Positions 1-64,000 of a stretch of 64,000 nt of DNA are shown here, piece by piece. The position numbers and the translations under genes are program-made. Under the pieces are notes generated by a model. It worked only from the letters and a program-made list of their open reading frames with translations, had not been told where the DNA came from and searched no databases. The DNA is taken from contig OY747710.1 of the NCBI GenBank assembly GCA_963556495.2, positions 2,333,001 through 2,397,000 on the forward strand, read 5' to 3'. The DNA is from Valencia hispanica (Eukaryota; Chordata; Actinopteri; Cyprinodontiformes; Valenciidae). Numbering within the stretch: position 1 is the stretch's first letter; each line of letters begins with the position of its first letter.

Positions 1-129
1 GAAAAATAACCTCAGAACCTCCTTTATGCCATAGATATTTTTTTCTCACCCACTTTTCTTTTAAAGATTGATAATATCACTAATATTGTATACAAAGGAC
101 TTCTTTCAAATTCTTGTCCCTCTTGTCAC

Positions 130-310
130 ATTCTTGCAGTTTTCGCCCCAAATGTTTTAAAAACGTATACCCACATTAAAATTAAAGCTGTTCATTTTGA
201 GTACAGACATGGCTGTGATCTCGTTGAACAGAAATTGGTCTGAAGTTTCCCCCGTAACAGTGAGAATATGTAGGCTAAGTGCTATTGTTACCAAGTAATA
301 AGATTTAGAA
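130..310. repeat. Interspersed repeat of unknown class, copy 1
   Basis: This segment is clearly similar, in the same orientation, to 3683-3865. Both have a block ending in ATACCCA, then AAAGCTGTTC, then a stretch around GACATGGCTG, then GAGTGCTATT or AAGTGCTATT followed by TTACCAAG. No coding potential or terminal repeats are visible. It is probably a fragment of a non-autonomous transposon. Confidence 0.45.
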
Positions 311-1900
311 TATGTTTTGAAAATGATGATACCTGCCGGTATCTAACACGTCGTTTAGCTGATGTCATCTGCACACAACAGCGTAACTCCACTTCCACAG
401 CTTGTAAGGAAGAAACTGACCCACTGGTTGCGTTAACTTATGGTGCGTTCAAAGACGGCTCGGAAAAATCCATTACCGCATATTAACGGTTAAGACGGCT
501 TTAAAGGCTGGAAAAAAGTGCGGGGGACATGTCCCACGCGTACCCCGAGGTTGTTACGCCCATGCAAGTCGGACTCTAGCACAGAAACCAGCTCTGGAAC
601 CAGTTCAGTGGAAAAGGCCCCAGAAAGAGAGAGCTCCACCTGCAGAACTCTGCAGGTAGATCAGCTCCTCCCACTGGAGCTCCTGGAGTTCAGCTGCTGC
701 CAAAAAGAAACCAAAGGATTTACTGTAACTCTATGGAATAAGTGGATTCATTTCAGCAGGTCAAAGTTTAATGATCAACCTTCAATTCATTTCTTTAAAC
801 TTTCAGTCTTTGGTCTCTTCTTCAGTCTGTGCTTTTATTGGACATTTTAAAGTCTTTGCTGACGCTGGTAGATATGAATAAATATAGACACACCGTCACC
901 AAAGTGTGACGCGTTTAAGGAGACGGTCAGTGACGTGGACTGATCTGAGTTTCTAATAAACTTCTGTTAATTGTTTCTAGATGGGATTCCTGACTGAAAA
1001 ATAGCTAAATGTGTTCTAAATGTTTTTATTCATGATAGTTTGAATTTAACCGATTATTTAAATAGTAAAACACACAGACTGAGCGGGGCTGGACTTTGTA
1101 TTTTATTTGTGACATGACATGTCCTGCGGGAGGCGCAGCTCTAAAGGTAGATGCGGCTTATAGGACCGGTTCTGTAGAACATGGAGGCTCGGTCTGGGAG
1201 AGGCAGTCAGCTATAGAAATGAAAGTAATACCAAATAAGCTCTCCAACCTGAAGGAGCTCAGAGTGCAATAGACAAATGCAGCAAGTTAAATCATTTCAT
1301 AATGTGCTTCATAATGCTTGTTTAATCAGCTACCAGCTCTCCTATGGTCTTTTTAATGTCAACAGTCTCAGCTCCACTCAGTCCTGCCCTTCAGTACTAT
1401 TAGCAACAGCAGTGTCTCAACAGCACCACTGTACCCCATCAGACAAAAAACAGGCTACTTTTGCTTTGCATTGTTCCCAGTTGATGAGGATGATATATTA
1501 TGTTGTGATTCCAATTAGATTCTTGATAAATATCCATTGTTTTTATTCAGTGTTGTTGTTGTAAGGTGTTTTAAAATCTTATTCTATGTTCCCCTTTTTA
1601 CTTTGAGGACCTGCCCCTCCAAAGATGTTGTGAACTTAAAATTAAAAAGTATAGTTTTTCAAGTTTACCAAATGTTATGGAATTTAAAACTTTTTTCCTA
1701 AATTTACACAGCATATTTTTCTAATTTTCATTGAGTTATTGTTTTTTTCAAATTGCTCGGATCCTGTTTTGATACCATTAGTGTCAGTTTTTTATTATAA
1801 TTGATGTTTTTCATAATAAATCTCAAATCCTATCTGAACAATGTGATAGCTGTCCCTCCTAACTGCTGTCTGCTGTAAATACATATCACTGTTTGCTATT
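310..1900. other. No recognisable gene
   Basis: The short open frames here (518-850 and 1277-1564) have no family resemblance and no splice context. By comparison with the intact locus at 44-46 kb, the ZU5 and first UPA exons of the broken FIIND gene should lie just before 1909, but I could not find them. Confidence 0.5.
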
Positions 1901-1908
1901 GCTTGAAG

Positions 1909-2037
1909 AAAATGGACCAAAGGGAGAAACTGTTTGGGTACAAAGTCATCCGAAAGCCAGACCCAGACAGGTCTCTGAAAATGTGGGATCACTTGATCCT
2001 TAAAGCAACTCCGAAAACAGCAAAGGTTTGTCCTGAG
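1909..2037 (+). pseudogene. UPA exon of a broken FIIND-PYD gene
   Basis: This 129 bp block has the same length and the same frame as the intact UPA exon at 45103-45231. Both begin with the codons for K-M-D-Q and share the stretch KPDP(D/E)(R/K)SLKM. It is followed by a usable donor (GAG|gtatga) and preceded by AG with a poor pyrimidine tract. The exon has no stop codon. The next exons of the same gene (7875-7972, 8070-8099, 10062-10275) are damaged, so it belongs to a dead or dying paralogue. Identification rests on alignment by eye to the second locus. Confidence 0.72.
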
Positions 2038-2411
2038 GTATGATTTCAGTTTTGTTATAGTTTAATAAAATATAGTCGATGTTGATACTCATCCTGTATT
2101 TCGGACCAATGTTGGTGGGATGCAGCAGCTATAACCTGATCTCTTTGGATGTGGCTTGGCTGGTTCAGGTGGTGTATTATATAGTAGTTACAAACAATCA
2201 CTGTCCTACTGGAAACGGTCAGATTTCTAGCAGAAATGAGGTTTGGGCTGAGCAGGTTGACCCCCAGGAGTAAATATTTAGGGGGCAGGGCTTAAGGCCT
2301 TGGTGACATGAGCAGATGAGTCTATGAATTTGTTGAGTGCTAGTCTGTGATGACACACAGAAAGTCTGCTTCAGTTGTGACCTTGTGTTTGGAAGTTATT
2401 ACACCTTTATT

Positions 2412-3672
2412 TCAATTCAATTCACTTTATTTATATAGCGCCAATTCATAACAGATGTCATCTCAAGGCTCTTAACAAGAAGTCATTTCAATACATTTAT
2501 ACAAACATTCCAATCAGTTAAAAAGTTTCCTATTTAAGGAATCCCAGCAGATTGTGTCAGTCATTGGTTGGGCCCCTTGATGCAGACTTTCCAACCACAG
2601 CAATCCTTCAGCAATCCCTCATACTGAGCAAGCATGTAGCGACGGTGGAGAGGAAAAACTCCCCTTTAACAGGAAGAAACCTCCAACAGAACCAGGCTCA
2701 GTAGGAGCGGCCATCTGCCACGACCGTCTGGGGGTTTGAGAAGACAGAGCAGAAACACAGAAGGAACAGAAGATCTGATATAAGAGAACTTTCTATGTTA
2801 CAGAAAGTAAAAAGTTGATAACAGGACAAAGTGGATGTTCAGTTACTGGGAGCATCATCCCAGTCGATGCCCCCCGTCCAACAGGGCATTGCAGCCAAGC
2901 AGGATACCAGACCAGGTATATCTTCTATGGAGATAAAAACACTGAGAGAAAACAAAGTTAACAGTCGAAATAACAGAATGTACTGTAACACAACTGGAGA
3001 GTAGTAGGAGAAAACAAAGTAGCAGAGTGAAGAAAATTGGTAAGTCTGTCCTCCAGCAGTCTAAGCCTATAGCAGCATAACTACAGAGATAGCTCAGGAT
3101 GACCTTAGCCACTCTAACTATAAGCTTTATCAAAAAGGAAAGTTTTAAGCCTGGCCTTAAAAGTAAACAGAGTGTCTGCCTCACGGACTAAAGCTGGGAG
3201 CTGGTTCCACAGGAGAGGAGCCTGATAACTAAAAGATCTGCCTCCCATTCTACTTTTAGAAATCCTAGGAACTACAAGTAAACCTGCAGTCTGAGAGCAA
3301 AGGGCTCTGTTAGGAACATATGGAACAATTAGATCTCTGATGTATGATGGAGCTTGATTATTATGGGCTTTATATGGAAGAAGGAGGATCTTAGATTCTA
3401 TTCTGGATTTAACAGGGAGCCAATGAAGTGAAGCTAAAACAGGAGAAATGTGATCTCTCTTTTTAATATTCATCAGAACTCTTGCTGCAGCATTTTGGAT
3501 CAACTGAAGGCTTTTAATGGCATTTTGTGGACTTCCTGATAGTAAAGAATTACAGTAGTCCAGCCTTGAGGTAACAAATGCATGGACTAGTTTCTCAGCA
3601 TCACTCCTGGACAGGATGTTTCTAATTTTAGCAATATTCCGGAGGTGAAAGAAGGAAATCCTAGAAACCTGT
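2412..3672 (-). mobile_element. L2-type LINE fragment, 3' half
   Basis: Read on the minus strand, 3503-3114 encodes the C-terminal part of an L2/CR1-group reverse transcriptase polyprotein (NAAARVL, SLHWLPVKSRI, LWNQLPALVREA, FKARLKTFLF). This is followed by a long 3' UTR running to 2412 that ends in the 'tatagcgcc' sequence typical of this fish repeat. It is 5' truncated. Pieces of the same family recur at 6380-6547 and 51680-51860. Confidence 0.75.
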
Positions 3673-3682
3673 TCCCCCTTAA

Positions 3683-4900
3683 AATTCCTGCAATTTCCGC
3701 CCTACATTTTTTAAAAACGCATACCCAAAATTAACTTAAAGCTGTTCTTGAACCATTTTGAGTAGAGACATGGCTGGAGTCTCTTTGGAAAGCAAACACT
3801 CTAAAATTTATCCCAGAACTGTGTTAATATCTCTGAGTGCTATTATTACCAAGCAATATTAATTTTAATACCCCAAAAAATTATTTTATTTGTGTCAGAA
3901 TATTTATTTGATATAAATACATGCTGTAAAAATGGCTTTAAAAAGAGGTGGTGACCTAAAACACGCTGTGGGTCTAAAGCCTGAAGTATTACCTTCATCC
4001 ACACCAAATGTGACAGCAATAAACCAAAAAAGGAATATTCTGCACACATTTTTATAACTACAGGTCAAAGGTGGTCAGAAGTGTGCCATATGCGCCATCT
4101 CCTGGGTAAATGCCGTAGTCCTCACTGAATTAAAAACATCATCAGAATCATAACTGCATCTTCTCATATAAAGCTCCACGGCTTCCTTCAATGTTGTATT
4201 TTGATCATAAAGGGTGTTTGGACACGGTGCTGAAACAGTATGTTACTGGTACGCACTGTGCGTAATCTCTTCATGAATAAGACATTTTACGCACATCATA
4301 TACAATGGCTGCGAACAAGTCCGCCCGGTCATGTTATATATCTGCGTTTACAGCGTGACATTGGCTATTCGATGCGTCAATCATCAGAGTTCTGGACCGC
4401 GATTGGTTCGAGTTACTTACCATAACGTGACTTTCCATCCATGCGCCATTGGTTGGAGATCTACCCTACGTAAGGAATAAACCGGATACATTTGTTTTTG
4501 TTTTGTTTTTTTCTTCTGGGCATGCTCAGTGACCTTTGTAGGCGGAAGTGGAAGCGAATGAATCGGAAACAAAGCCATAAAGACTACAAAAATGGCCATA
4601 GACATTTCGGGAGCGCATTTTCATTGTTTCTTTTACATTTTTTATTGGTTTTACTGTTGTCCTGGTCTAATAACTTTAACGGAGGACTTTAATCGGACCC
4701 TTATTGATGTAAAAAGACCATCGGATCAGTTTTGTCACGTTTATTGGACTACAAAGTGGTGAGTTCCATATTTTTATACCTCCGTCAGGAGAACGTTTGT
4801 GTTGGCAAAAGCGCTCACTGTGTCTTCAGTTATGATTGTATCCTTGATCGCCAGCCATAATTGAAATCACAAGACTCTTAGCTTTCCAATGATATAAAAT
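3683..4900. repeat. Interspersed repeat copy 2 plus unassigned sequence
   Basis: 3683-3865 is the second copy of the repeat at 130-310. The rest, to about 4900, has only short uninformative open frames. I recognise nothing else in it. Confidence 0.35.
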
Positions 4901-4974
4901 ATGTATAGGTTCATAGAAGTTAGAAGTCAGAAAATCGATGGATTTAAACTAGAAAATGGGCTGGGCCCGCCCGC

Positions 4975-5180
4975 GGGCCCTCGGAACGTTAATATGGGAT
5001 TTAAATGTCAAGACTTGGTCAAAAATAACACCGAGGTTCTTTATGTTATTACTGGGGGCCAATTTAATGCCATCCAGATGAAGTGACCGACTAATCAGTT
5101 TCTTTTTTAGAACTTCTGGTCCAAAGACGGAAACTTCTGTCTTGTCAGAATTTAAAAGCAAAAGGTTTAGATTCATCTTC
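4975..5180 (-). mobile_element. L2-type LINE fragment
   Basis: The minus-strand frame carries the signature found just after the reverse transcriptase core of this LINE group (LNSDKTEV, VFGPE, NLGVIFD, LTFKSHI). It is a roughly 200 bp fragment with no intact element around it. Confidence 0.65.
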
Positions 5181-5920
5181 ACCTTCTACTTTTATGGGCG
5201 AAACGCCATACTTGGAGGCTTTGCCACGCCCACATGCTTGGATGCAGCAAAAACCTTTAAACAACTTTTGATCCTCAATGCCTTAAAATTATCCTCATTC
5301 ATTTTTAATTCTGTTATTCAAAGGTTTAGGAGGGGTTCGTGCAGCTACGTGTGTTAACGGCACAAAATGACGTCTTCGATCCAAAATGGCCGACTCCCTG
5401 TGGGGTTTAGACCATGGTTCCAAAAGACTTTTTTGTAGATCATGAGACTGTACATATGTGGGCCAAATTTCATAATCCTCAGATAAAGTATGGCTTAGGG
5501 CTGACTGTTTTAATGCTTCTAGGGGGCGCTGTGGTGGAATTAGGCCAAGCCCACAAAAATTTGCATAGATATCTTTTAGGAGTTGGACTAGTAGCCATCC
5601 TGTGCCAAATGTATTTCCACTGCGTGAAGCTAGACTTTTCCCCACCCTCTTTATAAAATGCCCAGTACTGGACAGCAAGTTACACCAGCTTGTTTTCAGC
5701 CAGTGGGCACAGCTTCATGTTAATTAGTCACGGGAGTCAAATATCAACCTTTCAAAGTAAAGCATCACAGTTTCTGTTCTCAGTGGGCGGGGCTTGAGTG
5801 ATGTCAGCATTTGACCATTGGACTTTTATTAGGGACCTGATGGCGATCCACCATAGCAAGTTTCATGCTTCTGTGACTTTCTGCATAGGAGCTATAACAA
5901 GTTTTATATTTTAGTTGTGA
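5180..5920. other. Unassigned, probably transposon-derived
   Basis: The sequence resembles a dispersed fish repeat (for example the run GGGGGCGCTGTGGTGGAATT), but no terminal repeats or protein signature can be seen. There is no supported gene. Confidence 0.3.
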
Positions 5921-7873
5921 AGTCCATCCATCCATCCATTTTCTTCCGCTTATCCGGGGTCGGGTCGCGGGGGCAGCAGCCTAAGCAAAGAGACCCAGAC
6001 TTCCCTCTCCCCAGCCACTTGTTCCAGCTCCTCGGGAGGAACCCCAAGGCGCTCCCAGGCCAGCCGAGAAACATAGTCCCTCCAGCGTGTCCTGGGCCTT
6101 CCCCTGGGCCTCCTCCCGGTGGGACATGCCTGAAACACCTCACCAGGGAGGCGTCCAGGAGGCATCCTGACCAGATGCCCGAGCCACCTCAACTGACTCC
6201 TCTCGATGTGGAGAAGCAGCGGCTCTACTCTGAGCCCCCTCCGGATGACTGAGCTTCTCACCCTATCTCTAAGGGAGAGCCCAGACACTCTGCGGAGGAA
6301 ACTCATTTCAGCCGCTTGTATCCGTGATCTCGTTCTTTCGGTCACCACCCAGAGTTCGTGACCATAGATGAGGGTAGGAACGTGATTATCATGGGCTTTA
6401 TATGGAAGAAGGATCTTAGATTCTATTCTGGATTTAACAGGGAGCCAATGAAGTGAAGCTAAAACAGGAGAAATGTGATCTCTCTTTTTAATATTCATCA
6501 GAACTCTTGCTGCAGCATTTTGGATCAACTGAAGGCTTTTAAAGGCATGGAGAGAGCTTCGCCTTTTGGCTCAGCTCTCTCTTCACCACGACAGACCGGT
6601 AGAGCGCCCGCATAACTGCAGATGCCCCACCAATCCGTCTATCGATCTCCCGCTCCATTTTTCCCTCATTCGTGAACAAGACCCCCAGATACTTAAACTC
6701 CTCCACTTGGGGAAGGACCCCATCCCCGACCCGGAGGAGGCACCCCACCCTTTTCCGGCTCAAGACCATGGCCTCGGATTTGGAGGTGCTGATTCTCATC
6801 CCAGCCGCTTCACACTCGGCTGCGAACAGCTCCAGCGAAAGCTGTAGATCACGCTCCGATGAAGCCAACAGGACCACATCATCTGCAAAAAGCAGAGACC
6901 GGATCCTGAGGCCACCAAAACGGATCCCCGCAACGCCTTGGCTGCGCCTAGAAATCCTGTCCATAAAAGTTAGGAATAGGATCGGTGACAAAGGGCAACC
7001 TTGGCGGAGTCCAACTCTCACCGGAAACAAGCCCGACTTACTGCCGGCAATGCGAACCAAACTCTGGCACCGGTCGTACAGGGACCTAACAGCCCGTATC
7101 AAGGGGCCCGGTACCCCATACTCCCGGAGCACCCCCCACAGGGCCCCCCGAGGGACACGGTTGAACGCCTTCTCCAAGTCCACAAAACACATGTAGACCG
7201 GTTGGGCGAACTCCCACGCACCCTCCAGGACCCTGCTGAGGGTGTAGAGCTGGTCCAGTGTTCCACGGCCAGGACGAAAACCGCATTGTTCCTCCTGGAT
7301 CCGAGGTTCGACTATCCGTCGGACCCTCCTCTCCAGAACCCCTGAATAGACCTTACCAGGGAGGCTCAGAAGTTTGATCCCCCTGTAGTTGGAACACACT
7401 CTGTGGTCCCCCTTTTTAAACAGGGGGACCACCACCCCGGTCTGCCAATCCAAGGGAACTGCCCCCGATGTCCACGCAATATTGCAGAGCCGCGTTAACC
7501 AACACAGCCCCACAACATCCAGAGCCTTGAGGAACTCCGGTCGAATCTCATCCACCCCCGGAGCCCTGCCACCGAGGAGCTTTTTAACGACCTCGGTGAC
7601 CTCGGCACCAGAGATTGGAGAGACCGACCCCAAGTCCCCAAACCCTGCTTCCAGATTGGAAGGCGTGCTGGTGGGATTGAGGAGGTCTTCGAAGTATTCC
7701 ATCCACCGACCCAAAACGTCCCGCGTCGAGGTCAGCAGCACACCATCCCCACTGTAAACAGTGTTGGTGGCAGACCGCTTTCCCCCCCTGAGACGCCGGA
7801 TGGTGGACCAGAATCGCTTCGAAGCCGTACGGAAGTCGTTTTCCATGGTCTCTCCAAACTCCTCCCACGCCCG
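5921..7873 (-). mobile_element. Rex3 (RTE-clade) retrotransposon, 5' truncated, copy 1
   Basis: On the minus strand 7846-6539 encodes a reverse transcriptase with the expected motifs in order: the NYRGI region, FVDLEKAF, RQGCPLSP, LLFADDVVLL and KYLGV. The downstream domain of maturase-like residues continues through 6360-5950, and the element ends in (GATG)n, seen here as catccatcc at 5921. The second Asp of the usual VDLEKAFD motif is Asn, and a 165 bp foreign L2 patch at about 6380-6547 breaks the frame, so the copy is dead. Its 5' end abuts the broken UPA exon at 7875. TGAAGT occurs on both sides and may be the target duplication. Confidence 0.9.
6380..6547 (-). mobile_element. L2 patch inside the Rex3 copy
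   Basis: This segment is nearly identical to part of the L2 fragment at 3355-3525 (frame with NAAARVLMNIKKRDHISPVL). It replaces about 17 bp of Rex3 that are present in the copy at 49861-50589, where the element reads straight through between AGGAACGT and GAGAGCTTCG. The simplest readings are template switching during reverse transcription or a repair patch. Confidence 0.7.
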
Positions 7874-7874
7874 A

Positions 7875-7972
7875 GTTTGAAGTGTACTTTAAAAATCCAG
7901 AGACAGACTTTGAGCTGAAACTCGAAGCAGTAAAGGATTCCAAGCCAGTGTGGGTCTGTGAACTTTGAAAAG
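7875..7972 (+). pseudogene. Terminal UPA exon relic with nonsense codon
   Basis: This is homologous to the 3' two thirds of the intact exon 45455-45593. Both read (F)EVY(F/V), then aligned hydrophobic positions, then VW(V/E)C, then AAA G|gtca at the donor. Where the intact gene has CGA (Arg) just before the last codon, this copy has TGA at 7966-7968, a typical CpG-decay transition. The 5' part of the exon is missing at the Rex3 boundary. These two lesions are the main evidence that this FIIND gene is broken. Confidence 0.72.
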
Positions 7973-8069
7973 GTCACTATAAAACAGTCACATTGACCCT
8001 GTTAGATCACATTTATATTCTGTTCAAAATTTATCTCCTAAATCTTTATTTTCTCTGCCTGAATTTCAG

Positions 8070-8099
8070 ATGAATACCAAATAACCGAGGAGAGACAAG
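8070..8099 (+). pseudogene. DEYQ mini-exon relic
   Basis: A 30 bp exon-like block between TTTCAG and a GT. It has the same length and phase as the intact mini-exon 45787-45816 and starts with the same D-E-Y-Q codons. It links the broken UPA exon to the broken PYD exon. Confidence 0.65.
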
Positions 8100-8419
8100 G
8101 TGGGAGTTTAGATCACTGATTTTTTGCAGAAAAAACATTTTGGACAGTTTAGTTGCAATGAAGGAAAACATTAAAAAACAGTTATTTTACTAATTTCAGC
8201 TCCAGGATTCTCAGGTGGAGCGACTGGTGTCACTTCTTTACATGATGTTAACTTTTTTATTACCATGCATTAAAGGAAAAATAACAATTGTTCCATTTTA
8301 AACTATAAATGCAGAATGTGAGTCATTAATTATCCTTTTTTCTTGAGCACTGCTTCAGTTTTCTTTTTTTTCTGCGTTGCCGTTCATCTGCTCTTAAAAT
8401 ACTCTCTTTAATTACATTA

Positions 8420-9720
8420 GAGCCTTGCAAAAGTATCCACACTCTTTAAGCTTTTTCACATTTTCCTATTTTACAGTTACAATTCTCTGTGCTTTTAATT
8501 CACAAACCAATGCTTGGATGTAAAGTGGAAACCAAATTAAACATGGTTTTTAAAACTCTCTCAAAAAAAAATCTGACAAGTCTTTGGTTTCCTTTCAGAC
8601 CGAAGGGAGTGAAACCAGTTGTCTTAATGAGTTTTTTGATGCTAAATAAAGTCAAGTTGCGTGCAGTGCAGACACTCCACCCACGAACATCACAGACTGG
8701 ACATAGGGCACCAAGTGGCCAGGGACGCCAATAAAATCAGGATCATGAAAAATTGTCATAGTTATAATCATAATAATGACATATTTTTAAATATGTGCAA
8801 GGTATTTTAATAGAAAGAGGCAATGCAAACCCTTTATTCCGATATCCCTAAATAAAATCCAGTGGAACCAGTTGCTTTCAGAAAACTTTAATTTCTAAAT
8901 AAAATCTAGCGTTGTGTTTAACTTTATTATAACTGCAGCTGTTCTGTTTCTGGTCTCAGAGGTTTGTCAGTGAACAACCAGCATCCTGGAGACCAGGGAA
9001 CACAGCAGACAGGTCAGGGGGAAAGTTGTGGAGAAATTTAAAGCAGGTTTAGGTTCTACAACAACATCTCCCAGAGCTCTGATCAATCCATCATCTGGAC
9101 ATGGAGAGAGGATGGACCACCTGCTGAACTACCCAGACATGGACGTTCATCTGGACTGACAGGAGAGCTTTAATCAGAGAAGCAGCCGGGAGGACCATGG
9201 TAGCTCTGGAGGAGCTGCAGAGAAGGGAAGGACCACTGCAACAACTATTTGTCTCAAGCTACATAAATCTGGAATTTGTGGAAGACTGGCAAGAAGAAAG
9301 CCAGAAAATCACATCATGTTGAAACTTGGTGGTGGCAGTATCATGCTGTGAGGGGAAGTTCTCTTCATCAGGGACATGCAAGCTGGTCAGAGTTGATGGA
9401 GCTAAATCCAGGACAATCCTGGGGGAAAACCTGCTAGAGGCTGCAGAAGACCTGAGACTGGGGTGAAGCTTCACCTTCCAGCAGGACAACCACCCTGAAC
9501 ATGCAGCCAGAGATATTATGGGATGGTTTAGATCAAAGCAGATTCATGGGTTAGAATGGCCTAGTCAAAATCCGAAAAATATTTGAAATGAGAATGCTCT
9601 AGAAAGAAAAAAAAATAGTGCCCTCTTTTGATGTTTGTCAGCTGTAATTGAAATGTGGTTGAACAAAGTTTTGATTGAATACGAATACCAAGTAAAAAAA
9701 AGCATTGAGAAGCAAGCACC
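8420..9720 (+). mobile_element. Tc1-like DNA transposon relic
   Basis: A degraded Tc1/mariner-superfamily transposase gene. The frame-broken sequence still has the recognisable order of a fish Tc1: the opening 'gcaaaagta' terminal region at 8425, the helix-turn-helix region near 8960-9120, the 'GGCAGTATCATGCTGTG' block near 9335, the 'CCTTCCAGCAGGACAAC' block near 9473, and the tail 'cagctgtaattg' near 9640. It has no long open frame and lies in an intron of the broken FIIND-PYD gene. Confidence 0.7.
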
Positions 9721-10061
9721 ACTTTCCTTTCATGTCACAACGATGCAATACTTTGTCTTACAGTCATAGTTAAGATCCCACCAAAATAAGCTGTAGTTTA
9801 CAGGTTGTTTCACTTTTCGTGTCTTGTCTTGTTTCCTCACAAAGATTTATGATCTTCTTTCTGCTCCATTGGGTTTGGTTCTACTTTTTATTTTATTTTT
9901 GTTGTCATCACTATTCCTCCTGGAACAAAGTCTCCATCCTTGGTCTTCGCTTAGCTAGACATGTTTTTAATCCCATTCTTCTAACATATAAAGCTCCCAT
10001 TTAAATAAAGCTTTAATTAAACCAATTACATTTTTCAAACTTTGTGTTTCCATCTCACCAG

Positions 10062-10275
10062 GCGGCATCCCTCGGATCAGACAGACAGAAGCTTCTGAAA
10101 GTGATGAAAGAGCTGAAGGACTTGAAGGAAAATGGAGGAGCAGGTTTGATGAAAATCCCAGAATGTGACCTGGAGAAGAACGATGCTTTAGACCTGGTGG
10201 AGCTGATGCTGCAAACCTACGGTGGAGGTGACCAAGAAGATTCTCAGGAATGATCTGGTGGACAGGCTGTGAGGA
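10062..10275 (+). pseudogene. Terminal PYD exon relic
   Basis: This starts after a good acceptor (catctcaccag) with codons matching the intact terminal PYD exon 46403-46681: an A-A start, SD-K/R, LLK-MK-LK, then a block lost relative to the intact copy, then IP, LE, ALDLVELMLQTY. A frameshift near 10230 follows. After it the other frame reads VEVTKKIL, then NDLVDRL and a stop. The in-frame deletion in helix 2-3 and the frameshift make a functional death fold unlikely. Confidence 0.75.
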
Positions 10276-10570
10276 AGCAGCTCATCATCCAAACAGAACA
10301 GAAACAATTATCAAACAAATTAACAATGAATGTGGTTGTATTAAACTCATAGCCAAATAACTGTATATATATTTTTTATATGAATTTTTTTGGGGGAAAA
10401 TTGTTTAAACAGTTGGTGCAAATCTTTTGATAAGAAATTTATAATTTTCTAACGTCTTAACTATCTTTCTAAAAACGTTGATAAATTTTGTCTTCAAAAC
10501 GTTTAATCCTTACAGAAGATTTATGCTTCTTGCCAGAGCCAAAATCCTATTATCTGTTCAACATACTGTT
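10276..10570. other. AT-rich sequence, nothing recognised
   Basis: Sequence downstream of the broken PYD exon. No gene or repeat signature was seen. Confidence 0.4.
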
Positions 10571-10577
10571 ATGTAAG

Positions 10578-10630
<53 letters not shown>
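10571..10630. repeat. (AT)n microsatellite
   Basis: An uninterrupted AT dinucleotide run ending exactly where the L2 fragment at 10631 begins. Confidence 0.95.
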
Positions 10631-10632
<2 letters not shown>

Positions 10633-11260
10633 TCCCTCTTGGCAGCGTCATCAGAAAACATGAAGTTAACTTTCACAGTTATGCTGATGATACACAGCTG
10701 TACATCTCCATGTCTCCTGATGACACACGGCCAATGGATTCACTTTTTAACTGCATTCTAGACATTAAATCCTGGATGGCAGAAAACTTTCTCCAGCTCA
10801 ACCAGGACAAAACTGAAGTTTTAGTCATCGGTCCTGAGGCTCAGAGAGAGAAACTTTTACCAAAACTACAATCACTGTCTTTTAATCCTTCTTTACTAGT
10901 GAAGAACCTGGGCGTGATTTTTGACTCTGAGCTGATTTTTATTCCTCACATAAAAAATATCACTAAAACAGGTTTTTTATCAACTAAAGAACATCGCCAG
11001 AGTCCGCCCCATTCTCTCTCTGGCCGACACGGAGACGCTGATGCTTTTATCTCTAGTAGACTTTATTACTGTAATGCCCTGCTTTCTGGTCTTCCCAAAA
11101 AGAGTATCTCAGGTTTACAACTACTACAAAATTCAGCAGCACGTGTCCTGATGAAGACCAGGAGGGAGGAGCACATTACACCGGTCTTCAATTCATTGCA
11201 TTGGCTCCCTGTATGTTTTAGGATCGATTATGTTTATGAAAAATACAAGGTCTTGAAATA
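10631..11260 (+). mobile_element. L2-type LINE fragment
   Basis: Closely matches the interior of the larger copy at 17440-18050, beginning at the same MLPLGSVI codons and including the YADDTQLY catalytic motif, LNQDKTEVL and LGVIFDSEL. Small indels break the frame near 10970. It is cut off at both ends. Confidence 0.85.
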
Positions 11261-13200
11261 AGAAATCAGATTTGATAAAATACTTAAAAAATTTCAGGAA
11301 TATCATCAGAGAATTTATGTGCATTCAAGCTCCCGGTTGATAAAAGTCTTTATGATAATGGAAAGATTGATGCAGATCTAGGTTGAAGTTACTTAATGGC
11401 TCCAAAATCTTGAATAGAAACAGAGATGGAAACAGCCAATCAGATCACGGCCTGAATCAACTCTGAACTTCGTTAGATGATCTGGGCTGGTTCCGAGGGA
11501 GATCTGGTGTTTGTCTGATCAAAACAATGGTGAAAGAAATCCATTTAGGTGATGAAGAAAGTCATTGATAAATCTGAAACAAACAAAAATCCATACATTT
11601 AAGGTAACATTAAATATTATATTCAGATTAGAAATCTACTTATTTCAATGAAGGCAAAGATGACTGACTAAAGAAGAAAATTATTCTTTAACTCTTTCCA
11701 CTGAGAAAAACACAACGAAATCGTGTTATTAGGTCATTTTGTGACAGAGATGCAACAGAAGGCAAACTAGATTTTTGTGATTAAGACCATTTTTGTATAC
11801 AAATGTAAGTCTCCCTTATTTCACTACATGCTAGATGGTAAATGGTTAATTAATGGTTGACTCTGAGTGCACTGAATGTCTAATTATTGGTTCCGATAAA
11901 ATAAATCCATAACATGTTGTCCATTCTGACTCAGTTGTTCAGTCTGTATTTGTTGTCATAGCTTTAGGTGGTTGAGGACCCAATGCAAGCAGGAGATAGA
12001 CAGAGTCATGGTAAAATGAAATTAAGGAGGGGAAAAAACAAACTAAAAGCCTGGACTTACAAATAATGTCTAAAGTAAAACCAAGAATCCGATAGAGGAA
12101 TACAAGAAGCAATAATTTTGAGATGGTGATTATTAGTAGAGTAACTGTGAGGAGTACAAAGACCTGAAAAACTGATCTCATATAGATCATCAGAATATAA
12201 ATAAACACAAAGAAACAAGTGACAAAATAACAAAACGCAGGAAGAAAGTCCAAAGAATCATGATATTCAGTTGTGTTGATTGACCAAATGCTGTTTTCAA
12301 GCAGTCACTCCAAACTTTTGCTCCGAAACAAATATGCATGTTTAATCAATCGAAATGGAAATGAACAGATGGGTTCAAAAAGCCGCAGCAAGATCTTTTA
12401 TTGAAACGAATAAAATGAGAAACATGGATGTTGTTGATCACATTTTGACTGTTACCATCTGCTAGAATTCATTTTATGGTTTAAGAGTCGACCTTTGGAT
12501 GTGATTATTGTTTGAACTCCTTTTATAAGAAGATGAAGGCTTTTCTTCACTGCATGCAAAGCTTTCCAGATATTCTTTTATTCAGTGTTTTATGTCTGTT
12601 TAGTAATAGAAGGTTACTTTAATTTTCTCCATATCTTTGTGTTTTCATTAGTCAGTGACAGTCTCAGAAACGGCCTTGCAACGTTTTTTTAGAGGTCATA
12701 TAATATGTTGTCCTTTCATTTCTCACTCATCCGAGGATAAAGACAGTGGTGTTAATGTAACTTGGACTTTGGTAGCTTTTACTGTTGAAATAAACTCTTT
12801 GTGATTCTAGATAAACACCGCTGAGGTTAAAAGAGGAGGCGGGCGTTTGGGGACAGAGTTGCAGCGATAGCTTAAATGAAAGCTCTCTGACTGAGGGTGG
12901 AACTGTGTCTTCTGTAGCTTATGGCGTGAGGCAGCAGTAAACATCTCCATCCTGATTGGTGGCTATGTCCGCATTTATTCCAGCCTTTCTGAGAACCTGA
13001 GTTGGATGAACGGACGCTATTATCAGGCTACTTTTAGGATATCACCTCCTTAAGGTTTTTATTTCTTAATGTATTCTGGAGAGTTTGTTGCCCAGCCTCT
13101 AAAACAGGTGAAGGTTCTGACTCATTCCAGGAAACAACTCCCCTGGATCAAAGTCCAAATGTCTTATTTTCACCCGTCTGGAGGAAAGACGTCTTATTCA
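11261..13200. other. Intergenic; one probable dispersed repeat
   Basis: Mostly unrecognised AT-rich DNA. 11955-12260 shares the motif 'gaggaccca(a)atgcag/aag' followed by a purine-rich stretch with 22780-23000, suggesting two members of one non-autonomous transposon family. There is no supported gene. Confidence 0.35.
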
Positions 13201-13281
13201 AAGCTTTGGTAAACTGGAAAAACTAAGTTTGCTTTCTCGTTTATTTTTTTAACAATTTTATTGAAGAAATTAATGCAACAG
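13200..13281 (+). promoter_or_regulatory. Candidate 5' non-coding exon of the NLR gene
   Basis: A strong donor (CAACAG|gtgagt) ends at 13281, about 470 bp before the first coding exon. NLR-C genes commonly have a leader exon. The exon start and the promoter cannot be placed. This is inference only. Confidence 0.3.
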
Positions 13282-13753
13282 GTGAGTTTTATTTATTTGT
13301 ATTTGTGCTTATAGTATTAAATCTAGCTTGTTTCAATGTGAAACAGTTTATCATATTTAATGAGAAGGAAACATTTCCTCAATTGTTGAAATTTCTGGGA
13401 TAGATTTCGAGGCTTTGCTACGAATTCATCCCAAGTTTTAACTTTAACTTTGGATTTGAGATGGACACCTCTGTTGTTGTGCTTTTAAATGTTGACCTTA
13501 GTGAAAATGAATGCAATGAAGTCTCTAATTAAAGGGAATCTTCTGATCATCTGTGCTGGACATCAGCTCCATGGCTCCACCTAGTGGACTGATGTTAAAC
13601 AGAAAGCAAGAGTCAATCAGGAGAGGAGCAGTTGATCTATGTAATGGAAAAAGTATGTGATTTTTCATTAGGGTTACTGTGCAGATGAGTGATTTGTGTT
13701 TCTTCCCCAACTGACAGTAGAAAGTGTGTGTGACTTGATGTGGATTCAGCAGC

Positions 13754-16700
13754 ATGGATCAGTGTGAGGACAGAGAGGAGGGAGTCCATCCCTCTAAAAC
13801 CGAACTGTGTGCAGAACATGAGAGCCAGAGCGAAGCTCAGAGGTGAGATGAGCGTCTCTAACTGTCCACAAAACCTTCTCTCACCGGGTCCCTACGATAA
13901 CAATGAGCAGCATCATGTCATTTCACGGTGTTCTTGTCCTGGTTCACATCTAAGCCTTCATAAAACTGACAAATTGCTTATTTTGTTCAAATAGATGATA
14001 ATCAATGGGAATTTAGGTAAATAAAAAAACTCAACAAAAATAGATATACCTTAACATAACTGTACAATCTGTAATGGTGGGCTAAAAATACTGCCCAGCA
14101 AATGTACAGTTGCCCAGTGATGGACCAGTGACCAGTCCAGGGAGTACCCTGCGACTTACCCAACGACCTCTGGAGCTAGACAGCCCCTTGCAACCCCGCA
14201 AAGACAAGAGGGTTTAGGTGATGGCTGAATGGTTAATGAAAATAAATAAAACATAAGGATATCGAAGAAAACGTTCCACTCTTATCAGGGATGTGCATGC
14301 TCACTTTGTAAACAGCCAGATAAACGTGAAGCTTTGATTTACAGTAGGAAAAAAAAAGAAACAAGTTCACATCTGCAGCCCTGCAGGAGCTTTAGCTGTG
14401 TGGATGTTTGACCTGGTTACAGTTCAGCCACAAAGTTAACCTCCTCAAAGGGCATGTTTCTACATTAGATGCTTTGTAACGCCTTGATGTATCTGTTTAT
14501 GCTTCTTGCTTTATTGCTGTTTTTACTTTAAATACTTTGTGTTTTACTGCTATTTTTATTTGACCTCTTAATCGTGTAAAGCACCTTGCATCACCTTGTT
14601 GTTGAAAGTGTGCTACACAAATAAAATTACCTTGCCTTGCGTTGAAGCTTTAACTCTGAATGTTTAAATTAGATTCAAGATGGATGGATGAAAGATTAAT
14701 AAAATAAATCTGTGTGAATTCATGCAGGTGTTCAGTGCAACTCAAGGCTGCAAGTGAGCGTGAAACAGGACTAAAGCAAAAATAGTCAAATGACTTCTGG
14801 GAGATTGACTGTAATCAAAAAGAAATGACTGATCAAGGTGAATAAAATGTGGCTAAATAGATGCAAATGAAGCCAAATGTGAACAAGATTACCACAGTAA
14901 CAAACTTTAATTTTAACCCAACAAGCTGAAGCTACAGTTAAGATTTTCTTGTTACTTGCTAAATAGGAAAGGAGATCATTCGGAAGGATCTTTTAATATA
15001 AACTGTTTTAGATGTTTATGAAATCATTTAGATGCTGCTTCCAGCATAAATAAATAACTTTATGCATCTTCATTCAGTCCTGAAGAAAGAGTCCAGACTA
15101 CACAACCAAAGCCATGTGCTCTTTCTACTACCATTATTCCAAAATAATGAACTACAAGTGAATTAAACTATAAACGAATGTCTTATAAACACATAAAATA
15201 TGCCCTTCTGTTTTATCAGAAACTCAAGCAATGTCGTCAGAAGTGAGGAAAAGATCCCTAATTTCCTCCATCACAAGATACTAGTGTTATAAGTTTTACT
15301 TTCAGCCATTAATTACAGTTTAATAATGCATACTCTGTTCTGTTCTAATGGTTTTCCACTGTAAATAACAGTGGTAAATCCATAAAGCTGACCCTTAACA
15401 TGCAAAACTAAAAACTGGGGGGAGTTAAACCAGTAGTTTGTCCCTGATGTTAATGGTTTGTTCCATCTATACTGTTGATCCGAGTCCTGTCAGAACCTCT
15501 GGCACTGCTCACAGTGCATCAGCCCAGAACAGGCAGAAAATACAGGCTTGACACTCAAATCCATGAACTTGCCTTTATTCACAGACACTGTCCAGGACCT
15601 GAACCTGAGCCTGGTGCTGGACCTGGACATGGAACGGGACTAGAACCAGAACCAAAACCCATCTGTGTGCCAGGGACCGCCACCAACTTGGCGACCCATT
15701 TTACCGATGTTAAACAGGGGGATTCTTCCGACAGATCGTACGTTTTCTTCAAATAAATATATTTACATGATCAATCATTGCCAAAGGCATCAATTCAGAT
15801 TCCAACAATTTCTATTGTCATTTTCAGCTCGTTTTGAAATTAAATCATAAACATTTTTCTCTTAGGGTTCATCAGACAGTCAAAGAACCCGAGGAGGAAT
15901 CTGGACCCGGCTGCGTGTCCTTCAGCAGTGACGAGTCCATGTTTCAGAACCTTGAGTTCACATCCAACCGTCCTTCACCTTCAAAGAAGTGAGCTTTAGT
16001 CTGAACTGTTTTGGATCCATCATGTGGAGGAATCAATATTTGAAGTTATATTTTTTTATTTGATTAAAAAGCATCTGGTGGAAAGTTGCAGGTTTATAGT
16101 CTACAGTTAGAGGAATGTTTTGGACTGACTGGCCCAGTATGTGCACATCCTGAACCATGATAATCAGAGGGAACAACTAGTTTTCTACTAGGTTTTCTAA
16201 TTATTCTAACCCCTGAAGTGGCTGCAGGTTTTCTAGAAGTTTTCCAAAAGTTTCCTCCTACTCTCTTACCTGCCCCCTGTGATTTTATCGTCAGTAATTT
16301 TAACAGAAGACTTCAGTCCGCTCTTGACCTGCTGGCTCCACTTAGAGTGAAACGCTCACATTCAAAACTTGCAGCGCCATGGAGAAATAACAATCTTAAA
16401 AAACTAAAGAGGGACTGCAGGGCGGCAGAGAGAAAATGGAGAAAAAATAAAACCACGATAAACCATCAATTATACACAGAACTTCTCAAATCCTATAATA
16501 ATGCTGTAAGAAATTCAAGAAATGCTTACTTTGCAAAAATCATATCAGACAATAAAAATAATCCTAAAATCCTTTTTTCCACCATTGATAAACTTTTTAA
16601 CAGAGCTACTAATGCATTTCAGAAAACCCCCTCAAACACTCTTTGTGAGGAGTTCGCAGACCACTTCAGAGGGAAGGTAGACACCATCAGATGTAATATT

Positions 16701-19496
16701 TTATCTTCTCAGTGTAACATGGTTTTAGACAAATCTGAGTGTGTGTCTCTACCAGAGGAAACGCTGGACAGTTTTGTCCTGGTAGAAGCTGGGACTCTTG
16801 ATAAAGTTTTCTCCTCAGTGAGGCCCACCACATGTGTCTTGGACCCGATTCCCACTTCATTTTTTAAGCCATTTTATGAATCTTTTAGGGATGAGATTTT
16901 AACCATGATGAATTGCTCCCTTCAGACGGGGGTCTTTCCTGCCGCCTTTAAAGGGGCGGTGGTGAAGCCCCTGCTGAAGAAGAGCAATTTAGATTTTAAT
17001 GATTTTAATAATTTTAGACCGGTATCTAACTTACCATTTTTAAGCAAGGTTTTAGAAAAGCTAGTTTTAATTCAACTTAATGATTTTATTAATGAGCACA
17101 ATGTCCTGGAGAAATTTCAGTCTGGTTTTAGGGTGAACCACAGTACAGAGACGCCCTTCTGAAGATTTTAAATGATTTTAGAATAAATTATGACGCTCAG
17201 AAGGTGACAGTGTTGGTTCTACTGGATCTAAGCGCTGCCTTCGATACAGTGGATCACACTATTCTTTTAACCCGTTTAAAACAGATCGGCCTCTCTGGTG
17301 CTGTTCACAAATGGTTCACATCCTATCTCACAGACAGGACTTTTATGGTAAGTTTAGATACCTGCTCCTCTAGGGTCCATAGGATTACATGTGGTGTGCC
17401 CCAGGGTTCAATTTTAGGCCCAGTGCTTTTTAACCTTTATATGCTCCCTCTTGGCAGCGTCATCAGGAGACATGGAGTTAACTTTCACAGTTATGCTGAT
17501 GATACGCAGTTATACATCTCCATGTCTCCCGATGACACACGGCCAATGGATGCACTTTTTAACTGCATTTTAGACATTAAATCCTGGACGGCAGAAAACT
17601 TTCTCCAGCTCAACCAGGACAAAACTGAAGTTTTAGTCATCGGTCCTGAGGCTCAGAGAGAGAAACTTTTACCAAAACTACAATCACTGTCTTTTAATCC
17701 CTCTTTACAAGTGAAGAACCTGGGCGTGATTTTTGACTCTGAGCTGACTTTTATTCCTCACATAAAAAACATCACTAAAGAGGTTTTTATCAACTAAAGA
17801 ACATCGCCAGAGTCGCCCCATTCTCTCTCGGGCCAACATGGAGACACTGATAGATGCTTTTATCTCCAGTAGAATTGATTACTGTAATGCCCTGCTTTCT
17901 GGTCTTCCCAAAAAGAGTATATCAGGTTTACAACTACTACAAAATTCAGCAGCACGTGTCCTGACGAAGACCAGGAGGCGGGAGCACATTACACCGGTCT
18001 TAAAATCATTGCATTGGCTCCCCGTACATTTCAGGATCGACTTTAAGGTTCTTTTAATGGTTTTTAAGTGTCTTAATGGTCTTGGGCCTTCTTATCTCTC
18101 TGAACTGCTTTTACCATATAAACCTTCGCGGTCTCTGCGCTCCTCTGGCAGCCGTCTCCTTGTCACCCCAAAAGTCAGGACACACAAGCATGGCGAGGCG
18201 TCTTTCCAGTTTTATGGCCCTCACCTCTGGAACAGGCTGCCAGAGAACCTCAGGGCTGCAGAGAACATTCATGTTTTTAAGAGCAGGCTCAAGACTCACC
18301 TTTTTAGCTTAGCTTTTAACTGATTATTATTTATCACTGTTTGTTTAATTGCTTTGGATGTTTTATATGATTATATTTTTATCAGTTTTACTTTTCAATC
18401 TTAGCACATTAATTTACAGTTTCTTTTTATACTTTAATTTATCTTAATCCCCGTTCCAGTGTTTCCTCTGTGGGAGCCCTCTGCCCCGGGAGCGGTGGTC
18501 GGCTGTAGCTGCCTGGGTGCTCTCCGGGTGGAGCTTGGTTGGAGGTGGGGGTCTTGGCCTTGCCTCCACTGGGTGCCCTGTGTCGGTGCCTCGGCTGCTG
18601 CTGTTAATCTACTGCTGCCGGGGCAGATGGCTCCTCTGATGGCGTTTCCTTGCATGGTTCATCTGCACTCGGCCCAATGTCCTTTTTTACCTTTTCTTTT
18701 AACTGTGTGTGTGCATGGGAGATGGGTTGGGGGGGAGGGGGGTATAACTGTGACCATGCTTTTAAATCTGTGGGGGAGGGAAGGGAAGGTGGTTTTATGT
18801 GGGGTCATTTTAATCTGTAAAGCACTTTGTGATGCAACTTCTTGTATGAAAAGCGCTTCATAAATAAAGTTTGATTTGATTTGATTATTCATGATTCCTC
18901 CTCAGAGATAATTGGCAGAACTTTGATGCTCCCATTTTTCAGTCTGGCCAGCAGGATCAAACACAGCTGGACTCCTTATTTATGGTCTGTACATGTGCAG
19001 CTATGTTAAATTTGTTCTGTTTATAGATCAGGACATTTTCACTCTGTTCAACAACAATCTGCCTTGACTTCAGTCTGATGTGTCCTTCATATTTAATTCC
19101 GTCCCAGCTGCTTGAGGACCATATTGTCGCTTTTGTAAGAAAGGAGCTGAGGATCATCCAGAGGTTTCTGAGCTCTGACTGTCCAGAACTCGTTGAGAAT
19201 CAGAGGGAGAATGAGGAGCTGTTTGAAGGAGATGATGAAGAGGAGACGAGGAGCAGCAGAAAAGCATTAGTGAAGATCACTGCAAGTTTTCTGAGGAGGA
19301 TGAAGCAGGAGGAGCTGGCTGTCCATCTGCAGAGCAGTAAAACCATTTCTTCATGAAGAATCAACCACATAGATTAATGACACATTTACTAATGGAAGTC
19401 GTTCACAGATCCTTGCAAAAGCATTAAGGCCACTAAAACTGTTTTGCATTTTGTCACATTACAACTGCAGACTTCAGTGTATGCAAATAGGAAATA

Positions 19497-19548
<52 letters not shown>

Positions 19549-22500
19549 CTCTCATGCATCCCTCAGTGTCAGTAAAGTGACAAAAAGGTTCGAGAGGTAC
19601 TAATACCTTTGCAAGGCACTGTATTTGGATACCCTGCGTTTAAAAGACACAGATGTGTAATTACTAATTATGCTAATTGTTTTTGTGGCATTTCAGAACA
19701 TCGTGCTGCTGTTTGTGAGCCTAAACATAAAACAGCTCTGAAGAAGAGGTTCCAGTGTGTGTTTGAGGGGATCGCTAAAGCAGGAAGTCCAACCCTTCTG
19801 AATCAGATCTACACAGAGCTCTACATCACAGAGGGAGGGACTGGAGAGGTCAATGATGAACATGAGGTCAGACAGATTGAAACAGCATCCAGGAAACCAC
19901 ACAGACCAGAAACAACAATCAGACAAGAAGACATCTTTAAAGTCCCACCTGGAGGAGATCAACCAATCAGAACAGTGATGACAAAGGGAGTGGCTGGCAT
20001 TGGGAAAACAGTCTTAACACAGAAGTTCACTCTGGACTGGGCTGAAGACAAAGCCCACCAGAACATCCACTTCATATTTCCATTCACTTTCAGAGAGCTG
20101 AATGTGCTGAAAGAGAAAAAGTTCAGCTTGGTGGAACTTGTTCATCACTTCTTTACTGAAACCAAAGAAATGTGCAGCTTTGAACACTTCCAGGTTCTGT
20201 TCATCTTTGATGGTCTGGATGAGAGTCGACTTCCTCTGGACTTCCACAACAAGGAGATCCTGACTGATGTTACAGAGTCCACCTCAGTGGATGTTCTGCT
20301 GACAAACCTCATCAGGGGGAAACTGCTTCCCTCTGCTCTCCTCTGGATAACCACACGACCTGCAGCAGCCAATCAGATCCCTCCTCAGTGTGTTGGCATA
20401 GTGACAGAGATCAGAGGGTTCACTGACCCACAGAAGGAGGAGTACTTCAGGAAGAGATTCAGAGATGAGGAGCAGGCCAGCAGGATCATCTCCCACATCC
20501 AGACATCAAGAAGCCTCCACATCATGTGCCACATCCCAGTCTTCTGCTGGATCACTGCTACAGTTCTGGAGGAGGTGATGGAGACCAGAGAGGGAGGAGA
20601 GCTGCCAAAGATGCTGACTGAGATGTACATCCACTTCCTCCTGGTTCTGTTTAAAGCGAAGAAGCTCAAGTATGATGGTGGAGATTTGACGGACGCGGAC
20701 TGGGGTCCAGAGAGCAGGACGATGATCGATTCTCTGGGAAAACTGGCTTTTGATCAGCTGCAGAAAGGAAACCTGATCTTCTATGAATCAGACCTGACAG
20801 AGTGTGGCATCGATATCAGAGCAGCCTCAGTGTACTCAGGAGTGTTCACACAGATCTTTAAAGAGGAGAGAGGGCTGTACCAGGACAAGGTGTTCTGCTT
20901 CGTCCATCTGACTGTTCAGGAGTTTCTGGCTGCTCTTCATGTTCATCTGACCTTCATCACCTCTGGTGTCAACCTTCTAGAAAAAAGACAGAATTTCCTC
21001 TGGTTGTGGTGGTTCCTTCCATTTAGGAGGAAGGTTGAACCAACAAGCTTTTATCAGAGCGCGGTAAACAAGGCCCTACAGTTTCCAAACGGACAACTGG
21101 ACTTGTTCCTCCGCTTCCTCCTGGGACTTTCACTGCAGACCAATCAGAGTCTGCTACGTGGGCTGATGTCGCAAAGAGGCACTAACACACAGACCAACCA
21201 AGAAACAGTCAAATACATCAAGGACAAGATCAACGAGGATCTTACTGTGGACAAAAGCATCAATCTGTTCCACTGTCTGAACGAACTCAATGATCGCTCT
21301 CTGGAGGAGGAGATCCAACAGTCTCTGAGGTCAGGAAGTCTCTCCACAGATGTACTGTCTCCTGCTCAGTGGTCCGCTCTGATCTTCATCCTGCTGTCAT
21401 CCGAGAAAGATCTGGATGTGTTTGATCTGAAGAAATATTCAGCTTCAGAGGAGGTTCTCCTGAAGCTGCTGCCAGTGGTGAAAGCTTCCAACAGAGCTAC
21501 GTTAGTGCACACTGCTTCATATGATGTTTCACAAAGTGTAATTCATGAGACAAATATAAAAAGAAGTCTCATCAATTAAAATTACAGTTAGAGTGAAAGG
21601 AAGACTTTACTTTACTTACTTACTTTATTGATCCCAGAGGGAAATGAAGTGTTGCTGTAGCTCATATAATTAATTCTTTAAGGAGTTGTTGTAGATCATG
21701 ATGGCTGTGGGCAGGAAGGATTTCCTGTAGCGGTCTGTATTGCAGCGAAACTGAAGAAGCCTCCGACTGAAGACGCTCTGTTGTTGTATGACCGTTGGAT
21801 CCTTGATTTAGTTTTTTTCCTCAACATTGTGTCTCCTCAGACTGAGTGGCTGTAACCTCTCAGAGAGAAGCTGTGAAGCTCTGTCCTCGGTTCTCAGCTC
21901 CCAGTCCTCCAGTCTCAGAGAACTGGACCTGAGTAACAACAACCTGCAGGATTCAGGAGTGAAGCTTCTATCTGCTGGACTGCAGAGTCCAAACTGCAAA
22001 CTCGAGATTCTCAGGTAATGTTCATAGCCTGTATAACTTTTATTCTACTTTCCGTCCCACCGGATTTCTGCTCATTATAGGCTGCTGCTGCTTGATAAAT
22101 AATATTAAGCAATTTACATCCTTCTTAAATTTTCCTTGTTTTGTATTTCTGTAAATTCTGACACTGTCTTATTGATTGATGTCTTCACTTGTTTAGATTG
22201 CCTTCACCACCAGAAAACGGACCTTTGGGTTGTACTTTAATCTGGAGCGGTGTATTTAATGCGTTTTATATTTTCCTTGCAGCCTATCAGGTTGTCTGAT
22301 CTCAGAGGAAAGCTGTACTTCTCTGGCCTCAGCGCTGAGCTCCAACCCCTCCCATCTGAAAGAGTTGGACCTGAGCTACAACCATCTCGGAGAATCCGGA
22401 GTGAAGATGCTGTCGGCTGGACGGGATGATGCACGATGGAGACTTGAAACTCTCAGGTATAGAAAGACCTGCCACATACCTCCAGAAAGATCAGAATAAG

Positions 22501-24812
22501 CTAAATGTCACTTGTTTATAATTCATCCCCTGAACCTTCACTCTGTGTTTCTAAAAGAGAATAGCATTCCAGTTTTCTGAAGTAGCCAAATAATCAAAGT
22601 TTAGGTTTACCAAATATTTTTTAAGTTATATGTTGAAATAAATCCTAGATATTTTACCAATGGTTGAAAGTCTATCTGTTAAGTTATGTTTTTTTCCGAG
22701 ATGAAGCCACTAAAGGAGCTCTTGCTGGCATTGGCGCTGTACTTTCCATAACATAGAAAGTGCTTCTGTGGGTGTCATGTTTGCAGTATTGAGGACCCAA
22801 ATGCAGCAAAGTAAAATTATATACCAATGAAAAACAAGGAACAAAAACTTATAAAAACTCAGGAGGCCAAGAACCAGACGGAGAAGAGTGACGCCGAACC
22901 AGCGAGTAGTGACTGAATGAGAGCTGTATTTATACAGAGGAGGGAATGAGGAAGTGACAGAGAAGACTAAGGACTAATTAGTGAGAAGCAGATGCAGGCG
23001 AGGGCAATTAGTGAAACTGGGTGTGGAGCAGAGTGGCAGGGAGACAATAGGAAAGGGAAGAACGGCAAGAGAGGCAGAACACTCTTAAATAAGAAAGTAG
23101 AGATAACATGTCTAAGGATGAATCTAAGGGGAACTGAAGGAAACACTGGAGAAAAGAAGGAAGAAATACATTAGGAAACTATCTAAAGAGAAATAAACTA
23201 AGGAAACGCAAATAAGAAGGAGGACACAAACAAAAGGTGAAAACATCTAAGAGCATGAAGGGAATATGAAAACAAGGAAGTGCCATAAAATAAATACCAA
23301 AGAAAACGTTAAATAGAAAAACATTTTTCCCGATTTGAATAATGAACTTAACTCGGTGCATTGTTTAATGACTGTGATGGAACGAGAATTACTTGACTGC
23401 ATGATTCAACTGAATTAATTATAACTTTCTGTATGTACATTTTTTTTGTGAATAGGCTCTATAGGAAAAAAACCGCATTAAATTTAAAGATCAAATAAAT
23501 GAGTTAGGATCTTTGCATTGGCCATAGGTTTGAGACTTTTCATCGACTGCTATTTGATTGTTGATGTTTCTGACTTTAATTTGTGAGAAAGACGATAAAC
23601 ACTAGATTGGACTTGAAGAAAATGCAGCTGTGCTGACTCACATTAGTCTTTTAAACATATAAATTGTTGATATTTACTCCTTAAGAGAAGACAAAATCAA
23701 AAGTAGGATTGATTTTATGGGGGGCTTCAGGAACTGAAAATACTGCACTAGATAGGGGGGCCATTATTGTTAAAAAGTTAAAATCAGCAAACATTAAAAC
23801 CTCCTGTTCAGTAAGTCATGCGTTACAGTCTGTAAAACATCGATTTTGTTTCATAAAGAAAAGGGCCGACTGGACCAGGATGTTGGTGAATCTATACTTT
23901 GAAGTTTGTGAACCAATTGTAATAAACTGACACCCATAGGTATTAAAAGAGCCTCTGTTTATAAAAGATGTGATTGTCCTGGGAAGTGTGGTTTGGATTA
24001 TTGAGGCCAAAGCATAGAGGTTAATTACTATATATATGTCAGACTGATGGTCTACCTCCACTTTGCAGGATGGAGCCCGATGGAGACCAATGGTTGGTAC
24101 CAGGTCTGAGGAAATGTGAGTGTTTTTCATTTAAATCATGACATTAGTTTTAATAGCGTCATCCTCGGAGTGTGGAGGATCAAGAAGTGCATCCTCATCG
24201 TGTTTGCTCTCTCCATCAGATTCCTGTCAGCTCACAATCGACACAAACACAGTGAACAACAAACTCCTACTCTCTGATGACCACAGGAAGGTGACACGTG
24301 CGGTGGAGGAACAGTCACACCCTGATCATCCTGACAGATTTGACGTCTGGCCACAGTTACTGTGTCGAGACGATCTGACTGGTCGCTGTTACTGGGAGGT
24401 TGAATGTCAGGGAGAGGTTGCTATATCTGCCAGTTACAGAAGAATCAGAAGGAAGGGAGCCGGTGATGATGCTGTGTTTGCCGTGAACGATCACTCCTGG
24501 AGCCTGAAGTGTTCCAAAGATGGAAGTTACTCTTATTGCCACAATAAGATACAAACAGCCATTTCCTCCTCCTCCACTCCCACCACGCCTCCCTCTTATT
24601 TATCGCCCTTTTCTTACTTCTTCTCCTCTCCATCCTCCTCCTCCGTCTCTAACAGAGTAGCCGTGTATCTGGACTGTCCTGCTGGCATTCTGTCCTTCTA
24701 CAGAGTCTCCTCTGACTCACTGATCCACCTCCACACCTTCAACACCACATTCACTGAACCTCTGCTTCCTGGGTGTGGATTGTGGTCTGATCTCTCAGAG
24801 CTTCAGTGCTGA
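13754..24812 (+). CDS. Fish NLR-C (NLRC3-like) protein, FISNA-NACHT-LRR-B30.2
   Basis: Ten coding exons join without a stop: 13754-13842, 15585-15737, 15866-15988, 18906-18984, 19108-19336, 19697-21500, 21841-22014, 22283-22456, 24069-24115, 24220-24812 (1,154 residues). The first exon starts [11 protein letters not shown], the usual N-terminus of this family. Next come Pro/Glu-rich exons and a helical exon starting LLEDHIVAF, then FISNA (about residues 235-310) and NACHT with Walker A GVAGIGKT (322-329) and Walker [10 protein letters not shown] (about 394-402). Two 58-residue LRR units and a C-terminal PRY-SPRY (B30.2) domain follow. It is a predicted cytosolic innate-immune sensor. NACHT binds and switches on ATP, while LRR and B30.2 are the likely recognition end. 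No recognisable CARD or PYD is encoded at the N-terminus. I see no inactivating change. Confidence 0.93.
14100..14240 (+). repeat. SINE-like fragment (3' half)
   Basis: The sequence 'ggaccagtgaccagtccagg' followed by a GTACCCTGC box is the downstream half of a common fish tRNA-derived repeat. Its upstream half appears at 46838-46975. Located in NLR intron 1. Confidence 0.5.
14486..14643 (+). mobile_element. LINE 3' end
   Basis: Ends in AATAAAATTACCTTGCCTTG, a LINE 3' terminus with a short tandem tail. The same family ends at 38975-39095 (same strand) and at 41678-42020 (opposite strand). Located in NLR intron 1. Confidence 0.55.
16217..18886 (+). mobile_element. L2-type LINE in an NLR intron, 5' truncated
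   Basis: Three consecutive frames (16218-17162, 17204-17797, 17838-18323) together encode the end of an endonuclease-RT polyprotein. The RT motifs are [23 protein letters not shown] and YADDTQLY, followed by NAAARVL-like and [10 protein letters not shown] segments. Single-base losses near 17155 and 17795 break the frame, so it is inactive. The 3' UTR ends in the tandem tail (TTTGA)n at 18869-18886, only about 18 bp before the acceptor of NLR exon 4. Confidence 0.9.
19108..19336 (+). CDS. NLR exon 5, helical segment before FISNA
   Basis: Joins exon 4 (…QLDSLFM) at phase 0 and exon 6 at phase 1. It encodes an all-helical stretch ([14 protein letters not shown], then an acidic GDDEEE patch, then [13 protein letters not shown]). 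In this family it occupies the place where an adaptor domain could sit, but it does not match CARD or PYD by eye. Confidence 0.85.
19412..19625. mobile_element. Short Tc1-like non-autonomous element with (AT)n core
   Basis: The left end (CTTGCAAAAGCATTAAGGCC) and right end (AATACCTTTGCAAGGCACTG) are inverted copies of the Tc1-type terminal sequence. They surround a 48 bp AT run at about 19499-19546. The element lies in the 360 bp intron just before the NACHT exon. Confidence 0.6.
19697..21500 (+). CDS. NLR exon 6: FISNA, NACHT and helical domains
   Basis: A single 1,804 bp exon after the acceptor catttcag, ending at AC|gttagt. Walker A is at 19987-20010 and Walker B at 20197-20223. Further markers typical of NLR-C are the TRPAA stretch (sensor 1 region), [17 protein letters not shown] and [15 protein letters not shown] (winged-helix and helical domain 2). 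No stop or frameshift was found, and length and content match a full family member. Confidence 0.95.
21600..21790 (-). repeat. Dispersed LINE-like fragment
   Basis: Contains 'tttattgatccca' and 'gatggctgtgggcaggaagg', a familiar fish interspersed repeat tail. It lies in the intron between the NACHT and first LRR exons. The class is not certain. Confidence 0.5.
21841..22456 (+). CDS. NLR exons 7-8: two LRR units
   Basis: Two exons of exactly 174 bp (21841-22014 and 22283-22456), each phase 2 to phase 2. Each encodes LSGC(N/L), then LRELDLS(N)NN or [10 protein letters not shown], then SGVK(L/M)LSAG. The equal length and phase show they are one duplicated exon module. Two units is at the short end of the range for this family. 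Confidence 0.93.
22457..24068 (+). other. NLR intron 8 with a dispersed repeat
   Basis: 22775-23360 is a purine-rich segment that begins 'tgtcatgtttgcagtattgaggaccca' and shares its start motif with 11955-12260. It is probably a non-autonomous transposon. The rest of the intron is not recognised. Confidence 0.4.
24069..24812 (+). CDS. NLR exons 9-10: linker and B30.2 (PRY-SPRY)
   Basis: The 47 bp exon 24069-24115 (…PGLRK) joins 24220-24812 across a phase 1 intron. PRY begins [11 protein letters not shown]. The SPRY core has the DRFD(V)[13 protein letters not shown] and [15 protein letters not shown] motifs and ends LQC-stop at 24810-24812. A Ser-rich insertion (about 24565-24650) lengthens one surface loop. 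In TRIM and NLR-C proteins the variable loops of this domain make ligand contact. Confidence 0.93.
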
Positions 24813-26275
24813 GTAAACTACCTCCTTTCCTCTTCCTCCTCTGTTTTTCTTTCTTGCTAGGTTTCATCAAATGCTGGTGAACAAAAGCATGTTGTTTGCT
24901 GCACATAAACTGTAACATCTGAGAGGAACCTCAAATAATCTTATGAATCAAAGTCAGCAGATGGGAGCAGTTTGCAGCCAGTTTAGTGTCAGGTTGTGCG
25001 CAATCACATTTTAAGATATATGTATTCTTTTTAGCTCAATAATGATGCTGCAGGTAATAAATACTCAGTGGAAAGATTTAACCCTTCAGAGATGGAAAGC
25101 ATTTATAGAAGTCAAAAATATATCCTCTAGTAAAGGTGTTAGATTTAGTCTATATAAATATAATAAAAATGTTATTACTTATATAATTACATCAGAATAT
25201 CAAGGAAATATTGATATGCTACTCCACCCTGTTAATTTCTACTTAATATGTAAAAGAACATGTTTTGATTTCTACTCTGAGATCATGGCTGAGTGCTCGC
25301 TGGCCACTTCCTGTATCAAGTTACTGTTTCAAAAAGATCACAAGCAAGAAACCTGTGAAAGCAAGTATGCCCACATGCTAGGTGCTCTGCATGAGAGCAC
25401 TCACAGGTGACCCAGTCTTCACGCAGCAGTCCATCCCAGCTGCAGTCAAAGTAGGAGATTTTCATTCCCCCTGTCCACATATAATAATCACATGTGTAGA
25501 TTCACCAGTGACTGGGTTACTGTTGTTGAAGTCTCTCAAATAGACAATAAGGTCAAGAACGAACGGGACAAATAAATCGCAGCCAAAGCAAATAAAATCA
25601 TTTAAAATCTCTGCCACTCCGTTCGGATCACTTGTGCCAGTGAAAGGAGGTTGGTTTTGTGATAATAAGAAAAAGAAAATACAGAAAAAAACATATTTAG
25701 GATGTTTACTAAGGGTGTTTATTTCCCACTTTTTTTCTCTTGCAGAATATATACAATTACTATAGTGATCTTTTATTACAATCACATGCACATTGCCATA
25801 TATGCAAATTAGGTGATGTCATTTAGTATATTCTAGCTATTTTTAGAACAGCCAATATGTATTTTTTTTCTTACTGAGGTTTTTTTTTTTAAACAAATGT
25901 TTTACTTACTGAATATGTTCATATTGTGATTATCATTACCTTTTTTGTATTGTTTACTGTGGTATTAGTTGGTTATGTTTTATTTTTATTTTATTATCTT
26001 TTTGGATCTAAACATAATCAAAACAATCCCCAGTAGGTGTACTGAACTATGTGTTAAGGTTAAAGAAAAATGGCTGCCAATGAAAGAAACAATCATAATG
26101 AAATCACCTTTAGAGGGCAATAAAGCATCAATATGTTGGGCTTTACAGAATGATTTCTCTGTGTAAACATGCTTAGTTTTTTCCCCCTCGTATCTTTGGA
26201 CTTTTATCACATGCATTTATAATCTGTGTATGACATTTGTTTTGAACATTTAATTACACCATTTTATTCAATAAA
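24813..26275 (+). other. NLR 3' UTR and downstream sequence
   Basis: No further coding exon. The best polyadenylation signal is AATAAA at 26270-26275, followed by an A run at 26287. That would make a 1.4 kb 3' UTR, though an earlier site may be used. The frame at 25042-25410 has no family resemblance. Confidence 0.35.
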
Positions 26276-26440
26276 ATGTTTTGTTCATAAAAAAAAAGTT
26301 TTATTTTGGTTTATTTTAAATTTGAACAACTGTTGCTTGACCGAGGAAACAGGTCAAACTTAAAAGTAAAATAAGCCCAACCCCAGTTTGTAGCCATTTA
26401 GCTGTTCAAGCATTTCATTAAATACTTTCCTTTTATACTT

Positions 26441-26442
<2 letters not shown>

Positions 26443-26475
<33 letters not shown>

Positions 26476-26497
26476 GTGTGTGTATGTGTGTATATAT

Positions 26498-26586
<89 letters not shown>

Positions 26587-26587
26587 C

Positions 26588-26659
<72 letters not shown>

Positions 26660-26670
26660 ATGTAATTTAC
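26443..26670. repeat. Long (AT)n microsatellite
   Basis: About 220 bp of AT dinucleotides with TATGTG and ATACATAC interruptions. It lies between the NLR gene and the PYD-FIIND gene. Open frames here are artefacts. Confidence 0.97.
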
Positions 26671-26699
26671 TCGGTTGCCTTGCCTGAAATGAACATTTG

Positions 26700-28630
26700 T
26701 GTGAAGATGTGGACCCAAGCTCACAGGCTGGCTGAATAAGTGTGTTTGGCTTTCAGAACTTTTTCTGAACATCCCCAAGATGCTCATCAGCTCCCCCATC
26801 AGGTGGTGGTGGTCACTCCGCCTGTGACCTTCTAGAACAGAGCTTTTGATTTTCTTTTTTTGGCACCATGTTTACGCTCACCCCCAGACCAATTAGGTAT
26901 TTTATTATTATTTTCAGTTGCAGTGAGCTTTGGTATTTCTCAGCTCTGTCCCGGATCAGGAATCCGGATTTATGTCACCTCATAGAGTCATTTATTTATC
27001 CTCCTGGAACTTTTTCTCTTATAGTATTTCATGCAGGAAAATTAAACATTCAGATGTCAACAAAACTGAGGTGATCAATATAAGTGCTGAAGCTAACTAC
27101 CGCCTGGGTAAATGAGGAAACAGAGCACGAGACAGGATTGTGTAATCTAAGTTTCATTATTGAGGGCTTGTGAAATGTATGGTTAACGTACAGGATTAGT
27201 TCATTTTCGACATGAAATCTTTGGTAAACATAACAGTAGGAGCCTGTTTTCGCTTTTGCAGGTGTGGAGGGATGAAACGGAGAGACAGCAGGAGGAGATG
27301 GAGACGTTGATGCGGATAAAAGTAGAGGAGATCCCCAAGACTTGTTGAAGTGAAAAAGGGGAAAACGTTTGGTAAGACTAATACACGGTTCACAGAAACG
27401 AGGGGAACCATTCGCCCCAATATAGACAGCATGGGGTCGTTTGCTTTGAGATTTTAACTTTTCTTTGTGTTTTAACATGTTCAGCTGCTTTAAGGTGGTG
27501 GCTCAGTGGGGGGATTCTGCAGATCAGTTTCTGTGGTTGGGTCGATTGAATTTGTTCTCTGAAAGCTCTTTTATTGGCCGCTGTGACCAGAGGAAAAGAA
27601 TATAGGTGCTAAATACCACCCTATAGGTCACAATGTAAATCATGATGCTGTTTTGTCCTATAAAAAGTATTTACCCTCTTCTTATATTTTAGTTTTTTGT
27701 CCCACCTGAATATCTCAAATCACCAAACAATGAAGTGATTATGGAAAAACTGTGTGTTAAAATTTAATCACACCCCTGCTGTTTTTATAGGATTAAGAGA
27801 CAAGGAGAAGCGAGTTGATACTGTAAAAAAAAAACAGAACAATCTCTAAAGTAACTGAGACTCAAGAATGTTTAAATTAATCCCTTTTTGCTTCTTCAAC
27901 ACAACACTGACATATTCTATAAAATTGAACAAATAGAGGCAAAAGTGGAAAACAAGCGAACCCTTAATTTAACACTTAATGGCAGCCCGGTTCGCTGGAC
28001 TCACTCCAATCATTCGGTAACAAGACGTCTGAAATGTTGGGTCATTCCTCCTTAAAAGGTTGATTCAGGTTTGAAGAGAGGCATCTTCACTCTGAGATTA
28101 CCAGAACTTTTCATTAAAGTTCAGCAGGATTAAGATCTGGTGGAAGGAAGTCGATGAATGGTTGAATGATTTTATTTTGTAAGTTAACCTTTTCTGAGAG
28201 CTTTAAGCTGTATGTTTGGGGTCATTATCGTGCTGGAGGCCCCATGACTGGCAGCATATTTCATCCCAGGATGCTCGCTGCCTCCCCCGATGCAGAAAGC
28301 AAACCAGCAGTCAAAGCCAAACTCCGTGCAGGTTTCACTGAGGGTACCGTGTTTCTTTCCTTTGAATGATTCCCTTTTTTCCTCCAGTAAACACAGAACT
28401 GGTGTGCTTGGCCTACGAAGGTCAGGCTTTGGTTCAGTCCAAAGAATATTCTCCAATAATCTCATAGCTTTCAGGGTAAATTCAGTCAATCTGGTTTTTC
28501 TGCAGGAAAGCTTGCATGCACCTGTGATTCTAGTGAAGGTGAAACATCTCAAGATCAAGGATCAATTTTCTCTTTTGCGGGACAAGCAGCATTCCTGATA
28601 AAGATAACATGTTCGGGAGCAAAAAGGATC
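26700..28630. other. Intergenic, probable dead DNA transposon at 27640-28610
   Basis: 27640-28610 has several phrases typical of degraded Tc1-like elements (AAAAGTATTTACCCTC, GGGGTCATTATCGTGCTGG), read against the transposase strand. No frame survives. No gene is supported. Confidence 0.35.
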
Positions 28631-28888
28631 ACAGGTGAAGCTGGAAAAATTAAAATATCGTGCAAAAGTTTATTTATTTCTGTAATTCAACTTAAAAGGT
28701 GAAACTAATATATGATACAGACTCGTTACATGCAAAGCGAGACATTTCAGGACTTTATTTGTTATGATTTTGATTATGGCTTACAGCTTATGAAAGCCCC
28801 AAATTCAAAATCTCGAAAAAAAGATGAAGCTGAATCACTGAAATGAATGAACCTTTGCACGATGTTCTCATTTTTCGAGTTACACCTG
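28631..28888. mobile_element. MITE with terminal inverted repeats
   Basis: The left end CAGGTGAAGCTGG… and the right end …CGAGTTACACCTG are inverted copies over about 38 bp, both including the block ATCGTGCAAA. The element is 258 bp and non-coding. It ends 118 bp before the first PYD exon, so the open frame upstream of that exon is transposon sequence. Confidence 0.8.
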
Positions 28889-29005
28889 TATGTTAAGTCC
28901 CTCATTCTACAAGAAGACATATCGCTAGCAAGAGATGTTATGTCTCCAGAAACACAGGTGTTTCGGCAGCTTCCTGTCCTGAGAGAAGCATCTTATTTTC
29001 CCCAG

Positions 29006-29267
29006 GTGGAAACGATGACGACTAAAGAGCTGCTTGTTGAAGCGCTGGATCAGCTGAGTCCAGGAGACCTCCATGACTTCAAGTTGTTCATTGTGGCAGA
29101 AAAGATTTTACCGTCCATCTCAAGGAGAGATCTGGAAGCAGCAAACACAGAGGATGTGGTGGAGCTGATGGTGGAGATGTACAGAGGAGGGTGTGTGGAG
29201 GAGACCAAGAAGATTTTACTGAAGATGGGGCGCCAAGATCTGGAGCAGAGACTATCTGGAGTCAGAG
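29006..29267 (+). CDS. PYD exon 1 and linker exon 29388-29410
   Basis: Acceptor ttttccccag, then three codons and ATG 29015. Helix 1 is LLVEALDQL, followed by DFKLF, LEAANTEDVVELMVEMY and a final QDLEQRL. The donor is G|gtgaga (phase 1). The 23 bp linker exon returns the frame to phase 0. The loop between helices 2 and 3 is short compared with later copies. Confidence 0.85.
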
Positions 29268-32200
29268 GTGAGAAAACCTGGCAGATATTCTATATTACTT
29301 TGGAAATTCAGAATTTATCTGATGACGTATTCTTCATGAAAGGATTAAAAATATTGTTTTGTATCTTTTTTTTTTTTTTTTTTTTAGAGAATCCATCTTT
29401 AATCCAGAGAGTAAGTGATGCATCTTCAGTTAACATTGACACATTTCAGCTGTAAAACAAAGACAGAAACATTCTCACACAGGAGCAACCAGCGGAAATG
29501 ATTTCAGCCGATTTTAACTGGAACGGCTCAATTAGATTGTATATTAAATGCATAACCTTCTAATTATATTGTTCGTCGTTTCCAACATGCAAAAGAGTTC
29601 AGTTGTCAAATAAAACATGTCACTAGACTTCAATCTGAAATATGCAGCCTTAGCTCAGTTTATTGTTCATACATACCTCTGGACAGTATTCTCAGAGTAC
29701 AGACGGATCACCGCATCTCTAGCCTTCTCCCCGGAAACTCTGCACTCCCTGGACACACTTTCCAAAACCTCCCTGCACTCTCCTTTTAACCCCTATTTTG
29801 TGCCCTTGTAACATACGAGCTGTTTGATAGGAGACAGATGTTCTAGCAACGTCTCCCAGCAACTTCAAGATCTCACTTTATCAGCTAGATATTATTAAGC
29901 TTCAACAAGCCTTTCTGACTTCAGACCCTGATTACTGTAGACATAACATCACATTTTATATTACATCGTTCTTCCTTACCTCAACAATGCCACAACAATA
30001 TGTACTGATATTTAACCATGTTAAGAATATACAGTTTTGTTTAAAGAAGAAAAAAAAGGTGTGTAGGCCTACTGCCTTACAAATGCACTCTTGTTCATAC
30101 AAATAGTTTTGTGGTTATCATGAAATTGTTAAAATGGACAAAAAGAGAAAACAAGATTTCAAATGCTAATCTCTTTTATTAAGGCAAGAAAGTTCCCCAA
30201 ATAAGCCTGAATCGATGCGAAACCCCCCATAAAAAATTATGAACTGTTAATAAATAAATTTGTTGGTTAAATTTTACTAGCCACACTCAGTTACAGCCAG
30301 ACCGGTCAAATTCAGAAATCCCTTAAATAGAACCTCTCTGACAGCATGAAGTAGGTCACAGGAGCTCAAAAACCAACACATCACATCTTGATCTGAGGAA
30401 ATTCAAAAACGGATGAGAAAACAAACATCTATCAGACATCTATCAATCTAGAAAGGGTTATAGAACCATCCCCAAGGCTTTGGGACTCCACATAATGGTT
30501 CTGTAGCAAACGAAAATATTTTGATGCTACTGGTTGCTGGGTGTTGGTGGGTTTTGTTTTTACACGTACTCAGTCAAAGTTTACAGTTCTGATGTTCTTT
30601 CCATTTATAAGTCATTTATTTCCTTTTATCATATCCGTTTGTTTGTCTTTCTATTTCCATTTAAACAAATAACGCAAGTAACTAGAGTAAGTAACTAATC
30701 AGCAACACCTGAACAGAGCAACACTTGACCTTATATAACGCCATCCTCACCTCTGCCATAACCAATACAACAAAAATGAAATACACCCCCCTAGCGGTGG
30801 TATTAAACTAGAAAAATGGCTCCTACAGGTTCCACTCAGTGATCCACACATGGAAAACCCATAGAACAGTGAAGAACCTTCCCAGGGGAGAATACCCTAC
30901 CAAAATTACTCCAAGAGCTCCTCGACTCATCCAGGAGGTCCCAGATCCAGCCACGCAGTTAAGCCACCATCTCCCGAGTCCAAGTCACGCTCGAATCCTT
31001 AGTGTTCGAGTCTAAGTGCAAGTCCAAGTCACACATGATTAGTCCAAGTCAAATCGCTAGGTCCTACTGGCCTAGTCCGAGTCCAAGTCCCAAGACGAAT
31101 CTCCCAGTCCAAGTCAAGTCATTATCACCTGAGAACAAGTCAAAAACAACAGAGCAGAGTGTAGATTTTAAGACCAGAATAATGGCAGCCATACATGGTT
31201 TACTTTATTCATTTTATGTCCTCCATGTCCCCACGCTATCACCAAGCTAATAAAGTGGTATGTGAATAATAATAAAACATCCTTGAAATACATTTGAAAA
31301 CAATAAATAATGTCACCCTAAAGTTACAAAGGCTTTTAGAAAGTTGTTATAGTGTTATATGTGTGTGAATGTGTCCGTGCTAAATAAAGCGCTATACAAG
31401 CACAGGCCATTTACCATTGAATAAATTTGTCCAGTAATCTGACCTAATATAACAAGTTTATATTAGCAGCATTGGCTACATCCTAATCCCAACAACAGCA
31501 ATTTATCAGGTCAGAGTCCAAGTCCAGGTTCAAGTCCTAACGTTGCAAGTGGAGTCCAAGAACAAGTCATCGGCGTGCTGCTCAAGTCAAGTCACAAGTC
31601 ACTTAAATGTGACTCGAGTCAGGATTTGAGTCTGAGCCAATGACACGAGTGCTCCATCCCTGCCCCGAACAAGCCACCATCAAGTCCACCTCTGGATTCC
31701 TGAAAAGAAACCGAGAAATAAATGCGGGTCTAGTCAAAGTCAAATTGACCCTTTTCCACTAGGGTCGGCCCAGAACGGCCTGGTTGTGTTTCCATTGCCA
31801 TCTCAGGAACGCGGCAGTGAGCGAGGACATGGGCGGGCCCAGTAAAGATCAGTCATCACTCACCGTTTTCCGACATTACAGATGGCGATGCTGGAGCCGG
31901 GATCTAGCCCACTCTCTCTCCCGTTGCTCGCCGGCCTTTCACCACCTGCCGTCTGTCCCACTCCGGCAGTTGTGGTCCTTCACGGCCCAATATTCGCTTT
32001 TTTAAAGTTTTCCTCCTGTATTGTTTAGAACTCCGCTGGAAGCCGTGCGTCGCCATTCTCTGTGACATCGCACGCTCGCCGCCAGGCCAAACAGTGGCTA
32101 CGACTACGTAGGTAGGAGTGAGAGTGGCATCAGTTTACCGGACCAATCAGTCCTTAGGTGGACGTGTTGGGTCACCTCCGCCCGCTTCTGTCTGAGACAG

Positions 32201-35200
32201 AAGTCGTCCAAAAAAAAGGGGGTCCCAGAATAATGCAGTGGAAACACACTAAATAGGGGCTGACTCGACCCGGGCCGGGTCGCGCCAGTGGAAAAGGGGC
32301 GCAAGTGAAATACTGTGACCTTAAACTGATCGTTGATACTGGAAAACCCTCCAGTGTGGTTGATTAAAAACACCCGAGCCAAAGGTGAAGCCCCACAGTG
32401 ACGTTAAAGACTAGTTCTCACAAACCCCGATGGCTTCGATGTTGCCTAAGGGAGGTAAATAACATGAGCTGTGTTTAATAATACTAATAATAATACTAAT
32501 AATAATGGTCGTGCATTATCTCCTTCTGATTTGTGAACATTTCTATGAATTGACCAGGTGGGAGAAATGGAGTCTGTTTTCGAGCTGCTGCTGGAAACCC
32601 TGTCGGCTCTGAGCGATGGTGGGTTAAGTGAATTCTGGGAGCGGTACCTGGAACTAGAACCTTCTTCTCTGGCTGCTGATGTGATGCCACCAAACACTGA
32701 CCTGGAGATCACAGCAATCACATTGGTGCAGAGTCACGGAAAACAGTCTGTGGACGTAACCAAGAGGATTTTAGAGGACATCGGCAAAAGGCGTCTGGTC
32801 CGAAGGCTGTCGGGTCGCAGGTCCAGAACCAAAAGTAAGGGAAAAAGAAGGAAACTATGTTTTTGGCTGATGTTGAGGAACAGTTTCATACGAATCTCTT
32901 TAAAGCTGCTGCACCTGATGTTTCTGTCATTTTCTTCCTCTCAGAAACACGTGACAATCGTCAGTCGGCGCTGATCCACAAAGTGAGTACAGTTTGTTTT
33001 TCTTCATTTCATGGGTCACACATTTAAGTAAAAATCAAAAGAACCTGGATTCACTTTGTTTAGTCATGGGGAAAATTAGTACACCCCAATGTTTCAGCAG
33101 TTTGTAGAACCTTCTTTAATAGCTTTAGCTCTCTGCAGTGAAGGAACCATAAGCCACTTTTCTTTCCAAGGTTGCTTCAGTTCATGTCATGACCTTTAAC
33201 CTTTAACCTGCTAACTGAGGCTTGTAGAGACAGAGATGGAGCTCATGGGTTTTGGGTAACTTCTTTGAGCTTCCCGCTCTGACCTTGGGCTGAATCTGGT
33301 GGGACGTCCACTCAGCTGTCTGAGATGGTTTCCTCTCTGGAGAATAATCTTCATCTCCTTTTTAAAGGCATATATCACACAATAAAAACAGTAAACTGTA
33401 ATGTTTTTTATTTTTCCAGGCAGCAACGATGGCAGCTGTGAACGAGATTCTCCTGGAAACACTGATGGGTTTGAACTCTTTAGACCTCTCAAATTTTAAG
33501 ATCTTTTTGAACTTTACGTCCTTCCAGAAGAAATTTCCACAGATCTCATGGAGCAATTTGAAAAAGGCCAACTGGAAATATACGGTGAATCTGTTGATGA
33601 CCACATACGGTCAGCAGTGTTTGGAGGTGACCTGGGAGGTTCTGGTGGACATGAACAGGACCGATCTGTTGGAGAAGCTGCCAGAGAAAAGCTCTGGAGC
33701 TGAAGGCAAGCTGAACTAAACACTCCTCGGTAGTTCAAAGCAATGCTCTGCTGTTTATTTTCCAGCTTTAGTCCTTAAAAAACACATTTTCATTGCCTCA
33801 GGGGGGAAAAACTCAGAAGGAACCTTCTTTTTTTTACTATATTTACCTGTAAAACTGACATGTGCTTCTTTGCCTTTTCCTCAAATTTAAACCAAACAAA
33901 CCTGAGGCGAAATATATCTATGATTAGATCTCACATTTATCTGATTTATGAGTTAAATAAATGTTAACATTGTGGACAAAAGTGGCCCAAATCTGACGTT
34001 TTTGTGATCCGACTGGCTGAAAGCGGTCAGCTGACATGCAACCCCTCCAAAAAACAACACACAGAAACTCAATCACATCAAAAGCTTACCAAGTTCTGCA
34101 CAGGCAGCACAAGATCTGCTGAAACCAGAAGTTTACATACACCCAATAAAAAGACACGTCCACCTTTTTCTTCTCAGTCTGAAGTTAAATCAGACCAAAC
34201 TTCTCTTGTTTAGGTCAGTTAGAATCACAAAGCAGGTTTTATTTCCTAAATGCCTCAATAATTAGAGAAAGAATTTGTCTGAGATTTATTTATTAACCAA
34301 TATGTCCCTGTGGTTGGTCATCAATAGAAACTGAATTCATTATCATCAAATGTTTTCCCTCAGAAAAACTTTCTGTGGAAGAACTTTGGCCCGGACTGAT
34401 TGACAACGTGAGTAATCTGTGAAACATCAACCGCGATGATTTTCACTAAATGGACACAGCTTTAAAACATCAAACATATGCTACATTACACATTGTGTTG
34501 ATTTTACTCACTGCTTATATCAGGGGTGTCCAAAATGGGGCCAAGGGGCCATTTGCTGCAATTTAAGAGCAGTGTATTTGATACAGATAAAGGTTTTATT
34601 TTTTTAATACATAGCCTATATTATAAAGTTGCAATTTTTTGCATTCTCTATAGTTTTACAGTAAATAGAACCACAAATATCCAACAACTTTTACTTGAAT
34701 ATGAACTTTGGTTCAGCCAAATCTGCATTTAATTACTTTATTAAACTAAAAACAGGAAGTGTTTATAGAGACAGGGTGGCCCAAATGTCCTGTTGTTGTA
34801 GAAGACAACAGACATTTGTTTTTCTAGGCCAAGAAAAGTGACAGAATCAGCTTTTAAGGTAGCTTTTGTTAGGAGTGTTTCATTGAAGAGACACCTGGTA
34901 ATCAACATAAAAAGTAATCATAAACCAAAATAATCCAACTGTTGTTAGATGTTCTATTGTATTACCAGGTTAAAGCCATGGAGTTTGTTACTGAGCTGCT
35001 GCTGGAAACTTTGGGCGATCTAAGTGAAGAAGAGCAGATGTTCTTCATCATGGTCCTTAGCCAGAGTCAACATGACTTTACAGACAGACTGTTGGTCATT
35101 AAAGACCTGCAGCCTGCGGTGCTTGTAATGGTGCAGATGTACGGCCTGCAGTCTGTGGAGACGACCAAGGAGGCATTAAAAATGATGAGGAGGACAGATC

Positions 35201-38200
35201 TGCTCCAGGAGTTTTCAGCATCCAGAATGAGGCAAGAAAGTAAGACAATAAAGCTTAAACATGTAAAGATTAACCTTCTGCTTTTGGTTTGACTTCTAAA
35301 GCTCTTCACTGTTTTTCCCTCAGTGAAGCTCTCAGTGGACAAGCGAAGCTCTGCTGTTGTACAGAAAGTGAGTAATGTCTGTTTTTCCTGCTCCGTCTCA
35401 GTGACAGAACCGGTTCTTTTTTTATTTCTATAGAAATAATTACGAGATCCTGATGCTTTAAAATCTGTAGGGTCTTAATAAAGAGCCTTGAACCTCTGTG
35501 TTTCGGCGTGTTTCTGATTAACATGTTGACGTTCCAGGTGGCTCTGATTGCAGCTTTCAAGCAGCTCCTCACAGAGATCCTGAGTGGTTTGAACAAAAGG
35601 GAGCTTGAGGACTTCAAGAAGTTACTCCGGTCGACCCTTAACCTCTCTAGAATGAACCTCCTGCATCCTTCTATGAGGTTGGGATTCGGACCACATGTCC
35701 CAAATGTAGTGAATGCGATGGTGGAGGAGCTGGGCCTGCAGTCTGTGGAGGTTTCTATGGAGATTCTAATGGACATAGACAGGAGTGATCTGGTGAAGAG
35801 GCTCCTGGAGACCAGCTCAGGACTCAACGGTAATACAAATAAAAATTTAAACCTATATCCCCCTATCAAATGTGAGCTGGCTGCAGTGGCGGTCCTAGCC
35901 CATTTGGTGCCCTAAGCGAGCTTGACTGATGGCGCCCCTTGCCCACGAAAAAAGAAGTCATGTCCAAAGAATTGCACATTTATTTAGATAATGATAGTAT
36001 AACAATAACAATATAACAACATGTGCAAAAGAATAAAGCTGTTCAATTATAAATATGCAAAAAAAATGTTTAACTTGAACAGTAGTGCAACATCTGAGAA
36101 CAAAAAGTGCACACTAAAGAATCCAAACAAAAAATAAATTAACAATAAAACGTTGTGTGCAAAGACCGAAAGAACGAGATCACGGATACAAGCGGCTGAA
36201 ATGAGTTTCCTCCGCAGAGTGTCTGGGCTCTCCCTTAGAGATAGGGTGAGAAGCTCAGTCATCCGGAGGGGGCTCAGAGTAGAGCCGCTGCTTCTCCACG
36301 TCGAGAGGAGTCAGTTGAGGTGGCTCGGGCATCTGGTCAGGATGCCTCCTGGACGCCTCCCTGGTGAGGTGTTTCAGGCACGTCTCACCGGGAGGAGGCC
36401 CAGGGGAAGGCCCAGGACACGCTGGAGGGACTATGTTTCTCGGCTGGCCTGGGAGCGCCTTGGGGTTCCTCCCGAGGAGCTGGAACAAGTGGCTGGGGAG
36501 AGGGAAGTCTGGGTCTCTTTGCTTAGGCTGCTGCCCCCGCGACCCCACCCCGGATAAGCGGAAGAAGATGGATGGATGGATGGATGGATGGATGATAGTA
36601 TAACAATAACAACATAACAACATGTGCAAAAGAATAAAGCTGTTCAATTATAAATATGCAAAAAAAATGTTTAACTTGAACAGTAGTGCAACATCTGAGA
36701 ACAAAAAGTGCACACTAAAGAATCCAAACAAAAAATAAATTAACAATAAAACATTGTGTGCAAAGTTATATCATATAAAGCTGTTGAAAAAAATAAATAG
36801 ACATTATTAAAAAATAGTTTCTCGCAGCATATTTGGCAGCCCCCACTAGATGGCGCCCTGGACAAGCGCCTTTGTCGCCTGTAGGTATGACCGCCACTGG
36901 CTGGCTGCATAGTAGCCTGTTGCAGAACGGCCTCTGCCTTCGTTAGAGTGGGAGAACAACTCCCCTGAAGATCCTGAGTGAAATATCCACTTAGTTTGGG
37001 TTTATCTGGTCTGTCCGACACCGTTTCTCCTGAGGTCTTCCCCTCTCATTGGTCTCCCACCGGTTACCTCTGGTTTTCTCTTCGGTTACAGCTGTTTGAT
37101 GCATAAGTTCCCACATTAAACATAGGAAGACCTGCAGATGTTTTTCCTATGGAACGCCTAAATGCTCAAAATTAAGTAAATAAATGAAACCTTATGATAT
37201 AAATGTCGACATGAATAAATATATAATATGATTATGAAATTGTGAAAAAACTGAATTCATATGAAATCCTTAGCTCATTAATGTGAAATAATGTTAATTT
37301 TCCTTTAAAAATGTTATTAATTTAAAACATTATTTAACTGTACATTTTTCCTAATAATTGATTTTTTTATCTTTTTGACATTTTTATTTAATTAGATTTT
37401 TATTCCAAAATGTCTTTTTCACAAAATCAGCTTTTGTTTCATAATGGGGTTTTTTCCCAGTGGCTTAATTATTTCAAAAGGCCATTTTACAACTGAATGA
37501 TTTTATCTGCCAATCAGGGTCAGTAAGTGGGACCTGGACACTCATTGGCTGGTGCTTAATGATTGATCCTTCTGGAGGAAGATGAGATTGGCGACGAAGA
37601 GCTGAAGTAGTTTGATACTGTTGTTGAATTTAACGCCTGTAGGTTTTTGTGTATAGTTTTATCCAGATGTTCACAATATTTGCAGAATATATTGGCACTT
37701 TTTTAATGGGGCTGTCTCAATCCAGTCGGCTGGTGTTGCATCAGTGTTCCAGGTGTAAAGCTGTCTCTGATGAGACTGGCGAGAGAATAAAAGGATGCAT
37801 AAATAGCACAGAACGTATTTAAATAATTCTCCCTTTAATTTCTTCATTGTTTGTATCAAACCACCAACCAGGGCTTCTTCTGCAATTCTCCTCCTAAGTG
37901 TGCTGGATGACACAGAAAACGTATCGGCAATAACTCCGATGGTTATGTCTGCTTCAGTGCTGGGCCTGGGATCATTTCAAAAACATCATCCAACCGACTC
38001 AAGATGGCGTCCTCCGATAAATGACGACCCTTTTCCACTAGGGTCGGCCCGGGTTGAGCCAGCCCCTATTTACCGCATTTCCACTACCTTAGTCTCTGTC
38101 CAAAGCGAGCAGAGGCGACCCAACATGCCCACCTATGGGCTGATTGGTCCGGTAAACTGATGCCCCTCTCACTTCTACCTACGTGGTGGTAGCCACTGAT

Positions 38201-41200
38201 TGGCCTGGCAGTGTGCATGTGAAGTCATGTCACAGAACGGTTTCCCCTGGAGTTCAAAACATTTATAGGGGAAACTTAAAAAATGATAGTGCGAATATCT
38301 GTCGCAAGCACTTGAAGTGCTTTGCGGAAATGGAAATGGTGAAAGGCAAGGGGAGAGAGAGTGGGCTAGATCCCGGCTCCAGCATCGGAAAACGGTGAGA
38401 GATGACTGATTATTACTGGCAGTCTGCTACACGGAGCTCGCCCATGTCTTCTCGTTCCACGTTCCTGAGATGGCAAAGGAAACACAACCAGGCCGAGCCG
38501 ACCTTAGTGGAAAAGGGGCTTTATTCCTCTCAGTTTGATCTGCCAGAGTAACCAGAGCTGAACAAAGTTCATGAAACTCCGAGCTGATAGATGGAATTAA
38601 ATAAAAAATGGCAAAAATCACAATTTGTTGCCAGGGGGAAAATGTAGAGTTAAATGTTTCATATTAATAACTACATTTTTAAAGGAAAATAAAAAAAAAT
38701 ATTTCATAATAATGAGCCAAGAATTTCACATGAATTCAGTTTTTTTCACAATTTCAATGTCACATTATATATTTGTCTGTTATTTATTCATGTTACTGTT
38801 TATTTCACAAGAATGTATGAATTTATTTATTTATTTAATTTTGAGCCTTTTGGCATTCCATATTTTCCCATCAGTAAGAAGAAATCCCACAATTGCATTC
38901 CCAGGACCAACCTCCCTTTCCACACAGCACATGAGGCACCGGAATCCCTGTGGATCCACACGGAAAGACTTCCTGCTTCTCCTTTTATTGCTGTTTTTAC
39001 TTTATATGCTTTGTCTGTGTTTTACTGCTATCTTTATTTTACCTCTAAACATGTAAAGCATGTGCTTTACAGATAAAATTGCCTTGCCTTTGTACTCGGC
39101 CCATTTAAGCAACAGGAACCAAGACTTGGAAAGTTCTCCCTCAGGACTGGAGGGTCTCCAGGTTTTCCTATCCTGAGCAAATCATCTTATTTTCTGTGGT
39201 CTTGCATCATAAAACTTTGGATTTGTTCTTAGTTTGAGAGTTTGAAAGGTGGCAATTCTCTAAAACAGAACGACGCTTTTATAAATACTAGTTGTAGAAC
39301 TAAAAAACATCTCCAACAAATCCCGTCAGTCAGTTGCCTCCAATGATCTTCTGTTTATTCTCAATTTCAAATGAATTTAAAATCTTACAGAAATCAATGT
39401 TTTGTGTTTCATCAGGAAAGCTGTCCGCTGATGAGTATCTGAGAGCAGTTGTGCTGAACACAGTAAGTGGGACTTTCTACATCGTACTTTATTTTTCTGA
39501 GCTTTTAGCAAAGAAAGCAAAGTAAAGCAGGTGTTGTTACTGCCACAGGCAGACAGAGCTGAAGTTAAAGGAGACTGGGATCCAGTAGGTCAAGTTCAAA
39601 CCCCTCACTGGGTTTGGGATGGGTCAAAGGAAACAGAAATAAGCCACATTATAACAGAGTAATATAAACTGGGTCATAAAACAGCTCAACTGTTTCATAA
39701 ATCTGCACTAGAACAGATACATTTGTGGCAGAAGTCAAGAAAAGAAGCTGGAGACCTGCTCCCTTCCCAGTTCTCTATGATTCTGCAATTAGATATAAAT
39801 ATTTAGAAAATACAGAGACAGAATTGGAAGGTGAAAAATTGCCTGTTTAAAGAAAAGAATGCGGCAAATAAAAACTTCTCAATAAGTTCTTTAAATGTTT
39901 CAGGTGCCAGCAAAGATGGCTCTAAAAGATACACTTCTGAAGATGATTACGGAGTTGGGCTACTGCGAAATCAGGAAGTTCAATTGGTTGCTGCAGTTCA
40001 CATGTTTCCAGAAAAGCCTCCCAGGAATCCCAGTCAACGCGCTTTGGCCCACGACCCGGACTGGCGGAGCGGTGGATCAGGGACAAGAAGGACCGTCAGG
40101 CTTGGTGGATCGGATGGTTCAGAGACTTGGCGGAGAGTCTGTGGACGTAGCCAGAGAGGTTCTAATGGACATGAACAGGATCGATGTGGTATGGAAGCTG
40201 CCAGGGATCCTGTTCGGATCAAAAGGTTGGACTGATGTCAAAACAATTATCAGTTTAAAAAAAATGTACCAACTTTAAAAATGTTCTTCTCTCGTTCCTT
40301 CAGAGGAGCTTCAGTCTCTGTTGTTCCAGAAAGTAAGTACGACCACATCAACACATCTTTGTTTCCTCAGTTATGTGCTGCAGATTATTCACCTGAAAAG
40401 TTATTCTGCCGGTGCGTTCAAACCGAACGCGTTTGAAGCGTCAAGGGCGTCAGGTTTACACGTAAAGACAATGCAAAAGCAGGGCTTCTGCGTCGCGTTC
40501 ACGCATTTCTGCCTCATTCGCGCGTCAAATTCACGCGAATGAAGCATTTGACACGCGTTTTTGCGTCTGCCGTTGAAGTTGAAAAATCCGAACTTCGCCG
40601 TCAATTCGCGCCGCGTCAACCAATCAGGATCCTGGTGACGTGGCGTCACGTGATGCTGTGACCCAGTTTACGAGGTCAGGTCCGGCAAAAATCATTCATA
40701 AAACATGGAGAAAATACTGATGGCTAATCACCCCGAGCTACACGACACCAGCTGCTTCCTCTTCAGGGACAGGAATAAAAAGGAGCTGATTGGAGGAATA
40801 TAAGTGAGGAGATCCGGCAACCTGGTGAGTTCATTGGCACTACTTCCTCCCACAAGTTGTTAATTTCCATTTTGACTCGCGTCCAAAGCGAATTGGACGC
40901 GCATCGAGGTGCGAACGTTCAAGCGTCAACCTTTGCCGTGCGGCGCGTTTTTGACGCTTTGGTGTGAACATATGTAACACATCCAGTAGGTTAAACTAAC
41001 TTCTTATCTTCTGGGAAAACACATGAAACTAACGGACAGGGAGGAGGTAACGGGAGGAAGAGTACAAAACTACAACCAAATAAAACTCCTAAACTTCACC
41101 AATGCAGTAAATAAACGAAACCCCAAGATGATTGTGAGCGGGGGTTGCCTCTCTTTGGGCAACGCTAGAAAGGGATTGATCTTCACACGTTGCACATGTC

Positions 41201-44200
41201 TAAACTTCTCCTCCCTGGGATCCTGGACTTGTTCTTCAATGCTTGGCCGCTGGTATTGTTCTCATAGGGTTCCATTTGATAGACTCCAAGAAGGGTTTGG
41301 GAAATGGTTCTGGTCTCAGAACCAGAGTGAAGAGAAGGTGCAGGATGTTTGACCGGATGTGGTTTAGACTTATGAATCTGATACTCCCCATCCAGTTTTC
41401 AGAACTGAAGACGAAACGTTTTCCAGACAACAAGAAGAGTCCAGTTTCCTTCATTTTAACTCTCAAGATTATCATGTCTCATACAGAATCTACACCAATA
41501 TAATGTGGTTGGTGCTGTTAATTAAGGCCAAACATTTCTATTTTGGTCTCATTTGTTCAGAGGAATTTGTTACAGAAGTCTTTACAAGCAGAGTATCACC
41601 AGATCTATGATTTAAGAGATTAAGCTAATTAAATTCCACTTTATTTCACATCCTTTCTCCCTCCTAGATCCTACAGAAGCAAGGCAAGGCAATTTTATTT
41701 GTATAGCACAGTTTCAACAACAAGATGATTCAAGGTGCTTTACATGATAAGGGGATAAAGTAAAAACAGCAATAAAGCAAAAAGCACACGCAAAACATAT
41801 GATACATCAAAGCATGACTCAAAGGCAGCTCTGAACAGATGCGTTTTTAGTTGTAATTTAAAAGAACTCCGTGTTTCAGCAGCTTTGCAGTTTTCTGGAA
41901 GTTTGTTCCAGATTAGAGGAGCATAGAAACTGAAAGCTGCTTCTCCATGTTTGGTTCTGATTCTAGGGATGCTGAGTCGACTGGAATTAGAGGACCTGAT
42001 TGGTCTGGGGGGGGGTTGCTATAGTGACAGGACTGCTGAACTTAGTCTTTAAACAGATTTAGATTTTTGGTTTTACCTTTGTTTAATAAATGATGTCAAT
42101 GTGGAATCTGCTTTGTTTAAACTAAAAAGAAAAACTGACCAAAAAAATCATCAGAGCAAATTGTTTTAGAGCCTAAAACCTGTGGAATACGGTTTTATTC
42201 ATAAATAAATAAATACCAAAACAAATCAATATTCCACTAAATTAATTGACAAAAAACATACAAAATAAACGTTTCACATTATAAAAGAATTCTATCGATC
42301 GATCTATTGATCGAGATAGATATATATAGATATAGACAGATAGATACATAGGTACATAGATATTTCTTTCATAATGTGAAACTTTTATTTTGTACATTTT
42401 TCAATTTATTTTGTGGAATTTTGATTTATTTTTGCATTTATTTATATGTGAATAAAACGGCATTCCATAAAAACCTTTCAAAAATGTGATGATAAGCTCT
42501 AATATGATCAAAGGTTCTGTTGCTTCTTCTTCTTATAATCCACTGACTCTGTGTTCAAATAGACAGGTACATCTAAAAACACATACAATATAGTGAAAAA
42601 TGTTGTCCCTATTTTCAGAAAGTGAAACATCTCTATTATATAGATAGATCACAAATAGACTGGGACATTTTAAGACCTAATTTCTTGTAATTTAGATGAT
42701 TATGGATTACAGAAAATGAAACCCCCATAAATTTGTATTAATATTTTGAAAAAAATACAAATTGTGAACTCTTGTTATCAGAACCTAATCAGTTAATTAC
42801 CTCCAAACATCTGCAGAACTTTCCTCTAAATTGTCTCAGTCTGGATCAGTACAATCATCCAATCATCGGTGAAGACTGCTGACTGGTCAGATGTCCAGAA
42901 AACAGGACACAAGGAGGGGAAGCCACAGAGGGTCATCGCTAAAGCATCTGGCTGTTCTCAGAGTGCTGCAGACGTATTCTTAGAAAGTTGAGTCGAGGGA
43001 AATTTGTGTATAGGAAAAGGTGCACCGGGCATAACTGCAGCCTTGACAAGTATTCTAAGCAAAATCCATGCAAAAGGAGCCCCAACCAAGAATTGAGTGC
43101 ATAGAAATCGTGGGAATCTGTGCAGACTGGGTCTCCCTCTCACCCCATTGTGAGCAGACATGTGCTTCCTAATTTAACTCTGACTACCTGATTCTTTTAT
43201 CCGGTCAGGTGGAAATATTCAAAAACTAGACAAGCAAATACTTTGTTTGTACATTTCTTAAAAGATAAAGCCCTGATTCAAAAGTTCTAAAAATCCAGCC
43301 AAGCAGGAGGTAGAAACGCCGGTCGCCTTGTTACTTCTCCCCTGAGCGAGTAGCAGCAAAAATCCTTGACTTCCTCTCGTCTTGCGGATTTGTAGCACCT
43401 CATGGCTCCTCCTGCAACCCGGTTTCTTCCAGATTCTCCTCCTGACCTCTGCTCCTCCTCATTTCCTTTAATGTGTAAACATTCTTTTACTCTCCTATGG
43501 AGTAACGCTAGTATGCATTCTCCTGCTGTCAAACATACAATACAGTGTCCTACAATATCCTACAAAATGAGCATACTTTACCGAAACCTGGCAGTTTTTG
43601 TTTAAAACATACTTTTTTTAGTGATCTTATTTCATAATAAAATGTAGATGTGCGTGTGTATATTTCAATAAGTTGTAATCCTCAGGAAGCGGGTGTAACG
43701 GCGGTCATGGAGAAACTTCTGGAAACGTTTGAAGATTTGGGTGAAACAGAGTTTGAACATTTCCAGAGAGTCCTGCAGAAGAGTTTGTCCAGGAAACACA
43801 GGAGAGGAACCCCGACCTTCGTTAGGGAGACTGGAAGGAAACTGAAAGTGGCAGAGCTGATGTTGGAGCAGTTTGATGAACAGACTTTAGACGTGGCGAC
43901 GCATGTTTTAAAGAAGATACATCGGCCTGATCTGGTGCAGAAGATTTCAGGAAAAACCTCAGCAAGTAAGTTAGGGGAAAACAGACTCTGAATGACTCAG
44001 TATGCTGATGATGATGGATTAGTAATCTCTCTTCATCCTGTCTTTTGTTGAATTACTGTAGAGTAAAACCATGAACCATTTTAAAAAATTTTTAGCAACA
44101 TTTTAGGGAGCTGGGATTCTGCAGAACATCCAACTCTCATGCTTTATTAAGCTTGTTGTTTCTCCCCAAGGACCTGCAAGACGCTGTGGTGCCAAGGGTT

Positions 44201-46681
44201 GTGAAAGAGTAATGGTAATTTCTCAGTCATCGATTCTTGATATTTACGTTTTATTTATTAGCTCGTCTGGATGAAAGGTCAGAAAGAAGCAATGTAATCT
44301 GTTTCCTGCAGCAGGACTCCAGCTGCTGGACTGAAGTGGTACCTGGGGTGAAGCAGACAGATGGAGGCGGAGCTCCAACCTACAGGTGAAAGCAGCATCA
44401 TCAGTACTGTTGCTCAGGAAACGGGAGACTTCAGATCAACCATTTTTTCCTCCCATATTTCAGCCTCCAGAGTGAAGCTGGACTATTTGAATGCCATGTC
44501 TCTGGTCTGCGTTGGATCTGTTCAGAAAATGTCGTCTTTAAATACCGGTTCTGCTCCTGGGACGGACACATGGAGAGGATGGAAAGCAGAGGATACAGGC
44601 CTGCAGGTCCTTTAATGGACATCAGCCTCATTACTGGGAAGATGACGGAGGTGTTCCTGCCACACTGGATCTGTATCGGTAGGAGAACGTGATGATGCCA
44701 AACTTTTAACATCATGGAGTCAGACCTTTTCCTCTCGGTGTTTCATCCTTGGCCGTTTTCTCCAGATGACATCCCTGAACCTTTGGACCAGTTTGCAGTC
44801 CTGCACATGGACGACTGTGGAGACGCTGTGGAGAAAGTCTCTGAGGTCTCATCATCACACGTCAAGCTAACCGAACCCATTTTCTCTCCGAGAGCGGTGC
44901 TGTTGAAAGTCGGCTTTCCATTGAAAATCAACTGTCACATGTTGATCTATCGGACCAGCACAGCTTTCCTCACTCTGCATGTTTTCCTCATCCCACGGGA
45001 TCCGGCCTTACGGCAGGTTATTACTGGTTGAACAGAACCAGCTTCACATGATGGTGAACACTGGTCAGAAACATCAATACTTTATCTTGGTTCTATTTAC
45101 AGAAAATGGACCAGAAGGAAACTTCAGAAGGGTGCAAAGTGATCCAAAAGCCAGACCCGGAGAAATCTCTGAAAATGAACGAATACTTCTTTCTCACATC
45201 AGATCTGGATGCTGCAGAAGTTTCTCCTAAAGTAGGTTTTAAACAGCTTTAATGTTGATGTTTTTACATCCGACTGTAAATCCTTCAAAAAGACTAGTTT
45301 ATGGTGGGTTTACATCAGGGCTGCAGCATATCTCACCTTGACATAACACTAAATGGATGCTGATTATATATCCGTACCACGGCTTCAGGCAGTAATGAAT
45401 TTGGTCAAACATCAGTAAGACTGACACTAAAACCGATTCTCCATCTGTTTTCAGACGGGAATAAAACTCCGATATCCAAGAGGAAAACCGAATTTCTTTG
45501 AGGTCTACGTTGAAAATGCAAACAGAAACTTCAGTCTGACACTCAGACCAGACGGAGAGGACCAGGCAGTATGGGAGTGTGCTGTTCGAAAAGGTCAGGT
45601 TCACTTTCTTTTCTCATGAATTTAAAGTATTCAGAACAAAACCACTTTTTAGGGAAACTGCACTGTTTTATGAGGTCACATAATGAGGAATAAATCCGTC
45701 TGATTGGTTGGTTTTACTTTAGTTAGTTCGATTTGGGTCATTAGGAGAGAAGGTGTTCACATAAACTGGTTACATTTCTGTTTCAGATGAGTATCAAAGC
45801 AGTGGCCAAGCACAAGGTAAGACAAACTGATGTATAGTTCAAAAGTATTCACACCCCTCACAAACACAAACTTCACCATTTAGTTATCAGATTAACATAG
45901 GCGTTTTGACATGGATTCTCAGTTAGATTTAGGTCTGGACTTTGACTAGGCCATTCTAAAACTTGAATATTCTTAGATCTAAAGCAGGGACCTGGGGCAT
46001 ACCCATAGCATTGGCATTAATAATCCTGGAGGGATGTGCAAACCTTTCTTCTTCTGCACGTTTGCTGTGTTCTCTACAAGTTTAGCTCATCTGCTGTGTC
46101 CAGTTTTCTGTCAGATTTCTTCACTTCAGCACCTTTAATCTTCCTCTCTGCCCAAACATAAACTGACTGATTTATTTTTTTGTAAATCATTTGTGAGTCT
46201 GAATAATCTGAGATGTTTTTTAGTTTTCTCCTCAGAGCTTCAGTGTTTGGATGTAACTCTGTCTGTAATGATGCAAAGAGTGAGTAACAGATGTTTCTAA
46301 CATTACACAGCACTTTGGAGATTAATAAGAAACTGTTGGGGAGGGAAAAAATCAACATTTCAAACCATGAAATGATCGACGTCCTCTCCTGTAAATCTTT
46401 AGGCAGCAACAATCACATCAGACAAGGAGATGCTTTTAAAACTGATGAAAGATCTGAAACAGGAGGAATTGAAAGAATTCAAATGGTTCCTGAAGAACAG
46501 AGACGTGAGTTCAGGCTTCCCAGAGATCCCAGCGAGCTCACTGGACGAGGCCGATACTCCAGACCTGGTGGATCTGATGATGAAGACCTACACCCAAAAG
46601 GCGGTCGAGGTCACCAAAGACATTTTTAAGCAGATTAAAAGGAATGATCTGGTGGAGATGTTTCCAGGCAGCAGCTCATGA
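29015..46681 (+). CDS. Tandem-PYD FIIND protein (7 PYDs - FIIND - PYD)
   Basis: Twenty-two exons with good splice sites and fully compatible phases join from ATG 29015 to TGA 46679-46681 into 1,136 residues. PYDs lie at about 1-84, 93-184, 198-292, 308-397, 413-509, 526-632, 643-735 and 1045-1136. FIIND (ZU5-UPA) spans about 775-1019. FIIND proteins such as NLRP1 and CARD8 self-cleave; degradation of the N-terminal part frees a C-terminal UPA-death-fold fragment that seeds an inflammasome. His860, Glu869 and Phe886|Ser887 match the cleavage residues and spacing of human NLRP1. The last domain is a PYD, so the freed fragment would be UPA-PYD (about 250 residues). There is no NACHT or LRR. The promoter and 5' exon are not identified, and separate transcripts starting inside the array are possible because most PYD exons have an ATG near their start. 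Confidence 0.82.
29411..32557 (+). other. Intron with two transposon-derived blocks
   Basis: 30960-31660 is a degenerate array rich in the decamer AGTCCAAGTC at both ends, a known style of fish non-autonomous element. 31749-32299 is a MITE listed separately. The remainder, including the frame at 29617-29811, shows nothing recognisable. Confidence 0.45.
31749..32299. mobile_element. MITE family A, copy 1
   Basis: Terminal inverted repeats: CCCTTTTCCACTAGGGTCGG at the left and a matching GCCAGTGGAAAAGGGG at the right. The interior is GC-rich with no transposase. A second, inverted copy is at 38036-38518. Confidence 0.8.
32558..32834 (+). CDS. PYD exon 2 and linker exon 32945-32982
   Basis: Opens V-G-E-M-E with ATG 32567. 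Helix 1 is LLLETLSAL. The middle is divergent (SEFWERYLELE) and lacks the usual FK pair. The end reads KQSVDVTKRILEDIGKRRLVRRLSG. Phase 1 donor A|gtaagg. The linker encodes 13 residues ending ALIHK. Confidence 0.82.
32990..33400 (+). other. Intron, possible transposon relic
   Basis: 33062-33330 resembles an old DNA-transposon fragment (ACACCCCAATGTTTCAGC, AGGTTGCTTCAG), but no ends can be fixed. Confidence 0.25.
33420..33705 (+). CDS. PYD exon 3 and linker exon 34364-34407
   Basis: Opens A-A-T-M with ATG 33429. Helix 1 is LLETLMGL, followed by LSNFKIFLNF, and the end reads WEVLVDMNRTDLLEKLPE. The only phase-correct donor is G|gcaagc, a GC-AG type intron. If it is not spliced, TAA follows at 33717-33719. 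The linker encodes EKLSVEELWPGLIDN. Confidence 0.8.
33720..34968 (+). other. Introns around linker exon 34364-34407
   Basis: 34519-34790 starts with CAGGGGTGTCCAAA, a motif that begins many hAT-type MITEs, but no clear right end was found. There is no other feature apart from the linker exon. Confidence 0.3.
34969..35239 (+). CDS. PYD exon 4 and linker exon 35324-35367
   Basis: Opens V-K-A-M with ATG 34978. Helix 1 is LLLETLGDL, the loop is short, and the end reads MYGLQSVETTKEALKMMRRTDLLQEF. Phase 1 donor A|gtaaga. The linker encodes MKLSVDKRSSAVVQK and is clearly related to the linkers after PYDs 3 and 5 (KLSV or KLSA core). Confidence 0.85.
35538..35829 (+). CDS. PYD exon 5 and linker exon 39416-39462
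   Basis: Opens V-A-L-I with no early Met, so this copy is unlikely to be an initiating exon. The domain reads LLTEILSGLNKRELEDFKKLL, with a Pro-rich middle, then GLQSVEVSMEILMDIDRSDLVKRLLE. Phase 1 donor G|gtaata. Its linker exon lies 3.6 kb away, across an intron inflated by three transposons, and encodes GKLSADEYLRAVVLNT. Confidence 0.87.
35991..36765 (+). repeat. 174 bp direct duplication flanking Rex3
   Basis: 35991-36164 and 36592-36765 are the same MITE segment. I count two differences (ATAT/ACAT near the start and ACGT/ACAT near the end). The copies meet the 5' and 3' ends of Rex3 exactly. Confidence 0.88.
36165..36597 (+). mobile_element. Rex3 3' fragment, copy 2
   Basis: The 430 bp 3' end of Rex3 in the plus orientation (SFLRRVSGLSLRDRVR…GWMDGWM) ending in (GATG)n. 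It sits inside the hAT MITE and is flanked by a 174 bp direct duplication of MITE sequence (35991-36164 and 36592-36765). Confidence 0.9.
37145..38867. mobile_element. DNA transposon with terminal inverted repeats of about 230-250 bp
   Basis: 37145-37385 is inverted at about 38610-38867. Matching blocks include GCTCAAAATTAA with TTAATTTTGAGCC, CTGAATTCAT with ATGAATTCAG, and CCTTTAAAAATG with CATTTTTAAAGG. The interior carries MITE family A copy 2 and no transposase frame, so it is non-autonomous or gutted. It lies in the intron between PYD exon 5 and its linker. Confidence 0.75.
38036..38518. mobile_element. MITE family A, copy 2 (inverted)
   Basis: The same ends as 31749-32299 (CCCTTTTCCACTAGGG … TAGTGGAAAAGGGG), but the interior is in reverse orientation relative to copy 1. 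It is nested in the long-TIR transposon. Confidence 0.78.
38975..39095 (+). mobile_element. LINE 3' end fragment
   Basis: Ends AGATAAAATTGCCTTGCC and matches 14486-14643. Confidence 0.5.
39904..40225 (+). CDS. PYD exon 6 and linker exon 40304-40332
   Basis: Opens V-P-A-K-M with ATG 39916 and is the longest copy (322 bp). Helices 1-2 read LLKMITELGYCEIRKFNWLL. A long Gly/Arg-rich insertion (TTRTGGAVDQGQEG) occupies the helix 2-3 region. The end is GGESVDVAREVLMDMNRIDVVWKLPG. Phase 1 donor G|gttgga. The linker encodes only ten residues (EELQSLLFQK). Confidence 0.82.
40411..40972. mobile_element. CpG-rich MITE
   Basis: The left end GGTGCGTTCAAACC and the right end GGTGTGAACATA read as imperfect inverted repeats. 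The ends are dense in GCGTC and GACGC words, unlike the AT-rich surroundings. There is no coding sequence. Confidence 0.6.
41678..42020 (-). mobile_element. LINE fragment, minus strand
   Basis: Begins GCAAGGCAAGGCAATTTTAT, the reverse complement of the 3' tail seen at 14643 and 39095, and continues into degraded C-terminal LINE coding sequence. Located in the intron before PYD exon 7. Confidence 0.6.
42183..42468. mobile_element. Palindromic MITE with a GATA microsatellite loop
   Basis: About 100 bp arms, 42183-42290 and 42363-42468, are near-perfect inverted copies (GAATACGGTTTTATTC against GAATAAAACGGCATTC at the ends; CGTTTCACATTATA against ATAATGTGAAAC at the inner ends). The loop is a GATA/GATC-rich simple repeat. 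The transcript could fold into a long hairpin. Confidence 0.85.
42470..43685 (+). other. Intron sequence, nothing recognised
   Basis: No PYD relic, transposon end or coding signal was found between the palindromic MITE and PYD exon 7. Confidence 0.4.
43686..43965 (+). CDS. PYD exon 7 and following exon 44171-44214
   Basis: ATG 43707. The domain reads LLETFEDLGETEFEHFQRVL, a basic loop, then VAELMLEQFDEQTLDVATHVLKKIHRPDLVQKI. Phase 1 donor A|gtaagt. The next 44 bp exon sits in the linker position with correct phases but encodes RPARRCGAKGCERVM, unlike the other linkers, and its acceptor is the weaker cccaag. Confidence 0.8.
44312..45593 (+). CDS. FIIND domain (ZU5 plus UPA), five exons
   Basis: Exons 44312-44385, 44464-44678, 44766-45016, 45103-45231 and 45455-45593. 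ZU5 has FECHVSGLRWIC, YRPAGPLMDI and VFLPHWICI, matching the order of NLRP1/CARD8 FIIND. Candidate catalytic His is at 44804-44806, Glu at 44831-44833, and the scissile Phe|Ser at 44882-44887 within IFSPRAVLLK. From His to Ser is 27 residues, the same as His1186 to Ser1213 in human NLRP1. UPA continues through CHMLIYRTSTAFLTLHVFLIP and ends VYVENANRNFSLTL…VWECAVRK. No damage is visible, so self-cleavage is predicted. Confidence 0.9.
45787..46279 (+). CDS. DEYQ mini-exon (45787-45816) and linker exon (46236-46279)
   Basis: The 30 bp exon D-E-Y-Q-S-S-G-Q-A-Q follows UPA at phase 1. The 44 bp linker (ELQCLDVTLSVMMQR) returns the frame to phase 0 before the last PYD. They form a flexible 25-residue connector between UPA and PYD. 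Confidence 0.75.
45838..46080. mobile_element. Tc1-like fragment
   Basis: Contains AAAAGTATTCACACCCC and TGGACTTTGACTAGGCC, typical degraded Tc1 phrases. Located in the intron between the mini-exon and the linker exon. Confidence 0.5.
46403..46681 (+). CDS. C-terminal PYD exon (PYD 8)
   Basis: After the acceptor aatctttag this encodes LLKLMKDLKQEELKEFKWFL, then GFPEIPASSLDEADTPDLVDLMMKTY, then VEVTKDIFKQIKRNDLVEMFPG, ending TGA at 46679-46681. It is the most canonical PYD of the set, with the conserved IP and acidic-leucine core. In NLRP1 and CARD8 this position holds a CARD. Confidence 0.9.
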   Translation, partial: AATITSDKEMLLKLMKDLKQEELKEFKWFLKNRDVSSGFPEIPASSLDEADTPDLVDLMMKTYTQKAVEVTKDIFKQIKRNDLVEMFPGSSS

Positions 46682-47572
46682 TCTAAAGGTCAGAAGGAAT
46701 GTAAGAGCTGGTGAATTTAATTAAAACCTAAATTAGAAATGATCAGAGAAGATCTTCAATAGATTCAAACTTGTGCATCAAATTCAAAAATCATTGAAAG
46801 TGTTTGCTGAATAACTAAGAATGATTGAAACAAATCAGGCTTCAGGGTGGTGCAGTTGGTCGCACTGCTGCCTTGCAGCAAGAAGGTCCTGGGTTTGAAT
46901 CCCAGTCTGGGGTCTTCCTACTTGGAGTTTGCAGGTTCTCCCAGTGCATATGTAGGTTCTCTACAGGTACTCCTATTCCTCTTTCTACTCTATTGGATTT
47001 CATAACACCTATCCTACGAATGCAGACTGTTATATACATATTATAATTAGACGTTCCGTTGAACATGTTTCAGTTCATTCCTCAGCCACATTCTGAGAAG
47101 AAACGCTGAACCGACTCAAACTTCTGCATACTGTGTCAAGGATCTTCCAGTTCCAAGGAGAACATGTTCTTCTCTGACGAGAACATTAAAGCAACAGAGT
47201 CTTTGTGGATTTAATGTACATTTCATAAAGATTTACATTATTACCTTATTTTATGCCTCCCAATAACTTCACTAAAGTCACTGAACAAAATGTTTTGTTG
47301 CTTTGTGAAAATGTTTTCCTCCATCAGATTCTTCACTAGTCTTTATATGAAGTTTTATGGTGTTTTTTATTTGTTTATACAGTCATTCTTTATGTTCATA
47401 TCTGCTTGTGCAGTAATACCATCAGCAGATGTTTTCTCAATAAAGTTTACCTTTAGAAAAAACCAAACTTATTTCATTGGTTTCATTGGTTCCGCCTTCC
47501 AGCAGACTCCTGCTGCTCCTGCTCGGTTTGGGTTCGGTTTCTGCTCCAGAAGCTGCTGCTGCTTCCAGAGAA
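46682..47572 (+). other. 3' UTR and spacer
   Basis: AATAAA at 47439-47444 is the likely polyadenylation signal of the PYD-FIIND gene. The SINE at 46838-46975 lies within the predicted UTR. The next PYD ORF starts about 130 bp after the signal. Confidence 0.4.
46838..46975 (+). repeat. tRNA-derived SINE-like fragment
   Basis: Begins GGGTGGTGCAGTTGG (A-box-like), carries GGGTTTGAATCCC (B-box-like) and continues into the standard fish tail TTTGCAGGTTCTCCCAGTGC. It is not a functional tRNA gene: no acceptor-stem pairing was found. Confidence 0.65.
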
Positions 47573-48302
47573 ATGCCTCGGAGCATTAATATGCTCCTCC
47601 TTGACACCCTGGAGGATCTATCCAAGCAGAACTTTGACAGGTTCTGCTTCCAGCTGTTGGACCGCAGAGAGGAGCCGCGGGTGAGACGCTGCAGGGTGGA
47701 GGGGAAGAGCCGCCTGGAGATCGTGGATGTGCTGGTGTCCACCTTCACGGAGCAGAGGGCCGTGGGGGTCACGGAGGAAATCCTCAGGGACATCGGCTGC
47801 AACCGGGAAGCGGAGACGCTCGGTGAGAGAACCCGGAGCCGCAGGAGAGCGGAGACCGTCTCTGGGGCCAACCAGCATGTAGAAATAAAACGCAAGAAAA
47901 CTGCTGATTTATTCAGATACATCAAACCGACGCAGGTTTATAAGATTACATTCATGCAGAAAATAAATGTAACTCTTATTAACCGAATATTTGAGCAAAA
48001 CTGCATTTTACTTTCGATTTCACATTAAGCCCCGATGATCAGGAGCGCCTCCTGGCTTCCAATTTAGTTACTGTAACGTAATGCTTTAATAATGGCACCC
48101 TGTTGTATTATATAGCTTTACATATCAGAGCATAATTATTTTTAAAAAAGTGACCAAGTCCCTGAATTATTTCAAAGTGACGTCAGAAAATGGGACTTTT
48201 TTTTGCTGGATTGTGACAAATTTCACCGATTTGAGGCGACATATTTTTTTTAAATGAAAGTTTCTGATTTGTTTTACAGTGAATGAAATGCGTGGAGGAT
48301 GA
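47573..48302 (+). CDS. PYD-only protein candidate
   Basis: Exon 47573-47822 (ATG, then INMLLLDTLEDLSKQNFDRFCFQLL, a Glu/Arg-rich loop, then VTEEILRDIGCNREAETL) ends at a phase 1 donor G|gtgaga. The next exon starts at 48280 after ttttacag and adds VNEMRGG then TGA at 48300-48302, giving 90 residues. The second exon extends to a donor at 48320 (A|gtgagt), so it looks like a linker exon with an in-frame stop. PYD-only proteins in mammals block ASC or NLRP PYD assembly. Whether this one does, or is a decayed module, is unknown. It is GC-rich compared with its surroundings. Confidence 0.6.
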
Positions 48303-48320
48303 CAGGCGGCTCGGTTTACA

Positions 48321-49460
48321 GTGAGTAGATCTCAAACGTGTTTCTTTCACAACGTTACGTCAACATTTCAACGTTTAAAGAGCAAAGAGGTTCTATAGAA
48401 ACGTGATCTTTGTGGTGCAACTGCAGGAACCATGAAGAGGAGCAGAAGATGGAGAGATCACCCCAAAGTGTCTTCTCTAAATTTGACTTTTTGTTTTAAT
48501 TTAAGTGTAAATTATGACGTAATTTTAAAAAACCATATTATTCTTTGTTCTATATAAATATATAGATTTTTTTATCTGGGATGATGTGTTTGGTTTTTTT
48601 TGTTTTGTTTTGTTGTTGTTTTTCAGCAACAGCTGTTTTTCTTTTTTTTTTTTTTTTTGTGGTGCTGAGAAATTTACTCCCAATAATTTAAACAATGCAT
48701 TAATAACTTTTATATATATTATATTATGAATGCGTTCAAACATGTGATGTGTGCATTTTAACCTGCTGTTTTCTGAAAACTTCTCACACACTGATTTAAA
48801 TTCAGTGTTGAAAATCGCAGCTTTAAACATGGCCGCTGTCTTCTCAGACTGAGCTTTAGATGTTTTCCTCTCAGCAAATCATGGATGAAGAACCAGAAAC
48901 TGGCTCCTCCTTCCTGAAGCAAAGCTGCTCCTTTGTGTGTGAGACAGTTTCTGTTCCTCCTCAGAGAAATATGTGACACCAGAAAACATCCTGTCTATAA
49001 TTAAGCAACATTCAAGGAAACATTGTGGTTTCAGATCACAGCAGAAAAAGTGAAGCTATTAGATGATCTCTGAAGTTTTGAACTGCAATAATAAATATAA
49101 ATTATGTCTTAAAATGTCTCACGTCATGGTTCTATTTCAACATTACATAAAGCTGCTGTCTGTAGATGAGATGACCTCTGACCTAAAGCACCCCTTTCAG
49201 CTCGGACCTGCAGATGCATTATGTACAAAAGGTTATTAGTTATGTTCTGTAAAGTTGTCTGATTGTTTCCTTGTGTGCCCACCAGAGGGCGGTCTAACCT
49301 GATACAAGACAGACGGCAGACGAACGTAGTGCTGCCCAACACGTCGTTCCTGCTCGTCAGGGTTGCCCAATTTCGCCCTTTTTTATTTTTGATTGTGGTT
49401 GAACTACTTTCATTACACATTTCGAATAGCCCAGTTATTAAAGGTTGATCTATTTTTGGT
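48321..49460. other. No recognisable gene
   Basis: Possible non-coding 3' sequence of the PYD-only unit (an acceptor-like ctgcag at 48421-48426) and long T runs near 48640. Nothing else is seen. Confidence 0.35.
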
Positions 49461-49464
49461 AAAG

Positions 49465-51390
49465 AAATCAGACTGGCCCAACTAGCAGACGTTACCGCAT
49501 TATTCTTAAAGGACAAAGACCAGATTGAAAAGGCTATTTCATTAATAGACGAATTCTCAACTGCCTCTGGAATAAAACTAAATAAATCTAAATGTGAAAT
49601 TTTATCTTTGTACTAATCAAATATTAAAACTTTATACGATATTCCTGTCAAAAATTGTGTTAGATACTTTGGTATTCATGTCTGTCAGAATGACCTGGAG
49701 CGTCAGCAACTCAACTTCTCTCCCAGGGTGGAAAAAACTAAAACTATATTGAACTTATGACTCCAAAGAGACCTATCAATTCCTGCTTTAGTCCTTTTGA
49801 CTAAAGCTGAAGCTGTTTCCAGATTTGTCTATCCAGCCCTTTCCCTTAATGTGTATGATTCCATCCATCCATCCATCCATCCATCCATTTTCTTCCGCTT
49901 ATCCGGGGTCGGGTCGCGGGGGCAGCAGCCTAAGCAAAGACTCACAGACTTCCCTCTCCCCAGCCACTTGTTCCAGCTCCTCAGGAGGAACCCCAAGGCG
50001 CTCCCAGGCCAGCCGAGAAACATAGTCCCTCCAGCGTGTCCTGGGCCTTCCCCTGGGCCTCCTCCCGGTGAGACGTGCCTGAAACACCTCACCAGGGAGG
50101 CGTCCATCCTGACCAGATGCCCGAGCCACCTCAACTGACTCCTCTCGATGTGGAGAAGCAGCGGCTCTACTCTGAGCCCCCTCCGGATGACTGAGCTTCT
50201 CACCCTATCTCTAAGGGAGAGCCCAGACACTCTGCGGAGGAAACTCATTTCAGCCGCTTGTATCCGTGATCTCGTTCTTTCGGTCACCACCCAGAGTTCG
50301 TGACCATAGATGAGGGTAGGAACGTAGATCGACCGGTAAATCGAGAGCTTCGCCTTTTGGCTCAGCTCTCTCTTCACCACGACAGACCGGTAGAGCGCCC
50401 GCATAACTGCAGATGCCCCACCAATCCGTCTATCGATCTCCCGCTCCATTTTTCCCTCATTCGTGAACAAGACCCCCAGATACTTAAACTCCTCCACTTG
50501 GGGAAGGACCCCATCCCCGACCCGGAGGAGGCACCCCACCCTTTTCCGGCTCAAGACCATGGCCTCGGATTTGGAGGTGCTGATTCTCATGTATAAATAT
50601 TAATAACTTGTTTGTTAATTTTGTATGAAAAAATAAGCACCATCATCTAACGATGGACCTTTATGGACCTAAAGATAAAGGTGGTTTTGACCTTTTGGAC
50701 TTCATGGACCTGAACTATACATTTAAGGTGAAATGGCTAAAATAATGCCTAAATACTCCAGAATCATTTTGGCACTTCATTCCACACAACATGTTTAGGA
50801 TTGTTGGAGGTCCTCAGTTCATATTGTCTTGTAATTATAGTATATCAAAAGTTACCAGTTAAAATGTCCACATTTTATCAACAAGCTTTGTTGGCTTGGA
50901 AACTATGTTATTCACATAATTTTTCCCCACATAGATCTATTATCTGGAACAACGAATGCATCACTAAAAGGAACAAATCACTGTATTTACAGAATTGGAT
51001 TGATAAAAAAAAAAATCTGTTTAAAAGGCTTATTTAACTCTGAAGGCTAACTACTTAGTTATAATGACTTTATTACAGAAAAAAAACACTCCCTATCAAA
51101 CTCAAAGATTTTAACTCATAAAGTCCATTCCTAGTGGACTGATTGAGTAGATGAAAAGCTACAAAAAACAGAATACACTACACACTTCTGCTAACACTCT
51201 TTATATAAATGGTGTTGATCTCTTGAGCAAGAAATGCACCAATAAACATATTAGAGAATGTTTGTATAACGCTAAGAAAATAACTCCAAATATCAACAAG
51301 GCGTGGCTTGTTCCTTTTAGATTTTGTATCACAAACAAAATAAGAGAATTACATTTAAAAATACTACATAATGAGTGTTAATGTTGGAAA
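49465..51390 (+). mobile_element. L1-like LINE relic, split by Rex3
   Basis: 49465-49850 encodes, with stops, the L1/Tx1-type region after the RT active site (DQIEKAISLIDEFSTASGIKLN, CEILSL, VRYFGI). The frame resumes at 50600-51390 with DLYGPKDKGGFDLLD, ALLAWKL and FSPHRSIIWNN. Rex3 copy 3 interrupts it. It carries many stops and is clearly dead. Confidence 0.75.
49861..50589 (-). mobile_element. Rex3 3' fragment, copy 3, nested in the L1 relic
   Basis: Minus-strand frame from 50590 (MRISTSKSEAMVLSRKRVG…) through RSQLRWLGHLVRM to the (GATG)n tail, seen as catccatcc at 49861. It lacks the L2 patch and so gives the normal Rex3 sequence at that point. Nesting shows it is younger than the L1 relic. 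Confidence 0.9.
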
Positions 51391-51679
51391 ATGTGTCTGG
51401 AGAAGCAGCTAAATCACAATGTTAGCCTTCAGGCGGGGCAGCCAAGCTGAGCTAATACATTATTTTATTTTACAGACAAAAAAAACTATCTTAACAACAG
51501 CAACAATAATAACAATAATCAAAGCAGCAAAGGAAAATGTCAAACACATCCGTCACTGAGCATACAAACAGTGTTTAAACAGGCATGACGAGAACCTTGT
51601 GTCACTATATGTTAGAGTTAACAATGCTCTGACTACAGAGTTATATGACACATTCAAACGACACATATATTAACAGCAC

Positions 51680-51860
51680 ATCATGCAAACATTCCAGTTA
51701 GTTTAAAGTTTTAATTAGTTTCCTATTTAAGGAATCCCAGCAGAATGCATCGAGTCATTGATTTTAAGTTGCGTCCCGTTGATGCAGACTTCCAACCACA
51801 GCAATCCCTCAGCAATCCCTCATACTGAACAATGCAAGCATGATAGCAGAGACACCTGGG
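51680..51860 (-). mobile_element. L2 3' UTR fragment
   Basis: Matches 2500-2640 (CCTATTTAAGGAATCCCAGC, GCAATCCCTCATACTGA). Confidence 0.6.
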
Positions 51861-52330
51861 CACAAAGTGTTTAAAGGGCCCCTCCCGCAGCCAAAAAAGT
51901 CATAATTTAAACCGGATTTTCCCCACATGCCTTGTAAAACTACAGTTCTCATCAGAGGGCAACAATATCAAGACCCAACACAGCGGTGTAACTCGCTTGT
52001 CTATGTAAACACGTCCTGCTTGATCTCACCCCCACCAGGCCTGGACTACAATTCAGATTGTTCCACAACCTAATCACAAAAACTCACTCATACAGTTAAT
52101 TTTGCTTTCCTGTCTCTCTCCTCCTCATCTTGTCTCTCAGTGCTGTTTCAGTTCTTTTGGTTCTCAGATCTCCAGTGCTCCCCTTATGTGCCCTTGCCCG
52201 TCTTCCCCATATTTTCTTCTCCTTTCTTGTTAAAAAAGTGCAATCAGTTTAAGTAAACTTGACTAATACTTTAAAGCATTTGATGATAAATGGAAACTTA
52301 ATGCAAAGTAAAAAAAAAAAAATGCTTCTC
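51861..52330. other. Nothing recognised
   Basis: Pyrimidine-rich sequence without coding or repeat signatures that I can name. Confidence 0.35.
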
Positions 52331-52568
52331 CATCCATCTTCTTCTGCTTATCTGGGGTCGGGTCGCGGTGGCAGCAGCTTAGGCAAAGAGACCCAGACTT
52401 CCCTCTCCCCATCCAACTGGTCCAGCTCCTCGGGAGGAACCCCAAGGAGTTCCCAGGCCAGCCGGGAAACATAGTCCCTCCAGCGTGTCCTGGGCCTTCC
52501 TCTGGGCCTCCTCCCGGTGAGACGTGCCTGAAACACCTCACCAGGGAGGCGTCCATCCTGACCAGATG
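52331..52568 (-). mobile_element. Rex3 3' fragment, copy 4, diverged
   Basis: A 240 bp 3' remnant (catccatcttcttctgctta … GCGTCCATCCTGACC) with more substitutions than the other copies and only a short GATG tail. It is the oldest of the four. Confidence 0.82.
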
Positions 52569-52569
52569 T

Positions 52570-52985
52570 CTCCTGGACAAGGGCGTAGATTTGTTTTTAA
52601 AATAGCTGGGGACAATAACCATAAACAGGAGTGTGGTTTGAAGATTGCTGGAGACAATAAATCATCATTCATATATAGGTCTTTATCCTTTTGAAGTTTT
52701 ATTACAATATACACTGTGGTGTAATAACAGGTGTAAAAATTGAAAGCCTGTTGTGTTTTATTTTGTTTTTCAAATGGTGCTGAAAACCATCATAAGACTG
52801 TTGTCTGGGAAAGATCATGTTTATCCACATCGCACAAAGAATAATGTTGGCTACATTAATAATGTATTCGCCCCAGAAGAAGAATGAGCAACAAACAAAA
52901 CAAACGCATTTCCCTCGCAACCGTCGCCGTTCTGTGTGCAGAAACGTCAACTGTAACTTCACTACAGTTCTGCATAAAATGATGG
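52570..52985. other. Nothing recognised
   Basis: AT-rich spacer between the Rex3 remnant and the long-TIR element. Confidence 0.3.
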
Positions 52986-53795
52986 CGCAGTATTGGGGCC
53001 AAAATTAAGACTACTTCCCTGCCGCAGGAGGCTACATCCATTCCGCAGCCAGCAACTGATCTGACCATTGACAGGTCGACATCGGCAACTGAGAGGGAGA
53101 CAGTTCACTAGTGATCGCATAAGATAGGCTCGCCACTAGCGTTAGATAGGCGAGCCACTAGCATGCCTAGGCGAGCCACTAGCGTTAGATAGGCGAGCCA
53201 CTAGCGTTAGATAGGCGAGCCACTAGCGTTAGATAGGCGAGCCACTAGCGTTAGATAGGCGAGCCACTAGCATGCCTAGGCGAGCCACCCGCTTTATTAG
53301 ACGTGTTCTTCTCCTTCCGACTTTATTGCGGTTGGCAAACGACTTGAGGTGCATTACCGCCACCTACTGGACTGCTGTGTGGACTGGAATAGTTTTGATG
53401 ATTTTAATGAAGTTTTAATGATTTAAATCTAAATCGCGTGTTACCCTTTACAAAAAAATCACAATATCGTGTCGTAAGTTATTTCCCCCTATGATTCTGT
53501 AAGATTTATTAATCCTTAACTGAACACTAATTATGTTAAGTAATTTTACAGTCTATGCTAATAAAGCAGGTGGCTAGCCTATCCATGCTAATGGCAAGCA
53601 GAGGGAGCAGTCAATCCATTGGGTGGCTAGCCTATCCGATGCTAGTGGCGAGCCGATCCGATGCGATCACTAGTGAACTGTCTCCCTCTCAGTTGCCAAA
53701 GTCGGTCTGTCAATAGTCAGATCAGTTGCTGGCTGTGGAATGGATGTCGCCTCCTGCGGCAGGGAAGTAGTCTTAATTTTGGCCCCAATACTGCG
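52986..53795. mobile_element. Non-autonomous transposon with inverted ends of about 140 bp
   Basis: The left arm (CGCAGTATTGGGGCC … AGTTCACTAGTGATCGCAT) is repeated inverted at 53655-53795 (ATGCGATCACTAGTGAACT … GGCCCCAATACTGCG). Inside the left arm is a 22 bp tandem array. Degenerate inverted versions of that unit lie inside the right arm (GTGGCTAGCCTATCC). Confidence 0.85.
53131..53290 (+). repeat. 22 bp tandem repeat
   Basis: About six units of GTTAGATAGGCGAGCCACTA+GC, two of them carrying CATGCCTAGG in place of GTTAGATAGG. It is subterminal in the transposon above. Confidence 0.9.
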
Positions 53796-53799
53796 GCAT

Positions 53800-56570
53800 A
53801 TAAAATAAGAACCAGCTGTGCAACATTCCATAGAAATAAAAAGGGAAATAATTTATTGTAATACGGGGTTGCGTTATTTTCCGTTTTTTTTGTTGTTCTT
53901 TTAACACAAGCTGTTTACAAATCACATCCCTGACCACTTGTTGCAGACGCGCAGACATTTTCAACTTTACGCACAGAGTTCAGGTAACTGAGTCAATCAA
54001 AAAAAGATTTGTATGAGAGAATCTGACTGATTATCATCTCAGACATGGACACGTATTCAAAGCATCACTGAGAGCTCAGCTGACACCATGGAGAGTTACG
54101 AAGGGATTGGAGCGCGTAGCTGAGGCGGACACAGACCGATGGTGGTTTTAAATCAGCGGGCGGGTCGGGTCGGGATTTAATCTGGAGATAACTGTGGGCA
54201 AAGGGTCGGGTTAAAAAATCATCTTGATACATGGGGGTTGGTAAAATTGGACCAGTGCAGGACTTTGCAACAGTAAACTGTATACTTTTACTGCAATTAT
54301 TTTGTATTCTAAAACTTAGGTGAGGGAAATTAGATATGCAAGCAGAAACAATAGGGGAAACATTTTTTCTTTTTTAAGCAGCTTTGAAGACGAACCGATC
54401 GCAAAAATTGTTGCACGACTGGGAAACGGGCTAAAAAGTATGACAGAAATCACACAGTGCATGCGGACCTTGCTCCCTGGGGGAAGCGCGCACAGACCTG
54501 CGCCATCCTTAGATGCATGGTGTAACATAACTAATAGTGGGCAGCTTGTTGTGCAGTTAGTTTCCAAACCACGTAATTCATAGTTACATACAATTTGAGA
54601 CTGTATGATGTGCGCGTAGTATTGCGAGTAACGTTATTAAGACGGACACATTTCATTAGCTTTTTTTCATTTCATTCTTTTTTGCTGCCATCCTTAATCG
54701 CTTTTGATACTCATGTGTCGCCCATGTTGCACTTGAGTCCTCTGCGGACCAGAAAGCTCTCCTTGCAGTTTTGGCGCTGCTAACAAGTAAACATAGCTGC
54801 AGAGTCTCACTTGACAGCAGGGAAAGGCACAGCCAATCACATTGGTCATATATGTAATGGGAGGTAGGAAAGTGGAGAACGTAATTAAACTCTTTCTGCA
54901 CCCGTAGAATGAGACGTTGTCAGATCCGTATTTTTCTTTCTCTTGTTTCTTTCTATCTGGGTTGTTTTTCTTTTCTCGAGGAGATCCAATTATTGGTGGG
55001 GACAATTCAATAATCGCTGGATATTGGTGGGGACATGTCCCTTCCGTCCATGCTAATTCTATTCATCCATTTTGTGTTCAGCACTTCTTCCGTTATAAAT
55101 GACAACAGAGCTCCATAAATTAAACTTTTTTTTCTTCATACAGGCTTCCTTAAAAAAAAAAAGTTCAGTCACTGTGGTACAAAGGCTCTTAAATCTTATC
55201 CAGCATAATGGAACTGTTTTTTTTTATATGACAATGCAGAAATGCATACCTTTAAAGCATAAACACCAAACGAAGTGGCATGTTGTTGAACTGGATGACT
55301 GACTGTGTCACGTGCCCATCTAGAAACATTTAACCCCTTGAGTCTCATTAACGATCTGAAACAAAGGTTTATTAAGGAAGTTGAAACAACATGTTCACAC
55401 ACTCTACTGCATTTGGTCTCCCATTTTAAATAAATAAACATGCTTACCTGGAAATGTTGCTGCAGTGATTGATCTCCAGTTTACTCTCACCCAAAGGGTC
55501 CAAGTAAAGACTCCTCTTTTCTCCTGGTATCATGACCTGTTTTTGTATGGGACCAAAAATATAGAAAAAGAAATTCAGATTATACATAGTCCTACATGTG
55601 GAATTTGAAGGGACTTGAATGACAAATAACGTAAGTAATTACATTTTACCACAAGCACCCAGTAATGGCTTTTATTTACTATTCCTAGGAGATACTTGTA
55701 AAGCCCTGGGTCAATCTGAAGGGAAATTACAAAAAAGAAAATAATAGTGTTGAAATTTCTCTCAAAGAAACTACAACTTTCACCGAGATAAAGAAAGGCC
55801 CACACCTTTATCTTTGGCCTCTTATGTTGCCATATATTTGTCATTTCAAAGGCCCTTTCAGGACTTCTTTTTTTGAATTTTTTGACCAGCAGGGTCAGTT
55901 ATGCATTGATCGATCACCTGTTATTAAAAAATGCACTTAAGTTTCAATTACAAAAGCAGTGAAGTTAAACTTCTCAAAAAAAGAAAAGAAAATTAACTTC
56001 ATACCTCACTTTCTATTTCCTTTTGTGGAGCCGTGTTATAAATGTCACCAAATAATAATTTGAATGGTCCAATTTTGGACAAGAGAACATAGATGTTTTT
56101 ACCCTCCCATGCATCTTTCACATCAGAAACTACAACTAATGTTTTAGTATTTCAGCCAATCTTATTGGAACTTCTTTGGTTCTAAATATATTAAAGATCA
56201 ATAGTCAACATCTCAAACTGTTTTAATTGTTTGTGTTTTTCATGTTTTAGTGGTCAACAGACTGTCAACCATTCATTAGAAGTATATTGTTGACATGAAA
56301 AATTTCTGAATTATAAAAAAGTTTACATTATGCCAGGGTGTTTGCCTATAATGACAGCACACTCATGCTGACTTTCATGTTTTCTTACTTTGAGTTATAA
56401 GTCCCCAAAATGAAAACATTTCATAAATTCATAATTTTTTGGAATAAATATGTAAAACATTTTTTGGGGGGACGTTTTGCTAATGTAGACAAGACATTGA
56501 AGGTCCAACATTCCAAAGACCAAAATGAGAGTGACGAAAAAATTAAAAAGCTTGCTTGATAAACTGGATA
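53800..56570. other. No recognisable gene
   Basis: Short open frames only (for example 54320-54583), with no family resemblance or splice context. An exon of a gene unfamiliar to me could be missed. Confidence 0.35.
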
Positions 56571-59500
56571 AATGGATGGGATGGTGGACTCAGGAGGGGT
56601 GGATGGGACGGTGGACTCAGGATGGATGGGACGGTGGACTCAGGAAGGGTTGGATGGGACGGTGGACTCAGGAAGGGTTGGATGGGACGGTGGACTCAGG
56701 ATGGATGGGACGGTGGACTCAGGAGGGATGGATGGGACGGTGGACTCAGGAAGGGTTGGATGGGACGGTGGACTCAGGAGGGGTGGATGGGACGGTGGAC
56801 TCAGGAGGGATGGATGGGACGGTGGACTCAGGAAGGGTTGGATGGGACGGTGGACTCAGGAAGGGTTGGATGGGACGGTGGACTCAGGAGGGATGGATGG
56901 GATGGTGGACTCAGGAAGGGTTGGATGGGACGATGGACTCAGGAGGGGTGGATGGGACGGTGGACTCAGGAAGGGTTGGATGGGACGGTGGACTCAGGAG
57001 GGATGGATGGGACGGTGGACTCAGGATGGATGGGATGGTGGACTCAGGAGGGATGGATGGGACGGTGGACTCAGGAGGGATGGATGGGACGGTGGACTCA
57101 GGATGGATGGATGGGATGGTGGACTCAGGATGGATGGGATGGTGGACTCAGGAGGGATGGATGGGACGGTGGACTCAGGATGGATGGATGGGATGGTGGA
57201 CTCAGGAGGGGTGGGTGGGATGGTAGACTCAGGAAGGGTTGGATGGGACGATGGACTCAGGAAGGGTTGGATGGGACGATGGACTCAGGAGGGGTGGATG
57301 GGACGGTGGACTCAGGAAGGGTTGGATGGGACGGTGGACTCAGGAGGGATGGATGGGACGGTGGACTCAGGATGGATGGGATGGTGGACTCAGGAGGGAT
57401 GGATGGGACGGTGGACTCAGGAGGGATGGATGGGACGGTGGACTCAGGATGGATGGATGGGATGGTGGACTCAGGATGGATGGGATGGTGGACTCAGGAG
57501 GGATGGATGGGACGGTGGACTCAGGAGGGATGGGTGGGATGGTGGACTCAGGAGGGGTGGGTGGGATGGTGGACTCAGGAGGGGTGGGTGGGATGGTGGA
57601 CTCAGGAGGGATGGATGGGACGGTGGACTCAGGATGGATGGGATGGTGGACTCAGGAGGGATAGATGGGACGGTGGACTCAGGATGGATGGGATGGTGGA
57701 CTCAGGAGGGATGGATGGGACGGTGGACTCAGGATGGATGGGATGGTGGACTCAGGAGGGGTGGATGGGACGGTGGACTCAGGAGGGATGGATGGGACGG
57801 TGGACTCAGGAGGGATGGATGGGACGGTGGACTCAGGATGGATGGGATGGTGGACTCAGGAGGGATGGATGGGACGGTGGACTCAGGATGGATGGGATGG
57901 TGGACTCAGGCGGGGTGGATGGGACGGTGGACTCAGGAGGGATGGATGGGACGGTGGACTCAGGATGGATGGGACGGTGGACTCAGGACAGATGGATAGG
58001 ATGGTGGACTCAGGAGGGATGGATGGGATGGTGGACTCAGGAGGGATGGATGGGATGGTGGACTCAGGAGGGATGGATGGGACGGTGGACTCAGGAGGGG
58101 TGGGTGGGATGGTGGACTCAGGAGGGGTGGATGGGATGGTGGACTCAGGAGGGATGGATGGGATGGTGGACTCAGGAGGGATGGATGGGACGGTGGACTC
58201 AGGAGGGGTGGGTGGGATGGTGGACTCAGGATGGATGGATGGGACGGTGGACTCAGGAGGGATGGATGGGACGGTGGACTCAGAATGGATGGGACGGTGG
58301 ACTCAGGAGGGATGGATGGGACGGTGGACTCAGGAGGGATGGGTGGGATGGTGGACTCAGGAGGGGTGGATGGGATGGTGGACTCAGGAGGGATGGATTG
58401 GATGGTGGACTCAAGAGGGATGGATGGGACGGTGGACTCAGGAGGGGTGGGTGGGATGGTGGACTCAGGAGGGATGGATGGGATGGTGGACTCAGGAGGG
58501 ATGGATGGGATGGTGGACTCAGGAGGGATGGATGGGACGGTGGACTCAGGAGGGATGGATGGGACGGTGGACTCAGGATGGATGGGATGGTGGACTCAGG
58601 AGGGATGGATGGGACGGTGGACTCAGAATGGATGGGACGGTGGACTCAGAAGGGATGGATGGGACGGTTGACTCAGGAGGGATGGGTGGGATGGTGGACT
58701 CAGGAGGGGTGGATGGGATGGTGGACTCAGGAGGGATGGATTGGATGGTGGACTCAAGAGGGATGGATGGGACGGTGGACTCAGGAGGGGTGGGTGGGAT
58801 GGTGGACTCAGGAGGGATGGATGGGATGGTGGACTCAGGAGGGATGGATGGGACGGTGGACTCAGGAGGGATGGATGGGACGGTGGACTCAGGATGGATG
58901 GGATGGTGGACTCAGGAGGGATGGATGGGACGGTGGACTCAGGATGGATGGGATGGTGGACTCAGGAGGGATGGATGGGACGGTGGACTCAGGATGGATG
59001 GGATGGTGGACTCAGGAGGGGTGGATGGGACGGTGGACTCAGGAGGGATGGATGGGACGGTGGACTCAGGAGGGGTGGGTGGGATGGTGGACTCAGGAGG
59101 GATGGATGGGACGGTGGACTCAGGATGGATGGGATGGTGGACTCAGGAGGGATAGATGGGACGGTGGACTCAGGATGGATGGGATGGTGGACTCAGGAGG
59201 GATGGATGGGACGGTGGACTCAGGATGGATGGGATGGTGGACTCAGGAGGGGTGGATGGGACGGTGGACTCAGGAGGGATGGATGGGACGGTGGACTCAG
59301 GAGGGATGGATGGGACGGTGGACTCAGGAGGGATGGATGGGACGGTGGACTCAGGAGGGATGGATGGGATGGTGGACTCAGGAGGGATGGATGGGATGGT
59401 GGACTCAGGAGGGGTGGATGGGATGGTGGACTCAGGAGGGATGGATGGGACGGTGGACTCAGGAGGGATGGATGGGACGGTGGACTCAGGAGGGGTGGGT

Positions 59501-62500
59501 GGGAGGGTGGACTCAGGAGGGATGGATGGGACGGTGGACTCAGGAGGGATGGGTGGGATGGTGGACTCAGGAGGGATGGATGGGACGGTGGACTCAGGAG
59601 GGATGGATGGGACGGTGGACTAGGACGGTGGGATGGTGGACTCAGGATGGATGGGACGGTGGACTCAGGGGGATGGATGGGACGGTGGACTCAGAATGGA
59701 TGGGACGGTGGACTCAGGAGGGATGGATGGGACGGTGGACTCAGGAGGGATGGGTGGGATGGTGGACTCAGGAGGGGTGGATGGGATGGTGGACTCAGGA
59801 GGGATGGATTGGATGGTGGACTCAAGAGGGATGGATGGGACGGTGGACTCAGGAGGGGTGGGTGGGATGGTGGACTCAGGAGGGATGGATGGGATGGTGG
59901 ACTCAGGAGGGATGGATGGGATGGTGGACTCAGGAGGGATGGATGGGATGGTGGACTCAGGAGGGATGGATGGGATGGTGGACTCAGGAGGGATGGATGG
60001 GACGGTGGACTCAGGAGGGATGGATGGGATGGTGGACTCAGGAGGGATGGATGGGACGGTGGACTCAGGATGGATGGGATGGTGGACTCAGGAGGGGTGG
60101 ATGGGACGGTGGACTCAGGAGGGATGGATGGGACGGTGGACTCAGGAGGGGTGGGTGGGATGGTGGACTCAGGAGGGGTGGATGGGACGGTGGACTCAGG
60201 AGGGATGGATGGGACGGTGGACTCAGGAGGGATGGATGGGACGGTGGACTCAGGATGGATGGGATGGTGGACTCAGGAGGGATGGATGGGACGGTGGACT
60301 CAGGATGGATGGGATGGTGGACTCAGGCGGGGTGGATGGGACGGTGGACTCAGGAGGGATGGATGGGACGGTGGACTCAGGATGGATGGGACGGTGGACT
60401 CAGGACAGATGGATAGGATGGTGGACTCAGGAGGGATGGATGGGATGGTGGACTCAGGAGGGATGGATGGGATGGTGGACTCAGGAGGGATGGATGGGAC
60501 GGTGGACTCAGGAGGGGTGGGTGGGATGGTGGACTCAGGAGGGATGGATGGGATGGTGGACTCAGGAGGGATGGATGGGACGGTGGACTCAGGAGGGGTG
60601 GGTGGGATGGTGGACTCAGGATGGATGGATGGGACGGTGGACTCAGGAGGGATGGATGGGACGGTGGACTCAGAATGGATGGGACGGTGGACTCAGGAGG
60701 GATGGATGGGACGGTGGACTCAGGAGGGATGGGTGGGATGGTGGACTCAGGAGGGGTGGATGGGATGGTGGACTCAGGAGGGATGGATTGGATGGTGGAC
60801 TCAAGAGGGATGGATGGGACGGTGGACTCAGGAGGGGTGGGTGGGATGGTGGACTCAGGAGGGATGGATGGGATGGTGGACTCAGGAGGGATGGTGGACT
60901 CAGGAGGGATGGATGGGACGGTGGACTCAGGAGGGATGGATGGGACGGTGGACTCAGGATGGATGGGATGGTGGACTCAGGAGGGATGGATGGGACGGTG
61001 GACTCAGGATGGATGGGATGGTGGACTCAGGAGGGATGGATGGGACGGTGGACTCAGGATGGATGGGATGGTGGACTCAGGAGGGGTGGATGGGACGGTG
61101 GACTCAGGAGGGATGGATGGGACGGTGGACTCAGGATGGATGGGACGGTGGACTCAGGAGGGATGGATGGGACGGTGGACTCAGGATGGGTGGGATGGTG
61201 GACTCAGGAGGGGTGGATGGGATGGTGGACTCAGGAGGGATGGATTGGATGGTGGACTCAAGAGGGATGGATGGGACGGTGGACTCAGGAGGGGTGGGTG
61301 GGATGGTGGACTCAGGAGGGATGGATGGGATGGTGGACTCAGGAGGGGTGGATGGGATGGTGGACTCAGGAGGGATGGATGGGATGGTGGACTCAGGAGG
61401 GATGGATGGGACGGTGGACTCAGGAGGCGTGGATGGGACGCTGGACTCAGGAGGGGTGGATGGGACGGTGGACTCAGGATGGATGGGACGGTGGACTCAG
61501 GAGGGGTGGATGGGATGGTGGACTCAGGAGGGATGGATGGGATGGTGGACTCAGGAGGGATGGATGGGACGGTGGACTCAGGAGGGGTGGGTGGGACGGT
61601 GGACTCAGGACAGATGGATGGGACGGTGGACTCAGGAGGGGTGGGTGGGATGGTGGACTCAGGAGGGGTGGATGGGATGGTGGACTCAGGAGGGATGGAT
61701 GGGATGGTGGACTCAGGAGGGATGGATGGGATGGTGGACTCAGGAGGGATGGATGGGACGGTGGACTCAGGAGGGATGGATGGGACGGTGGACTCAGGAG
61801 GGATGGATGGGATGGTGGACTCAGGAGGGATGGATGGGACGGTGGACTCAGGATGGATGGGATGGTGGACTCAGGATGGATGGGACGGTGGACTCAGGAG
61901 GGATGGATGGGACGGTGGACTCAGGAGGGATGGGTGGGATGGTGGACTCAGGAGGGGTGGATGGGATGGTGGACTCAGGAGGGATGGATTGGATGGTGGA
62001 CTCAAGAGGGATGGATGGGACGGTGGACTCAGGAGGGGTGGGTGGGATGGTGGACTCAGGAGGGATGGATGGGATGGTGGACTCAGGAGGGATGAATGGG
62101 ATGGTGGACTCAGGAGGGATGGATGGGACGGTGGACTCAGGAGGGATGGATGGGATGGTGGACTCAGGAGGGATGGATGGGATGGTGGACTCAGGAGGGA
62201 TGGATGGGACGGTGGACTCAGGATGGATGGGATGGTGGACTCAGGAGGGATGGATGGGACGGTGGACTCAGGATGGATGGGATGGTGGACTCAGGAGGGG
62301 TGGATGGGACGGTGGACTCAGGAGGGATGGATGGGACGGTGGACTCAGGATGGATGGGACGGTGGACTCAGGACAGATGGATGGGATGGTGGACTCAGGA
62401 GGGATGGATGGGATGGTGGACTCAGGAGGGATGGATGGGATGGTGGACTCAGGAGGGATGGATGGGACGGTGGACTCAGGAGGGGTGGGTGGGACGGTGG

Positions 62501-64000
62501 ACTCAGGAGGGGTGGGTGGGATGGTGGACTCAGGAGGGGTGGATGGGATGGTGGACTCAGGAGGGATGGATGGGATGGTGGACTCAGGAGGGATGGATGG
62601 GACGGTGGACTCAGGAGGGGTGGGTGGGATGGTGGACTCAGGATGGATGGATGGGACGGTGGACTCAGGAGGGATGGATGGGACGGTGGACTCAGAATGG
62701 ATGGGACGGTGGACTCAGGAGGGATGGATGGGACGGTGGACTCAGGAGGGATGGGTGGGATGGTGGACTCAGGAGGGGTGGATGGTTTGGTGGACTCAGG
62801 AGGGATGGATTGGATGGTGGACTCAAGAGGGATGGATGGGACGGTGGACTCAGGAGGGGTGGGTGGGATGGTGGACTCAGGAGGGATGGATGGGATGGTG
62901 GACTCAGGAGGGATGGATGGGATGGTGGACTCAGGAGGGATGGATGGGACGGTGGACTCAAGAGGGATGGATGGGACGGTGGACTCAGGATGGATGGGAT
63001 GGTGGACTCAGGAGGGATGGATGGGACGGTGGACTCAGGATGGATGGGATGGTGGACTCAGGAGGGATGGATGGGACGGTGGACTCAGGATGGATGGGAT
63101 GGTGGACTCAGGAGGGGTGGATGGGACGGTGGACTCAGGAGGGATGGATGGGACGGTGGACTCAGGAGGGGTGGATGGGACGGTGGACTCAGGAGGGATG
63201 GATGGGACGGTGGACTCAGGAGGGATGGGTGGGATGGTGGACTCAGGAGGGGTGGATGGGATGGTGGACTCAGGAGGGATGGATTGGATGGTGGACTCAA
63301 GAGGGATGGATGGGACGGTGGACTCAGGAGGGGTGGGTGGGATGGTGGACTCAGGAGGGATGGATGGGATGGTGGACTCAGGAGGGGTGGATGGGATGGT
63401 GGACTCAGGAGGGATGGATGGGAGACGGTGGACTCAGGAGGGATGGATGGGATGGTGGACTCAGGAGGGGTGGATGGGACGGTGGACTCAGGAGGGATGG
63501 ATGGGACGGTGGACTCAGGAGGGGTGGATGGGATGGTGGACTCAGGAGGGATGGATGGGATGGTGGACTCAGGAGGGATGGATGGGATGGTGGACTCAGG
63601 AGGGATGGATGGGACGGTGGACTCAGGAGGGGTGGGTGGGATGGTGGACTCAGGATGGATGGATGGGACAGATGGATGGGACGGTGCGATGGATGGGACG
63701 GTGGAGGAGGGGTGGATGGGATGGTGGACTCAGGAGGGATGGATGGGATGGTGGACTCAGGAGGGATGGATGGGATGGTGGACTCAGGAGGGATGGATGG
63801 GACGGTGGACTCAGGAGGGGTGGGTGGGATGGTGGACTCAGGATGGATGGATGGGACGGTGGACTCAGGAGGGATGGATGGGACGGTGGACTCAGGATGG
63901 ATGGGACGGTGGACTCAGGAGGGATGGATGGGACGGTGGACTCAGGAGGGATGGATGGGATGGTGGACTCTGGATGGATGGGACGGTGGACTCAGGAGGG
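56571..64000. repeat. G-rich minisatellite array, at least 7.4 kb
   Basis: Continuous tandem copies of a unit such as GGTGGACTCAGGAGGG+ATGGATGGGAC (27 bp), mixed with 23 bp copies lacking GAGG and, in the first ~0.75 kb only, 28 bp copies carrying AAGGGTT. I estimate 270-290 units. The array runs off the window. All three plus frames stay open for hundreds of codons because the unit has no stop in any frame. Protein-like repeats (MDGTVDSGG, WMGRWTQEG, GWDGGLRRD) are therefore artefacts. Confidence 0.97.

Follow-up and report, generated by a model that had tools for sequence, protein, structure and literature searches.

We analyzed a window of 64,000 nucleotides from the genome of Valencia hispanica (C12:2333001-2397000; genome scanned, 29 contigs and 1.29 Gb) and found on its forward strand a gene of 22 exons (29015-46681) that join into one open frame of 3,411 nt, encoding 1,136 amino acids and a stop. 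Splice sites were picked by eye and the exons then joined by script, and this rebuilt model reproduced exactly the span, exon number, and 1,136-codon frame given in a preliminary description of the same DNA. Of the 21 introns, all but one have GT-AG borders, the exception being 33706-34363 (GC-AG). The donors of the model agree with the consensus at a mean of 7.1 of 9 bases versus 4.2 for all 1,036 GTs between 28 and 47 kb; since the model sites were selected for such consensus, this contrast is partly circular. The start codon at 29015 is putative: the acceptor at 29005/29006 points to a 5′ UTR exon farther upstream, and no stop interrupts the reading frame as far back as about 28847; an ORF of a relative (P0242, discussed below) starts three residues earlier.

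The encoded domains follow the order of seven pyrin domains (PYDs), a FIIND (ZU5 plus UPA), and one more PYD. Each of PYD1 to PYD7 occupies a single exon that is entered in phase 0 and left in phase 1, after which a short linker exon restores phase 0, so that the PYD exon and its linker form a unit that could be copied without breaking the frame. The array opens with exon P1 (29015-29267; start codon and PYD1, PYRIN 50.1 bits) and linker m1 (29388-29410; phase 1 to 0, identical in the relative at 5/7 positions), and continues with P2 (32558-32834; PYD2, 17.1 bits) and m2 (32945-32982; 7/12 identical), P3 (33420-33705; PYD3, 58.6 bits, with the GC donor) and m3 (34364-34407; 12/14), and P4 (34969-35239; PYD4, 16.3 bits) and m4 (35324-35367; 12/14). 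Beyond a 170-nt intron (m4/P5, 35368-35537) lie P5 (35538-35829; PYD5, 27.7 bits) and m5 (39416-39462; 13/15), P6 (39904-40225; PYD6, 24.8 bits) and m6 (40304-40332; 8/9), and P7 (43686-43965; PYD7, 47.6 bits) and m7 (44171-44214; 9/14). The FIIND region starts in exon F1 (44312-44385; 20/24 identical) and runs through F2 (44464-44678; ZU5 subdomain), F3 (44766-45016; ZU5 end, catalytic residues, and UPA start, as placed by Pfam and an NLRP1 alignment), and the UPA exons F4 (45103-45231) and F5 (45455-45593). Two further linkers, m8a (45787-45816; 9/9) and m8b (46236-46279; 9/14), lead to exon P8 (46403-46681), which holds the C-terminal PYD (81.3 bits) and the stop.

Pfam searches of the joined product called PYRIN (250 bits, with six stretches passing alone), FIIND (PF13553, 121.9 bits, aa 772-897), and UPA-FIIND (PF23679, 87.6 bits, aa 901-1017, with F4 and F5 inside the match), and the last domain was again PYRIN (residues 1055-1129), overlapped at PYD8 by a sub-threshold DED match. 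These four were the only domains at E≤1, so that NACHT and LRR are absent by this search. The pyrin and FIIND assignments of the preliminary description thus hold for the product as a whole, while taken singly only six of the eight PYD exons exceed the PYRIN cut-off of 22.9, PYD2 and PYD4 falling below it. A PYD model made from the family itself recognized all eight copies at 51-105 bits (51.5 for PYD2 and 71.4 for PYD4), although these scores are inflated by a training set that included the window PYDs among others. Of the eight copies, PYD8 matches the general PYD model best.

The FIIND was also matched in the genome scan at exon F2, where the match overruns the donor; its intronic part contains two TGA codons. 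At the protein level it aligns to the NLRP1 chains 7crw (rat, 1.2e-25) and 6x6c (1.2e-22) and to CARD8 (3.6e-13). Residues H860 (codon 44804-44806) and E869 (44831-44833) and the predicted self-cleavage bond F886|S887 (44882-44887) align with H1186, E1195, and F1212|S1213 of NLRP1, whose FIIND cuts itself at F1212|S1213 with the triad H1186, E1195, and S1213 according to the accessible passages of PMC9700037. Among the matches listed, 289 of the 311 proteins gave 315 FIIND matches, of which 273 keep the full H-E-F-S set and 42 do not; 16 of these 42 are gapped at all four positions and six have T for S. With regard to functional-degradation sensors, which are under DPP9 control, the residue after S887 is P888, corresponding to P1214 in NLRP1, and homologues among the matches listed carry P (181/315) or L (86/315) there. 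An AlphaFold model of P0003, a homologous ORF from the relative, used an alignment of 36 hand-picked homologues and reached a mean pLDDT of 66.5 and a pTM of 0.30, with 206 of 734 residues, much of ZU5 included, below 50. Searched against the PDB (E≤0.001), it returned 11 matches, namely nine FIIND chains of NLRP1 or CARD8 (including 7crv/7crw; 7crw_A, 7.8e-13) and two NLRP3 PYD chains (3qf2_A, TMt 0.83, rmsd 1.3). The FIIND named in the preliminary description was confirmed by the PF13553 match, and its autoproteolysis residues are retained.

The surroundings hold several related sequences. A sibling FIIND gene with PYD, FIIND, and UPA exons lies ~65 kb upstream of the window FIIND (C12:2308347-2327077; L010, L011, L012), its matches being 36-47% identical to the query. 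A CARD exon (PF00619, 63.7 bits; C12:2326835-2327077) follows 12 kb past its UPA exons and probably belongs to it, as a Fundulus protein (P0027) matches both the sibling and the CARD exon; the effector end of the sibling (CARD) would then probably differ from that of the window gene (PYD). Within the window, UPA-like fragments and a piece resembling PYD8 follow one another in order on the forward strand (1840-2034, 7870-7986, and 10056-10269), and the stretch from about 1.8 to 10.3 kb is probably a decayed third FIIND-PYD copy, although Pfam had no match for the 43-residue piece at 1906-2034. A FISNA-NACHT-winged helix-HD2 exon of a fish NLR (19576-21576) sits between the two FIIND genes; as a front to the window gene it was rejected, given that P0002, P0241, and P0242 all start at PYD1, and PF05729 occurred in none of the best 120 of 206 listed homologues. 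A reverse-transcriptase fragment (17132-17794; RVT_1, 91.9 bits) is a retroelement remnant. Less than 1 kb past the stop of the FIIND gene, a single PYD exon (47573-47822; 71.2 bits) with its own ATG and donor resembles, by eye, the first PYD of P0207. The window ends in a minisatellite (56572-64000; 27-bp unit, 282 copies) that is open in several frames and produces long spurious ORFs. Elsewhere in the genome, C7:59287036-59292986 (L027) is possibly another gene of FIIND-PYD type, with a single open stretch that matches PYD and CARD and, close by, a FIIND match of 54.7 bits and more PYD matches, while two FIIND matches in one 1,174-aa frame (C19:48353391-48355235; L001, L002; 158 and 154.3 bits) gave the top FIIND scores of the scan.

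Three protein searches, from which at most the best 120 of 206, 150, and 157 matches were taken, yielded 311 homologues; isoforms, several genes per species, and short-query hits are included in all counts, and proportions depend on the three queries. Three to 14 PYDs precede a FIIND in 177 of the 311 homologues among the matches listed, the others having one or two PYDs (44), none (67), PYD-only arrays of at least three (22), or UPA only (one). With a stricter CARD model used for this domain census, the 177 listed proteins end in PYD (83), CARD (68), or UPA (26, perhaps incomplete models), and 41 of them have a CARD-like match inside the N-terminal array, these inner CARDs being uncertain. 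With at least three PYDs, PYD plus linker exons, and an orthologous copy order in close relatives, the window gene belongs to what we call the teleost poly-PYD FIIND family. Its closest named relatives are in Poecilia, Poeciliopsis, and Fundulus. The organisms named are generally classed as percomorph or other spiny-rayed fishes, in a search that favors close relatives. Some Oreochromis clusters are an exception in carrying the title of Mustela putorius as well, which probably reflects contamination or mislabeling. Of the best 120 of 206 matches, about 105 are, by eye, titled "uncharacterized protein", and a few of these 120 are named as homologs of "NACHT, LRR and PYD domains-containing protein 1". 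Such automatic NLRP1-homolog names (e.g., P0122 and P0090) thus sit on fish proteins that have neither NACHT nor LRR among their listed Pfam domains.

The joining of the 22 exons can be followed in the relative, from which two ORFs, P0242 (425 aa) and P0003 (734 aa; source tag of both "lgn", taken to be Logan), derive from a 4,274-nt contig; we infer that this is one and the same contig from the equal length and a shared intron. P0242 spans the part from PYD1 through linker m4 and continues into the counterpart of the m4/P5 intron, and P0003 begins inside that counterpart and extends through PYD5, the FIIND, and PYD8. Together they align with all 22 exons over their full length, linkers included, at 58-100% identity, and their lengths leave no room for insertions relative to the 22-exon model, which is therefore no product of chance. 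The contig has lost 20 of the 21 introns and retains m4/P5, which stops the frame after PYD4. Lacking 20 of 21 introns, it is best read as RNA, and the locus is, on sequence grounds, very likely one transcript, as the preliminary description had proposed. Independent genes with their own stops were not found, though partial forms speak somewhat for a split: besides the retained intron, one predicted isoform in Poecilia mexicana (P0241) stops short after PYD5, and in Fundulus heteroclitus the model P0122 consists of FIIND-PYD alone.

These partial forms bear on an alternative that we consider unlikely, in which the array and the FIIND-PYD part are separate proteins made through intron retention or early ends together with internal starts, the full chain being minor; the PYD-only protein would then serve, in soluble form, as a pyrin decoy or inhibitor, and FIIND-PYD would be a short sensor. 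The two ORFs of the contig that keeps m4/P5 (PYD1-4 and PYD5-FIIND-PYD), the ends of P0241 and P0122, an ATG kept near the beginning of P2, P3, P4, P6, and P7, which are five of the seven PYD exons that follow P1, and the 22 listed PYD-only arrays would all suit it. Against it, the same two ORFs cover all 22 exons on one contig, the P. mexicana model P0002 splices the m4/P5 intron to give PYD7-ZU5-UPA, P0004 reads PYD6-ZU5-UPA-PYD, and the 177 listed homologues counted above join at least three PYDs with a FIIND. A PYD-only form of the locus product is possible alongside the full chain, and the PYD-only arrays among homologues suggest that the array may act apart from the FIIND.

Relative to the same relative, identity is 89.1% for PYD8, the most conserved PYD, 87.3% for the FIIND, 82.5% for the N-terminal PYDs, and 77.8% for the linkers, a contrast of modest size that does not hold evenly, as PYD2 (86%) and PYD4 (87%) come near PYD8 (89%), and exon F2 equals PYD6 (79% each). 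Distances from PYD1 and PYD8 to several species are similar (e.g., 0.83 and 0.81 to Astatotilapia calliptera). A tree was made of 189 PYDs belonging to 24 proteins (the query and 23 hand-picked of the 311) and read by distance only, without support values. In it, every one of the 14 nearest neighbors is a first copy in the case of PYD1 and a last copy of another protein in the case of PYD8. The order 2-3-4-5-6-7 is repeated exactly in Poecilia mexicana, Poeciliopsis prolifica, and both Fundulus heteroclitus proteins. When the middle copies of more distant proteins are labeled by the nearest query copy, the string 4-3-4-3-3 appears in 10 of 16, twice in Oreochromis niloticus (14 copies) and Sebastes umbrosus, and within this 24-protein tree it was not found in the other six or in Gambusia affinis. 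We read the sequences as pointing to an old block of alternating PYD types that may have been block-duplicated to greater length in some lineages. Linkers between PYDs have a median of 26 residues (n=1,214), and a loose common pattern was counted in 659 of them, without a shuffled control.

Our favored reading, which we hold with somewhat more confidence than doubt, is that the window gene encodes a degrade-to-release inflammasome sensor like NLRP1 and CARD8, with the pyrin array as bait. In the "functional degradation" of NLRP1, as described in the accessible part of PMC7483925, the cut halves stay associated, the proteasome removes the N-terminal half, and the chain break spares the C-terminal fragment. 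By analogy, the FIIND of the window protein would cut itself between F886 and S887 with the halves remaining together, and the N-terminal half (seven PYDs and ZU5) would restrain the C-terminal half (UPA and PYD8). If the N-terminal half were cleaved, ubiquitinated, or unfolded, the proteasome would degrade it up to the break and free the UPA-PYD fragment, which would polymerize and recruit ASC by PYD-PYD contacts. Cleavage, autoinhibition, degradation, and release are steps that we infer from NLRP1 and CARD8, and the proposal of autoproteolysis is founded on the H-E-F-S residues kept across listed FIIND matches and on the fold match of the homologue. Weighing against the reading are the low confidence of parts of the fold model, the 42 listed FIIND matches with an incomplete residue set, and the PYD-only arrays among homologues. 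The preliminary description had likewise suggested release of an active UPA-PYD fragment, for which homology with NLRP1 and CARD8 gives grounds, and a decoy, bait, or scaffold role of the array, which stays hypothetical.

The sensing end, under this degrade-to-release reading, would be the array itself, in which the domain employed by inflammasome proteins is repeated with variation and would serve as bait to pathogen factors directed against PYD proteins. Such a bait role is hypothetical, drawn from the widely varying copy number and from analogy with the decoy role proposed for the single PYD of NLRP1 against factors attacking PYD proteins (PMC5142783, in the passages accessible). The same passages report that GFP can substitute for the PYD of human NLRP1 with autoinhibition and activation intact, so that the PYD need not be the sensed part. 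The modest and patchy difference in conservation between the array and the FIIND-PYD8 part, and the similar distances of PYD1 and PYD8 to several species, also count against a bait.

A different role for the array, which we judge quite improbable, is that of a multivalent scaffold or inhibitor that caps or collects the pyrin filaments of ASC or NLRPs, with FIIND cleavage only tuning turnover. PYDs are homotypic interaction domains, which fits a scaffold; the copies also differ in charge (pI 4.3 to 8.1), as would suit different partners, and the recurrence of 4-3-4-3-3 in 10 of the 16 distant proteins would be expected if copies had partners of their own. The spread of PYD number from 3 to 14 among the 177 listed relatives, the weak match of PYD2 and PYD4 to the general PYD model, and the retention of the catalytic residues, which argues that cleavage matters, all weigh against it. 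Finally, an artefact in which PYD exons from distinct adjacent genes were joined by mistake would fit an area that also contains other PYD, CARD, FIIND, and NACHT exons, but is extremely improbable and was rejected given that the relative's two ORFs, on a contig free of 20 of 21 introns, cover all 22 exons, that the linker exons are conserved there, and that 177 of the 311 listed database proteins, though not independent of one another owing to isoforms and prediction methods, share the joined architecture.

Returning to the bait reading of a released UPA-PYD, a broader version can be put forward tentatively, as possible though doubtful: a branch of FIIND sensors present in many fishes might carry decoy-pyrin arrays whose destruction by pyrin-targeting pathogen factors frees UPA-PYD or, in sister genes, UPA-CARD, with alternative splicing of the same gene also releasing a soluble pyrin-only decoy. 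If true, this would be a multi-copy version of the PYD-decoy idea proposed for NLRP1. The family keeps the FIIND cutting site, while its sensing end is a pyrin array and its effector end a PYD or a CARD; it opens the NLRP1 PYD-decoy proposal (accessible passages of PMC5142783) to direct testing, and is relevant to the question of what pathogen activities fish cells guard against.

The preliminary description knew of no described protein with this architecture. As a matter of uniqueness this is refuted by the 177 of 311 listed homologues with 3 to 14 PYDs ahead of a FIIND, and as a statement about the literature it stands: open-access full-text literature, with subscription journals and preprints outside its scope, yielded no title or opening of an abstract announcing a PYD array with a FIIND. 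The family is predicted in databases, widespread, and apparently undescribed in the literature. In the accessible literature passages, FIIND sensors are NLRP1 and CARD8, each with a C-terminal CARD, and fish FIINDs are placed in NLRP1-type proteins with a CARD (three reviews on fish and a survey of metazoans: passages of PMC12436146, PMC9978379, PMC11508797, and PMC8122782). The nearest counterparts are instead database proteins of the same architecture and PYD order as far as modeled: P0002 (Poecilia mexicana, 993 aa), which is without a C-terminal PYD, P0004 (Poeciliopsis prolifica, 942 aa), and P0005 (Fundulus heteroclitus, 1071 aa), which ends in a CARD.

With NLRP1 (of human and rodent, and of zebrafish and carp in reviews), the window protein shares a FIIND of ZU5 and UPA, identical catalytic residues with the F|S bond, and an effector death-fold domain at the C-terminus; it differs in having neither NACHT nor LRR, in its seven N-terminal PYDs where NLRP1 has none or one, and in a C-terminal PYD where NLRP1 has a CARD. 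With CARD8, it shares a FIIND followed by an effector death-fold domain and the lack of NACHT-LRR, whereas a PYD array replaces the 160-residue unstructured N-terminal region of CARD8 (described in accessible passages of PMC11760013), and a PYD rather than a CARD follows the FIIND. The window protein is hence neither NLRP1 nor CARD8, though it has the working part that is common to both.
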